DNA of 64,000 nucleotides from Golubevia sp. BC0850 (taxonomy: Eukaryota > Basidiomycota > Exobasidiomycetes > Golubeviales > Golubeviaceae): NCBI GenBank assembly GCA_012976225.1, contig JAAVVG010000017.1, positions 434,001-498,000 on the forward strand. The letters are read 5' to 3'. A program made the translations under genes and the position numbers. This document shows, piece after piece, positions 1-64,000 of the stretch. Within the stretch, counting starts at the first letter, position 1. Each line of letters opens with the position of its first letter. A model generated the notes under the pieces. The model worked only from the letters and a program-made list of their open reading frames with translations, was not told the origin of the DNA and did not search any database.

Positions 1-863
1 GTGCTTCTCATGACCTTCATTTCTGGTCTCTTTTCGTCTCTCTGGATATGAAGCAAGACACGAAGTGCTTCATATGAAGCGCTTTGACTCTTTTCTCTTC
101 ATGTGAGCTCATCATGACCATATGGACAGAAATGGAGAGAAATGAAGCCGGTTTCGGTTCATATGAGGTCGAATGACGTGAAATATGAGATGAAAGCATA
201 ATCAAAGTAAAGACAAAGAGGGAACTAAGTCGTTCTTTGGGGGAAATGATGATGAGAGCTGATCAAATGGTGGAAAAGGAAGAGAAGTCAAGCGCTGAAG
301 GTTTCTGAAATTCACTCTCAAGCTGCAAGAAAGGAAGTCTTCAAAAATTGCTTCCTTGTCAACGAGAGAGGAAGACCAAAATGAGGGGAGAGGATGGGAG
401 TTTCAAGGTGAAAGGTCGAACAATGGAACAAGATGGCTTGCTTTTGGAAGGACTGAGAAGGCAAATCTCGAGTCTTTGCCTCATTCAGAACTTTCCTTCG
501 TCCCAACGAGTAGACTATTCCGGACCTCAGCCTTGGTAGCCTAGGCTTGCTTCATGTTGCCTCATATGAAGAGGTCTGACCTGACATCTGAATAAGAAGC
601 AGCCTCGTATCTGCTTCTTTTTTCCGAATTTGGATGATTCTTACATGAAGCAGATACCGCATTGCTTCATGCGATCTGCTTCATGTGAGCAAGAATGAGG
701 CTGCTTCATATGAAGTTACCGATTCCCTATACGCAGCAACCGAACCAGAGGGAGGAAGGCTCAGTCTCGAGTTGGGGAGAGGTGTTCACCATTCCATCGC
801 CTTGCTATCCATGACTGACTCCTCTATCCTTATTCCTCTCTCCTTCACCCACTCCAGGTGACG
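1..863. repeat. Gene-free stretch with clustered TTCATATGAA-type palindromes
   Basis: No convincing coding sequence is visible upstream of BRR2. The stretch carries many copies of short motifs built on GCTTCATATGAAGC: a perfect 14-base palindrome at 67-80, related copies near 43-55, 156-170, 545-574 and 701-715, and half-copies (TGCTTCATG) near 550, 663 and 678. Several pair as inverted repeats: 46-55 with 66-75, and a larger nested foldback at 596-707. The part nearest 863 must also hold the BRR2 promoter. No element class is recognised. Confidence 0.6.
596..707. repeat. Nested inverted repeat (large foldback hairpin)
   Basis: Three stems nest inside each other. The outer stem is GAAGCAGCCTC (596-606) with GAGGCTGCTTC (697-707). 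The middle stem is ACATGAAGCAGAT (643-655) with ATCTGCTTCATGT (674-686), a perfect 13-base match. The inner stem is CGCAT (658-662) with ATGCG (669-673), closing on a six-base loop. This is read directly from the bases; whether it is transcribed or is a small foldback element is unknown. Confidence 0.75.
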
Positions 864-3800
864 ATGGCGGATCGATCGTTGATGACTTCAAGAGGAGGAG
901 AGCCAACAGGTCAACCAGAATCCTTAGTTGGTAGAATCGATCCAAAAGGAATGGGTTCAAAAGTCAGAAAGGAATCCATTAAAGATCTAGATAAGATGAA
1001 AGCAAAGTCAGAGAAACGAGAAGAAGAAGAGTCTAGGATGAAGGGAGGTAGTGGTAGTAGTAGGAACAAGAACTCTGGTGGTGTAGTAGCCAGAGACATC
1101 ATGGAAGCTACCTCTTTAGAATCTCTCAATTATAAACCTCAAACTTCAGAGACCAGATCCATTTATGAATTGTTGTTGAATTTGGTTTCCAATCATTTAG
1201 GAGATCAAGAGAATGACATTGTATTAAGTGCAAACGATTTGATCATTGAGATTCTAAAAGATGATGAGGTTAAGGATTTCGATAAGAAGAAAGAAATCGA
1301 AACCATGTTGGGAAATGGGAATTTAAGTAGTGAAGTTTTTGGTCAATTTATCAATTTGAGTAAGAAATTGACTGATTATGATCAAATTGAAGAAGATGGT
1401 GAAGCAGGTGGGAAGGATGGATTAGGTGAGATAGATGATGAAACTGGAGTGGCTGTCATGTTTGAAAATGAAGATGAAGAATCTGATGAAGAAGAAGTTG
1501 GATTTGTGGAAAGGGGTGAAGATAGTGAGGATGAAGATGGAGATGGAGAGGAGAAAGAAGATTCAGAAAATCAAAATCAAGTTCAAGATAGAACTACTAC
1601 AACTGATGGTGAAGCATTGATCATTGGGAATGATTCAAAGAGATCTCCTACTTCAAAAGGAAAGAAATCAGATGGAAGTCTTTCAGTTCATGAAGTTGAT
1701 ACTTTTTATCTTCAAAGGTTGATCTCTTCTCATTATCCAGATGCTCATGAATCTTCCGAGAAAACCAATCAAGCTATGGAATTCTTATCTGCTGAATCTA
1801 ATGACGTTAGAGAAGTTGAAAACAATTTAATGGAACTCTTCGATTATGATAAATTCGATTTGGTTAAAACTTTGACTCAGAATAGAGAGATTATCGTTTG
1901 GTGTACTAAATTAGGAAATGCGGATGAGAATGAAAAGGTCAATATCGAAGTCGCTATGAGAGAAAAAGGAGTCGGTTGGATTTTGAAACAACTGAGAAGA
2001 ACTGGGGAAAGCGGTGGAAAGGGAGAGAATGGTGGAATGATCCCAATGGATATCGATGAAGATGCTAAAAAGAGAGCCTATAGAATTAACTCTCAAATCA
2101 CTTTGGAACCTGGTAGTACTGCTCAACCAAGGAAAGGAGTCGATCTCGAATCGATGAAGTTCTCTCAAGGTGGTCATCTAAACTCCAACTCAAAAGTTCG
2201 TCTACCTGAAGGTTCTTTCAAGAGATCGAAGAAAGGTTATGAGGAAATTCATGTTCCAGCTCCAGAAAAGAAGTCGGTCCCGGAAGAAGATTTGGTTCCG
2301 ATTTCTTCTTTACCTCATTGGGCTCAATCAGCTTTCCCAGGTGCAAAGACGTTGAACCCGATTCAATCGAAATGTTATCCTGTAGCTTTTGGAGATGACG
2401 AACCTATGCTGCTTTGTGCTCCTACTGGAGCTGGTAAGACCAACGTGGCTATGTTGACAATCCTCAACGAACTTTCCAAATGGAGAGATGAAGCTACTGG
2501 AGAATTCGATTTGACTGGTTTCAAGATTGTTTACGTGGCTCCTATGAAAGCTTTGGTAGCTGAACAAACTGGAAACTTCAGAGACAGACTTTCTCAATAT
2601 GGAATCGTAGTCAACGAATTAACTGGAGATTCTCAATTAACAAAGTCTCAAATCGCAGAAACTCAAATCATTGTCACGACTCCAGAGAAATGGGATGTCA
2701 TTTCCAGAAAGTCAACAGATAGCTCTTACACGAATCTAGTCAGATTAATCATTGTAGATGAAATTCATCTTTTACATGATGATAGAGGTCCAGTTCTAGA
2801 AGCCATCATCTCAAGAACCATTCGTAGAATGGAACAATTATCTGATCCAGTTCGCATTGTCGGTTTATCAGCAACTTTACCAAATTATAAAGACGTTGCT
2901 ACCTTTTTAAGGGTCAATCCCAAAAAGGGTTTATTCTTTTTTGAATCGAATTATAGACCTTGTCCTTTGAAACAAGAATACATTGGAATCACTGAAAAGA
3001 AAGCTATCAAAAGGTTTCAGGTTATGAACGAAGTTTGTTATGAAAAAACTTTGGATCAAGCTGGGAAAAATCAAGTTATGATTTTCACTCATTCTAGAAA
3101 GGAAACTGCTAAGACTGCTAAGTTTTTGAGAGATCATGCTATGGAACAGGATACTTTGGGAAGGTTCTTACCTCAAAGTTCGGCTAGTCAGGAAGTTCTT
3201 AGGACGGGTAAGTAAAGGAGTGATATTCAAACTCTTCGGGAAGTTTTCAAACTGACTTTGACCTTTTCTTTCCCTTTACTTTCCATTTCAACAGAGGTTG
3301 AACAGGTGTCGGATCCAAATCTGAGGGACATTCTTCCTTACGGATTCGGAATCCATCACGCTGGAATGACTCGTCCAGATCGAACTCTCGTCGAAGAGCT
3401 CTTCGCCGGTGGTCACATTCAAGTCTTGGTCTCTACTGCCACTCTCGTGAGTTACAATGTCTCAGGCCGAAACTTTGGCGTTTGCACGATCTTTCTGACT
3501 TCCTCCTTGTTCACTCCTCCTTTCCTTTCTCTCACAGGCTTGGGGAGTCAACTTGCCAGCCCACACTGTCATCATCAAGGGAACTCAAATTTACAACCCT
3601 GAGAAAGGAAGATGGTGCGAGCTCTCTCCTCAAGACATGCTTCAGATGCTTGGAAGAGCCGGAAGACCTCAATACGATACTTTCGGAGAAGGAATCATCA
3701 TCACCAATCACTCCGAACTCCAGTACTACTTGAGTTTGTTGAATCAACAACTGCCGATCGAATCTCAATTGGTCACTCGATTAGCGGACAACCTCAACGC

Positions 3801-6800
3801 AGAGATCGTTCTAGGAACAATTCGAAACAGAGACGAAGCTGTGGCTTGGTTGGGTTACACCTATCTCTACGTCAGGATGCTTCGTTCTCCTGCTCTCTAC
3901 AGCGTCACCGCTGATTACGCCGAGGACGATCCATTCTTGGAACAGAAGAGAGCGGATATCATTCACTCTGCTGCAATCTTGCTAGAGAAATCCGGTCTCC
4001 TCAAGTACGATCGAAAGACCGGTCTATTCACTACCAACGAATTAGGTAGAATTGCCTCTCACTTCTACATCACCTACACTTCAATGGCTACCTACAATCA
4101 ACATCTCAAACCGCATCTAGGTCTTATCGAACTCTTCAGGATCTTTGCTCTATCAGACGAGTTCAAGCATCAAGTGGTCAGACAAGATGAGAAGTTGGAA
4201 GTCGGAAAACTTCTGGAACGAGTTCCAGTCCCAGTCAAGGAGACCTTCGAGGATCCAGCTGCCAAGGTCAACGTGCTACTACAGACCTGGATATCTCAAC
4301 TGAAGCTCGATGGATACGTTCTAGCAGCGGATATGGTTTACGTCACTCAATCTGCTGGTAGGATCTTGAGAGCTCTCTTCGAGATCTGTATCAAGAGAGG
4401 ATATGCTAGATTGAGTCACGTCGCTCTGGATCTCTGCAAGATGGTAGAATCAAGACAGTGGGGTTCTATGACTCCTCTCAGACAATTCAAGAACGTCAAC
4501 CCAGATCTAGTCCGAAGACTTGAAAGGAAGGAATACCCTTGGGCAAGACTGAGAGATCTAGAACCAAATGAGATTGGAGAATTGATTGGAATTCCAAAAG
4601 CTGGTAGATTAGTTCATAGATTGGTTCATCAATTCCCAAGACTCGAACTTCAAGCTTTCTTTCAACCGATGACAAGATCTCTACTTCACGTCCAATTAAC
4701 TTTGACTCCCGATTTCCAATGGGAAGAAAAGATTCATGGAAATGCTCAACTCTTTCACGTCATTGTGGAAGACGTCGATGGAGAAATCGTTCTCTTTCAT
4801 GATCAATTCCTTCTCAGACAACGATACGCCGAAGAGGAACATACCATCAACTTCACCGTTCCGATGTCAGACCCTTCTCCACCAAACTACTTCATCTCTG
4901 TCGTCAGTGATAGATGGCTTCAAAGTGAGATGCGTCTTCCGATCTCTTTCAAGAATCTCATCCTTCCTGAGAAGTTCCCACCTCCAACCGCTCTTCTAGA
5001 TCTTCAACCTCAACCGATCTCTTCTCTCAACAACAAAGAAGCCCAAGCTCTCTACAAGGGAATGGAAACCTTCAACAAGATCCAGACTCAAGCTTTCCAT
5101 GCTCTCTACGGAACCGATGAATCGGTTCTCATCGGTGCTCCAACTGGAAGTGGAAAGACCGTCTGCGCTGAGTTGGCTCTGATCCGTCTTTGGCAGAATC
5201 CAGAAGCTGGTCGTGCTATCTGCATTGTGCCCTTCGACGTCATGGTAGCTCCCAGAGTCGCGGAGTGGAAGATCAAGTTCGGATCCTACAAAGGAGGAAA
5301 GGAAGTCGTCGCTCTGACCGGAGAGTCGAGTGCTGATCTCAGGTTGTTGGAGATGGCTGATCTTGTCATCTGTACTCCAGAACAGTGGGATGTTCTTTCC
5401 CGAAGGTGGAGACAGCGTAAGAACGTTCAGAGCGTCGCTCTCTACATCGCAGACGAAGCTCAGATGATTGGAGATTGGAGAATGGGCCCAACTTACGAAA
5501 TCGTTCTCTCTAGAGCTCGATTCGTTTCTGCTCAAACCCAAAATGAAACGAGGATGGTAGCTCTTACAGTTCCTTTGGCCAATGCTAGAGATGTCGGAGA
5601 ATGGCTTGGAGCTCCAAGTTCAAACGTTTTCAACTTCGCTCCAAGCGCTAGACCTGTTCCTATGGAGGTTCATCTTCAAACTTTCAACATTCCCCATTTC
5701 CCTTCGCTCATGCTAGCCATGGCTAAGCCAGCTTACCTCGCTATCGTAGAGCACGCTCCAGATCAGCCAGTCATCGCTTTCGTTCCCTCAAGGAAGCAAG
5801 CCGTTCTAACTGCTCAAGATCTTTTGGCTTATGTCCAAGCTGATTCAGACAGAGAAGGTACATCTGAGAGTCGCTTCCTGAACATCGATCCAGAAGATCT
5901 CAAGCCTCATCTCGAGAGACTCGCCGATCGTGAACTCGCTGAAGTTCTAGAGCAAGGAATCGGTTACTACCACGAAGGTCTTTCTCGTTCCGATAGGAGG
6001 ATTGTCGAACGTCTTTACGAAGCTGGAGCTATTCAGGTAGTTGTAGCTTCGAAAGAGACCGCTTGGAGCATTCCTTTGACCGCCCATATGGTCATCATCA
6101 TGTCAGTTCAATCTTTCGAAGGAAAGGAGCATCGATATGTCGACTACTCAATTACCGACGTTCTCCAAATGGTTGGTAGAAGCACCAGACCCGGAACTGA
6201 CGATGCAAGTCGATGTGTCTTGCTTTGCCAATCTACGAGGAAGGATTACTTCAAGAAATTTTTGGCTGAAGGTTTACCAATTGAAAGTAAGCTCAATTCT
6301 TTCGCTCAAGACTTCTTCAATTCTGAGATCGTTTCTAGAACTATCGATGATAAGCAGAGCGCAGTAGACATTCTTACTTGGACTTTAATGTACAGAAGAC
6401 TTCAACAGAATCCTCAGGCTTACAATTGTCAAGGTTCTTCGATGCAGCATATTGGAGACTTCCTTTCTGAGTTGGTCGAAACTACTTTGGCCGATTTGGA
6501 GAATAGCAAGTGTATTGCTATCGAAGATGAGATGGATGTTAGCCCGTTGAACTTGGGAATGAGTGAGTTTCAGTTTGCGTTTCCACTTCTTTGCACTATC
6601 CTTCCAGTACTGACATTTGTTCTTCCTTGGTTTTCCCTCCACTTTCAGTCTCGAGTTTCTACAACGTCAGCTACGTCACCATCGACGTCTTCAACATGTC
6701 GCTGAAGGAACGAACCAAGATGAAAGGGCTCTTGGAGATTGTCTCTTCTGCCGCAGAGTTCGAAGACATTCCAATCAGACAACACGAAGACGTTGTGCTC

Positions 6801-7812
6801 AGAAGAATCTACGATAGACTACCGCACAAGTTGGAGAAGATCAACTTCGCAAGCCCTTACCACAAAGTCTTCGTTCTACTTCAAGCTCACTTCTCCAGAC
6901 TATCTCTACCAGCAGATTTAGAAAGTGATCAGAAGCTGATTCTCACAAAGGTTCTCAATCTCTTGAGTGCTTGTGTTGACGTCATGTCTTCCAACGCTCA
7001 CTTGAACGCCATTGTGGCTATGGAACTCAGTCAAATGTGCGTTCAAGCGGTTTGGGAGAGAGATTCACCTCTAAAGCAAGTTCCTCACTTCAACCCTGCA
7101 GTCATTCAAAGGTGTAAGGATAGAGGTATTGAGGATGTCTTTGCCTTAGGAGACACTCTTCCAGATCTATCGGAGAAGGAAAGGAACGATCTTCTACAGA
7201 TGGACAAACGTCAATTGGCTGACGTTGCCAAATTCACCAACGACTTCCCCTACATCGAGGTCACCTTTGAGATTCAAGATAAAGAGAGTCTAGCTGGTGG
7301 AAGTCCGATTACGATGAGCGTCACTCTGGAAAAGGACGACGAAGAAGAAGAGGACGAAACTCCAAGTGATCCAACCGTTCTGGCTCCCTTCTACCCCTCA
7401 AAGAAACTCTGCAATTGGTGGTTAGTAGTCGGTGATCCAGGGACCAAGAATCTACTCAGTATCAAGAGAGTCACTATTACCAAATCTCAGAACGTCAAGT
7501 TAGAGTTCACTCTTCCGAAGGTGAGTAGTCGTCTATGATGAGGGATTGGGGTTTGACCATCTGATGTAGCTGTACGACTGCCTTGACTGACCTTGCTCAT
7601 TGATTTTTTCTTCGACACCTCAGGGAACACACGATCGTCTCAAGCTATACTTGATGGCGGACGCTTACGTAGGGGCAGACAGAGAGCTGGAGATTCCTTC
7701 TCTGGAGGTCGCTGAGGGAGAAGATAGTGATGACAATGAGGATGAGGATGAATCGGAAGATGGTGAGGCTGCAGGAGGAGGGGGAGAAGACACGGAAATG
7801 GCAGAAGCCTAA
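864..7812 (+). CDS. BRR2: Pre-mRNA-splicing ATP-dependent RNA helicase Brr2 (U5 snRNP)
   Basis: Brr2 unwinds U4/U6 during spliceosome activation in the nucleus. Five exons: 864-3207, 3295-3446, 3538-6562, 6649-7520 and 7624-7812, giving 2193 aa, close to the usual 2100-2200. The frame is also open to a GTG at 858, but the first ATG is 864. The N-terminal Brr2 region is followed by an acidic linker (residues about 180-260). Two helicase/Sec63 cassettes follow. Cassette 1 has APTGAGKT at about 519 and DEIH at 632-635. Cassette 2 has APTGSGKT at about 1366 and DEAQ at 1471-1474, the degenerate Walker B expected of the non-catalytic C-terminal cassette. Splice junctions restore family-conserved text such as [15 protein letters not shown]. 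The C-terminus is very acidic. Confidence 0.96.
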
Positions 7813-8563
7813 GAAGAATCAAAAACGAACTCAAATCTCCCGTTCCCGCTTGCTTTCGGTCTTCAATGCTGTTTATTACATGCTATTATATTTGTATACT
7901 TGTTGAATGAATCATATTTTGAACCCGCACTTTCCTGTGTAAAGGCCCTTTTTGCTCTCCCAAGACGAGCGCGAAGTGATGGACGACCCAAGCCCACTGC
8001 CCACCTTCCCTCTTCTCTCTCCTTTCCTTCTTTCTCCACGATTTGGAGGAAGCCAAAAATAGGTGAGATTAACTCTAAACCACAACGGTCATCGTCTCAA
8101 CGTCTCCAGGAAAGTTGTTGCCGTGCCGCTTGCTTTTGATGAACTGACCGTTTCACCTCTACCCTAAACCCACTCGAAGATGATTAACTTGCTATTCGCC
8201 ATCTCTATAGCACACCTCCTCCAACGTCTGTTTCAAACATGCTCAGATTCTCAAACCTAATGAAGCTTCGGTGAAAGCGCCATTTGAGGGAAATCCCCCC
8301 CCCCTTTAGAAATCCATCGCACAGATGGCAAATAATCAATCAGAAGGAGCTGATGGCTGATGCGCTGATGGGATAGAGTGATTTGATGACGCAGTGTACT
8401 GATTGACTTTCGCAGCAACCTAATAAGTTCGGCCTGGGTTGAAATTGAAATCCAAAAGGAATTGGGCAAAGGGTATATTTGCACCAAAACAGAAAGGGAT
8501 ACATAGAGGGTAGTTCCCCTTCAACCCAGTTCCCTTCCATTAGGCTTCACACTTCTCTTCAAG
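7813..8563. other. Intergenic region BRR2 / N-acetylglutamate synthase
   Basis: This holds the BRR2 3' flank and the promoter and leader of the next gene on the same strand. A run of about ten C residues lies near 8295-8304. No coding exon or RNA gene is seen. Confidence 0.5.
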
Positions 8564-11500
8564 ATGCTTCTCTCACGAACCTCTACTAAATTTCAAGCTC
8601 TAGAAATCAGATCTTATCCCAAGATCAGCTGCAGATTGCCCTTCAAGAGAATCGAAGCAAGAAGGAGTTACCAGCATCATTCAAACTCGTCAGAGAGAAG
8701 ATCTGGAGCTATGATGAGGAATGCCATCATGCTTCGAACTGCTGAGCAGATAGCTTTACAGAAGGTGGGTAGAGAGCCAGGTTCTACCGATGAAAGAAGA
8801 AGGCGAGGAAATTAGATGGCGATCCGAGTCAGAGACTCAGAGCAGAAAAATCGCTGATAAGAGATTTCTTCCTAACCGCAAACCACTTCTTTTCTTTCAT
8901 GAACTCATCAACTTCTTCATTGTTTGATTCTCCTTCTTTTCTCTACTCATTATGGTCTCTAAAACTCGAATGCAGTCTTTGATCCTGGAAGTCTTGAACG
9001 CTCAACCTTCTCTCCGAGATTCAAAGACTTACCTCAACTCATTCGCTCCAAGGAAATCAAATCGAACCTCAAACAACAAGAACGATTCAAATAGATCATC
9101 AAAGAAAGATGAATCGAATTTAACTTTTACTTCTCCTCAAAGGAATCCTAATCATTGGAACAAATCACAAGAGAAAGAGCAGCAGCAGCCATTTATCCCA
9201 ACTGCTCATTTCCCATTACCTCCTCATCATCTTCCGTCTACTTCCGCTTCTACTCCCAACTCTCCAATTCAAATAACAACTTCATCTACATCTTTACCCA
9301 ACATATCATTATCAGACACAGTGGAAACAGTCTCCTCTTCCCCTATTCAGCAGCATACAGCTCTGGTCAAAGTTCAAGGTCCTTTCACTTCCAGACAACT
9401 CACTTCTATTGCTGATGGTTTGGTCTATCTCAAGAAATTGGGCTTGGTTTCGGTCATAGTTATGGATTCAGAAGATTGGATGAATGATTCTCCAAGATTT
9501 GGAGCTCAAGATGGAGAATGGATGAAAGAGGGAGGGGAAGAAAGTGAAGATGGTGGTGGGATTGAACCTTGGTTGAGTAGCAACAATCATGGAAACGATC
9601 GGGTTCAATCTTTGAAGTCAATGGGCAAACGAAAGCAGGTTTTCGAAAGGGAAGGAGAGGGAGAAAGGCGAAGAAACAGAACTATGGCAAGTCTTAGGAA
9701 GAGAATGTTAATGGACACCTACAGATTAGCTGAATTATTGAATGAGAAGGGTGCAAATGCTTTACCTTTCGGAAGGCCTATCATGAAGGTTGACTGTCAA
9801 GAAGCTAGGAAAGCTCATGATGAATGGGGAGAAGCTCGAGATAAGGATCTAGATCCATCATCTACCCAATCTGCTACCACTTCTTCAGACTTTCAATTCA
9901 ACCTTCGTTCACCTTTAACTTCAGACGACAATCTCTCTTCCTTAAGAACTACTCTATCTCTGAATCAAATTCCAATTCTAGCTCCATTTGCAATCTACTC
10001 GGATCCTCAGAAGAATGGAGCTGAAAGGAACGTTCCGGTTAGAGCTGATGATCTGATGGTTGGTTTAGCTAGAGATATGGCCAATGCTGGAAGAAGGGAT
10101 GAGAGTCGATTGAATGAGGATGGCGAAGTTGGATTAGATGAGAATGACGTCGATATGACTCCCCTTCGATTGATGGTGATGTGAGTATGCTTTCCTTTCG
10201 TCTGCTTCGGCTTCTTCGCGGCCAACAGCAGAGAGCTTCCATTCTGACTTCTTTCTTTTGATCTATCTACCTCCTCTCGCAGCAACCGAGAAGGCGGGAT
10301 CCCATCTCACGCTCGAGGAGGAAATCCACATTTATCAATCAACTTAGCATCTGAATTCTCTCGGATCCAATCTACCTTCATCTGGTCTTCAACCCATCCA
10401 ACAGCACTCTCAAATCTTCGAATGGTTACCGATTGTCTTTCTTATATGCCAAAGACTTCTTCAGGAGTGGTAGTCTCTCACAGATCACCTCGATCTTTAA
10501 TTGCTAATCTAATCACCAACAAAGCAGCTCATTCACCTTCTCTACCTCACAATCTACTAGCTTCAAAGAAGAATGTGAGACATACTCCAACCATCGTCAG
10601 ACCAGGTTTAAGCGTCAAGGTGGTTACCAAATTCGAGCAAATCGATCAGGCTAAGCTGACGGAATTGTTAGAATTTTCTTTCGGAAGGGAATTAGACTCT
10701 GAGAATTATTACGAAAGGTTACGAAAAAGTCTGGACTTCTTAATCATTTCAGGAGATTATAGTGGAGCTGCGATTGTTACTAAAGAATTTTCACCATTCG
10801 ATTCTCCGGATCAAGAACCTATTGCTTATCTGGACAAATTTGCTGTCTTACCTTCTCTTCAAGGTTCTGGAACCGTCGACTTCTTATGGGGAGCTTTGAG
10901 AGATGAAGTCCATGGCTTAGGTCTATTAGATGCTTTGAACGACAATGGAGGAAAAGAAGGTTTTGGCAAAGGAAGAGAATTGGTTTGGAAAAGTAGAGCT
11001 GATAATCCAGTGAACAGGTGGTATTACGAGAGAAGCAATGGGTTCGTCAAGATCAACACAGAGGTCAAGAAAAATCAGGGAGAGGAGAATGAGAAGACTA
11101 CCCCGACTACTTCAGCTTGGTCGATGTTCTGGTGTGATTCAGAAGAAAGGATCTCTGAGATGAGTGGTGAAAGGAAGCTGAAGGCTGAAGCTAGCAGAGA
11201 AGATGTCATTGAAAACATGAACTCAAATCTTAGAACTAGAAATCGAAGAAGTTGGAAAGGTGGGAAACAAGTCGAGGATCAAGATAATTACGATGATGAT
11301 TATCTCGATGAAGAAAGGTCGAATCGAGCCTCTAAAGCTCGTTCTTCTATTCTCCAAGCTCTAGAAGACGACGATGAAGAGTCAGACAACGAGGATGAAG
11401 ATGATCTTTCAAAAATCAGGTCAAATCACAACATCTCAAAGAAAGATCTAAGGAAAGCTTTGGAAGCTTACAGTAATTCTCATTTGTCAGAAACGACGGC

Positions 11501-11663
11501 TCCTACTTCAAAGAACTCCATAGCAAACTCTTTTTCGTTTGGATCTACCACTCTTTTGAATCACTCAAGTCAGAGGTTGTTGCCAATCATTGCACCTGAA
11601 GAAGATGGGAGGTTGCAGAGGTGGAGGGATTGTATGGGAAGCATTCCTTCGGCTTGGAAGTGA
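8564..11663 (+). CDS. ARG2: Mitochondrial N-acetylglutamate synthase
   Basis: First enzyme of arginine biosynthesis: acetyl-CoA plus glutamate gives N-acetylglutamate in the mitochondrial matrix. Exons 8564-8764, 8976-10180 and 10283-11663 give 928 aa. The N-terminus ([20 protein letters not shown]) is Arg/Ser/Thr-rich like a mitochondrial presequence. Family text includes [19 protein letters not shown] at the start of exon 2, [20 protein letters not shown] across the second junction, and the GNAT domain with [16 protein letters not shown] and [21 protein letters not shown]. The C-terminus ends in the typical [11 protein letters not shown]. It is longer than most fungal homologues because of Ser/Thr-rich N-terminal segments and an acidic, disordered insertion (about residues 750-880) between the GNAT core and the conserved tail. 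The first intron (211 bases) is the least certain join. Confidence 0.93.
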
Positions 11664-11979
11664 ATGGCGAAAGTGGGCATAATGAAAGATGCAGTGGTGC
11701 ATTGGGGTCTTGCAGCTTTGACGCCACCTTGTAAAAACGATATAATACGCCAATAGAATAGACACAATCTTGTCAAACTGCATCACTTGTGATTTAAAGC
11801 AATTTCACAAGACTCAGACACGTTTCCTCCTTTGCTGAAGATCTTGCTTGGTATCTCATTTCATTCGTTTATACAATTCAGTCATCAGATCTCTGGCGAG
11901 TTAGAACAACGCATCGACTTTTATAAACAGCCCAACATTTCATTCATTCTCCCATTCCTTTCGACAACTTCAATCTCCT
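11664..11979. other. Convergent 3' flanks of ARG2 and Pil1-like gene
   Basis: The two genes end facing each other about 320 bases apart. Only AT-rich 3' untranslated sequence is apparent. Confidence 0.5.
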
Positions 11980-14351
11980 CTAATTCTTCCCGCCACTCAA
12001 CTGATTCTCCCTTCCAGCTCTAGCAGCATCGCTCAAACTTTGTTGATCCTCTACATTCCCACCCGTAGCATTTGCATTTTCACCATCAACTTCCTGATAA
12101 ACGGGTAGATTCTCCTCCTCAGCTTTCTGAAAGTCATGTTCACCTCTTCTAACAACAGTACCATCTCTTCTAATTCTAGCTTGTACTTGACCTCCAACAT
12201 TCAGATTTTGAGAACTCAATCTATTGCTCTCAGCGATTCTTCTAACTTCTTCTCTTTCAGCTTCAGCTTCTTGAGCTTTGGATTGATAATTTGAATGAGC
12301 AGCTGCACCACTTAAAGATCCAGAACCAGAACCAGTTAAAGATTGAGCTTGATTTGGATCTGAAGTAGAAGTGGAGGTGAAGGTGTTACTAGGTCTTCTA
12401 GGAGTTCCAAGACTTCCGGTTTTTGGACCACCTTGACCAACTACTGGACGACCGGTCTCAGCAAAGGTAGGGTCATCCGGAACTGAAGAGGAGTTTGAGA
12501 ATGGATTTTCAGAAGACTTCTCATTTGGATACCCTGAAGGACTAGTTCCAGCTCCAGCTAGATTATGAACGCTTTGAGTTGGAGGTAAGATAGCACTTGG
12601 AGAGTTTAAATCTGAAGGATTAGGAGTTGGAGGTTGAGGTGCGTTTACTGGTAAAGGTGAAGCAATTCTATCGTTAGAAGAAGGTAGAGGTGGAACTCGA
12701 TGTTTACTTGGTGAACGTTCTGGAAGACTTGGAGCTGCTCCCACGTTAGGAGTTGAACTTGAAGGTAACAAAGTAGGAGAGAGATTTAAATTCGGGTTCA
12801 AAGATCCACCTTCTGGTAAAGGAGAAAGATGAGCCGATTGATTTGAATCCACACGGTTTAACGAGTTTCCGGTTGAAGAACTTGGTAATGGTACAGGACC
12901 TTCATCCATTAATTCTTCAGCATGAGAAACTCCATAACTTGCAGTTGAAACTCTGCTAGCTGAACCACTTACGACCCCAGCTGCTGAGTTTAAAGATTCT
13001 TGAACGTGTCCAGCAGGTGGAACTGAACCATCCGGTCTGAAAGATTCTTCTAAATCTGCTAATTTGACGATTGGTTGATAGTTCTTGAGAGCAGGTTCAA
13101 TAGCACTTCTGATTTCTGCTGTTCTGTTAGCTCCGGACCAAGAAGGTTCTCCAAGTTGAGGCTTGGATGGGAACTCTGGTGATTCAGACACTGGAACTAC
13201 GTGAGTGAGAAGTTTTCCGTAACGTGAGATTAGAGCGATTTTCTCCCCGAGCTGAGAAGTGGAAGGGAAAGAGGAGAGGAGAGAGGATTAGATTTTGGAT
13301 GAATCCGCAAAATGAGAGTGTTTCGAATTTTTTCACGTACTCACCTCAATCATACTATCAAAGATCCCTTCATATCCATCTCTGAGAGCAGTTCTCTTCA
13401 AGGCAGCTACTCTCTCTTCGTCTGCTGAATCTTCCTTTTCTAGTTGCTTGAGTTGGTTCTCTAGATCGACAATCTTAGCAGTCTGATCTTTCTTAGCACG
13501 TTCCTTTATGAGATGGAGTAAGGGAAAGAGGGTCAGTCTTGGGTTTCGAAAAGTGGGCGTCTCTACTCTATCTCTTCTAATCCATGGCTACCCTCCACTC
13601 CGTTTCCACCCTCCACCCCTCCCCTTTCCTTCTCTGAAAAAGCTCGACTACTCACAGGTACCAATCCATGTAACTCTTTCTTGATCGCGACTCTCTTAGC
13701 TCTTCTAGCAGCCAAGTCTTTCTCTGGAGATCTGACTTGTTTCAACTCTCCTCTGGCCAACTCAGATCTCTTTGCATGAGCTTGATGAAGGTCACCGATA
13801 GTTGACAGAATATAGGCTAGACGATCAGTTCTACAAATGAGAAGAGAAGGCAGGTAAAGAGTCAGTCCATCGACCCCACGCTACCCATCCTTATCACCTC
13901 GCGGAACCACCTTCGATACTCACACATCGACCAAAGCAGCATCTCCGACTGCATCTTCCCTTTTGCCAGGAAAATGATCTTGACCCCATCTATAGGTAGC
14001 TTTTGCAGCAGATTTGCTTTCTCTTGCTAAGGCTTCGTTATCGATTGAAAGGTTCTTTAGAGAAGTTGAAAGGACGTGGAAGGTTCTTGTAGATTCGAAT
14101 CTTGGGTCATAAGAAGCTAACGAATTACGTAGAAGATGTGGAACCGCACCTGTGTAAGATGAGATTCCAGAAGAGGTTGATTGATTGGCAGCGTTGGATT
14201 GAGATTGTGGAACTGAGGCTGCAGTGTAAGGATCAGAAGAAGAGGATGAAGCAGATTGAGAATGAAGTTGTTGCTGCTGTTGAGCGTAAGCTTGAATTCC
14301 AGCTGCAGCTTGTTCGGCTTTATCTCTCGCTTTTTGAAAGAAACTTGTCAT
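11980..14351 (-). CDS. PIL1: Eisosome core component, Pil1/Lsp1 family (BAR domain)
   Basis: Pil1/Lsp1 proteins form the membrane-bending scaffold of eisosomes under the plasma membrane. Exons on the minus strand: 14351-13924, 13830-13656, 13503-13345 and 13251-11980 (677 aa). Pil1 hallmarks are LLRNSLASYDPRFE, SLKNLSIDNEALARESK, the DAALVDVTDRLAYIL join across intron 1, the helical segment with LRDGYEGIFDSMIE, and GEKIALISRYGKLL. The BAR part ends near residue 290. About 380 residues of Ser/Pro/Asn-rich low-complexity sequence follow, roughly doubling the length of yeast Pil1 (about 340 aa). It is divergent from the next gene, with a promoter of about 235 bases between them. Confidence 0.93.
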
Positions 14352-14586
14352 GTTTAGGATAAGAGTTGTTGGTGGGGCAGAAAAGGCAAGAGATTCAGAG
14401 ACTCTTTAAGCCAAAGTTGGCAGCACAGCCTCAACCTCTCATACTCGCACAGCTTTCTAGCAAATTCCATTGTTCCATTGGATCGACACTTTCACTTTCT
14501 TCCAAAACAAAAGGAACTCGAATCCATCCCAATCCAGCGGAGCAGAGAAGCTATCTATCCTTCGATCCATCTCGTCTCGCACGGAA

Positions 14587-16773
14587 ATGGTGGAATCAGA
14601 TCATTCAGACGCCATTCAATTGGAGCCTATCCAACTTCCGTCTACTTCAAAGTTATTTCCTTTCCCTGGTTTCACAAGAGAATCAGCCGAAAAGGTCAGA
14701 GAGCTGTTGGATGAGAACCACAAGGTGAGATTTTCGAAAAAAACAGAGGCCTCGCAGGCTCGCAAGCCCTGAAGAATTGGTTTACTCTGAATGTCCACTC
14801 ATACCAAGCAAGCTTGAATTTAGAATCATTCTTTTTGAATTCTAGGGGTCCCTTTCGCCATTTATTTCATAAGGGAGAGAGCCATCAAATCTATCGACTG
14901 AGTACATCAAATAACTGACTCAGACCCCTTCTGTTCACCTCCACCTTCTTCAGACCTTTCACTGCTTCTTCAACGATTCCCATTTCCACAATCATCTCTC
15001 TCATCATCTCCTAGCTTCCCTATCTCTGGGTTCTCCAGCTTCAATCTTCCCTCGAATCCTTCAAAAAGAGGACTTGGACCCTTCTTTCCATCTGAACCAG
15101 AAACCGCAGAAGCCTGTCAAGATCACGGAGGACAATTGGCTTGATTATGTCGAAGAAGCAAATAGCAAGAAAGAATCTGGTGGAAGTGAGAAAGATGGTG
15201 CCATCCTCTATTGGTCTTACTTGGAGTTTTTCGACAAAGAGATCAGAGATCATGGAATAGGGAAGACTTTAGAGAAGTTTGTGTTCAGTGAGGAAGGGGT
15301 GGAGAAAGGATTGATGCTGAGTAGGGTTATGGGAGGTGCCTTACATCCTTTCATCCACATTGGTTATGGAGCTGAGTTCGAGATTGGAGGAATCGTCGCT
15401 GAAGGTGAGTTCGATGAGTCGGGTCGAGAAGTCTCACATCTCACAGGTCTTTCCTCATCTTCGTTTCTTGCTCTCTCCACTCTGAATCCTTAATCAAATA
15501 CACAGGTCTGGCAATGACAATCTGCACCAGCCCTCTATCCTCTTCGCTCTTCCCTTCCAACTGGCATGCTCTGGTCGGTCCCAAGTCTACTCTAGCTCTT
15601 CAATATTCAACCTCTAATTCATCTAATATCATTCAGAACATTTCAAAAAGAATCTCTTCAATGGTAGTCTCTCAAGACACGCAAGTTTCAGAGGATTCAC
15701 AGTCGAACTCAATTTCTCAACCTGTTTCATCTTCAAATCCAAGAGCTGGACTTTCGATTTTCAGTCTCACAACTTTGATGTCCCTAGACTCAAGACTTGC
15801 ACCAGGAACTGCCACTACTTATTCATCGGAAGAGAAAATGAAAGATGTTTTAACTGGAGAAGTCGCGAATACGATTGAAGAGTATTGCAGGAGATGGATC
15901 GTAGTCGATGAAGATCTTGAGGATCCTATCTCTTCATCAGATGGAGCTGGATGGTGGACCAAGTTGGAGGAGCTTGTTATGTTCAACACTTTACTTTTAG
16001 GTTCGACTTCTAAACCAAATTCAACCAAGTCTTTAAAACATGATTTCTTCTTAATGCATTGCAACAATTCTGGAATCTTTTTACCAAGCTTATTACCCCT
16101 TTTGAGCAAAAACTCAAGATCTTTGCTGCTACATTCATATTTCAGAACTATCATTTCGGTTTGGGTGGCAAGAGGGAGACCTCGGTTTTATATCGATGAG
16201 ACTTTGAATACTTCAACTGAGAACCCTATTGATCCGATTAAATTGAAGAAGTTGTATCAAACTTCTTCAGATGATGCTAAAGGAGAAGACATCAAGAGCA
16301 TTGGAAGATCGGACGAGGACAATCCTTGGCTTGGTCTATTAGAAGCTGTTAGCCATCATACAGATGAACATCTAGTTAAAGCCATCAGGACCCTCAGTTA
16401 TTGGAACACTAGATTCTCAAATCTCGGATCCGGCAGTTTTGGTCTTCAAGAAGAAGCTTTGGAAGCTCTCGCACTCAAGGTCTTGGAAAAATCAAAAGTT
16501 CAAGGGAGTTCTCCGACCTCGGAAGCAACTTCAAATGACCAGAAAGGGAACTCGAAAGCACCATCCACTTCTTCCAATATCAATGACTTCTCGCTTTTCA
16601 AAGGATTGGAGAATTTAGATGGAAATGCTTTTGTTAGGACTGCTGGACAATTGATGTTCACTCAGGGATGGAGAAAAGATGAAGATGGAGAAGGGTTCAA
16701 CTGGTCTTTTGAAGGTCCTGGATTCGACGAGACTTGGGAGGGAGATGGTGAGGATCGAAATGGAAGGAGATAG
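14587..16773 (+). CDS. Questin oxidase-like family protein (DUF4243)
   Basis: Exons 14587-14724, 14954-15404 and 15506-16773 encode 618 aa. Family features include an early His-rich stretch NDSHFHNHLSHHLLASLSLG, then YWSYLEFFDKEI, GGALHPFIHIGYGAEFEIGG, EGLAMTICTSPL (restored by splicing intron 2), RGRPRFYIDE, LLEAVSHHTDEHLVKAIR and FVRTAGQLMFTQGW near the C-terminus. The family includes questin oxidase (GedK/AgnL-type Baeyer-Villiger enzymes), but many fungal members are not in polyketide clusters. No polyketide synthase is seen here, so the substrate cannot be named. The start was chosen as the ATG that splices in frame to the His-rich exon. Confidence 0.85.
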
Positions 16774-17512
16774 AGCTTTTTGTTCCCTTGCTTTTTCCTT
16801 TCAATGAAATGATTCGATTGAGAATTGTTTCAGAGTAGAATGTTGGAAGTGTCTAACTTGTACGTTCCCATCAAGTCTCGATGCTTCCGGCGATTGAGTA
16901 GATGGGTAAGCTATCATCGCTTGTTTCGCAGCTTCGACTCTCGCACTCGAGAGCATCGTCCGTCTTCCATCTTGGGAACCGATCTAAACTTGATTACTTG
17001 AGTAAGAAAAGGGAAGCGATTAACAGTCTATGTTGACCGAAGCAAACTCACGAGAAGCTGAGTGGTGGCAGGCTAAGCAAACCGTGAGTTTACGCTCCCT
17101 CATCGTTGGTAAGCTAGCGCGAGACTTCACTATCTCGGACTCAATTGAATCACAGGCGAACAAGCTTCAAAGTGTAACATCGGAAAAAATTCATTCATTT
17201 GGGAAAATCGAGTGACAGGTGATTGGTAGTCCATTCGAGAAAAGGGAGAAAGACAGTAGATCAGTTGACGGCTTCAGCTCGATCAACAAATTGAGAGATC
17301 AAGAAACAAAGATAGAGTGGAGCTAAGGGAGCAAATGATGATGGGTTGAGATGGGTGACAGATAGCCTGGGAACAAAGAAAGAGGAGACAGTGACTAGGG
17401 TGACGATTTTCTCCAGGGGAACATTTTGAAAGATCAAGAAGCTAGATTTTAGAAGATGGAAAGGGTGAAAAGAGATGAAAGTGGATAGAAGTAATGGTTC
17501 GATGAACAAGAT
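16774..17512. other. Gene-poor stretch; weak small spliced ORF candidate
   Basis: No recognised gene. A possible mini-gene starts with ATG at 17030 (MLTEANSREAEWWQAKQT) and meets a good GTGAGT donor at 17084. A CACAG acceptor ending at 17156 rejoins the frame to a stop at 17215, giving 37 aa. The splice signals are good but the product is unrecognised and tiny. Confidence 0.25.
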
Positions 17513-18029
17513 TTAAGGAGTTGGTTGAACAGCAACTGTCACCGTGGTGACGAAAGAGGTGGTTGAGATTGTTTCCACTTCGACCACGGTACTGAATTGA
17601 GTAGCTGACTTCGTGATAATAGTTTGTGGAATGATGGTTGTGTAAGTTGTAGAGAGTTTGGTTGAGGTGGCAGTGCGAGTGGAAGGTTCTGGTTTTCTTG
17701 ACGGTCTTGGCTACATGCTTTTCTGGTGGAAACACGAGCTTCTTCTTAATGCAAGTGACTGATTGAGCATATATCTTGGCTTTTTGAGCTCGACTTAAGA
17801 GACCTGATTCCCTCTCACTCTCGAAGAGAATACTTCTGGCATCGATGATTGGATTGTCTTCCGTTGGAATCTCTACCTCTTCCCCTGCTGGAGCCGGAGT
17901 GTCTTCGACTGGAGTGGCTGGAGTCTCTTCTCCTGTGGCTGGAGTATCATCGACTGGAGCTGGGAAGCGAACAGAAGGTAAGCTAACAAAGTTGAAGATC
18001 GACTTTTCTCTCTTTCTTCTTCGCTCCAT
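17513..18029 (-). pseudogene. Possible Thr/Ser-rich secreted or cell-wall protein with frame change
   Basis: The upstream part reads PVDDTPATGEETPATPVED-type Pro/Thr/Glu repeats followed by a basic, single-Cys stretch (SVTCIKKKLVFPPEKHV). Near 17690 this frame turns into His/Asn-rich text. The +1 frame from the same point gives a typical fungal wall-protein tail, STRTATSTKLSTTYTTIIPQ and on to VTTVTVAVQPTP, stopping at 17513. The switch lies at an AAAA run. It could be a real frameshift, a sequencing error, or an undetected intron ending at GTAG just upstream. No clear signal-peptide exon was found; a splice acceptor just before CTCCAGTCGATG suggests one may lie upstream. The function is unknown. 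Confidence 0.4.
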
Positions 18030-20005
18030 GACATCATCATTCTAACTCTCCCAACGTTCATCTTTTTGTTTCAAAAGTATACAGAACAGAAACTGGGGCT
18101 CTGTAGGCTCTCGAATGCAAAGTTGGGAAGTGTGGGTTTCTGACTTCACCGCCCTCTACTCTTTTCTTCTTTCTACCCTTTCAACAACTTTCAAATCAGT
18201 TCAGGATACCAAAAAATGAGTCTCGGAGGCCACTTGGGTCCCATACTGATAGGAGAAAAGTCCAGCTGCCTTTTTGGTGGTGGTTCAAGGATTGCCTTAC
18301 CTTGCTGTTTCTGCCTCTTCGATGGCTCTTTTGATCCTGCCATGATACTTATTAAAGACCTCTACCGAAGTGATACAGCTCATTTTGCTTCAAAAAAGCT
18401 TGAAGGGAAAGCCGAGTCCAAAATCTTGCCTAGCTCCTAATCCGACCTCCTTGAGATCGGGCAAAAAGTACACGCATCTTTGAGCAGATAAGAAAGATAA
18501 GCTCAATAGACACTTGAGAGCCTTGAGACTGATTTCGAAGATAGCCGTGAGAAGCTATTCTCGACATTTATTGACTTTGTGCAAGCAGGATTTTGTGATT
18601 TGGGTTACTAGATTAGTCTCCGCTCTTGCAAATTGGTTCTCAAAGTTCATTTAATCCGAATTGGGTGGACACTGAAATTTTGAAATCCGTTGGTAGAACG
18701 GTTGTGAAAGAAGGGAGATGCCCAAAACTTAGGAGAATCAACACAGTAGATCGTTCTTATCACGATTCGGATTCAAGGTTTGAAGTGGAATCCGAAAATG
18801 AGTACCCTCACGATTATTCGTGCAAACTTTCCTGTAGGGAAGTACCGGAAAACTGTTGAATCATCCTAAACAATCTATGGAAAGAAAACTTCTAGCCCTC
18901 AGTCACGCAAGTCACCAAGCAAAAGTATGGGGCTGGGGGATGTCTCTAGAGACGAATCTTCGACGGGGAATTTAGGAACAAATGTGGAATCAGGTTCAAG
19001 AGCTTATTCTCGCATACTGGATTAGTTTGGCAAACAGTTGTGGTTAGACAGGAGAATCGCAATTTGGTCGTCAACACAAGTCAAGCTGTCAAACAAGTCC
19101 TAATCCTTCAATTTTTCGCTTTCTCTTAAGCACCATCAGCAAGTCTTCTCCTCCACTCAGCTGTGAACGATCTTTCCTGCATTCAACTCCAGACTTGTAA
19201 GTCCAGGACTCGTTCTCAGAGTTTCTACCATCTGACTGTTCTCAGCCCTTCCCTCCCTTCTTCTGTCGTCCAGTCAACAAAAGCCTAGTCCTTGTATCAA
19301 GAACCCAATACTTTCCAGCGCGAAACGAACCACATAGACCGGCCCAGCGTTGTCTGCAATTCAAGAAACCAACATCACATCAAGTGCCTCTAAAGACTCC
19401 CTTCCTTGACTCTCCAAAGATCGTGTTTTCTCTTCACTTTTGAACTTTTCTGTACTGACATTCTGAAAATGTCCAGATCTTCGATTCGCTCCTCTTCTTG
19501 ATCTTGACTCTTCTCAGAGCTTCATAATTTTTGATAGCTTCAAAGGAGCAGTAGATCACCTTTTTCTCTGCGAAGCTCGACCTTTCGAGGCATCGGGAAG
19601 ACAAGACGAGCCAAGCGAAGACCAGAATCAATGACAGAAGCCGTTCGAAGACTTGCCCTCCCTCTCCCTCTCCCTCCACCTTCGTGCAATGCTGATGAGC
19701 TGATTGGTTCCAAACAAAGTAGTTGAAACCAAACACCTTTCGAACAGAAGTTGAAACCAAATATCTTTGAAGAGGGCGAGCTGATTAATGATTGCCTGTT
19801 TCACGTCTCCACCTCCATCCCCTTCTACATCCGTCAGGTCCAGCAGAAGGGTCTGACTGAGATTGCCGTCGATTTCTTGATTTCTTGAATGATCTCGATG
19901 AACAACCACCTTTAAAAGGCCTTTCGATTCCATCAAAGTTCTCTCTTTCTACTCTTACCATTCCACTCCCAAACCTATCTAGAAGTTGTTCATCCAAACC
20001 AAGAA
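18030..20005. other. Gene-poor stretch of about 2 kb
   Basis: No recognisable gene. An ATG at 18216 after an A-rich context opens 74 codons with a Cys-rich centre, but there is no other support. A short imperfect duplication around TTGAAACCAA lies at about 19720-19765. The part close to 20006 must contain the promoter of the ubiquitin-fold gene. Confidence 0.4.
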
Positions 20006-21090
20006 ATGACTTATCACTCGACACAACCAGAGATGTCACAGAGGACATTCACATCCGCCACTGCATCAACTTCAACTCCAACACCAGAAAGACCAGTTTA
20101 CCTAACTTTACTACTTTCAACAGGTCAAAGAAGGAGAGTCGTCATTCCAAATGATTCTTACACTATCAACCAAGTCAAGCAGCTGGTCTGGGAATCTTGG
20201 CCTCCGACTTCTTCAACTGCTGAATCAGATCATTCCTCAACAACAACGACGGTGACGCCCTCATCTTTATCTTCTTCATGGCCTCAGAGACCTACTCAGA
20301 CTTCTTCGATAAGGATCTTACATCTCGGTCATATCTTGAAGGAAGATTCAACTTTAGCTCAAAGAGGTATCCCATCAAGCCCACCTCCTAGCTCTACCAT
20401 CTCTTCTACCAATCCAAGAACTACTCAGTTTAAGAGTACGGTGGTTCATATTCTGGTTAGGAGTGGTCAGGAGGGTTATACGAGTGCAGATGATGATGGT
20501 GAGTGAGAGCATAGGGCACACGATTGGGGATCTGCGACCTATTCGCCAGGGCAGGTTGGATGGCTGACAGATGAGTCAATGATAATGAGTGAATGTAGCA
20601 ATTCATACTGGTTGGAGTGGGGATAGGGCGAGGAGCTCTCCTGATCGCAGTAGCATGAAGATCATACCTCTCCGGAGGTTCCCGTTCTCTCCTCTACAAG
20701 ACCTTCTGTTCATCAGATTCTGGACAAAGGCTATGTCGAAATGCACTCTCTGAAGTCCTCGTGATCTTCATCAGACCAAAAGGCTGACCATTTTCTTCCT
20801 GTGAATCGTCCTCCCCTCCACCTTCAACTTCATCCCTCTCTTTCTTTTGCCCAAATTTTTCACTACATGCCTTCCAAATCTTTTCCAACCATCATATCTC
20901 CTCAGCCGAATCACTCAAGAAAGGACAACCAAGAGATTCAACCTTCACAGCTAGACCAAGTGACGTCGAAGGATTAAATTCTCCAATCGACAATCCAGTC
21001 GGAAACACAAGTGAAACAAGAAGTAGAAGCAGAAGTAGAGAAAGAGACAATGAAGATGTTCAAGGAGGTTGTAGCTGTGTTATCTGTTAA
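20006..21090 (+). CDS. UBL3/MUB-type membrane-anchored ubiquitin-fold protein
   Basis: Exon 1 (20006-20498) encodes a ubiquitin-like fold: PVYLTLLLSTGQRRRVVIPN, TINQVKQLVWESWP, SSIRILHLGHILKEDSTLAQ and STVVHILVRS. This pattern fits UBL3/MUB (Rad60-SLD_2-like) rather than ubiquitin itself. Exon 2 (20906-21090), joined in phase, adds a polar tail with RSRSRSRERD and ends GGCSCVIC, a cluster of cysteines like the prenylation/palmitoylation tails of UBL3 proteins. Together they give 225 aa. UBL3 proteins are lipid-anchored at membranes and bind E2 enzymes or sort cargo. The deduced intron (407 bases) is much longer than its neighbours, so a small internal exon may be missed. Confidence 0.72.
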
Positions 21091-22149
21091 TTTTGAAACA
21101 AGAAACGAACTTCCAATCCAGGTTATCAGTCAGCATCAAGGGTTTAAACGTCAAAGTAAATAAAAAGCATACCAAAACCCCAATCAAAAGAATAGTAAAT
21201 CAAATCCAGAACATTCAAAGATTAAGCGTTAGTTCAAAAAGTCGAAACGAAAAGCAACAAGTTCTCGGTTTTCACTTCTACGTCCCTTCTCCCAATCCTT
21301 CTTAACCGCTCAATTTCTTCCTTCTTTCCCTCAAAATTATTTCAAGACACCGCCTTCTTCAACTTATCGCTTCCCTTTTGTTTACTTCAAATCAAGCGTT
21401 TGAAGCGACCAATGATTCAACTCAAACACTTCTTTGAAAGTGAAAGAAAGTTCAATGACAATCTCAAATTCCCCGTTCTCCGCCTCCCACTCTCAGTGCC
21501 AATCACATTCTGTTAATTCTCCATAGTGCTCCGCTTCTTTCAATCTTCCATTGCTTCACTTTCTCAGCAGCGCTTGTTCGACTTCTCATCGCAGTATCTC
21601 TTCTGTTGTATTCTATCCTCTTTTTCTTGTTTTCTCAACGTTGTTCCTACACTGATCAATTCAACCGGGTTACATCTTTGCAAGAGCACTTAGAGCCGTA
21701 AGGAGTCGGTCGCCTCTCCCTTCACCTCCCTCCACCCTGCAATCTGCAACCTGCACTTCGAGTCAAGTCTCCTTCAAGGTTTCTCTGTTCTCTAATCTCT
21801 GCCTCCTGCTTCGAATCTTTTTCTTTCCATGATGATTTGAACCCTGACCGACAAGAGGGGGAGAGTTGTTGAGTTTGAGGGAGCCATTTTGGGCACGAAG
21901 TAAGGGGTAATCAATACGCGTCCCGCAACCTGACGTTGACTTCTCCTTCTGACAGGTAAGACGACAGGGCGAGATACATAGAAAGGCCGAACCTTTTTGA
22001 AGATCCCTTGCTTCTTAATTCGGATCCACTTGGTATAAGAACTGCAGTGAAGAACACGGAGGACGCTTCAAGTTTCAGTTCTCCAAAACACCAAACAAAC
22101 TCCCCAGACCCACTCTTTTTCAATCACAGTCTCTTTGCTCTCTTTCAAC
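21091..22149. other. Intergenic region upstream of C2H2 gene
   Basis: About 1 kb, strongly pyrimidine-rich on the plus strand from 21300 to 21800, as expected for a long fungal promoter and leader. No coding exon is supported. Confidence 0.45.
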
Positions 22150-23316
22150 ATGCCATCTACAAGAAATTCCGCAAGATCCACCGTTAAGAGAGATGAAAAT
22201 CAGAATCAATTTGAAGAAACTCATCGATCTAATAATAATACCACTGGAAAAGGGAAAGGAGGCGACTTTCGTTGCACTTATAAGGGTTGCTCTATGAGAT
22301 TTCATCGCTTTGAAGATAGAAAGTTGCATAAGTCTCAGGTTCATTATGTGAAACGTGAGTCGTCTAGATGAGGTGGCGAATGGTGGCGAGGACGAATGTA
22401 ATGGGTCAATGCAAGACGAAGCAAGTCAAGTTGGATTGTAGTTTTCCAATGTTCTCTAAAGCTTACTTCTTATTCCTTTCTCTTTTACCAATCGGTCTCG
22501 AATTCATGTTGTGCAGCAATCGAATGTCCTTTCCCAGGCTGTCTTATCTCGGCAAAGAAGCCATCTGCAAACTTCGATCATCATGTTCTTTCTCACGGAT
22601 CTCAAGAGACTTGGGAATTAGAAGAATCAGTCAAATCCAAGAGCTGGAATCGCGACCTGGAGAACCAACAAAGAATGATAAGAGAAGAGCAAGCATTCTC
22701 AATTCCATCTCCTACTTCTTCAGTCTCTTCTTCACTATCTCAAGATTCGGTCGAACTCAACGACTTTCAAAATCCTTTCACTTCTTCAATTGCTAGAGAT
22801 TCAATTTCTTCTACTGCTTCTTCAAGTTCAGGCTCTTCTTACTCTATCATTTCTGCTTCTTCTTCCGACTCGTCGCTTTCAGTCCCTGATTTCCATGGTC
22901 TCCCCTCAAACTATTACAGTCAAAATGAATATCAGATGAGCGCTTATACCCAACCAAATTTCAACCCGGTCAACAATCATTACCAAATCACTCAAGATTT
23001 CAAAACGTCAACGTTTCTGACTCCCAACTTCGACTCCGCCAATCTCTTCAATGCAAATCAAATATTTCAGGACCTGCAACCCGACCTCCTAATGTTTCAA
23101 CAAGCATCTCAATTTGACAGACATTCTCAAGAGTTACCTCATTCTACTTACGACTTGAAAAACGACAAAGGTCTGCTGTCGCTTTCCGGAGATTTCAATC
23201 CCAGTCAATTTCAACATCATCAATCATACCCAGCTTTTACTAATTACACTTTTGAGAATAATGGAAGCTTAGGGTTGGAAGGAATGGGAGAACATCAAAG
23301 TCAATACAGAGATTAA
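22150..23316 (+). CDS. Two-finger C2H2 zinc-finger protein (putative DNA-binding)
   Basis: Exons 22150-22354 and 22517-23316 give 334 aa. Finger 1 runs from C42 to H65 (CTYKGC ... HKSQVH, spacing C-X4-C-X12-H-X4-H). Finger 2 (C72 to H95; CPFPGC ... HHVLSH) is made complete only by splicing the 162-base intron. The rest is Ser-rich (many SS/TSS runs, residues about 130-190) and Asn/Gln-rich, a common look for activation or repression regions. No ortholog is recognised. The start ATG lies directly after a pyrimidine-rich leader. Confidence 0.8.
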
Positions 23317-23888
23317 ACAAAGTAGACATCAACACTTCACCTCAATTTTACCCAGCATTCCTCAAGCCTCAACTCTCCTCTTCGATCATCTCAATTCTTC
23401 AACTTCTTATCCTTTTCATTTCCATTCAAATTTCTCAAACCAGTTTTATCAGTCTTCTGTCTCTGTCCAAGTTCTATCTTTGCCGTCATGTCTCCTCTTC
23501 TGCCGGAAGCTTATACCCCTTTCTCTCTTGTCATCTCAGCTTCTGTTTATTGCTTTCTTCTATACTCAGTGCTTCTTTCTCCTACTTTCCTGTTCCTGCG
23601 ATCCTTCTGCCCAGCTGATTTTCCAGCTTAAACTGTATCCTCTCTGCTCTTTGCTGGTCTCCTGTTCCCTTTCCCTCTGCTTTGCTTCTCCGTTCTTGTC
23701 CTTACTGTAGCATTAATTCTTCTTTATCTTCACAGGCACTGGTGTCCATCTCAACTTCTTTCATTTCAGTTCTCAGACTCGTTTTGCCACCTCGATCAAA
23801 ATCAGCGCGCCTTCTCTAAACTTAAACGCTTCACTCGAAAAATTTGGCTGCATCTTGAGAACCACTCACCTTCGATTCTTCTTCAATC
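23317..23888. other. Intergenic region upstream of MTR4
   Basis: Pyrimidine-rich sequence between two plus-strand genes, holding the C2H2 gene's 3' flank and the MTR4 promoter. No RNA gene or exon was recognised. Confidence 0.45.
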
Positions 23889-26800
23889 ATGGATCCGGAT
23901 GGATTATTCGATTTCTTAGAAGCGAATCAGAAGAAAGATAGTAATGGATCAAGTCAACCAATTAAAGAAGAAACTCAAATTAAAAGTCAAAGGAGGAAGG
24001 AAAAGAAGAGGAAATCATCTCCCACTTCAATAGAAGAACAGAATGTCACTCCTTCAACCTCAACTTCAGTAAAGAATGAATCTTCATCAAACGAAAGTCA
24101 ATCCACTTCAAAGTTGATAGAACCAAAGGAGGAATCTAACGGGAATGCAAAGGGAAAGCAGAAAGAGAAAAAAGATTCAAAGAGAGCAAGAATTGCACCC
24201 ATTCCAACCACTAAAGTCACAGATGAATTCACTGCAGAAGCAATCAGACAAGTTCCAGCTGCTGCTAATGCAGATGGTGCAACTTATCATGAAGATGCTT
24301 CAACAAAGCAAGAAGGTTCTTCTTCCACTTCCTCAGCTACAGCTCCCGGTGGAATCGTAGCCACAGATGCCTCTGTCGTACCTTCTTTACCAACTACTGG
24401 TTCTCTTTCTTTAACCCATTCAGTCAGACACCAAGTAGCTTTACCTCCAAATTATCCTTACGTACCTTTGTCTCAACATGTTCCACCTGAAGAACCTGCA
24501 AGAACTTATCCTTTCACTCTAGATCCTTTCCAACAAACCAGTATTCATTCGATTCAGAGGGGTGAATCTGTTTTGGTTTCTGCTCATACTTCTGCTGGTA
24601 AAACTGTGGTGGCTGAATATGCTATTGCTCAGGCTTTGAAAGGTGGGATGAGAGTGGTCTATACGAGTCCTATCAAGGTGAGTCATCCGGGAAAGAGAGG
24701 GAAACGCATGTGTAAAGGAGATCGAGTTTTATATATCATGGGAGCTTTGGATGAAAGAAGAGAGCATACATCGAGATCGTAGCAGCTAGGAGTCTCACTC
24801 TCCCCTCTTTCAAATCCTCCAACTCCCCTTGTTCAATCCCTCTGTTCAATCCCTCTGTTCAATCCCTCTCTCTCTCAAAGGCTCTGTCCAATCAAAAGTA
24901 CAGAGAATTGTCTGCTGAATTTGGTGATGTTGGTTTGATGACAGGAGATGTCACTATCAATCCTTCAGCTAGTTGTCTGGTCATGACTACAGAGGTGAGT
25001 TTCGATTGACAGTTTTTTGAACTCAATGATTATCCTCCTCGTGCTGATCGACTTAACTGGATTTCCCTTCCGTCTCAGATTCTTCGGTCGATGCTTTACA
25101 GAGGTTCAGAAGTCATGAGAGAAGTGGCTTGGGTCATTTTCGATGAGATTCATTACATGAGAGATTCAGGTGAGTGTCTCCTCTGATTCTCAAGCATATC
25201 TCTCCCTCTCATCTGAACTCAAATCGCTCTATCGTATCGCTGTGTCGCAGAAAGAGGAGTGGTCTGGGAAGAGACGATCATTCTACTACCAAGAAAGGTT
25301 CGCTACGTCTTTCTCTCCGCTACCATCCCAAACGCGATGCAATTCGCTGAGTGGATCGCTCATACTCATCTTCAGCCGTGTCACGTAGTCTACACGGATT
25401 TCAGACCGACTCCATTACAGCACTATCTTTTCCCAGCTTCTGCTGAAGGGATCCATCTGGTGGTCGACGAACGTGGAACTTTCAGAGAAGACAACTTCCA
25501 GAAGGCTATGGGAGCTCTAGATAGCTCTGAGAACAGTGGAGGTAGCGGAAGTGGCGGGGGAGGGAGAGGAGGAAAGGGAGGGAGAGGTGGCGGAAGAGCT
25601 GGAGGAGGAAAAGCTCAAACTGGCAGGAAAGGTGGAGCTAAAGATGGAGCTGGATCAGATATCTACAAGATCGTCAAGATGATTATGCTCAAGAACTACA
25701 ATCCGGTTATTGTCTTCGCTTTCTCTAAGAGAGAATGTGAAGCTTTAGCCCTTCAGATGTCCAAGTTGGAATTCAACACTGAGGACGAAAGAGAAATGGT
25801 TAGCACTGTTTTTGAGAACGCTGTTGGAGCTCTGGGAGAAGAAGATAGGGAACTACCTCAAATCGAACATATCCTTCCTTTGCTTAGAAGAGGAATTGGT
25901 ATCCATCATGGAGGATTGTTGCCCATTCTTAAAGAAGTCATCGAGATTCTCTTCCAGGAAGGTTTGATCAAGGTGCTTTTCGCTACGGAGACTTTCAGTA
26001 TTGGTCTCAATATGCCTGCCAAGACTGTCGTTTTCACAAGTGTCAGCAAGTGGGATGGAAAGCAGCAGAGAAATCTGAGTGGAGGAGAATACATCCAGGT
26101 GAGTGTTCTGAATAGATGGGCCGAGAAAGGGGGCTTGAATCGCTGATGCTTTTTTCTCATCTCCCTTTTCAGATGTCTGGAAGAGCTGGTCGTCGTGGAT
26201 TGGATGATCGAGGAATTGTCATCATGATGTTTGATTCCAAGTTGGAGCCTGCTTCGGCGAAAGCCATGGTCCAAGGAGAAGCGGATCGTCTAGACTCTGC
26301 TTTCCATCTAGGTTACAACATGATTCTCAATCTAATGAGAGTTGAAGGAATCTCTCCCGAATACATGCTTCAGAGATGTTTCTTCCAATTCCAGAACGCA
26401 GCTCGAGTTCCAGAGCTCGAGGCTGAATTGGCGGAACTCGAGAAGGACAGAGACGACCTGGAAGTGGAAAGAGAGGAAGAGATCAAGGACTACTTCGAAG
26501 TCAGGAAACAGCTGAAGAGTCTAGGAAGGGACTTGCAAGCCGTCATCTCTCATCCTACCTACAGTCTTTCCTTCCTACAGCCAGGAAGGCTGGTTCATAT
26601 CAAGCATGAAGATCTCGACTTTGGATGGGGATGCTGCGTCAACTATCAGAAGAAGATCGCTCACTCTTCGAAAGGAAAGGGACCAGAAGCCGAGGAAGAA
26701 CTACCTCAAGGCCAATACATTGTAGACGCTCTTCTTCGATGTGCATCTGGCTCTCAAGTCCCGAGAGAAGGAGACAAGACTGGAAGGGATTCGGTTGGAG

Positions 26801-28155
26801 CTATCGATTGGGGAGCCTCTGGAACTCTGAGTCCCGTCTCTCCGGATGCGCCTTCTTCTGAGGGAGAGATGCTCGTCGTACCTGTTCTTCTATCCACAGT
26901 CGAAAGGATCTCTGGAATCAGGATCTTCTTACCGAAAGATCTTCGAGACAAAGATTCTAGAGAAGTGGTTCGCAGGAATCTGGCAGAAGTCTCAAGGAGG
27001 TTCCCAGAGCCCAAAGGTCTGCCATTATTGGATCCCGTTAAAGACATGAAGATCGTCGACGAACCATTCAAAGTTCTTCTTCAGAAGATCTCAGTGTTGG
27101 AAAAGCGAGTTGTCGAGATCGAGAAGGAATTAGGAGGTTCGAACTCAAAGAAACTCAAGAAACTCTACGACGCTTATCTCGAGAAGGACAATTTGATCGT
27201 CAAAGTCGAAGACATGAAAAAGAAGATTCAAGTCGCAGAGAGCATTCTTCAGTTGGACGAACTGAAATGTAGGAAGAGAGTCTTGAGAAGATTGGGCTTC
27301 ACAGATGAGAATGACGTCGTGGAGAAGAAAGGTAGAGTCGCTTGTGAGATCTCGACGGGAGATGAGCTGCTCTTAACAGAGATGATCTTCAATGGTGTCT
27401 TTAATGATTTGGAGCCAGAACAGTGTGCTGCTCTGTTGAGTTGCTTTGTCTTTACTGAAAAGGTGAGTTGATAGGACGCGGCGAAACAAAGAAGGGGCAA
27501 CCCTCTTGACTGACGATTTCTCAATTGGCTCTTCTTTCTTCAAATGTAGTCCAAGAAAGAAATTCAACTCAAAGAAGATCTAGCAGCTCCACTCAGAGTC
27601 ATGCAAGAGACCGCTAGACGTATTGCGAGAGTTTCAAGAGAAAGTAGGCTGCCTCTAGATGAGACTGAATATGTCAGTTCCTTCAAGGTTGAACTCATGG
27701 ATGCCGTTCTCAAGTGGTGTCAAGGAGCAAAGTTCGTGGAGATCTGTAAGGTGAGTAAGACAAAGCAGAGGGTTTATGGTTTTGTTCCCTCGACCCTTTC
27801 TCTGACTTGCCTTTGCTGTTCTTCATCATCTTCCACAGTTGACCGATATCTTCGAAGGATCTCTGATCAGAACCTTCAGGCGTCTACAAGAGCTCATTAG
27901 ACAGATGATGGCAGCGGCTAAAGCTATCGGAAACGGAGAGCTGGAAGAAAAGTTCACCAAGAGTTTGGCCAAATTAGAAAGAGAGAATTCGATCATCTTT
28001 TCCCCGTGAGTAACTCAGAGAGTTATAAATTGATACATTCTGCCCAGCGAACCTCTTGCTAACTCTTTCCTCTTTCTCGACTGTGTCTCCTTCGCCCTCT
28101 TCCTTGATCACTCCACCTCTACCACTTGTTGTTTCACAGATCCTTGTACCTCTAG
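23889..28155 (+). CDS. MTR4: Exosome-associated RNA helicase Mtr4 (TRAMP complex)
   Basis: Mtr4 feeds nuclear RNAs to the exosome. Eight exons: 23889-24677, 24881-24994, 25079-25169, 25251-26098, 26173-27462, 27550-27750, 27839-28005 and 28140-28155 (1171 aa). Diagnostic text: [51 protein letters not shown] (Walker A about 232-239), DEIH 323-326, [30 protein letters not shown], and the family-typical end SLYL, reached only by splicing the last 16-base exon. The VRHQ/PPNYPY text and the arch separate it from Ski2. An RGG-like Gly/Lys insert (about 445-485) precedes [10 protein letters not shown]. The lysine- and serine-rich N-terminus (first 150 residues) is poorly conserved. Intron 1 carries a 13-base tandem repeat. 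Confidence 0.96.
24831..24869. repeat. 13-base tandem repeat (3 copies) inside MTR4 intron 1
   Basis: GTTCAATCCCTCT occurs three times head to tail, just upstream of the intron's polypyrimidine acceptor. It is probably replication slippage that lengthened the pyrimidine tract. Confidence 0.85.
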
Positions 28156-28365
28156 ATACTTTTTGTTTCGACTGCAATTCAACTTTTCTTCATTCACTTT
28201 CAGCCAATCGTCACTCGGGAATTATACTGGTACATGGCTGACACTTTGACTACTGTTTTGATCAAAGTGGCAAGAAAAATAATAACGGATTGCAAGGGAG
28301 AAAGGATGCATGCTATGAACAAATGACATGACAGAGATGGAAACGGAGAGCTTGAAATCGACAGA

Positions 28366-30727
28366 TCAAGGAGAGTTAGGCGGCGAAAAGATTGCATTCA
28401 CATTGGGACTGCGTAGACGTGAAAGAGGAGAGATGGGAAAGAACGTGTCAGTCAGAATGTCTGCAATGTTGCAACTTGAAAGGTTCTAACTTACCCTAAT
28501 TCAATCGTCAGGCAACCTTTGAGAGCATCCTTGGTTCCCTCTGGTCCATCCCTGAGCTCGTTCCTTAATTTCTTCAACTCTTTCAATTCAATTTCCATTC
28601 TCCTCCTCTCATTAGCTACCACGTTCAATTTGGCCTTTTCTATAAGATATCGTTTCCTCATAAGATCCAATTCTTCTTCTTCCGCTGTTCTATTTGCAAC
28701 TTCAGCGACGGCGGCAGCAGCACCCTGATCGACTGGAACGTTTGTGAAAAGTCCCAAAGAAGCAGCTTCGGCTCCTCCGATTCTTCTTTTCTTTAAAGGT
28801 TGTTTTGAAACAGATGAGCTAGATCCTTGATCTGGAGGTGGAGGAGGTGTCATTGCAGAAGTTGAAGGTGCTGGAGTTGTTGAAGTTTCATTTGAAGGTG
28901 CTTCTTTCATTGACGGCTCTTCCAAAACTTTGAGTAATTCCATCTCCTGCCTTATCTTAGATCTGATGATTCTTTCGGATTCAACCCACTTTTTCCTAGA
29001 ATCGGATAAAAGTCCTATCTCAAAAGCATTCTGTCTATCGTCTCTCATCCAGCTTTCCTTACTTTCCTCATCGATCTCTGAATCCGAGTCGCCTCCCGTT
29101 TCTGAGTCTCGAGGAGCAAGAGGAGCTACGAATCCGAGTTTGATGGCAGTTTCCATTCCTTCTTCAGTTCCATTCAAAGTGTTTCTCTTATTCCTCTCTA
29201 TCCTTTCTTTCTGTTCGACCGTAGACTTATCCATCTGAGCTGCAGAATCGACAGGTAATCCACCAGCTCCAGTTGCGCCTTGATTGTTCAGAACTTGACT
29301 TCTTAAGAGCTCAACTTCACTCCCTTTTGTTGACCAGAAACTTAAATCAGCTTCATCCAACACTTCTTGATTTGCGACTTTCGTCTGTAAAGCGTTCGTA
29401 GGAGCTGGTATTTCGTCGTAGACCCATCCATTTCCTGCTGGATAGGAAGTCGGAGCAGGTTCTTGATGACCTCCGAGCAAAGAACTTGGAAGATCTGTTG
29501 AAGCTGATCTATCTCTTTGAGAGCTTCTGGTTGATAGACCATCTGCTAATGCAGATCTGGAAGTTCTAGGCCTATCAGTTGATCCGATTGCGTATTCGGT
29601 CTTGGAATCTGCCTCGCATTCCCAGATCGAGGAAAGCGTTGGAGCAGCTGTGTCTCCTCCAGGTCCTTCGTTTCCAGCGGCTTCTTCTCCATCTGATCCT
29701 TCTCCTCCAGCTGCATTCCCGGCTCCTGCTGCTGGCTTCTTGATTTGGCCTGGTCTTGCTGGAGGCGGTGCTGTTCCATGTTGAACTCTCATGTGCTTAG
29801 CCATGGCGTCAGATCTCGTGAAGGACTTGTCGCACTCTGGGAACGGAAAGAGGAGGGAGTCAGAGAGTCAATGTCAGCAATGAGGGCACACTCTTTAATC
29901 TAGAGCACAATCTCTCAAGGGAGACTTGATAAGTTGAAGATTTTCACGATCGAAACTCACCTGGTCTGGGACAGGTGAAAGGCTTCTCTCCAGTGTGACT
30001 TCTCAAGTGACTCAACAAGGCGAATCTACTCGTCTGAGGTTTCCCGCGTCTTGGACATCCTTCCCAGTCACAAGAATACTTCGACTTGTTGGTGCCGATG
30101 TGAGCTGGAGTCGTCGAGGTCCAGGAGTGCGAGAGAGTGGTCAAGTAGGTCAAGAGAAAGAGAGAGAGGTTAGAGGCGTTCAGTCGAGGGCCTACAGTGG
30201 CACGCTAGGTTCAGTGTTTGAGATTAGACTTCCAAGCTTCCTTGAACAGAACAGCGCCTCGAGAGAAGGAAATCGAAGATGCGAATCAGACACTTCCACA
30301 GGAAGAGAGCTCTCCTTCTCTCCTTCTCCCTTCCTCGCCCTCATTTTTCTTTCGAAGTAGCCTATCTTCGCTTATCCCTAATCGAATCCAATCCTGCAAC
30401 AGAGCCCAAGTACTCACCTTCATGAACATGATCCAGCAAGCATTGAAGATCTGACTGCACCTCACCACAAAGAGCCCACTTGCAAATCAAAGGCACTACA
30501 TTGATATCACCAGCATCAGCATAGAAGTCCTTAATATCTGGATTGTCCTCTGAGCCAGAAGTAGAGACGATCGAGGCAGCTGGAGAAGTAGCTCTAGATC
30601 CTGGAAAGGAAGACATGGTAGCATCTCCATCTGGCTCTCCGTGAGCGTCCAAGTCGTCCGGGTAAGGTGAAAGAGATGGTTTCTTGCTGCTTCCAGAGGC
30701 TGATTTACTTGCTTTTTTCTTTGCCAT
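28366..30727 (-). CDS. INO80 complex subunit Iec1-like C2H2 zinc-finger protein
   Basis: Exons on the minus strand: 30727-30418, 30104-29961, 29836-28495 and 28408-28366 (612 aa). The finger block reads CKWALC ... HVHEAHIGTNKSKYSCDWEGC, HLRSHTGEKPFTCPRPEC and FTRSDAMAKHMRVQH. This order and the HIGTNK/CDWEGCPR text match the Iec1 family of INO80 chromatin remodeller subunits. A long Ser/Ala/Gly-rich, partly helical C-terminus follows. Without the last intron the frame stops at 28491, but that stop lies inside a strong GTAAGT donor. Splicing to the acceptor at 28409 adds a short tail (GPNVNAIFSPPNSP). The start was set at the ATG opening MAKKKASKSASG; an in-frame ATG at 30793 is possible. It converges on MTR4. 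Confidence 0.78.
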
Positions 30728-31200
30728 CTTGATCAAAGTGGTAGAGTGCGATAAGGAGCGGGAAGAGGAGCGATGAAACCTCCGACCATCCAACAGTCCA
30801 ACCCTCTCAGATTCTGCCCTTCTCTATCCTCGCAACACAAGCGAGTTCACATAGCATATATAGGGAAGCATTTCTCGGTGGGAGAACTCCCGCTCGTTCC
30901 CTCGATAGGTACATACATCAACGCAACAACCGACGAGTAGGAGACTTGTAGATGGTCGGAAGAGCAAATCCCAGACAATTAAGCAAGCCGCAGGCGGACG
31001 AATGGACGATTCAGTTAGGTTGAATGGGATTCTGGCATTGAAATCCGAATTTGTCAAGACCGGAGCCTAACTTTTTAGACGAGCTGGGGTTCAAGGTCCC
31101 CACTAGATTTGAATGCTTAAATGCTCGTACGTGGGTGGATATGAAGGACCTCCCTTTCACAGACTTTTCTTCTTTCCTTCCCTCCTTATCATTTTCTACT

Positions 31201-31280
<80 letters not shown>

Positions 31281-31315
31281 CTCTCACCCTCTTTCACCCT
31301 TCTCCAGCCCTCGAG
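30728..31315. other. Divergent promoter region, zinc-finger gene / lipase
   Basis: Shared upstream region of two divergent genes. The lipase side ends in a long CT microsatellite directly before the start codon. No further exon is seen. Confidence 0.55.
31201..31285. repeat. (CT)n microsatellite upstream of lipase
   Basis: About 80 bases of almost pure CT with a few TT interruptions lie 31-115 bases upstream of the lipase ATG. CT-rich leaders are common before strongly expressed fungal genes, but this length suggests slippage. Confidence 0.92.
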
Positions 31316-33433
31316 ATGAGATTTTTAGCTCTCGCCATGACCCTTCTGCCCATGTCTATTGCGGCTCCTTTAGAACTCAAGAGAGCTGGTGAAAGCCTTC
31401 CAAATCCAACTGTCGATCCCTTCTACAAGGTTCCAAGCAACATTGCCACTTATTCCGCAGGTCAAATTGTGGACAAAAGGGACGTAACCACAAACATCGA
31501 AGGTACCAACGTTGCTTCATCTTACCAGGTCAGTCTCGCTTTGTTGGCCACCAAATTATTCTTTGCCTCTCTTGATTCTTCTTCAGAGATGAAATGCGGA
31601 CAAGGTTGAGCTTCCGACAACGAGAGAAGAACGCCCAAAAGGACCAACCAGCTCGAAGTTGACTCACCTTCCTTCCTTTTGAACAGGTCTCCTATCGCTC
31701 TTTGACCACCAAACAAGATGCTGATATGACTGTGGCTACCATTTGGGTGCCAAAGAAGATAACCACTCCGACCAAAATCTTCAGTTACCAAGCTTATGAG
31801 TGAGTTGAGAACTTTGTTGTCGAACCTGTTCCGTCTTTTCGCAAGTGTCCTCTTCGTCGTTTCCTTCAGATCTTCAGTCTGAGCGTCGATAAAGCCGGCT
31901 GAATGAATTCAAGAGAAAAAACCCTCAATTTACACTCGAGAGATCAAGCCAAGTACTCACCTCGCTTCTTTCCTTTTACCGTCGAACAGGGACTCTACCA
32001 CCTTGGATTGCAATCCTTCATGGGCTTTCGTAAAGGACAGCGATTCCAAGAACAAGTTCGTCACTAGTCTCGACACCCCTATTTACATCAATTACGCCCT
32101 TTCCAAGGGATGGTATGTCGTCGCTGCCGACCATGAAGGATCTCAGTCCGCTTTCATTTCTGGTCGTCAACAAGGTCAAGCAGTCTTAGATGGTGTTAGA
32201 GCTTTGATCAACTCTGAGAGCTTGGCTAAAGATTCTCAAGTTGGACTCCTCGGTTATTCAGGAGGTGCTTCAGCCACTGTCTGGGCTGAAAATCTGCACT
32301 CAAGCTATGCTCCTGAGCTAAACGTGGTAGCCGGAGTGCATGGGGGTACTCCAATCGACAGTGAGTCGGGGAGTAAGAAGATGGCAAGGGGACAAGAAGA
32401 AGTAGAGACAGAGTCGAGGGAGGGGAGGAGAAAAGCTTTTGCTAAGGAACCCAAAATGGAGCTGCGATCGATATCCTTCACTGACTTGCTCGAAACTCTT
32501 CACCGCTCAGCTCTCAACACTTTCAACTTCTTGAACAAGGTGAGTTCAGTCTTTTCCAGAAGACATTTCTTCGCGTGTCCTCTTACTGACTGCTGCCCTC
32601 TTGACCATCCTCTTCTCAGTCTTTCTTCGCTGGATTCGCTGGAGCTGGAATTGTTGGGTTAAACAACGCTTACCCAGAACTGTCTGCTTACATCCAAAGC
32701 ATCACAACCCCTGCCGGAAAAGCAGCATTAGCCAAGTATGCAGGAAGTGGCTACTGTCTCGCAAACGTCGCCACCGGAGATCCTTTCACAGATTTCCTCA
32801 AGTACTTCACTGTTGACAACGCTTTGGCTCAACCAATCCCAGCCGCAGTTCTTAAAAACGAGACACTTTTGATCGAGAGAGCCACTACTCCTGATTTAGT
32901 TTCTACTCCAAAATTCCCAAGATTCATGTTCCACGGTCTTGAGGATGGAATCATCTCCTACAAAGATGCTCGTGCTTATGCCCAGCAACAATGCGCTGCA
33001 GGTAAGTATTGAACTGAAGCGAGAGAGGTGGAGGGGGAAAAGGACAAACATGAGGTGTATCGCCTTCTTACCTTGACTCTTTCTCATCTCTTTTTCCTTA
33101 GGTGCGAACATTGCCTTCACTTCTCTTCCAGTAGCTGAGCACATCTTAGGCGAGATCCTTGGTTTAGTTCCAGGTATTGACTTCATGACTAGTGAGTTAG
33201 CTTTTCATCCACCTCCCTATCCATCTCATTCTGACGCCCTCTCCGTCTGTCCATTTGATTTTTTAACAGAGGCCTTCGCAGGAAAGGCCCCTTCAGTCAA
33301 ATGTGGAACCTCCCTCCCTCAGATCCCTCTCCGTAGTCAACAAGCTAAGGACATCATCGGACAAGATGCCGTCAATTCTTTACTCTCCATGAATGGACAG
33401 AAGGATGTTCTTGGAAATGTTCTCCATTTCTAA
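31316..33433 (+). CDS. Secretory lipase (LIP family)
   Basis: Extracellular triacylglycerol lipase of the Candida LIP type (secretory lipase family). Seven exons: 31316-31528, 31687-31799, 31990-32360, 32511-32539, 32620-33001, 33102-33191 and 33270-33433 (453 aa). A signal peptide opens the protein (MRFLALAMTLLPMSIAAP). The nucleophile elbow is GYSGG with Ser199. GWYVVAADHEGSQSAF, VAGVHGGTP, TFNFLNKSFFAGFAGAGI and FMFHGLEDGIISYKDA are typical, and the last probably carries the catalytic Asp. Exon 4 is only 29 bases. The length matches the family (about 450). Target lipids and regulation cannot be read from sequence. Confidence 0.93.
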
Positions 33434-33895
33434 AAGATAATCTGTCTCCCAAGTGCTTGAATCTAGGAATTGTCAATCTCATCTAGATCGCCCCTCAAAG
33501 CATCACTCATCTCGTAGAAACTTCTTCAATCGCAAAATAGACTCAAACACCTCACAATCTCATCTATCTTTGTCTTTTGCATTATTGTTTTACTCATCTC
33601 AAATCTTTGCTCATCTTCTTTTTCACTGATCTTTTGTCAGCAGAAGAAGTCTTCCTTGCTTATTCGCATTCCAATGCAATCATTCATCTTACAGCCAGAG
33701 AATGATCTTGAGATTGGTATAAATTTTCAAAAGAAGAGTTTGTCTAAAACAAAGCTGGGCAGAAAAAGGGAAACGGAGACTGCCCAAAAAGTCCAAAGCA
33801 AAGTTGCTTGGCTTCTACGGAAGCTGTTTGATGAAAGTTGGGAGAGAAGTATCCAGCTTTGAACTCCACAAACCTTCATCCTTTAACTTTGAACT
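33434..33895. other. Convergent 3' flanks of lipase and isomerase genes
   Basis: AT-rich 3' sequence between two convergent genes. Short open frames here show no protein-like features. Confidence 0.5.
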
Positions 33896-35115
<1,220 letters not shown>

Positions 35116-35386
35116 GGTTTGAAGGATTAAATATTGACTTTGTTTGGGGGAAGGGAAGAAACAACGCAAGAAATCAAAGGGCTCTGAACTCACGTGGCGT
35201 GATTCTTCAACATCCCTTTTTTCCGTTTTATCGTCTGCTTGATATCTTTGGAATTGATTCAGAATTGCTACCAAAAGAAAAAAGGGAGAAGGAAAGGTTA
35301 GGAGGAGGAGGCGAGGAGGTCTATACCTGCGCTTCAGACAGACGTGGAAGCTGCAGCCTCTTCTCTCCTTCTTCTCAACCACCACC

Positions 35387-37382
35387 ATGATTTTACAACC
35401 TGATTCAAATAGTAGCAAACGAGATCTAGAGCTGGTCTCAGATCCAAAAGAACTCAAAGTCACACTTTCAAGAGAGCCAATCACCACCTACAAAGGACCA
35501 ATCGTCCTCGTGAGTTCTTTCCACATAAATGACAAGCCATGCATCATCTCGTTCTCCTCAACGGTCTTTCTCTCTCTTTCTAGGCAATACATGGAGGTGC
35601 AGGTGGCACTACTCCACCAAAGTGAGTATCCACATCAAGTCCCGATCACTATCAGTGCCTTTGATCTGACAGATTCTCTCGCTTTTCAGTATGCCCCCGG
35701 AGATGGAAGAAGCTTATCGTTCTAAACTATGTGATTCTCTAAATCGAGGTTATGCCGTTTTAAGTGCTGGAGGAACTGCTTTAGATGCCGCTTGTGCTGC
35801 TGTAGTGGAAATGGAAGACAGTCCATTGTTTAACGCTGGGAAGGGTGAGTGATAAGGGTGAAAGTATACGCTTTCCTTCCGATATGTTGCTGACTGTCCG
35901 AGTTTGATTTCTTGCCTGAACGGTTTCCTGAATCCTGATTAGGCGCTGTGTTCAACTCCTCGGGAGAAAATGAATGTGAAGCGAGTGTAATGCTCTCTGG
36001 ACCACCGCTACCTTCGATTCAATCCTCTAATGACGAGCAATCTCCAAAGGATTTGAAAGACAAAGAACAAGTTCAATTGAATTCATCGGACAACCGTATA
36101 AGCCCTTCAAGAAGAGCAGCGGCAGTCACTTTAGTTCGAGAGACTAAGAACCCAATCCTTTTAGCTAAAGCTTTATATGAATCTTCAAATGATAACCCTC
36201 ATGTTTTGATGGCTGGTAGAAACGCTGAAGAAATAGGTTGGAAACTTGGTTGCGAGAAAGTTGAGAAGAATTATTATTGGACTAAGAGAAGATGGTTGTG
36301 AGTTTCAAAGTTCGGGTTCGAAATCGTTCAATTCGAGAGCTTACCCCTCTTAGAGTGTTTCTAATCTTTCTAATCTTCCAAATTACATTTTTAATAGAGA
36401 ACATAGAAGAGGCTTAGGACTTCCAGATGAGGAAATCCAAGAAGAGGGGCCCGAAAAGGTTGAGATTCCAGAACCACCAAGATCTACGATTTCAGAACCA
36501 CCTTCCTATTCATCCCTTCAGACATCTCAAGATACTGTAAATTCGATAACTTCCTCTTCTGAGATTGACCTCAATTGTCTACCTCAGGGAACAGTTGGAG
36601 CAGTAGCTTTAGATTCTTCCGGTCGATTAGCCTGTTCTACTTCTACGGGAGGAAAAACCAACAAATTGAAAGGTAGAGTAGGAGATACTCCAACTATAGG
36701 CTCTGGATTCTGGAGCGAAATCTGGGAATCAAATCATATGATGATTCCTTCGGTGGCTGTCGATGACGTCTCTAAAGAACAAGATTCGGAAGAAAGTTGC
36801 TACTCTCAGCTTGTAAACCTCTTTTGTCTCAGGTCTACCTCTAATTCCAACTCAACAAAACCTGAAGATGAGGAAAGCTCTCTCAAAACTTCAACTTGGA
36901 TAGCTCCCTCAAACCTCAAAGGAGTGGCTCTGTCTGGAACTGGAGACGGAGATTATTTCTTAAGAATCTCTTTCGCAAGTCTTGTTGCTCATAGAATGAG
37001 ATTTCTTAGTGAAAGTTCAGAGGTTGCTGGAAGGAGAGCAGTTGAAGAATTGACTAAGGTTGGAGGGAAGGGCACTGGAGGAGCTATCGTTCTGGATTTG
37101 GAAGGCAAAGGTGAGGATGAAAAGGTTGCAAAAGTAAGAAATGATGTCAAGAAAACCGACAAAACCTCTTCTGACTCAAAATCCTCTCCTTTGATTTTCA
37201 GTATCTTTCCCACTTAACAGTGCTACTATGAATCGAGGTGAGTGCGCCGACAAAGATCTAGCGACTCTTTGTTCTCTGCCCCCTCTGACTTGAACGCTTT
37301 CTCCTTTGCTTCAGGATTCATCTCCTCAAATTCTGGCGCTGTGGCAAGAGTTGCTATCTTTCACCATGAGGAATGCTCTTGA
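35387..37382 (+). CDS. Type-2 (N-terminal nucleophile) L-asparaginase / isoaspartyl peptidase
   Basis: Ntn hydrolase that cleaves itself before the catalytic Thr and hydrolyses asparagine or isoaspartyl peptides. Seven exons: 35387-35509, 35584-35621, 35690-35844, 35943-36297, 36398-37110, 37202-37237 and 37315-37382 (454 aa). [41 protein letters not shown] and the self-cleavage site [18 protein letters not shown] (nucleophile Thr248) are present, followed by [19 protein letters not shown]. The segment before the cleavage Thr (about 192-243) is a long Ser/Pro/Glu-rich linker, and a second polar insert splits the beta half, making the protein longer than typical bacterial or human enzymes (about 310-330). 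The unspliced frame within exon 5 is open beyond the intron donor. Confidence 0.9.
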
Positions 37383-37892
37383 TGATGCGGGCATGTCTTG
37401 TTCCCCGTTGTTAGCTAGCTGGTCTAGCTTCTTCCCCTTTCAACTTCACTGTCTTTGTAGATACGATGATACCAGGTATTCCATATCTCTTTGAGTCAGG
37501 CGATCCAGCTTACTTTCCTGTCAGGTCGAGGGAATCCTTTTCTTGATGGCGACACATTTCACTCGTCAAATGTCAAACACCACGCATCTAATCTGCTTCA
37601 CGATGCATGCATTGCTTGCCGAATGAAAACGAAAAAGATAGAGAGTAAGAGAGTGAAAGAAGAACTTTGGGGGAGAAAAGTGAAAGGAAAAAATCAAAAC
37701 CGGTAGTACAAGAAAGGAGAAAAAGGAGAATAATAACAAAACCCGAGAAAGAACAAATGGGAATAGGAAATAGCACTTAGAAGAAAGCAAAGTAAATAGT
37801 GAGCAAGATCGGAAGGGAATGCTTGTGATTTGATATTTGATTTTGAGGTAAACGGCACCTCATCGAGAAGGACAGGTCCAGTTGCTTTCCGT
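37383..37892. other. Convergent 3' flanks, asparaginase / subtilase
   Basis: About 510 bases between convergent genes. A purine-rich 3' region is seen at 37630-37800 but no exon. Confidence 0.5.
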
Positions 37893-40800
37893 TTAGTTTG
37901 AAGAATCTTCACCACGCTTGACAGTGAAAGCGTGAGATAGGTAAGAGTCGTAGGAAGCTTCTTCGGTCTCATCGGTGAAGACTCTTTGAGCTCTGAGGAG
38001 GAGTCTGTACTTTCCGTCCTCGACGTCTTTGGTTGATCCATCGTCTAGAGTGACGGTACCCTTGAGAGATTGAGTGATGTATCCGTAGGAGTCTGCTTCT
38101 CCAGTGATAGAGTTTCTACCGAGGTATCTCTCCTGGTAAACCATTCCGACTGTTTCGACATCTCCGAAGAGAGCTCCGTCGCACTCTTCTTCGTCTCCAC
38201 GTTCTTCAACTTCCTCAGCGAAACGCTTGGCGGCAGCTTCGTGATGACCACGTTGACGACGAATGAAGTGACGCTTGGAGGTAGTTCTGAGGGCAAGAAA
38301 CGAGAGAAGAAGTCAGAGGCGGGACAGACGAGAGAGGAAAGTGGAGAACAAGAGAGACTCACGAAGCGTCTTGGATCTTGATGGTAGGAGTGAAATCAAC
38401 GTCGGCTTTCACTAAGGAAATCTCATAGAGAGGAGTTCCGAAATTAAGCCTGTACAAGAGGACTGGCTGATTGTCGGCGTCTTCGAGGGAGAAGGTCTGA
38501 GAGTCGTCCTCGACTGGAGTTTCCATAGCGTTGGTGACAAGAGCTGGCAGGTTGAATCCGAAGATCTCGTCACTAGAATCGAGAACTTGTTCGTCAGACA
38601 TCTTTCCGACCAGTCCCATGTAAGGGATGGTGATGGATCCGTGCTTTGGAGACTTCATAGATTCGATGACGATGGAGCCGGAGTAGACTGGAAGGCTCTT
38701 TGAATCGGCAGTTGGAGGCTTGAAGCTCACTTCAACCTTCTTACTCTTTCCTGCAGCTAGAGTGAATTCACGGTCGCTGTAAGTGACGTGAGCATGAGTG
38801 TCACTGAGGGGGACTGGGTAAGGAGTGAAGAGGACTGAGTCTGAAACGTTCTTGGAGAGAGCGGTTCCGGCCCAGACGTGATGTAGCTTTTAGGAGTTGA
38901 ATGGAAAAAGTAGATGAGTTAGTTGCCTTGTAAAATTAGAAATGGGAATCCCAATCACTTACCTTGTAAGTTTGAGAGACCTTGCCGGTGTTGGTGACAG
39001 TGATCTTCTTGACGTTGTCTGCGAACTCGGTGTCGTTCAATTGAAGAGCACCTTTTAACGCCAGAAAGAAAGAGGAGAGAACAGACGGTTTAAAAAGGAA
39101 CGTTTGAGACCGATGAGAACGGTAATGGCTCGACTTACCAGGAGAGACACGAGTGGTGTGAATAACCGCCTTGTAGACGTCGATTAGGCCAGGACCAGCT
39201 TGAGCCATAGTTTGAAGACGATCACCAGACTTGGACTCCTTAACTGGGTTGGCAGTATGAGTGAAGATGTCACGAAGAACAGTTGCCGAGTCCTTCTTTC
39301 CATTGATGGATCTGTAGAGACCGTAAGATCCAGAAACGAAAGGAGTAGCCATGGAAGTACCAGAGATGATGGTGTACTTTCCAAGAGCTAGAGGCCAAGT
39401 AGAGAGAATGTTTCCTCCGGGAGCTGAAACACGAGGCTCGAATCCGAGATTGTAGGTTGGGTTGTAGGTAGAGAAGGAACTCATCAAACCTCCGCTTGAG
39501 ACATCCTCCTCAGTGAGAGACTCGAGGTTGGAGAAGTCGAGAGTAGTCTTGGTTCCAGCTGCGAATTGGTTGACAAGGAATTGTCCGTCTTCTCTGGTAA
39601 GAGAAGCTACCTGTTGATCATCGAAGGAGGCAGTGACGTAGGTGATTGAAGCTGGCGCCGGGGTGTTGTAGACTAGAACGTACTTTCCACCTTTGTCATG
39701 GATGTTAGTGAACTTGGTAGCAAAAGTGCATGTACCCCTTGCGACAACGACTACCTTGTTAGAGAGATCAGGTGTGTCATCTGGAAGTGGATCACAAGCA
39801 TCGGCAGTGACTTCTGGGTCGGTTGAGGTGGCGTAAACTTCGAGAGTTGAGGATCCGTCGAAGGTGAAAGGCATTCCAGTCAAGTAGACGATGTCACCAT
39901 GTCCATTGGCAGGCGAAGGAACGGTCTTGTACTGAGAGTGAGAAAGGAAAGAAGAAAGGGAGGTTAAAAATTGCACCCCTCTCTCGCTGAGGTTCCTCAA
40001 CTCTCGAAGCACTTACTCCAGTCAATTTTCGGTTATTAACAGAGCCAACGCCGGTACCGCTCTTAGCGACTCCTGGAGAGCTACCGTAGAACATACCTGT
40101 AAGAGAGAGAGAGAGAGAGAGAGAGAATGGTGAGCGGAAGAAGAGCGGATGTGGAGGTGAGGAAGCTTCCACCTACCTTGAGCACCATCGTTTCCAGCAG
40201 CCATAACGACTGGTGTTCCGAGATCAGAGATCTTGGAGGCGACGGCAGCTGAAGGAGCTTGCCACCAACCCCCTGGGCCTCCGAGGGAGAGAGAAATAGC
40301 GTCGACTCCATCGAAGAAAGCACGCTCTGGAGAAGGCGAAGAAGACAGAAGATTAAGAAGTTAGGAGGTTGAAAAAGATAGAAAATTGAGAAGGCAGAAA
40401 ATTGAAAGGGAGGTTGGAAAGTTCGATCGTGCAATCTCTCCGCGTCCTGACTCTTCTCGGTTCTCAGAAGTGCAACTTTCTCACTCTAAGAACAACAACA
40501 CTTCGGGAAATAGTCTTACTCACCAAGTCCGGCGATGATTACATCATCAGAAGTGGAAGTCTCCTCTCCACAACCGAAGACTCTGTACATCTTGACATTT
40601 CCTTGTGGGATGACACCAGTGAATCCTAATTCGGTATCGTTGGCGACAATGGTACCACTGACGTGAGTTCCATGTCCACTTCCAGTACAGTCAGCGAAAG
40701 GATCGTTATCAGGTTGAGGAGTGTTGGAACCAGTGTAGTCGTCTCCGACCAAATCGTATCCTCCCGAGATTGGGCATCCCTTGCCGAAACATCTCTTTCC

Positions 40801-41752
40801 GGAAGCTCTGCCTCCGTTGAGAGCTGGGTGGGTGTAGTCAATTCCAGTATCCAAGACAGCAATAGTCTGACCCTTTCCGTAATGACCTAAAGCGTGTAAT
40901 TTGTCTACTCCAGTCATGACGTGAGGTTCGAAAGTATCCTTTCCCAAGTTGCTGTCCCTCTTCGATTTACCAGAAGAAGAAGAATCTCCAGTAGCAGCAC
41001 GAACGAAAGAATCAGAAGCTGGAGTAGCGTCAAAAGCAGCTGGCTTGTACATTCTGATGGGATGAACGTCGACTACACCTGGAGCGGTGTAGAGAGTTGA
41101 GATGTCCTCATCTGAATCTAGACGGAGAGAGAGTCCGGTGAAAAGCTTGGAGTTGTAGGAATATCTCTTGGTGTACTTGGACTTTCCACGCTTGGACATG
41201 TGTTCGTGGAAGAGATCGTGGACCTTTGAAAAGGAATGGAAGAGAACGTTAGAGAGAGAAGTTGAGGGAGAAGAATGAGCCGCCTCGATCAGATCTCCTT
41301 CCCTTCCACCCTGACCTCTTCGGGAACTCGAAACAGATCTCGTTTTCCTTTCCGCATTCAGTGATTTCTATACTTTCTCTCTGTAGCCGTGACGGGACGT
41401 GACCTGCCATCGAATTCAACCCCAGCTCTCCTACCCTTTTTCCTACCACGCCATCGAATAGATAACTCACCTCTCTCTTTCCATTTCTGGCAGCCTCCTT
41501 TGCGTCAGATTCGTTCTCGAATTCGACGATGTAACCTCTTGGTAAGAAGACCTCTTTAGCTCCAGTTCCATCAGGTTTGGTTGCAGAGTGAGAAGTCTTT
41601 GCTTCAGCTTCCTTCCCAGCTCCATATGGAATTGGACCTTGAAGTTCTGGAGCAACGTTGTGAGATTTGTGTTTGTGTTGATGTTTTGATTTTGCCTCTA
41701 CTTGTAAAGCCAAGAAGGAGAGAAAAAGAGAAGAAAAGACAGTGAACTTCAT
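37893..41752 (-). CDS. Secreted subtilisin-like serine protease (S8) with PA domain
   Basis: Eight exons on the minus strand: 41752-41471, 41223-40524, 40326-40177, 40096-40017, 39931-39139, 39051-38963, 38886-38363 and 38286-37893 (1003 aa). A signal peptide (MKFTVFSSLFLSFLALQVEA) is followed by an inhibitor-like propeptide with RGYIVEFENESDA. The triad is Asp219 (AVLDTGIDYTHP), His278 (GSGHGTHVSG) and Ser597 (ISGTSMATPFVSG). A protease-associated domain lies at about 465-500 (VVVVARGTCTFATKFTNI), between His and Ser, and an Fn3-like region follows the catalytic domain. The layout is that of large fungal 'minor extracellular protease Vpr'-type enzymes. The frame is open upstream of 41752, but the signal peptide fixes the start. 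One intron carries a (GA)n run beside its acceptor. Confidence 0.94.
40101..40126. repeat. (GA)n microsatellite in a subtilase intron
   Basis: About 24 bases of GA on the plus strand, CT on the gene strand, form the polypyrimidine tract immediately before the acceptor of exon 4. Confidence 0.85.
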
Positions 41753-42898
41753 CTTTGAAAGTTTGGTTGATTGATGAAAAGGCTTAGGGAAGTTGAAATC
41801 AAGGAAGAGATAAGAGAGTTTGAAAAGAGAGTGGGTATCACAGCTAGGCAGCGCTGTGAGAATCGTAACTTGAGGGAAATGAGAGTGGTCTGGAGGGGGG
41901 TGGGGGGAAGGGAGGGGAGAGGGAGGAGGATGGGGAAGAGAAAGAAAGGGGAAAGAAAGGACCTTTAAAAGATGGCGGAGAATCCAAAGATAACCACCCT
42001 CGGTCTCATTCTTGTTGACCTTGAGGACGTTTAGGCGTGATTCGGTGCCTTGTTTTTCCAGACTAAGAACTCGCCAAACAGAGAAGAAGCTTCTATCATC
42101 ACATTCCGCGGTCCGCTGGTATATTCTCTTCTTATCTCGTAGTCGTCTGACCACCTTCGCCTCTGACCTCCCTCTCTCTGTGCACTCAAAGAAGTGAATA
42201 TAGTGGATGGTCTCACGTCTCATTTCATAAGGCCAGAGATTAGTAGAGATTGACAAACGCATTGCTTCTCCAATCTTCCTTTCGAATTGCAAATCGGTAG
42301 CGTTCGACCACCCATCTTACAACTTGGCATTCTCGAAGCGAAAGTGATGGTGAGGCGGTGAGGGTAAATACCTCGACCTGCTGATAAGAAGCTTAAGAAC
42401 TGGTCGGAAAAGATGGGCAGACGAGATCACCAGAAGAAACACATAGGGTGAGCCTCGCAGTTCTCTCCGCCCCATCCCTCGTTACTGTGACTGGAGATTG
42501 GGCTGAAAGTCAGTTAGAACTGCCAGCTCGGAGAGCTCAAGCACAACAATGAAGCTGCAGTGACAGAGAGAGAAACTTGAGACACTAGCTGGAGTTCAAG
42601 AAATGCGAAAGACGGATCAGAAAGACTTAGAGTACAAGAGTAATTTGATGCAGAGAAGAGAGTGTTCGAGGTAGTAGTAGACTTGCTAGGATAATAGAAT
42701 GAGCAAATCGACTTCAGGGAATGGAGAGAAGAGAAAATGAAAACCCAGACAAATTTTGATGAGTTGCGAATATCTATTGGAGCGAATGAGAAGATCAATT
42801 GAGAGGATTACTTGGAGTTGAGGTTGAAGAAAGATCGAATGTTGTAAGGAAATTTGGCTTTGAAGTTCAGTAGACCAGACTTATGAGGAGAAAGATGG
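41753..42898. other. Intergenic region upstream of subtilase
   Basis: About 1.1 kb between two minus-strand genes. It includes a strongly G-rich block at about 41890-41950 on the plus strand. The subtilase promoter must lie here. No exon is supported, although one long open frame continues upstream from subtilase exon 1. Confidence 0.5.
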
Positions 42899-44109
42899 CT
42901 ATTTCAAGTGTTGCTCCCAAGACTTGAAGTATAAGAGAAAGAGATCAGGAAGACAGAGTCGGACGAGGGGAGATTTGAGAGAATTCCAGAGGAGTTAAAG
43001 AGGCAGATGTAGGAGCAGATTGGGTCAGAGGCGAAATGAAGGACCTGAAATACCCTCTGTTCCAAAACTCACCTTCATTATCTCCTTCCTCATTCTAGTC
43101 TGCTCCTCCTGCGAAAGGTTCGAGTCAACGTTTGCCATCTTCCTCAGCTGATCCAAAGGAACTCCCCGTAGTTGATCAGCAACTGAAGAGAAACAGAGGA
43201 GGAAGTCTCGAAGTCATTGTGATGTCCTCTGCTTTCTACCTTCAGTCTTCCCTCCCAACTGCGACTCACCAGTTCTACAGCCCAACTGAACGAGCGGCTT
43301 GATATCAAGGTAATGAGCTGCTATCAGTATATCAGAAAGACCCTCCTGATCGACATTAATGAATTCTTGATCCCAAGGAAGAATTTGCATGTTACGAGCT
43401 GTTTCTACGTTGTCTGGTAAAGTGGGAGCATCTCGTTTATGGTGGTCCATCCAAAGTTTGATCTTGATAATACAGAGACATCGGAAGAAGGAGGGTTGTC
43501 AGTTGCAAGTGGGACCAGAAGTCAGAGCTGAACTGAAAAGGAGGGGACAAAGGCGTCGAGTTTCTGATACTCACTTTCTCAAAGATTTTACTAGAAACTT
43601 CCGGTAAAGGAACTGGATCATCTCGATTCGAATCTGATCGTTCTGACGGGTGGCAAAGAGGGGAAAGAGGTAGAATCGGTAGTTGGCACCCAGCTCAGAC
43701 CAATTCTCGTGAGCTCCTCTTTATCGACAGAGCCCTCTGCTCTCTGTGAACTCCCACAAAAAAATCGTCAGACAGCTAGAATCATTGCTCAACTGAGTTC
43801 CTCATCTCTTTCTCAGCGGACTCCATCCTAGAAATGCTGATTCCTCTAGAGATACTCACTTCCAAGAATGTTCTTGATCCTATTACTACAATTGGCGCTC
43901 TTCCTTTCCATGTTGAAAGTAACTCCATCTGAGGTTTCTATGAGCACCATTCGAACGTTGGGACTGGATTTGCCATTAGAAGATGGAGTTGAATTGGATG
44001 GAATGGGAGAAGAGGAAGAAGATGAAGGTTCCTCTGTAGACTGGTTGATTGGTCTCCTAACTGGTCTAGGAGTAGTTGGTTGACGTAGTTTTCTAGCTCG
44101 AGCTGACAT
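42899..44109 (-). CDS. Divergent SKP1-like protein with N-terminal extension
   Basis: Skp1 links F-box proteins to cullin in SCF ubiquitin ligases. Exons on the minus strand: 44109-43860, 43642-43575, 43462-43270, 43182-43073 and a proposed 42922-42899 (214 aa). After about 50 Arg/Pro/Ser-rich residues comes the BTB/POZ fold (VLIETSDGVTFNMERKSANC, DDPVPLPEVSSKIFEKIKLW). The Skp1 helices follow: DHHKRDAP, ILPWDQEFINVDQEGLSDI, AAHYLDIKPLVQLGCRTVAD and RKMANVDSNLSQEEQTRMRK. Canonical Skp1 has [22 protein letters not shown] here, so this copy is divergent, especially in the N-terminal half. The last exon (SWEQHLK) is the least certain; in Skp1 the chain ends a few residues after RKEN. It could be an extra, specialised paralog. 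Confidence 0.78.
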
Positions 44110-44404
44110 TAATGATTATTTGAAGGGTAAGAAGGGGGGAAGATGAGAGTCGAGGTCTACTGTACTCTACAGTTGGATCAGCGCTTTCTTGCACCTCGGA
44201 ATGAGTATCGAAACTTGTAAAGATTGGATCTGCTGGTCTTAAAGGGGTTTTGAATCTTGATTTGATAGTCTAATTGAGCGATTGAAAGAGGTTTCTATGA
44301 TAGATGATCGGAGAGATGTGTTGTTCAGAGCACAGAAATTTTCTAAGCCAACTTCTGTAAAGTTGCCCTTCTACTCCTCGACTTGACAAAGTTCCGATCC
44401 TAAA

Positions 44405-45105
44405 ATGCCAACTCATCATCATTCTCAGATTCATAAGATTCATTTTTCAAAGGAGAAAGTTCTCAATTTGATTCACGATCCTCAGAGGTTCGTCAATACC
44501 TCGACTCAGGTCATCGAGATGACTCAAGATGAAAAGGATCCTCAGAAATGGAAAGGTTAGTAGAGCTTCCTCTTCTGTCTATCTCTCATTCCCTTTTCTT
44601 TAGTCTGTCGTCTAAATGATTCATATAAGATTCTACTGCATCCACCTTCTGGCCAGCTTCACCTTTGATGATACGCAGACCCCTATCCTATCTCTCACAA
44701 CTCGCCTCCCTTTCCTCTTCCACTTCCACAGTCACCGAGAATCTAGAGCTCATCTTCAACAGCACAACGTCTTTCATAGCCAAGTTCGTCCCTTCTGATA
44801 CAGGTCTCCAGACAACATGTTGGGCGAGCTTGGGAGTCGAAGTCCACTCGACATTGGAAGTTACGGATACCGACCCTCAATCAAAGAAATCAAGCTCTGG
44901 CCCAGACGAGAAGCAGAACCAAGTTAAGAACGAGAGTAGAAATGGGAATGGCTCACCTCAAACCTTCGTCATAGAAACTTCCACCGTCAGTGCTCCTTTC
45001 TACGTCTTTTGGATCGTGAAGCGTCAGTTCGTCGCAACTCATTCGGTCTTCGGAGAAAGAGTCACGGAGAAGTTGAGAAGGGAGGAAACAGAAACTTCGA
45101 ATTGA
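44405..45105 (+). CDS. Uncharacterised SRPBCC/DUF7053-like fungal protein
   Basis: Exons 44405-44555 and 44630-45105 give 208 aa. There is no signal peptide. A first helix-like stretch (KIHFSKEKVLNLIHDPQRFV) and later beta-rich hydrophobic text (FIAKFVPSDTGLQTTCWASL, VSAPFYVFWIVKRQFVATHS, ending in VTEKL) resemble the alternating pattern of fungal DUF7053/SRPBCC-type proteins. A charged, Ser/Asn/Lys-rich loop interrupts the middle. The donor is GTTAGT rather than the usual GTGAGT. The family assignment is tentative and no function is claimed. It is divergent from the SKP1-like gene, about 295 bases away. Confidence 0.6.
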
Positions 45106-46045
45106 GAAGCGGAGAGATTGGACGAAGTGAACTTTGGTCGATGGAGCTTCTTGGACGCTAGGGATTCACGAGCTCGCTGGCTGCATAGGGACCTTTAGTT
45201 GATTCCTGTACTTGGGATTTCTGTTATCGTATAATCTACAGAATCAGAACAATATACCCTCAGCCGACCTTAACCGTACGCGCGTGAGTGATGAGCGAAG
45301 AGTGTTGTGTCAAGAATCCAGACGTAAGACTATTAAGGTTGGTCAGAGAGCAAACGAAATGTCTTGGAACGTCCTTCTCGGTCTGGTCTCGTAAGCATTT
45401 GATCGGGGAAGAAAGAGAAAGAAGGGAAGTGTGGGAGTTCGAGCCTTCCAGTTTCAGGGGTCGAGGGTAGAACAGAAGGCTACATCGCTCAAACTTGTGT
45501 TTCGTCGAACGGGAAGAAATGAGGTACCAGTGAGATTCCGATGAGACAAAGGGCATTAACAAGAGCAAGAGCACAGGAAGCAAGCGAGAAGCAACAGAAG
45601 GTGGTTTATGAGAGGGAGAACGTGTCAATTCGCAATGAGATTTACAGAAAAGAAGCGCTGCGCGACTTGTGAGATCGAGCGAGATTAAGAAAAACTGCAC
45701 AGATATCCATCACCACGATCTCACAAAATTGAAAGCACAAAGTACGGAAGTGCAATCAAGGGCTCTAAGTAGTCCTTCATCTTTCTCTTACTTCTGTAAA
45801 GTCTGTCTGGTCAAAACAAGATTCGTTTGAGGGGCTATTTAGGTAGTACAAGAAGGAGCAAGACATATAAATTCTAAAATGAAGGTGGTGGTGACGGACG
45901 GCAACCAGGAGACTGAAGGACGGTGGAAAAGCTGGTGGTACAAGATATGAGACCGGTAAAGAGAAAGAGGGACAAATAATGGAAAGAGAGGGAAAAGGCA
46001 TTTGAAATTACATTTGAAACTAGTGTGTGAGTGTGTCACTTGGTT
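45106..46045. other. Convergent intergenic region before the peptide genes
   Basis: About 940 bases of 3' flanking sequence. No supported exon or RNA gene. Confidence 0.45.
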
Positions 46046-46114
46046 CTACTCCTGGTCGACACGCTTCCAGGGGTCTCTATCATGACGTCTCCAATTGGTA
46101 GATGATTTCTCAGC

Positions 46115-46630
46115 TCATTTGAAATCATGGTTGTTACCGGAGAAATCTTTCGAGATCTTTTGAGCGCGCTTCCATTCGTTTCCGTAGCCTTCGAAATCTT
46201 CAGATGATTCTTGGGCACGCTTCCATGCTGGTCCTCCTGATCCTCCCGAATAGTAGTCGGTAGATGGCTTCTGAGCGCGCTTCCAATCGTGGTTGTTACC
46301 GGAGTAGTCTTTCGAGATCTTTTGAGCGCGCTCAACCTGATATCAAAGAGGCAGAGAAGTTACGGGGGCGGGAAGAGGTAGAGAGTCAGGACATTGTCAC
46401 CCCCAAAAATTTAGCTTATCTCAATTTGATGTCTCAACTTCTTTCTATTATTGAGCTAGACTTCAGAACCGCCTTCCTTCCACAGCCTCTCCAAAGAGGG
46501 GCTGCTTCTTCAACTCCGACGACCTACTCCTATCCTCCTCTCCTCTTCGTCGACAACTCACCTCAATTGGAGCAGCAGAGACAGCGACAGCTAGTAAGAC
46601 GACTGAGACTATAGATAAGGTGAACTTCAT
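46115..46630 (-). CDS. Kex2-type multi-copy secreted peptide precursor
   Basis: Two exons on the minus strand, 46630-46562 and 46336-46115, encode 96 aa. Exon 1 is a clean signal peptide (MKFTLSIVSVVLLAVAVSAA) plus PIE; a phase-0 intron follows. The mature part is four tandem cores: AQKISKDYSGNNHDW, AQKPSTDYYSGGSGGPAW, AQESSEDFEGYGNEW and AQKISKDFSGNNHDF. The first three are each followed by Lys-Arg (42-43, 62-63, 79-80), and a single Arg (26) precedes the first. Lys-Arg is the Kex2 cut site, so release of 15-18 residue peptides ending in Trp or Phe is inferred. There is no Cys and no CAAX tail. Cores 1 and 4 are nearly identical in DNA. A TATA-like element lies about 90 bases upstream. The family is unrecognised; the role could be signalling, adhesion or a cyclised peptide. 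Confidence 0.82.
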
Positions 46631-47356
46631 GATTTGAGATTGAGTTGGTTTGGTCTTAAAGAAGAAGAAATGTAAGATGTAGGAATCTCAGAATTTGTTC
46701 GAATCGGTGCCTTCTTCTTATACGATTCTCGGATGCAAATTCACCTCCACAATGAAACATTCAGGGGAAAAGAGTGGCACTTCGTCCCAGGAAATAGAAT
46801 CGCGAAAACGTCGGCTGCCCTGTTGTCCTACGGCAAATTTAAGGTCCGCTCCTTCTCTTTCTCTTCCTTCTCTTTCCCATGAGCCCATCACGGTTTCTTT
46901 CAATTTTCAATTTGAGGTCATTTTGGTCATTAAGCACGTTTATTAAAGTTCGTGGCTGTCAAAGAAAAGAAGGAGGTCTATTCTAGGACTCATCGGAGGA
47001 TGGATTGAGTTTGGAGTTTGGGGAAAGACCCCTTCTGAGGCCTTCTCTTCTCTTCGATGTCGATAAGCTCGAATCTCGATGACTTCCCCTTCCAGCGGCA
47101 GGGCAGCAGTCTCTATGCAGAATCGAGTCGAGATCTTATCAAATCTGCTTCGAGGCAGCGAGACAGGAACCCAAGAGTATTCACTTATGTAGAGCTCGAC
47201 AGAAACCAAGGAGTGGCAATCAAAGAAAGGAGGACATGGCACATGGCACAAGAGAATTGGATTAAATTTGAACATTGAGATAAAAAGCCTCACACCTGGA
47301 AGAATGAAAGAAAAGGGGAGCAAATAATGTACAGGAATGAAGACAGAAAATTTGAA
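46631..47356. other. Intergenic region, peptide gene promoter and 3' flank of SxIP gene
   Basis: About 725 bases between two minus-strand genes; only promoter and 3' sequence are apparent. Confidence 0.45.
46717..46722 (-). promoter_or_regulatory. TATA-like element of the multi-copy peptide gene
   Basis: TATAAG on the minus strand, about 90 bases upstream of the ATG at 46630. Position and sequence fit a core promoter, without other support. Confidence 0.35.
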
Positions 47357-50300
47357 TCACTGATTCGCTACCACCTCTTTCAACGTTCTCTCCCAATCTT
47401 GACTTTGCCTCTTCAAAAAGATCAACATATCACTTTCATTTTTCATCATCAATCTTTCACTTCTAGCCAACCTTTCCACCTCTTTCCAAATTCTACCTTC
47501 TTCCTTCCATTTGATCAAACAACTCTCCTCTCTAAAACCTCTAATCTCTCTCTCCTTCTCCTTTCTAACTTGCTTCAATTTCTCATAACTTTCAATCTTT
47601 AACTTCTCTAATTCTTCAACACTAGTTTCTTGAGCCTTGGAGATTTCATGTCTAGCTTGTTCATCAAATTCAGCTCTTTCTTTGAATTGTTCGATTTGAG
47701 ATTGGGCTTCTTCCAATTTGGCAGAGAAAGTTGAAGATTCTAAGGATTGAGTTTGAGTTACTGAATTCAGAGTTTCTTCAGAAGCTTTGAGTTTTGCTTC
47801 TAGAAGTTTGATGCGCGCATCCTTTTCTTTCTCTCTTTCTGATGGGCCTCTAGTTTCTTCTCCATCTCCTTCTTCTTCATCTAGAACGGATTCGACTTGC
47901 TTCAATCTTGAAGGACCTAACCTCAGTCGATCTCCACCTGAAGGACTGTCTTCGATTGAATTTGAATGATGATAAGCAACACTCTTATCCAATCTTCTAT
48001 TCTTCATGAAATCGTTCATCTCATCCATCAATTCATCGTCCATTAGAAGACCACTCCCGACTGAGCTCAAAGCACCCATTCCCATAACATCAGAATCATC
48101 TCCTTGACCTCCATCAGTCAAAAGACCATTTCCAGTCTCTAAACCAAGGCCAGAAACATCGAAATCTAGACTTTGATCTGAAGTTGCTGAAAAATTCTCC
48201 TCTCTTCTCGGTCGACTTCCTCTTGAGCTTGTTTCTGCTTTGGGAGCGAGTCTTGAAGACCTGTTCAAAGCTCCAACACTGGGAGATTCCATCAGATTCT
48301 CGTGTTCTCCATCTGGAAGATCTTTGAAACTCGTCAAAGGAGATAATAATGAACCGAACCCATTCTCAGATAATGGAGACAGCGAATTCAGTTCTATCGT
48401 GTCGTCTGGATTCTGAAGAGGTGAAGAAGCAGAAGTCGACTTTCTTGTAGAAGTGACTTCTTTCGATTTCGAATCTTGAGGCTGAGATTGGTTCTTATCG
48501 GAAGGTTCTGAAGTTTCGGTCGACCAACTCTTGTCTACTAGGTTTTCAATTGATTGACTATTCCTCCTTCCACTTCGATCGCTACTTTCTGACGTCTTCA
48601 TCTCCTCAGAGGTGGTATTTGGACTTGGTGCAGGACTTAAAGAACTCCTTTTCTTCTCAACTTGTCTATGAATGAAATCTTCAGAGGCACTAGGATCGAT
48701 CCCAGCTTTGATCAACATTTCAATCAACCCATCTTCCAAGTTTCCAGTCATTTGCTCTGAAGTGACTCTTTGACTTGACTTTGAAGGTCCAGCCTCTTCT
48801 GAGTCTCGATCTGGATTGATTTGAATGATTGGAGGTGGAGTTGAGACTGGAGTTGTTGAAATGTTACCAATACTAGATTGATCTTTGCTGACAGCTTTGG
48901 ATTGCGATAGAGAAGAGCTTCCTCTCGAAGGACTTGAGCCATGAGATTTGCCAGTTTTCAGAGCTGAAACAGGACCCGCAGGAGGTTTCCCACTGACGCC
49001 ACTTCCTGAAGAACCAGGTCCAGAGCTTCCATTTGAATTGAATCCCATACTACTCAGTCTTCTCAGGCCTCTATCCCTAGCTTCTGGTGTTGCAAGACTT
49101 GGAACAGATTGCTTCGATTGTTGTTCGTGTAGTTGAGCGAGACTTCTACTAGATGGTAGTTTACTCAGTTGATTCATTCGACTCGCATTTGATGAAGCGA
49201 CTGATCTTTTTGAAATTGAATTTACACTACTAGGAGTGCGAGTTGGAGATTGATCGGATCGATTATCTTTAGTTGGAGTGGTAGATTGAATTGATGAAGC
49301 TTTTGGAAACTTGATACCGATTTTCGATCCTTTAGAAGCTATACTAGTGGAACTTTTGGGAGCTTCCCAAGCTTTGGCTCTAAATTTGACTGATTCACCT
49401 CCGCTGGAGGATCCACTTTGAGGAGCTTTTGAAGATGGAGTGATTGAAGGTTTGGAGGAAGAAGGGGCCTTAAAGCTATTTGGAGGGCCTGCAACTGGAA
49501 GGCTTGATCTATTCTTGTTCTTCGTGCTGAGTTGAGAGTCGAAAGCTGAAGGTGGACCATTTGCTGTAGCATTTGATCTAGGCGGTTTGATTCCTGGGAC
49601 CGGAAGTTTGTTCTCTTTCTCTAAGTTGCCCTCGTTCCTCGGATCTGTAGCACCCCCAGCTATTGGACTCGATAGTGAGACTCTTCTTGAATGTCCACCT
49701 AAGCCAGCCATCAAATTCTCGGAAGCAGCAGTTGCAGAAGTGAAAGTTGAGCTTGCGTCACTGTTCCTATTTCGACTTCTTCTTCCTTCCTTTTGATCTC
49801 CATCTAAATTAACGGACTTGATACTTGCATTTGAAGTGACTGAGGTAGATCTGTTCCTTTGATGAGAAGGATTATGTCCAGAAGAGAGTTTAGACCTTGG
49901 AATTCCACCTCCCCCTCCAATCGACATCCTAGATCTAGGTTTGCTCCCACCATTCCCATTCCAACCTAAAGTGTTGGCTCTTGATTTTGCTAAATGTCTT
50001 GGAGAAGCTCTGTTAGAAGTAGTTGAAGAAGAAGCGGAAGGTATCCCAGAAGCAGTCGGAATTCCAGATTTGAGTTGATTCATAGATTGATTCCTTGATC
50101 GTGATCTAGGCAATTGACTGTTTGAATTAGCATGAACATCAGTCATGACCGAACCTTGCCTTGCAACTTTACTCTGAGGAGATTTGATGATTGGAGATGA
50201 TCTAGAGGTGGAAGGTCCTGGTATCAATCTACCCAATTTCCCTCTGGCTCTTGTTGGAGTAACTTCACCTCCATTTCCATTTCCTTTATCAATATCCAAG

Positions 50301-50920
50301 TGCTTGTTGACAGAGTGTATGACTCTACCGAACTCATCCATTGAAGCTTGACCCTCATTCTCCTCCTGACCCTCCCCTTCTTCCTCAGAATTCCAACCAC
50401 TCTCGATCTCTGATTCTATTTCACTCTCAATATCTACTTCTTCTTGACTTGGTAACCTTCGTTTACCCAGAGAACTCCTTGGCCTCATCGCATCACTCCT
50501 TTCTCTTTCTCTGCCCTTTCCCTTTCCAGCTGATTGGAGTTCACCTTGCTCCGGTTCATCTTGCTCGTCTGGACCTCCTTCCTCCCTGTTCTGATTTGAA
50601 ATTGAAACTCTTCCTTTGTTGTCTCTCGGCCTGAGAGACCTCATAGAAGCTGTTGGTAACCTGGTGGATGGTATGGTAGACCTAAAGCTTTTACTGCTGG
50701 GTAGAGTTGAATTCTTGGCGATTGAAGGTGATGCAGAAGGAGTTGGAATCCCAGACTTTGAAGGAGAAATTGTTCTTCGATTTGAATTTGATTTGAATTT
50801 GAGGGGAGAAGTGAACGAGAATTTGGAGCTTGAAGGTGGTTTCAGTTGGCCAGTGCTAGTAGTACTGGTAGTTGGGCTGTTAGCACCTCGTTTGTTTGGA
50901 CTAGGAGGCATCATATTCAT
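47357..50920 (-). CDS. Large Ser/Pro-rich protein with SxIP motifs and C-terminal coiled coil
   Basis: A single uninterrupted exon of 1187 aa. The start is the ATG opening MNMMPPSPNKRG; the frame is open further upstream only from a GTG. The first 700 residues are Ser/Pro/Arg-rich and basic, with an acidic patch near 160-195. Several S-x-I-P motifs sit in this basic region: SGIP 56-59, STIP 81-84, SGIP 285-288 and SGIP 291-294. Such motifs bind EB1 at microtubule plus ends. Heptad-like charged sequence fills the last 180 residues (LLEAKLKASEETLNSVTQ through ELEKLKIESYEKLKQVRKEK), suggesting a coiled coil. No named family is recognised; a microtubule-tip adaptor is my inference from motif plus coiled coil. 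Confidence 0.8.
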   Translation of the reverse strand: MNMMPPSPNKRGANSPTTSTTSTGQLKPPSSSKFSFTSPLKFKSNSNRRTISPSKSGIPTPSASPSIAKNSTLPSSKSFRSTIPSTRLPTASMRSLRPRDNKGRVSISNQNREEGGPDEQDEPEQGELQSAGKGKGRERERSDAMRPRSSLGKRRLPSQEEVDIESEIESEIESGWNSEEEGEGQEENEGQASMDEFGRVIHSVNKHLDIDKGNGNGGEVTPTRARGKLGRLIPGPSTSRSSPIIKSPQSKVARQGSVMTDVHANSNSQLPRSRSRNQSMNQLKSGIPTASGIPSASSSTTSNRASPRHLAKSRANTLGWNGNGGSKPRSRMSIGGGGGIPRSKLSSGHNPSHQRNRSTSVTSNASIKSVNLDGDQKEGRRSRNRNSDASSTFTSATAASENLMAGLGGHSRRVSLSSPIAGGATDPRNEGNLEKENKLPVPGIKPPRSNATANGPPSAFDSQLSTKNKNRSSLPVAGPPNSFKAPSSSKPSITPSSKAPQSGSSSGGESVKFRAKAWEAPKSSTSIASKGSKIGIKFPKASSIQSTTPTKDNRSDQSPTRTPSSVNSISKRSVASSNASRMNQLSKLPSSRSLAQLHEQQSKQSVPSLATPEARDRGLRRLSSMGFNSNGSSGPGSSGSGVSGKPPAGPVSALKTGKSHGSSPSRGSSSLSQSKAVSKDQSSIGNISTTPVSTPPPIIQINPDRDSEEAGPSKSSQRVTSEQMTGNLEDGLIEMLIKAGIDPSASEDFIHRQVEKKRSSLSPAPSPNTTSEEMKTSESSDRSGRRNSQSIENLVDKSWSTETSEPSDKNQSQPQDSKSKEVTSTRKSTSASSPLQNPDDTIELNSLSPLSENGFGSLLSPLTSFKDLPDGEHENLMESPSVGALNRSSRLAPKAETSSRGSRPRREENFSATSDQSLDFDVSGLGLETGNGLLTDGGQGDDSDVMGMGALSSVGSGLLMDDELMDEMNDFMKNRRLDKSVAYHHSNSIEDSPSGGDRLRLGPSRLKQVESVLDEEEGDGEETRGPSEREKEKDARIKLLEAKLKASEETLNSVTQTQSLESSTFSAKLEEAQSQIEQFKERAEFDEQARHEISKAQETSVEELEKLKIESYEKLKQVRKEKEREIRGFREESCLIKWKEEGRIWKEVERLARSERLMMKNESDMLIFLKRQSQDWERTLKEVVANQ

Positions 50921-51362
50921 TCGAATTGAGGAATTGTAACTCTTGTGATGGAATTGATTAAGATGATGATGATGATAAAGAGGTAGACGAAGGGAGGGAA
51001 GAATTGGCACAACAATCTTCGAACGCGATGAGAATCACATGCAGCCTCGCTCACAGCACTGCACAACAACACTTGAATCTCTTTCAGATTCACATGTATG
51101 GAAGCTGAAGAGCAAGACTCAGAAACAAAGAGTAACCTAAAGCTAGAAAAATCTGAGCGGAGAGAAGTGCTTGCATTCGTTGCTAGCGTATCTAACAGAA
51201 AAACAGGTGATGAAGTCAAATTGATGGTATTGGGGTTGGTTTGAAAGGAAGGACGTTGAACTTAGATCAAAGAAATATGTATGAGGCTTGAAAAAGAGCA
51301 TAAGAAGGTAGAAAGGTTTGTGATGCTTGGGTAGGTCGGTTTCCAAAGAGAACAACACTCAA
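50921..51362. other. Intergenic region upstream of SxIP gene
   Basis: Promoter of the preceding minus-strand gene and 3' flank of the small peptide gene; no exon seen. Confidence 0.45.
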
Positions 51363-51610
51363 TTACATTGTGATCTCCCTCTTGTAAGGTGGTGGACTAC
51401 CTCCAGGGTAGTAATCCTTTGATGGCTGTTAAATCAAAAGGTAGGAGAATGAGAAAGAAGCAGAGAACCGTTAGACACAAAACGAGAAGAGAGTAAGCCT
51501 GTTGGTTGTTGTTCTGAAGGGAGACTCACCTTTTCTGCAGGGATAGGAGAAGCTAAAGCGCCAGCTACAAAGACAGTAGCGATAGCGATCAAGATAGCAG
51601 TGAATCTCAT
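51363..51610 (-). CDS. Small single-copy Kex2-type peptide precursor (47 aa)
   Basis: Exons on the minus strand: 51610-51530 and 51425-51363. Exon 1 encodes a signal peptide (MRFTAILIAIATVFVAGALA) plus SPIPAEK; a phase-0 intron follows. Exon 2 encodes PSKDYYPGGSPPPY, then Lys-Arg, then EITM and a stop. The core aligns with core 2 of the 96-aa precursor: KPSKDYYPGGSPPPYKR against KPSTDYYSGGSGGPAWKR. It also shares the intron position just after the signal peptide. It is therefore very likely a paralog carrying one copy of the peptide. Genes this short are usually missed by annotation pipelines. A CATAAAG element lies roughly 120 bases upstream. Confidence 0.75.
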
Positions 51611-52142
51611 CTATGTAGAGATTTGAAGACTGGTTTTGGTTAGAGAGTTTGAAAGAGAGTTGCTTGTTCGGAGAGTTTTCAAGATGAGAGAGATGAGATG
51701 GGTTCGGTTTCGATCTCTCTGTTCGTCTTTATGGTAAATCTCCTCAAACTTCCTTGATTAAATGTATGTTGATTGAAAGGGTCTAGCTTCTTGGCCCTTG
51801 GCCACTTCGAGGAATGCATCCCTTTTTCTTCCACGCACTCTGAGACATGTTACATTCCTCGTGGGCTTCCTCTTAAAACAGGTCATGTCGCACAACTCAA
51901 GATTCTGGCAATTGAAGGTTGAAGCGTTGAAGCTTGAAGAAACGTATCTTGAACTTGAAGAAGAGAGGTCTCTCGAATTCAGGGAGTCTTCCAGCTCCGA
52001 GCTCTCGGCCCAAATTCAAAAAGTCGTGAATACACAATGTTCTCATTAAAAAAAGAAAATCTACAAAGCACATAATGTCATCATCAAAACAGATTTCTAC
52101 AAACAAATCTTATACTCAAATCACAGTCCCGACTCCCGCCAA
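51611..52142. other. Intergenic region, peptide gene promoter / RNase T2 3' flank
   Basis: About 530 bases; promoter of the 47-aa precursor and 3' flank of RNase T2. No exon supported. Confidence 0.45.
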
Positions 52143-53548
52143 TCAGACTTTAGGAGTCCAACGAATTCCAGCCAAAGGACAAGAGCTAGTCTTTGGAACG
52201 TCCACAGAAGTAAAGATTCCAAAATTCAATGGTCCCTTGACTCTTGATGCGTACCAAAACTCATTCAATTGACCACCTCTACATCCAAGATAAACCTTAG
52301 CTCCATGCTTCCTGGAGAGAATCGATTCTAGATCCGAACGAGTGTAGGTTTCGGTGAGAGAAGGATGGATACCTTCGGAGGTCAACCATTCATAGGTAGG
52401 AGCTGAAGTGGAGGTGAGAAACGGAGAGGAAAGCAGAAAGAGTTAGAGAGACGGAGAGGAGAACTGACTGCTTTTTATGTCTCTCTCTTTACTTTGAGCT
52501 CTTCTCGTCTTTTTCTGATACTCACAAGCATCAAATCTGTCCACAATAGTTCTAAAATAACCAACCAAAGCAGCATGCTCTGCAGTCACCCTATCTTCTT
52601 CAGACTGACATTGGGCTCTCAAAGTAGTGAAACAAGTCATATGCTTGTTTTGTTCATGAGACCATAGATTAAAGTCTGCTCCACGATTATCCTTGAAAAG
52701 TAGATCCATTTCAGCTTTCAAATCTGCATCTGCAGAAGCGATGATAGAGGAGATTTGAGATCCTGTGTACTGAGGAATCCCGATGTTACAGTAAGATGGA
52801 TAGGTTCCATCGCAGTAATCTGAGAGATTTAAAGGTCATTGGAGTGTGATGTGAGAATCGTAGAGGATGGAGATAGAGGGGAGGGAGAAATTGTTAGACA
52901 GATCTGTGGGAAGAGATGAGTGAATGACCTCAGTCTCTACAGATTCATTAAGTTTCAATCATTCAAAACTCGCCATTCCAGAGGCCATGAATCGTCGTAG
53001 AGTTCCAAGGACCTTTGACGGGATTGGTGTCCCTGATAGAGAAGAGAGAGGGGGCGGTTAGGACAGGGGATGGATCCGCAGATGATGGAGAGCCCAGGGT
53101 GAAGCACCTCTACCAACCTCAGCCCCTTCGAGGAGGATGAGTTTCTACTATCATTCAAGTCATTATCTCGTTCAGCCACTGTTCAGAGGGAGAGCTCTGT
53201 TCGCAGATCTTCCGCATTTTCCTTATCACTGGCCTCATCCCACTCGTCCGAATGCGGCCTCCTACTCTCCATAGCGACTCTGGCAACTCACCAGAACTGA
53301 GTGGCGAGGACTAAACCTGCTTGTTTGCCACTGTTGTCGATTGCACCATTGTAACAGCAACTCTCCTTTGAATCTAGAGGAGGATTGTAAGTTGAAGAGC
53401 AGGAGGCTGGCGCCTTTGAACAAGTGTCATCTTCGAGTGGATTGTAGCTTAGGGAAGATTGAAATCCGAGGCGTGGAATTGATGATGAATTGACTTGATT
53501 TAATCCAGTCAAGCTCGAGATTATTAGTAGAAGGAGACTCGGTTTCAT
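52143..53548 (-). CDS. Secreted ribonuclease T2
   Basis: Endoribonuclease of the T2 family acting in the vacuole or outside the cell. Exons on the minus strand: 53548-53292, 53032-52974, 52819-52526 and 52402-52143 (289 aa). A signal peptide opens the chain (MKPSLLLLIISSLTGLNQVNS). CAS1 is TTIHGLWNDYCDG (His101). CAS2 is NLWSHEQNKHMTC (His160, Glu161, Lys164, His165), where the usual WSHEWNKHGTC has Trp to Gln and Gly to Met. Intron 2 starts with GC, not GT (GCGAGT); using it restores HGLWNDYCDG exactly as in the family. Conserved cysteines (SCSSTYNPP, ESCCYNG, CDGTYPSYC) are present. The conserved C-terminal RNase T2 tail is extended and Trp-containing. Confidence 0.92.
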
Positions 53549-54373
53549 GTTGCTGGCTTGATGGTTTGAACTTTGACTATTTTGATAAGGAGTGTTCTTA
53601 GCTGCCCGCTTTTGGAAAATCGCGTCGAGAAACGCGAAATCTGGCCGCTGACGGAAATGAGACAAACAAGAAACAGGAGAGAGACAAAGGTGGTGGGAAA
53701 TCTGAGAAGATCATTCAGAAATACCAGCGGATGGGAGAGAGCCCGCTGAACGATGAACTCTCGCAAAGGCAAGACGAGAAGACAAGACTCTTCAAAAGTC
53801 AGAGCAAAGAAATATTCACACAGGTAAAGACAGACTAGCACTGAGGCTAAAGATTAAAAAAAAATCAAATGGAAGGAAAAGATTGCACCTTAAAAGGTGC
53901 GCTCGATAAAAACCTCCCGGTTCGGATGAATGAACTCCAAGGAGAAATTAGGTGCCTACGTTCCGACAAAGCGATCGTTCCTACCACCTCTGAAAAGAAC
54001 TAAGATCGGACCAAAGAGTACAGAAGAAGTCGGCTTACCTGTGGCGACTTTCGTGGAAACGATGGTCAAACTCGTGTGAAAAATCCAGAGGGGTAGGTAG
54101 CAGACCCAGAGTCGACCCGTAGTCCCAGCTTTACCTCTTTAAATAGTTTCCATTCATCCTAGATATTTATACCAGCCATCCCCAGCAGGGCTGATAAGAA
54201 GGAGAGAAAGAGAGAAAGCAAAGGGTGAAGTCAAAAAGGGGGAAAGAAGAAGAAGAAGAAGCGAAAAAGGAGGCAGCCACGCCATCGCAAAGATACTCAA
54301 CTTGAAATCCATATCCATAATCCACCAAACGGTAGAACCACAAGATCGAAAGAGCCCAAAGCTCTGAACCGCC
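53549..54373. other. Upstream region of RNase T2 with possible UTR intron
   Basis: About 820 bases. It holds a perfect TATAAATA on the minus strand (54171-54164) and, downstream of it, a CAG/GTAAGC donor-like site near 54038 with an acceptor-like TTTTCAG near 53992, which would fit a leader intron. A short perfect inverted repeat (GCACCTT/AAGGTGC) lies at 53885-53900. No protein-coding exon is convincing. Confidence 0.4.
54164..54171 (-). promoter_or_regulatory. TATA box (TATAAATA)
   Basis: Perfect TATAAATA on the minus strand, about 615 bases before the RNase T2 ATG. It fits if the leader is long or spliced; otherwise it may serve an unrecognised transcript. Confidence 0.35.
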
Positions 54374-54835
54374 CTAGAAATACCCTGATAATCCTTGGCC
54401 TCTCACCTTCCCAACGTTGACTGCATTCTCGCCCCCCTTCACAATACTACTCCCTCTAACCTGCAAGAATCCAAAGTCAAGCATCAAGTCATTCTTCTTT
54501 TGATGGTTTTCTCTCGCCTGCTTTTTCTCAAGTTCAACTTTCTTCTCCTCTAGATACTTACGTCCCTTCGACCACCAAGCCAACATCTCGTCGTGACTAG
54601 CACCAGACAATGGACGATCAAGATCACTTGATCATGGACCAGCAGGTGCAGGATTACACAATCTCATCTGACGACGAAGAGCAGTGCGTGCCTTGACTTG
54701 CTTTTCGTAGCGGAAAGTAGGGCAGTTCTCTTTCGAAAAGGAGAGAGCGCCGACCATCTCGATCCCAGTTGATCTGACGCCAGAACGACTTTGGCTGGCT
54801 TCTTGTTGTTGAGGTTGAATTTGGACGCAAGACAT
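54374..54835 (-). CDS. Possible small gene interrupted by an in-frame TGA
   Basis: From ATG 54835 the frame reads 67 residues (FRYEKQVKARTALRRQMRL near the end) to a TGA at 54634-54632. It then continues in the same frame for about 85 codons of protein-like charged text (DEMLAWWSKGRKYLEEKK, VELEKKQARENHQKK) to 54374. A donor (GTGAGA) near 54406 suggests a further exon. No intron that removes the TGA and keeps frame was found. It may be a short 67-aa gene, a gene with a stop, or read-through. The product is not recognised. Confidence 0.35.
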
Positions 54836-55096
54836 GTTTGAGGTTTTGAAAGAACGGTTGTAGTGGGTTTGTTGTAGTTGTGAGGTGGATATATCAGTGA
54901 AGGATATATATGAGAACGTCAGTATCGGTGGAAGGTGATAAGTTGAAGAAAAGGGAAAAGAGGTAAAAGAAAGAAAACAATAGAAAATTCGCCTTCTATG
55001 GGTGGACCTGGAACTGGAAGCGCGCGATTGAAAAAACGGCCAGGAACTAAAACCTTCTTTTCCAAAAAAAGATTCAGGCCAGCCTGGATGTGAAAC

Positions 55097-55581
55097 ATGT
55101 CCGTCTCGCTAGCGTGCTTTGACAGGCGTAACTATTACTATCGACGTGTTCTCAGCAGTCCCGAGGGGAACTTTCTCGCTCCAGACTCGAAGACCATCCA
55201 TCCACTGGTATCTGCCTAGTCGAGAGAGCTTTTTCCTCTCAGATACTTTCTTCTGAGTAACTTGAAAAGAGGATAATCAAAGACTGTGTTGGCGAGGCAG
55301 AAGAGGAGTCGACGTCGTCGAGACAAAACGTATGGTACACGTTACGCGGTCTAGACTTGGAGGTACACCGTAGATTCTACTTGAACCAAGATTCTGAGAT
55401 CTGGACTGACATCCAGTCAACAAACAACCCAGACCTGAATCGACATAGGTCAGGAACTAGCCCACGGTCGATAGAGAGGGGACGAGACGCGATTGCGGAT
55501 GGTCTGAATCGATTGGCGGATTGGAATATTGAAGTTACCCCTCCCGTCCCCAACCATCTCCACTTCCTCGATAACACCTGA
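55097..55581 (+). CDS. Hypothetical two-exon protein (140 aa), weak
   Basis: ATG 55097 opens MSVSLACFDRRNYYYRRV to a GTATCT donor after 55207. A first AG after a plausible branch site (GTAAC) ends at 55269 and joins in phase to an open frame ending at 55581. That frame reads VWYTLRGLDLEVHRRFYLNQ and later ERGRDAIADGLNRLADWN. The second frame looks protein-like and has no start of its own. No homolog is recognised and both splice sites are only fair. Confidence 0.25.
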
Positions 55582-56192
55582 TGCCTGATGTCACCGAAGA
55601 AACGCGTCCCGTAGAGCATCTTCAAACCTTGGAGATGGGAGCAACACAGATCAGATGGGAGTGAAAAGACTGTTTGGAAAAGTATCGAAACTTAGAATCA
55701 GAGAACAGAGCCGAGTGCTAGAAATTCCATTTTGCCAGAATGGGAACACGGAACACGTGTCATGAGATCCTAGGTTGGAAAAGGACAGAAGGAAGGAAAC
55801 ATCCAGGAAATGGTGACGCCACGGCTAGGAGGAATAGATCGATGACTGAGAGGCTGAAGACCTCGAATGGAACCACTAGATTTCATAAAAGATAGAAAGG
55901 ATATCTGAGAAGACGAATGAAGATATTCGTGTGATTCGGCTTGAAAAGTGCTTGATCTTTGAGGACGACAAAGAGCTGGACAGGGGATCCTGTTACCTTT
56001 ATCCCCGAGAGAACAAGACCTTAGGAGATAGACAGAAACTTCGATTTCGATTTCTAGATGAGAAAATTGAGATACGGAGAAGGGACTACCGAAACATAGC
56101 TCTGTAAAGAGAGAAAAAAGCATTCTCAACATTCAACGGAGCTGGTGGTCGATGGACTACATTACAGCAAGGGAAAAATCAAGAGACATCAC
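55582..56192. other. Gene-free stretch
   Basis: No supported exon, RNA gene or repeat; open frames here look random. Confidence 0.45.
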
Positions 56193-56995
56193 TTAATCAT
56201 CTTTGAACAATCCACCGAAGACCTTCAAGCCAGCCCTAAGCCCAAGGGCGAAACCTAATCGCTTTTCCAAAGGTTCCTCTTCGTCAACGTCACGAGCTCC
56301 AAGTCCAAGGAGATCTAGGTCTGGATATCTAACACTTCTAGCCTCGACAGCGTCGTTCTCAGAGAGTTTAGAGACGAAGGCTTGACCTTCTTGAGAGGCT
56401 AGGAAGTCTTGCCCTAAGAGAAAGGTGGGAAGGAGATGTCGAGTCAGTGAGAGTTGCAGTCGCATTTGAAGATCCGGACTTTGAATCAAATGACCTACCT
56501 TCTTTAGTGGTGAACCAACCTACAACTGCCGCTCCAACTCCTGCGGCTGCCTTTCCCCAAGAGAGTCTCTTCTCTGGAGCATCGACAACATCTCTCGATT
56601 CGATGGTGGCAAGTTTGGAAACGAGAGCTTTACCGTCCTCGGTGGCCAGGAAAGCGTCGGCAGCCTCCTTGGAACCAAATATACCTTTAAAGACACTGAG
56701 AAGGTCCGAGGAAAGAAGGGGTGGGGGAGCACGTGAATCAGTCTCTTGTCGACACATCTATGACGCTGTCTTGGTTTCTCAACTCACGATCCAGCAGTCA
56801 GGCCGATCATGGCTGCTGCGTTTAAAGGCTCCCTCTTCTGGAAGATCAAAAGTAGGATAGATGAGTCAGCAAGAGAAGGCGAAGGGAGAGAGACAAAGGA
56901 AATGAAAGAAGGAGCGAGAAACTCACTGAAACTGGGGCGGCAGAAACGAGGCTGGCAGCACAGGCGAGAGAGAGAGCTAGCTTAATGAATTGCAT
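56193..56995 (-). CDS. Secreted precursor with three Lys-Arg-delimited hydrophobic segments
   Basis: Exons on the minus strand: 56995-56927, 56837-56788, 56695-56499 and 56413-56193 (178 aa). Exon 1 is a signal peptide (MQFIKLALSLACAASLVSAA) plus PVS; a phase-0 intron follows, and exon 2 starts with Lys-Arg. Three segments each begin after Lys-Arg with a hydrophobic, helix-prone run: EPLNAAAMIGLTAGSVFKGI, LSWGKAAAGVGAAVVGWF and LGFALGLRAGLKVFGGLF. Between them are related polar units (DAFLATEDGKALVSKL, DFLASQEGQAFVSKL) and acidic stretches ending EKR. Kex2 processing is inferred. Gly-rich hydrophobic segments after KR recall membrane-active peptides cut from Ece1-like precursors, but there is no sequence match. 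A TATAAA lies about 215 bases upstream. The family is not recognised. Confidence 0.8.
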
Positions 56996-58401
56996 CTTGA
57001 AGGAGAGTTAATGGATTTGAGAGTCGAAGAGAAGAGTTGAAAGATAAGGAAAGATTAGACCGGCTAAAGAATGAAGGGAGATAGTAAAAAATAGAGGATT
57101 GGAGGAAGTGACAGACCAGCTGGCGACTTGAAGAAGAAGAAGAAGAAGAAGAAAGAGTAGTGGGTGAACTTGAGTTGAGGAAAGGGAAATTAGAAGTCGA
57201 TCCCTGGACTTTATACCTTTTTTGAGGATCCATTTTAAGGCTTTGGTCTTCCACAATGAAGGAACTTCTTCAACCTTCTCAGTCTTCTAATGAGAGGCCT
57301 TCTCCTGAAACGGGCTCATCCCATCCCTAGGGAAGAGAGAATGTCGACCAACGGCCTGGAAATTCCCGATGGAAGCTCTCAATCTTTACTCATGCTAATT
57401 TTCTCCCCGATCACGGTCGTTCAATAAGGTATGAGGGCTTTCGTTCACTTTATTAGAGCACCATGCTAATTTTCTCTCTGATCACGGTCGTTCAATTAGG
57501 TATGAGGGCTTTCGTTCACTCTATTAGAGCACCCGCCACTCATGCGACGCCCCCACCTTGAATCCGAGGCCACCCGTTCAATCCGAGACGCAGCTCCTTA
57601 ACCTGTCGTCTATTGCGCAGAGATCTGGATTTCAAGCCTTCTTTTAAAGTAGCTGGAAGGTAAACAGGGCCGAAAAGGTATTAACGAATCAAGAAAGGAT
57701 CGAGATACCGCAAAGAATGAAGGTTTTCACTGACCGCTTCAATGTTTCAACTTCGCAAGAAAGGAGCAGAACTTCAACTCAAATGAAACAGAGCTTTTTA
57801 GGCTCTCACCATCTCAACAGTTGATGATGATTGAGAACTGAAAAAGGGTCCGTTCTGATTGCATATTCGGCAGCGGAATCGACTTTTTTTTGAACTTCTC
57901 TCGTAATCATTTCGGATTATCATTCATTCACACGGTCATCAGACTGGATAGTTCAAGTCAGATTCTGAGGAAATGGGAGAAAAGAACAGACAGCTTCCAG
58001 TGTTTTACAAAGATGGAGGAGAAGGGAAAAAGAGAGTGATTTGAAATTCGTGTACAGAGAGAGAGAAAAAAAGAAAAACGAGATCCAATAATTGCGTGTA
58101 TGATTGATTGAAACCCATGCTAGAGAAGTGAATGTGCGAGAAAGAGATAGGGAAACTCCAGGAGAAACGCAACAACAGAGAGTATGAGAGAGAGAGAGAG
58201 AGAGATTAGGAGAACGGGAAACCAAGGATGATGGATAAAAGAGCTCGAAACCTGAGGGAAGAGTCAACATAAAATCCCATTGAAGGAATTTTCCAAAAGA
58301 GAAAAGAAAATGAAACTTGCAAAGTGGTAGACTGGAAAGCACTTTTGGACTTAAGATCGGATCTGTAGACCTTGAAGTTGAAACCTCTCGAAGTTCGGGT
58401 G
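56996..58401. other. Gene-free stretch of 1.4 kb with a tandem duplication
   Basis: Holds a TATAAA on the minus strand at 57215-57210 (promoter of the preceding gene), a GAA run at about 57131-57152, a 71-base tandem duplication at 57391-57532, a GA run near 58185-58206, and the 3' flank of the zinc-finger gene. No exon is supported. Confidence 0.5.
57391..57532. repeat. 71-base tandem duplication
   Basis: Units 57391-57461 and 57462-57532 start CATGCTAATTTTCTC and end TATTAGAGCAC. They differ at four positions by eye. There is no coding sense, and no similarity to a known element is recognised. Confidence 0.92.
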
Positions 58402-60745
58402 TCAGTAAATTTTAGATTGATTTCCCTCCATAGGTTCCTCCATGGGAGAAGGGAAGACACCTTCAAAAGCAGCACTAAAACACAATTGACGTTGTAAATC
58501 TTGAGCACCAGGAGTTAAAGCTTCCGGGAAACGATTGTTAGATTCTTGTCCACCAGAAGAATAACCAGTACTTAAACCTGGTGTATTGTCACTTCCACTA
58601 CTGGAAGCAGAATTAGGAGCAGAATTGCCACTTGAAGATTGCATCATATGTTGACGTAAACCGTTTGCATAATCCAATTGACTTTGTCTTCGATCTAATC
58701 GATAAGGCAGTGAATTGTTAACTGCAGGGTTCGATTGTTGAGCTTGCTGATTTGATTGAAATGAATAGTTAGAAGGTGAAGCTAAGGAAACGCTTAGGAG
58801 TGGTAATCCATCTTGGACTTCCACTGATTTCCTCCTACGAGATGAAGTTGAGGTCGATGACCTAGAAACCGCAGTTGAGGACTCAGGTTTAATAAAAGAT
58901 GAATCTTGATCGGTTTTTCTAACCTTTGAAGGTCTACTACCAGTCGAAACAGATCCAGCACCAGAAGTCGGCTTACTTTTGGCTTCAACCGACTCTTTCT
59001 TAGTCTCAACGGTAGATTGCCTTTTGTTTCTACCTTTCCCAATAGGACTGCCATTAGCAACTTCAATTGCAGTTCCTTCTTCCAAAGCTTTGTCAATCAG
59101 TTGATGTCTAGCAGCGTCACACATGACAAGAGAATTCTTTGATTGACCTTCATCCTCTTGATCTGATTTGACAGAGGATTTGTGGGTTCTGAAATGTTGT
59201 AAACCATTGTCTTGACGAGAGAAACTAGCACCACATTCAGGGAAGGTACAGCGATAAGGTTTGACACCTGCACCAGGGAAAGAGGGGAAAGTTGGGAGCG
59301 ATTAGGTAATGAAGCAGGTTAGAACGACGGAACATGCCAAGTTGAGACGGGCGCGACGTCTACATATCCGGAATCATTACTTTGCTCTGTGATGATCCAG
59401 GACGAGAAGATCTTGGAGCAATAGCCACCCTTCAGACCAACACAGGAAAGTTCCGCAGATGTTCCTCCCCGCGCAAGCCCTTTCTTCTCACTCAAACCTG
59501 AAACGTGAACTCACCAGTATGTATCCTATTGTGTCTAGCTCTGTGACCACTGGTAGAGAAGGTCTTATCGCACTCAGGATGAAGACATGGGTACCTCCCA
59601 CTTGAAACGCTACCACTACCACTCCCAGCCGAGCTCTCCTCACTTTGTTCCACCGTAGCCGTCTTCCTTTTCCTACTCTTCTTGGTTGAAGCAGAAGAAG
59701 GAGCACTCTCCGTGCCTGTTGATTCCTTGGAATGAGTAGAAGAGGAAGGCTTCTTAGAGGACGGTGTCGTTGAGCTACTCTTTGACCTCCTTGAGGCGGT
59801 GATCGCTTGTTCGCCTTTCACCTTCTCAGCTTGAGCTGCAGCGATTGAATCCTTTCTTCTCTTTTCCTCCAATGCTTGATCTTGCACTTGTCTAGAGACC
59901 AATTCTTCCGAAGCTTTCTTAGCAGCTGCAGCGTTCTCCAATTGAGCATGCTCAGAATTCGAATTCGATTCCCAACGCTGCTGATTGACTTGAATTTGTT
60001 GTTGATTAGAAGACCAACTGCCTGAAGTTGGATTATTGAATTCGTTTGAATGGAAAGAAGCTCTTGGATCAAAAGAGTTGTTGCACATCATTTGACGATT
60101 GTCCGAACGTTGCCATTCCGATGGGACCTCTGAGTATTGAGCTGAAGACTTCGAAGATTGATTTCTATTCCAATTGTCATTGAAATGATTCTCTAATTTG
60201 TAGAGTGGGGTTCCATCGCTTGAGCCCGAAAGAGAAAGGCGTGGTAGTTGATTGTGAAAAGATGAGGAAGAGGAGGAGGAGGAATAGTGGTTTGTAGATT
60301 GGCTTGAATTCGAGTTGGATCGAGAACTCAGAGTAGAATCTTGATAGGACTGTTGCATTGGATAGGCCTGATGATGCTGTAAATTGATGTGAGAAGAGAA
60401 GAGATAAGATCAGGAAAGGGGGGAACGCAGACGAGGGGATCGAGGGAATAGAAGAGTGCAATGCCGACTCTGGCTTGGCTGAGGGAGGGAGAGGTTGCAA
60501 CTCACCACGAAATCTTCCAAAGAGAAACCTAAATTTGATTTTGAATTTGAATTTGAATGATTGAATTGATCGTTAGAAATGAAAGTTGGGTTTATAGGAG
60601 AAGAAGGATCAGGAGAGTTGGAAGCTTGAGTTGAGCAAGCAGCTGAAGATTGTTGAAGTTGAACTTGTTGTTGATAATTAAATCTCTGTTGTTGATCGAT
60701 TTGAGCTGAAGTTGGCGACCAAGATTCAAGTGAATTGTACGACAT
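58402..60745 (-). CDS. Nrg1-like C2H2 zinc-finger transcription factor
   Basis: Exons on the minus strand: 60745-60506, 60376-59515 and 59267-58402 (655 aa). Two adjacent C2H2 fingers: CLHPECDKTFSTSGHRARHN with H366 (finger about 344-366), then CTFPECGASFSRQDNGLQHF (finger about 373-395), joined by the linker HTGVKPYRC that splicing restores. The TSGH-ARHNRIHTG and FSRxDNxxQHxRTH text is the signature of the yeast Nrg1/Nrg2 repressors (glucose and stress response). The rest is Gln/Ser/Asn-rich, with an Ala/Lys/Glu helical stretch before the fingers. A bipartite basic segment (STKKSRKRKTATV) just upstream of the fingers may be a nuclear localisation signal. Targets are unknown. Confidence 0.88.
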
Positions 60746-61722
60746 TACCAGCGAACGATGGAGAGGATTGAGTGAGTGGGTGGGGACTGGGGATGGGATT
60801 AGGATATAGCGAGGGAGGAAGAGAGAGAGAAGAGAAGGAGGATTTGAGATAATTCAGAGAAGTGAATCCTGAAGTTGAGAATTAAAGCAGGATCTTGGCT
60901 GCTATCAAAACAGTTAAAACGTTTCAAACAAGAAACTGGAGCAAGAGCTTTCAATGAGGGTTGGAGAAAGAGGAAGAAAGAAGCAGTCGAGGGATTTGAC
61001 GTTGCTTTGACGCGTTGTTGGGTAAGCACGCACCTCTTCTGCCACGTTGTCTCTCTCACACACTCAAAATGTCTGTACAGTAAGTTTATTCTCCATGAAC
61101 TGCAGATTTCAGGTTCAAGAGAGGCATATACATTATACATAGGAGGCTACGTACCAGCAGGCGCAAGAGAAGGGAATGTTACCACTGAGGCAATCAAATT
61201 CCTCCACCTCGACAGAGGCGGACTTTTGCTACTTCACTCCCACCTCCTTCCAAGTGAACGGAACTCGAACTTTTGACAGGAGAGATCCATCTCCGACCAG
61301 GCTTTCATCTTGTACCTGATCTGGTTGCTGAGATTCATTCCTTTCTTCCGGAAAGTCTTTGCCGTTTTATGTACCCTCCTTTCCTTGGAAATTCTTGTCC
61401 TCCTTTTCTCCTCAAGACCTAGAAATTCAATGGCACCCTTGGGTCCAAAGATTCCCTCAGTTCTCCTCATTTAGTGCCACCCAAAATCAAAGAACTTTCA
61501 AGAGCGAATTTCAGTACTTGGACTCCCTTGGCTTTGCACACAAAAGACGGTCAGCGGTCAAGACCAAAGCCCAGTTTGGGTGGCGACCGACAACATCCAA
61601 GCATTCCAGCTGAACCCCCAAAGCCCTCAACAAGTCACACTTCAAATTAAGCCCGTTCAAAAAGAACGTATCATTCGATTTCGAAGTTTAAAATAAGTAA
61701 AAAGGCAGAAGGGGAGCAACAA
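60746..61722. other. Upstream region of Nrg1-like gene / 3' flank of GST
   Basis: About 980 bases. It contains the promoter of the zinc-finger gene and the 3' end of the glutathione S-transferase gene. Open frames on both strands here show no protein-like features. Confidence 0.45.
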
Positions 61723-62671
61723 TTATGACTTAGGCAACTTTGAATCTGCCTTGACTACATCTCCATCCTTTTGTAAAGCCTTCAACCAGTTACCGACTTC
61801 TGGATAAGGAGACAAATCTAACTTTCCAAATCCAGCGATGTTTACCCAAGGGTAATAAGAGAAGTCGGCCAAGGTAGGACGATCCAAAGCGATGAAGGCA
61901 GATCCTCGTGCTTTCTGTTTAACCAATTGATCTTCTAGGATCTTGTAGAGACGATGACAGTCTCCTTCGAAACGAGTAAAGACTGATTTACAGGGTTTCT
62001 CTCCGTATGTGGCTGAAGAGAGCAGGGAGAGAGGAAAAGGAAGGTGAGAAATCAGAACTCAGAAGGATCTGCTTCTTCAGAAAACTATTTCCTTAAGCAA
62101 AGAACTCACCTTCCCAATAATGATGATAGTAGTTCAAGTTACCTTGAGAAGGTCCCAAACCAGTCATTTGTAATTGGACCCATTGAGAAACGACAGCTCT
62201 TTCTTCAGGAGTCTTTCCGAAGTATTTCCCTTCCTTGTCGTATTTGTCTACTAGATAAGTCAAGATCGCACCTGATTCCCAGACTACAAAGTCTGAGTTC
62301 GAGTGATCTACTAAAGCTGGGACTCTTCCGTTTGGGTTGAACTTGGTGAATTCGGCACCCTTGACTGGAGAGGTAGGATAGGACGAAGGGGCCAAAGATC
62401 TAAGTCAGTGGAAATGTTGCAAGATGCTGCTGAGAAGAGGATGTTGGGACTTACCTCCAGTCTTTGGATCATCCCCAAAGTTTAGAGCAATGACCTCATA
62501 GGGGAGTGATAGTTTCTCTAGAAGAATGGCGATCTTTAGAGGGTTTGGTCCGGGACCTAAAAGAAAGTAGGATAATGGAAAGATTGGCATCAGCCACTGC
62601 AAGCGATAGTCTACTTTGATGTATGTCTATTAGAACGTACCAGCGTGAGAGTACAGAGTGAATTGAGACAT
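61723..62671 (-). CDS. Glutathione S-transferase (Ure2/fungal GTT-like)
   Basis: Conjugates glutathione to electrophiles in the cytosol. Exons on the minus strand: 62671-62641, 62556-62455, 62364-62110 and 62012-61723 (225 aa, usual length). The thioredoxin-fold half starts MSQFTLYSHAGPGPNPLKIA and includes EFTKFNPNGRVPALVDH and FVVWESGAILTYLVDKYDKE (the ES glutathione-binding pair). The all-helical half carries RPTLADFSYYPWV and YPEVGNWLKAL. The YSHAGPGPNP variant of the usual SxxxPNxxK start is typical of the Ure2-like fungal clade. Exon 1 is only 31 bases and its donor is GTACGT. The nearest upstream gene is on the same strand. Confidence 0.94.
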
Positions 62672-63344
62672 TTTGAGTGTTGGGAAGGGAGAGAAGAAGA
62701 GAAGCATTCAAATATTCAAAGCGAGATTCACTTTAAGTACCACTCCTTCCAATCCCCGTTTTTGTGGAGGAATACAATACGTCGTACCACCTGACTTGCT
62801 CTCTTCCTCAACTCTGGACGTTCTCTACTCTTCTTTCTCTTCTTTCCTTTCTTTGAACTGCAAAAGATAGACTGCCAGACTGCCGGATGAACTATCCAAC
62901 TTGTCTCTGACGTCGACCGCTCCACTCGAACCTCGACTCTGAACCGCCACGGAAATAGTGAGAAAGACGGAAACAAAGTCCTTGGGTTCTGAATTAAAGG
63001 AGTGCTAAGCGAAAAGAAGGAGAAAGTACAAGATTGTCCAAGTTAAAAAAAAGAAAAATGAGGAAGTGAAGAGAGAGCTATGAGCAGGAGCAAATGTAAA
63101 AGCAGAGAAAGAGTCGAAAATAAAAGAGTGTGTGGGTTTTTGTTAAAGCTTTGTATCGTTTAACTTGATATGTGTGGTAGTCTTTGTTATTAGTAGAGAC
63201 AATCGATTAGAACTGGAAACTAAAAGCTGAGTAGGAAGATTTTGATGAACTTTGCGAGAGAGAGAATTGTCCGAGTTGAGGAAAGAAGTTTGAGAAGAAG
63301 AGAAAGATAGAAGGGATCCAAAGGAAGAGATGGAGCTGAAGAAT
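62672..63344. other. Intergenic region, GST promoter / deacetylase 3' flank
   Basis: About 670 bases. A-rich on the plus strand at 63040-63130; no exon seen. Confidence 0.45.
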
Positions 63345-64000
63345 CTAACCTTCTCCTGGAACGGGAGTACCTGAACGATTGGAAGTGGACGGGCGAAAGA
63401 CGAGAAAGGTCAGCGTCAAGGTCGTCTAAGTGACCGGCCTCTGACTATCAATCAGAATTTAAAAGAATTGGATACTGACCATCACAAGTCCAACTGCTAT
63501 CTCTTGATCCATGAGCTCCCTGAACTTTGTAAGGGTTCAAAGATAGTCCCTCGGCGACAGTTACGAAGTTCTTGTAACCATTCTTCTTCAGAATTGGGAT
63601 ACCTTGAGGAACGAGCTTTTGGACGGTGCTAGATAGGAGGGTCAATGAAACAGAAGCAAGAGAGAAGACGTCAGATTGACGCTCTCGTCGACACCGTGTT
63701 GGCTCAGACCTCAGCTTCACCTCTCCACACCGTAGGTGCCACTTTGATGTTGATAACCTGTTTAGTTTCTTTCGATGCGTTTCCCCTCTCTTGAGGAGTT
63801 CTTCTCGGACATCAACTCACTCTTGGTAAACTTCATGCATGAGAATGACTTCATGTTTAGGAGCTTTTATTCCTCTTAAGACATCCAACGATTCGTTGAC
63901 AGATTTTCCTTGAGAATCGCCGCTGTCTGTAGTCCATGTAATAACCACCACTAGAAGCCAGCAGTCCAAATCCGTACAGATGAAATGTCAGATCAACCCC
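63345..64000 (-). CDS. Chitin/polysaccharide deacetylase, C-terminal part (cut by window end)
   Basis: Carbohydrate esterase family 4 enzyme; chitin deacetylases make chitosan in fungal walls. Visible exons on the minus strand: 63950-63821, 63628-63480 and 63370-63345; the bases beyond 63950 look like an intron (acceptor CTTCTAG). The text matches the end of the NodB domain: VVITWTTDSGDSQGKSVNES, APKHEVILMHEVYQD, then VPQGIPILKKNGYKNFVTVA and RDSSWTCDG, ending TPVPGEG. The LMHE segment is the conserved late NodB motif with its His. The metal-binding His and Asp motifs should lie in the missing N-terminal part. A GPI tail is not apparent in the visible end. Confidence 0.85.

Follow-up and report, generated by a model that had tools for sequence, protein, structure and literature searches.

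KEX2-processed repeat proteins (KEPs) yield peptides that occur widely among fungi and mostly have no assigned function. Two rules have been used to recognize their precursors: cutting at KR or RR should yield at least four fragments (Le Marquer, 2019, PMC6339444), or at least three similar repeats should lie between Kex2 sites (Umemura, 2020, PMC7329392; the FIMO search of Le Marquer, PMC6339444). Cores of 9-24 residues were reported as the most abundant class in Dikarya, with the exception of basidiomycete yeasts, and the same work described both an XSDW motif and basidiomycete KEPs with an alpha-pheromone-like layout (Le Marquer, 2019, PMC6339444). Orphan status is common in this group, since 2560 of the 7878 KEPs counted in one survey had no homologue (Umemura, 2020, PMC7329392). 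Linear KEP peptides with a Trp end have been detected by mass spectrometry in mushrooms, among them Lentinula and Pleurotus peptides with the ending -AADW and Trp-ended peptides from Coprinopsis (Vogt, 2022, PMC9769878). Mushroom KEPs were also expressed in Komagataella (Pichia) pastoris in that work. According to that account, six kep deletion strains had no phenotype, so even a confirmed KEP may show no visible role in culture.

Three further systems are close enough for comparison. Rep1 of Ustilago maydis, a repeat protein processed by Kex2, gives rise to peptides that form fibrils on the hyphal surface; most of them are amphipathic, with lengths of 35-53 residues, and the amphipathic repeats of Rep1 and Hum3, proteins of 652 and 828 residues, are given as 31-55 residues, those of Rep1 alone as 34-55 (PMC4617103). 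The precursors of ustiloxin-type compounds consist of a signal peptide and Kex2 repeats, and Tyr was present in 65.6% of the repeats of KEPs with a DUF3328 neighbor, against 38.2% in the comparison group (Umemura, 2020, PMC7329392). Qsp1 of Cryptococcus leaves the cell as a pro-peptide, and its maturation takes place outside, through the cell-wall serine protease Pqp1 (PMC7537855); CNAG_00150 of the same genus is termed only a serine endopeptidase in the text of another source (PMC5158083).

The window discussed here is the whole stretch of 64,000 nucleotides that was analyzed, with a G+C content of 44%, and it belongs to a genome of 25.77 Mb in 64 contigs. A two-exon gene of 96 codons is predicted on the minus strand of the window, from 46630 to 46115 (Table 1). 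The predicted intron has a GTGAGT donor, an ATCAG acceptor, and a single branch-like CTRAY site (CTGAC) that begins 53 nt before its 3' end. Of the acceptors tried with the donor, the one at 46336 results in the longest repeat-bearing product. An alternative acceptor 6 nt further on (46330) keeps the frame and gives a product of 94 codons. Use of the acceptor at 46308 would lengthen the product to 113 residues but change the reading frame and lose the repeats; it was dropped on codon use.

Table 1. Features of the predicted precursor gene, of its neighborhood and of the mating locus (window coordinates unless a contig is given).
Feature	Position	Strand	Basis
Start codon ATG	46630	-	reading of sequence
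Exon 1, 69 nt: ATG, signal peptide and start of pro-piece (APIE); encodes MKFTLSIVSVVLLAVAVSAAPIE	46562..46630	-	sequence
Intron, 225 nt, phase 0, predicted	46337..46561	-	splice signals in sequence
Exon 2: VER, four cores, stop	46115..46336	-	codon use clearly coding-like in this frame only, out of six
Core 1 AQKISKDYSGNNHDW, 15 residues, Glu-Arg before	46283..46327	-	translation
Lys-Arg site 1	46277..46282	-	translation
Core 2 AQKPSTDYYSGGSGGPAW, 18 residues	46223..46276	-	translation
Lys-Arg site 2	46217..46222	-	translation
Core 3 AQESSEDFEGYGNEW, 15 residues	46172..46216	-	translation
Lys-Arg site 3	46166..46171	-	translation
Core 4 AQKISKDFSGNNHDF, 15 residues, plus one C-terminal Lys	46118..46165	-	translation
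Stop codon TGA	46115	-	reading of sequence
Frame of 1217 residues, no Pfam match, 727 bases upstream of precursor gene	47357-51010	-	open frame
DUF7053 frame (domain of unassigned function), E 1.7e-8, convergent, downstream of precursor gene	44629-45105	+	Pfam
PA-domain subtilase gene with inhibitor I9 and Fn3-like parts	38359-41367	-	Pfam-matched frames
Small frame, 61 codons, end NCVIA, 1.1 kb from STE3	L019 (C62:364174-364359)	+	CAAX-like end and place

The product begins with a predicted signal peptide, recognized by eye from hydropathy as a hydrophobic stretch of 13 residues (GRAVY 2.99); behind this stretch comes V-S-A, a cut-like site after which cleavage of the signal peptide is likely. 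Exon 2 then reads VER, AQKISKDYSGNNHDW-KR, AQKPSTDYYSGGSGGPAW-KR, AQESSEDFEGYGNEW-KR, AQKISKDFSGNNHDFK-stop. The preliminary description had proposed a signal peptide and four tandem cores of 15-18 residues, the first three followed by Lys-Arg, with AQ at the core starts, D-(Y/F) in the middle and Trp or Phe at the core ends. All of these elements were found again in the translation, with cores of 15, 18, 15 and 15 residues and Lys-Arg pairs at 46282-46277, 46222-46217 and 46171-46166. Two details absent from that description are the Glu-Arg, instead of Lys-Arg, that precedes core 1 and the Phe-Lys-stop with which core 4 ends. Cores 2 and 3 are strongly unlike cores 1 and 4, which is unusual for peptides that one receptor recognizes. 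All four cores are hydrophilic (GRAVY -1.0 to -1.8) and free of Cys, and in each of them the acidic residues equal or outnumber Lys and Arg; Tyr is present in cores 1, 2 and 3.

The coding character of exon 2 was assessed with a codon-use score for which six long frames of the window served as the training set. The repeat frame scored +19.8 bits and the five other frames -15.5 to +0.9, with the intron, read in its three sense frames (+4.9, +0.8 and +4.5), as the yardstick of noise. The codon adaptation index was 0.63 in the repeat frame; the other frames of exon 2 had values of 0.45 to 0.53, and the frames used for training had 0.67 to 0.77. For the repeats, adjacent pairs of segments bounded by (K/R)R were compared in the six frames of the window (n = 43), and the two highest similarity scores (0.29 and 0.24) both came from the predicted precursor gene; the best score overall was 0.18 across 60 copies of the window generated by a first-order Markov model, with a mean of 44.4 pairs each. 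The pair of cores 1 and 2 is absent from this comparison because no dibasic site precedes core 1. When the cores were compared directly with each other, the six scores were reached by 0, 0, 0, 0, 1 and 14 of 20,000 shuffles. The repeats go beyond chance. Between units 1 and 4, 5 of the 16 codons are different; three of the changes are silent and two exchange one aromatic residue for another (Y/F and W/F), and swaps restricted to aromatic residues are the pattern expected if the core ending matters.

The precursor had no match at E <= 10 in a protein database of 5.8 billion sequences, where 31 candidates shared words with it; the database includes named Ustilaginomycotina proteins, and a distant short relative could miss this threshold. 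A protein search of its own genome detected no second copy beyond its two exons. One match on contig C3 (E = 0.17) was translated in three frames and rejected as a Lys/Glu-rich stretch without the KR-repeat layout. The codon pattern for WKRAQ, which also admits AGY Ser codons, occurs at 15 places in the genome, three of them in the precursor gene and the other 12 isolated, compared with four for a control pattern. The D/E-W-K-R pattern is useless for finding other KEPs because it occurs at 1336 places (the first of them listed) compared with 1111 for its control. No Pfam family matched the precursor; the matches in NCBIfam (one, E 0.041) and among PDB entries (four, E 0.43 to 1.5) were discarded as meaningless. 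In the literature text searched, the core strings led to two Campylobacter proteome papers of no relevance, and none of the papers listed for smut KEPs deals with the precursor gene. The peptide "family" proposed earlier is not supported, as neither the protein database at E <= 10 nor the rest of its own genome gave a relative. Conservation between species would be the best indication of function, and the database search yielded no sequence that could show it.

That the gene is not functional, and merely a chance open frame carrying short repeats, would agree with the lack of a homologue at E <= 10 and with a gene known here from DNA sequence alone. Against this explanation stand the codon use, the splice signals, the signal peptide and the statistics of the repeats, and we consider it very unlikely.

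The enzymes required for processing were sought in the genome. A Kex2 gene is located on contig C5, where PF01483 and PF00082 (P and subtilase domains) match at one locus, and its frame contains, as judged by eye, a hydrophobic stretch resembling a membrane anchor and an acidic tail. This Kex2 was read from two open frames and compared with the protein database, and identities were taken from the best 120 of 4612 proteins. Among these best 120, it is 83% identical to one metagenome protein, 82% to the proteins of Violaceomyces palustris and Acaromyces ingoldii, 80% to that of Thecaphora frezii, 79% to that of Ceraceosorus bombacis, and 76-78% to those of Tilletia species. Among the matches listed, identities were 59-64% to Malassezia, 60-63% to Pucciniomycotina and 58-66% to Tremellomycetes, with part-length alignments at 70-71%. 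In a kexin tree of 27 sequences, made of this Kex2 and 26 others hand-picked from the best 120, it nests inside Ustilaginomycotina with support of 100/99, its own row filling 46% of the columns. The host is therefore regarded as a basidiomycete of Ustilaginomycotina, and the basidiomycete origin suggested before is borne out by the 82% identity to Violaceomyces and Acaromyces. The genome also contains S10 serine carboxypeptidases at seven loci (19 exon matches), one DPPIV_N gene, with the domain of Ste13-type peptidases (three exon matches), and at least five subtilase loci, Kex2 included.

From these parts a processing route can be proposed. The signal peptide would direct the precursor to the secretory pathway, Kex2 would cleave after the three Lys-Arg pairs, and a Kex1-type carboxypeptidase would trim the Lys-Arg tails and the final Lys. 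The products would be linear hydrophilic peptides of 15, 18, 15 and 15 residues with Trp or Phe ends. Glu-Arg is a poor Kex2 site, and for this reason core 1 may retain the N-terminal extension APIEVER. The computed [M+H]+ values of the four cores are 1762.81, 1828.81, 1747.67 and 1707.81, or 1835.90 for core 4 with its last Lys kept; those of the des-Ala pyroGlu forms are 1674.75, 1740.75, 1659.61 and 1619.74.

As for class membership, the three KR sites give four fragments, the number asked for by the fragment rule of Le Marquer. Under the three-repeat rule there are four similar cores, yet KR flanks just two of them, cores 2 and 3, on both sides. The two other features expected of a KEP, a signal peptide (by eye, from hydropathy) and a Kex2 in the host, are both present. 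We hold it to be highly probable that the precursor is a KEP in the wide sense; layout, coding signal, repeats and Lys-Arg sites together support the secreted multi-copy Kex2-type precursor of the preliminary description. The fuller statement, that it is a KEP from which Kex2 releases linear hydrophilic peptides serving most likely as a soluble extracellular signal, is considered probable when taken together, since it consists mainly of the processing route. The role is the weaker half of this statement and is reached by exclusion: the functions of mating pheromone, wall-coating repellent, cationic antimicrobial and cyclised RiPP are judged unlikely for these peptides, and the most likely role left is that of soluble extracellular signal or interaction peptides, addressed either to the producing fungus or to partners around it.

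Among the roles set aside, a Rep1-like repellent, with peptides that assemble on the hyphal wall, is suggested by Rep1 itself, which is Kex2-processed, forms fibrils and comes from the same subphylum (PMC4617103). The precursor shares with Rep1 (Kex2-processed) and Hum3 (putatively so) the character of a repeat protein; unlike their longer amphipathic repeats as described in that source, its cores have only 15-18 residues and are hydrophilic at the GRAVY values given above. A repellent of this type has a very low probability.

A cyclised RiPP of the dikaritin (ustiloxin) type, in which UstYa-type (DUF3328) proteins cross-link Tyr or Phe oxidatively, is highly improbable. Dikaritin precursors have the signal peptide, the Kex2 repeats and the aromatic residues in common with the gene described here, and the Tyr of cores 1, 2 and 3 recalls the higher share of Tyr-holding repeats in KEPs with a DUF3328 neighbor reported in that survey (PMC7329392). 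The window was scanned with Pfam at E <= 0.001, in 35 frames of at least 150 residues and one frame of 87 residues. Unlike what is expected beside a dikaritin precursor, neither a UstYa nor a tyrosinase match was obtained among the 35 frames, in agreement with the earlier remark that no UstY-type oxidase is seen in the window, although a UstYa with shorter exons could escape. Three HxxHC strings exist in the six frames of the window, and they are far apart in frames of 97, 25 and 52 residues. The UstYa family PF11807 had no match genome-wide, and as the control genomes likewise gave none, this absence is unproven.

The neighborhood of the gene raises another possibility. The PA-domain subtilase gene lies downstream, 4.7 kb from the precursor stop, and an additional frame that extends to 42316 is without a match. 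For the four non-Kex2 subtilases, the chance expectation of one within 5 kb on either side is 0.0016, in a test chosen after the gene had been seen. Since Qsp1 of Cryptococcus is matured outside the cell by Pqp1 (PMC7537855), the neighboring subtilase is a minor lead. By analogy, the precursor might encode an orphan signal of Ustilaginomycotina, independent of pheromones and with several messages per precursor, which is finished extracellularly by the serine protease encoded nearby in the manner of Qsp1 and Pqp1. The nearness of a PA-domain subtilase in a genome with at least five subtilase loci, Kex2 among them, is consistent with such a system, but the DUF7053 frame sits between the two genes, the closeness was spotted after the fact, the parallel with Qsp1/Pqp1 is one of analogy, and the Lys-Arg sites alone already explain the cutting. 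We regard a Qsp1-like system as extremely doubtful. Elsewhere in the window, a questin oxidase-like gene in two frames (14915-16773, plus strand; PF14027, E 4e-30 and 5.1e-35) lies about 30 kb from the precursor with no sign of a link, and two tandem copies of a 71-base unit with 94% matches are found at 57391-57533.

A STE3 receptor together with a CAAX pheromone is the usual mating system of basidiomycetes. The genome has one STE3 receptor gene, on contig C62, and in the 30 kb around it no small frame other than the NCVIA frame has a CAAX-like end; by its ending and place this candidate is likely the gene of a CAAX mating pheromone. With a DPPIV-type peptidase, STE3 and this CVIA-ending CAAX candidate 1.1 kb away all in the genome, the predicted KEP is unlikely to be the mating pheromone. 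No STE2 match was found in the genome, a weak negative as the control genomes were likewise silent. An alpha-type mating pheromone, although the layout equals that of ascomycete alpha-factor (signal peptide, repeats and Lys-Arg) and basidiomycete KEPs of such layout are on record (Le Marquer, 2019, PMC6339444), is extremely unlikely, given the STE3-linked pheromone candidate, the missing STE2 match with the same reservation about the controls, and cores that are other than those of alpha-factor, differ from each other and all start with AQ, without the X-Ala/X-Pro dipeptide spacers that mark Ste13 trimming.

The reading as a KEP that releases linear soluble peptides thus places the gene in known company. 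The precursor had been called undescribed; as a kind it is not, as KEPs have been published, including in the sources cited here those with a basidiomycete alpha-pheromone-like layout and with Trp-ending cores. The layout is known from many fungi, and the cores themselves are orphan in the searches made. The precursor adds to the KEPs a smut-lineage orphan with exact masses to seek, and the picture of the class is unchanged by it. It differs from the KEPs described there in core sequences without a match, in KR flanks on both sides of cores 2 and 3 only, and in the distance of cores 2 and 3 from cores 1 and 4.

The mushroom KEPs with Trp ends offer a further comparison. Core 1 ends in HDW and core 3 in NEW, compared with -AADW in the mushroom peptides (PMC9769878) and XSDW in the reported motif (PMC6339444). 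SGNNHDW of core 1 and SGVAADW have four of seven residues in common, with S-G and D-W equally spaced; 351 of 20,000 shuffles score as high, the second lowest count of eight comparisons, and the seven other comparisons were reached by 302 to 17,214 of 20,000. With such weak statistics, membership in the mushroom -AADW group was dropped. The cores are also longer than those of the Trp-ended mushroom KEPs and have no X-Ala/X-Pro repeats of the kind described for Pleurotus 1091723 and Coprinopsis 490115. Like Lentinula 2599, Pleurotus 1091723 and Coprinopsis 490115 as presented in that source (PMC9769878), the precursor has Trp before a dibasic site, and like KEPs in general it combines a signal peptide and a short precursor with tandem similar segments separated by Lys-Arg, whose cores fall within the reported class of 9-24 residues.
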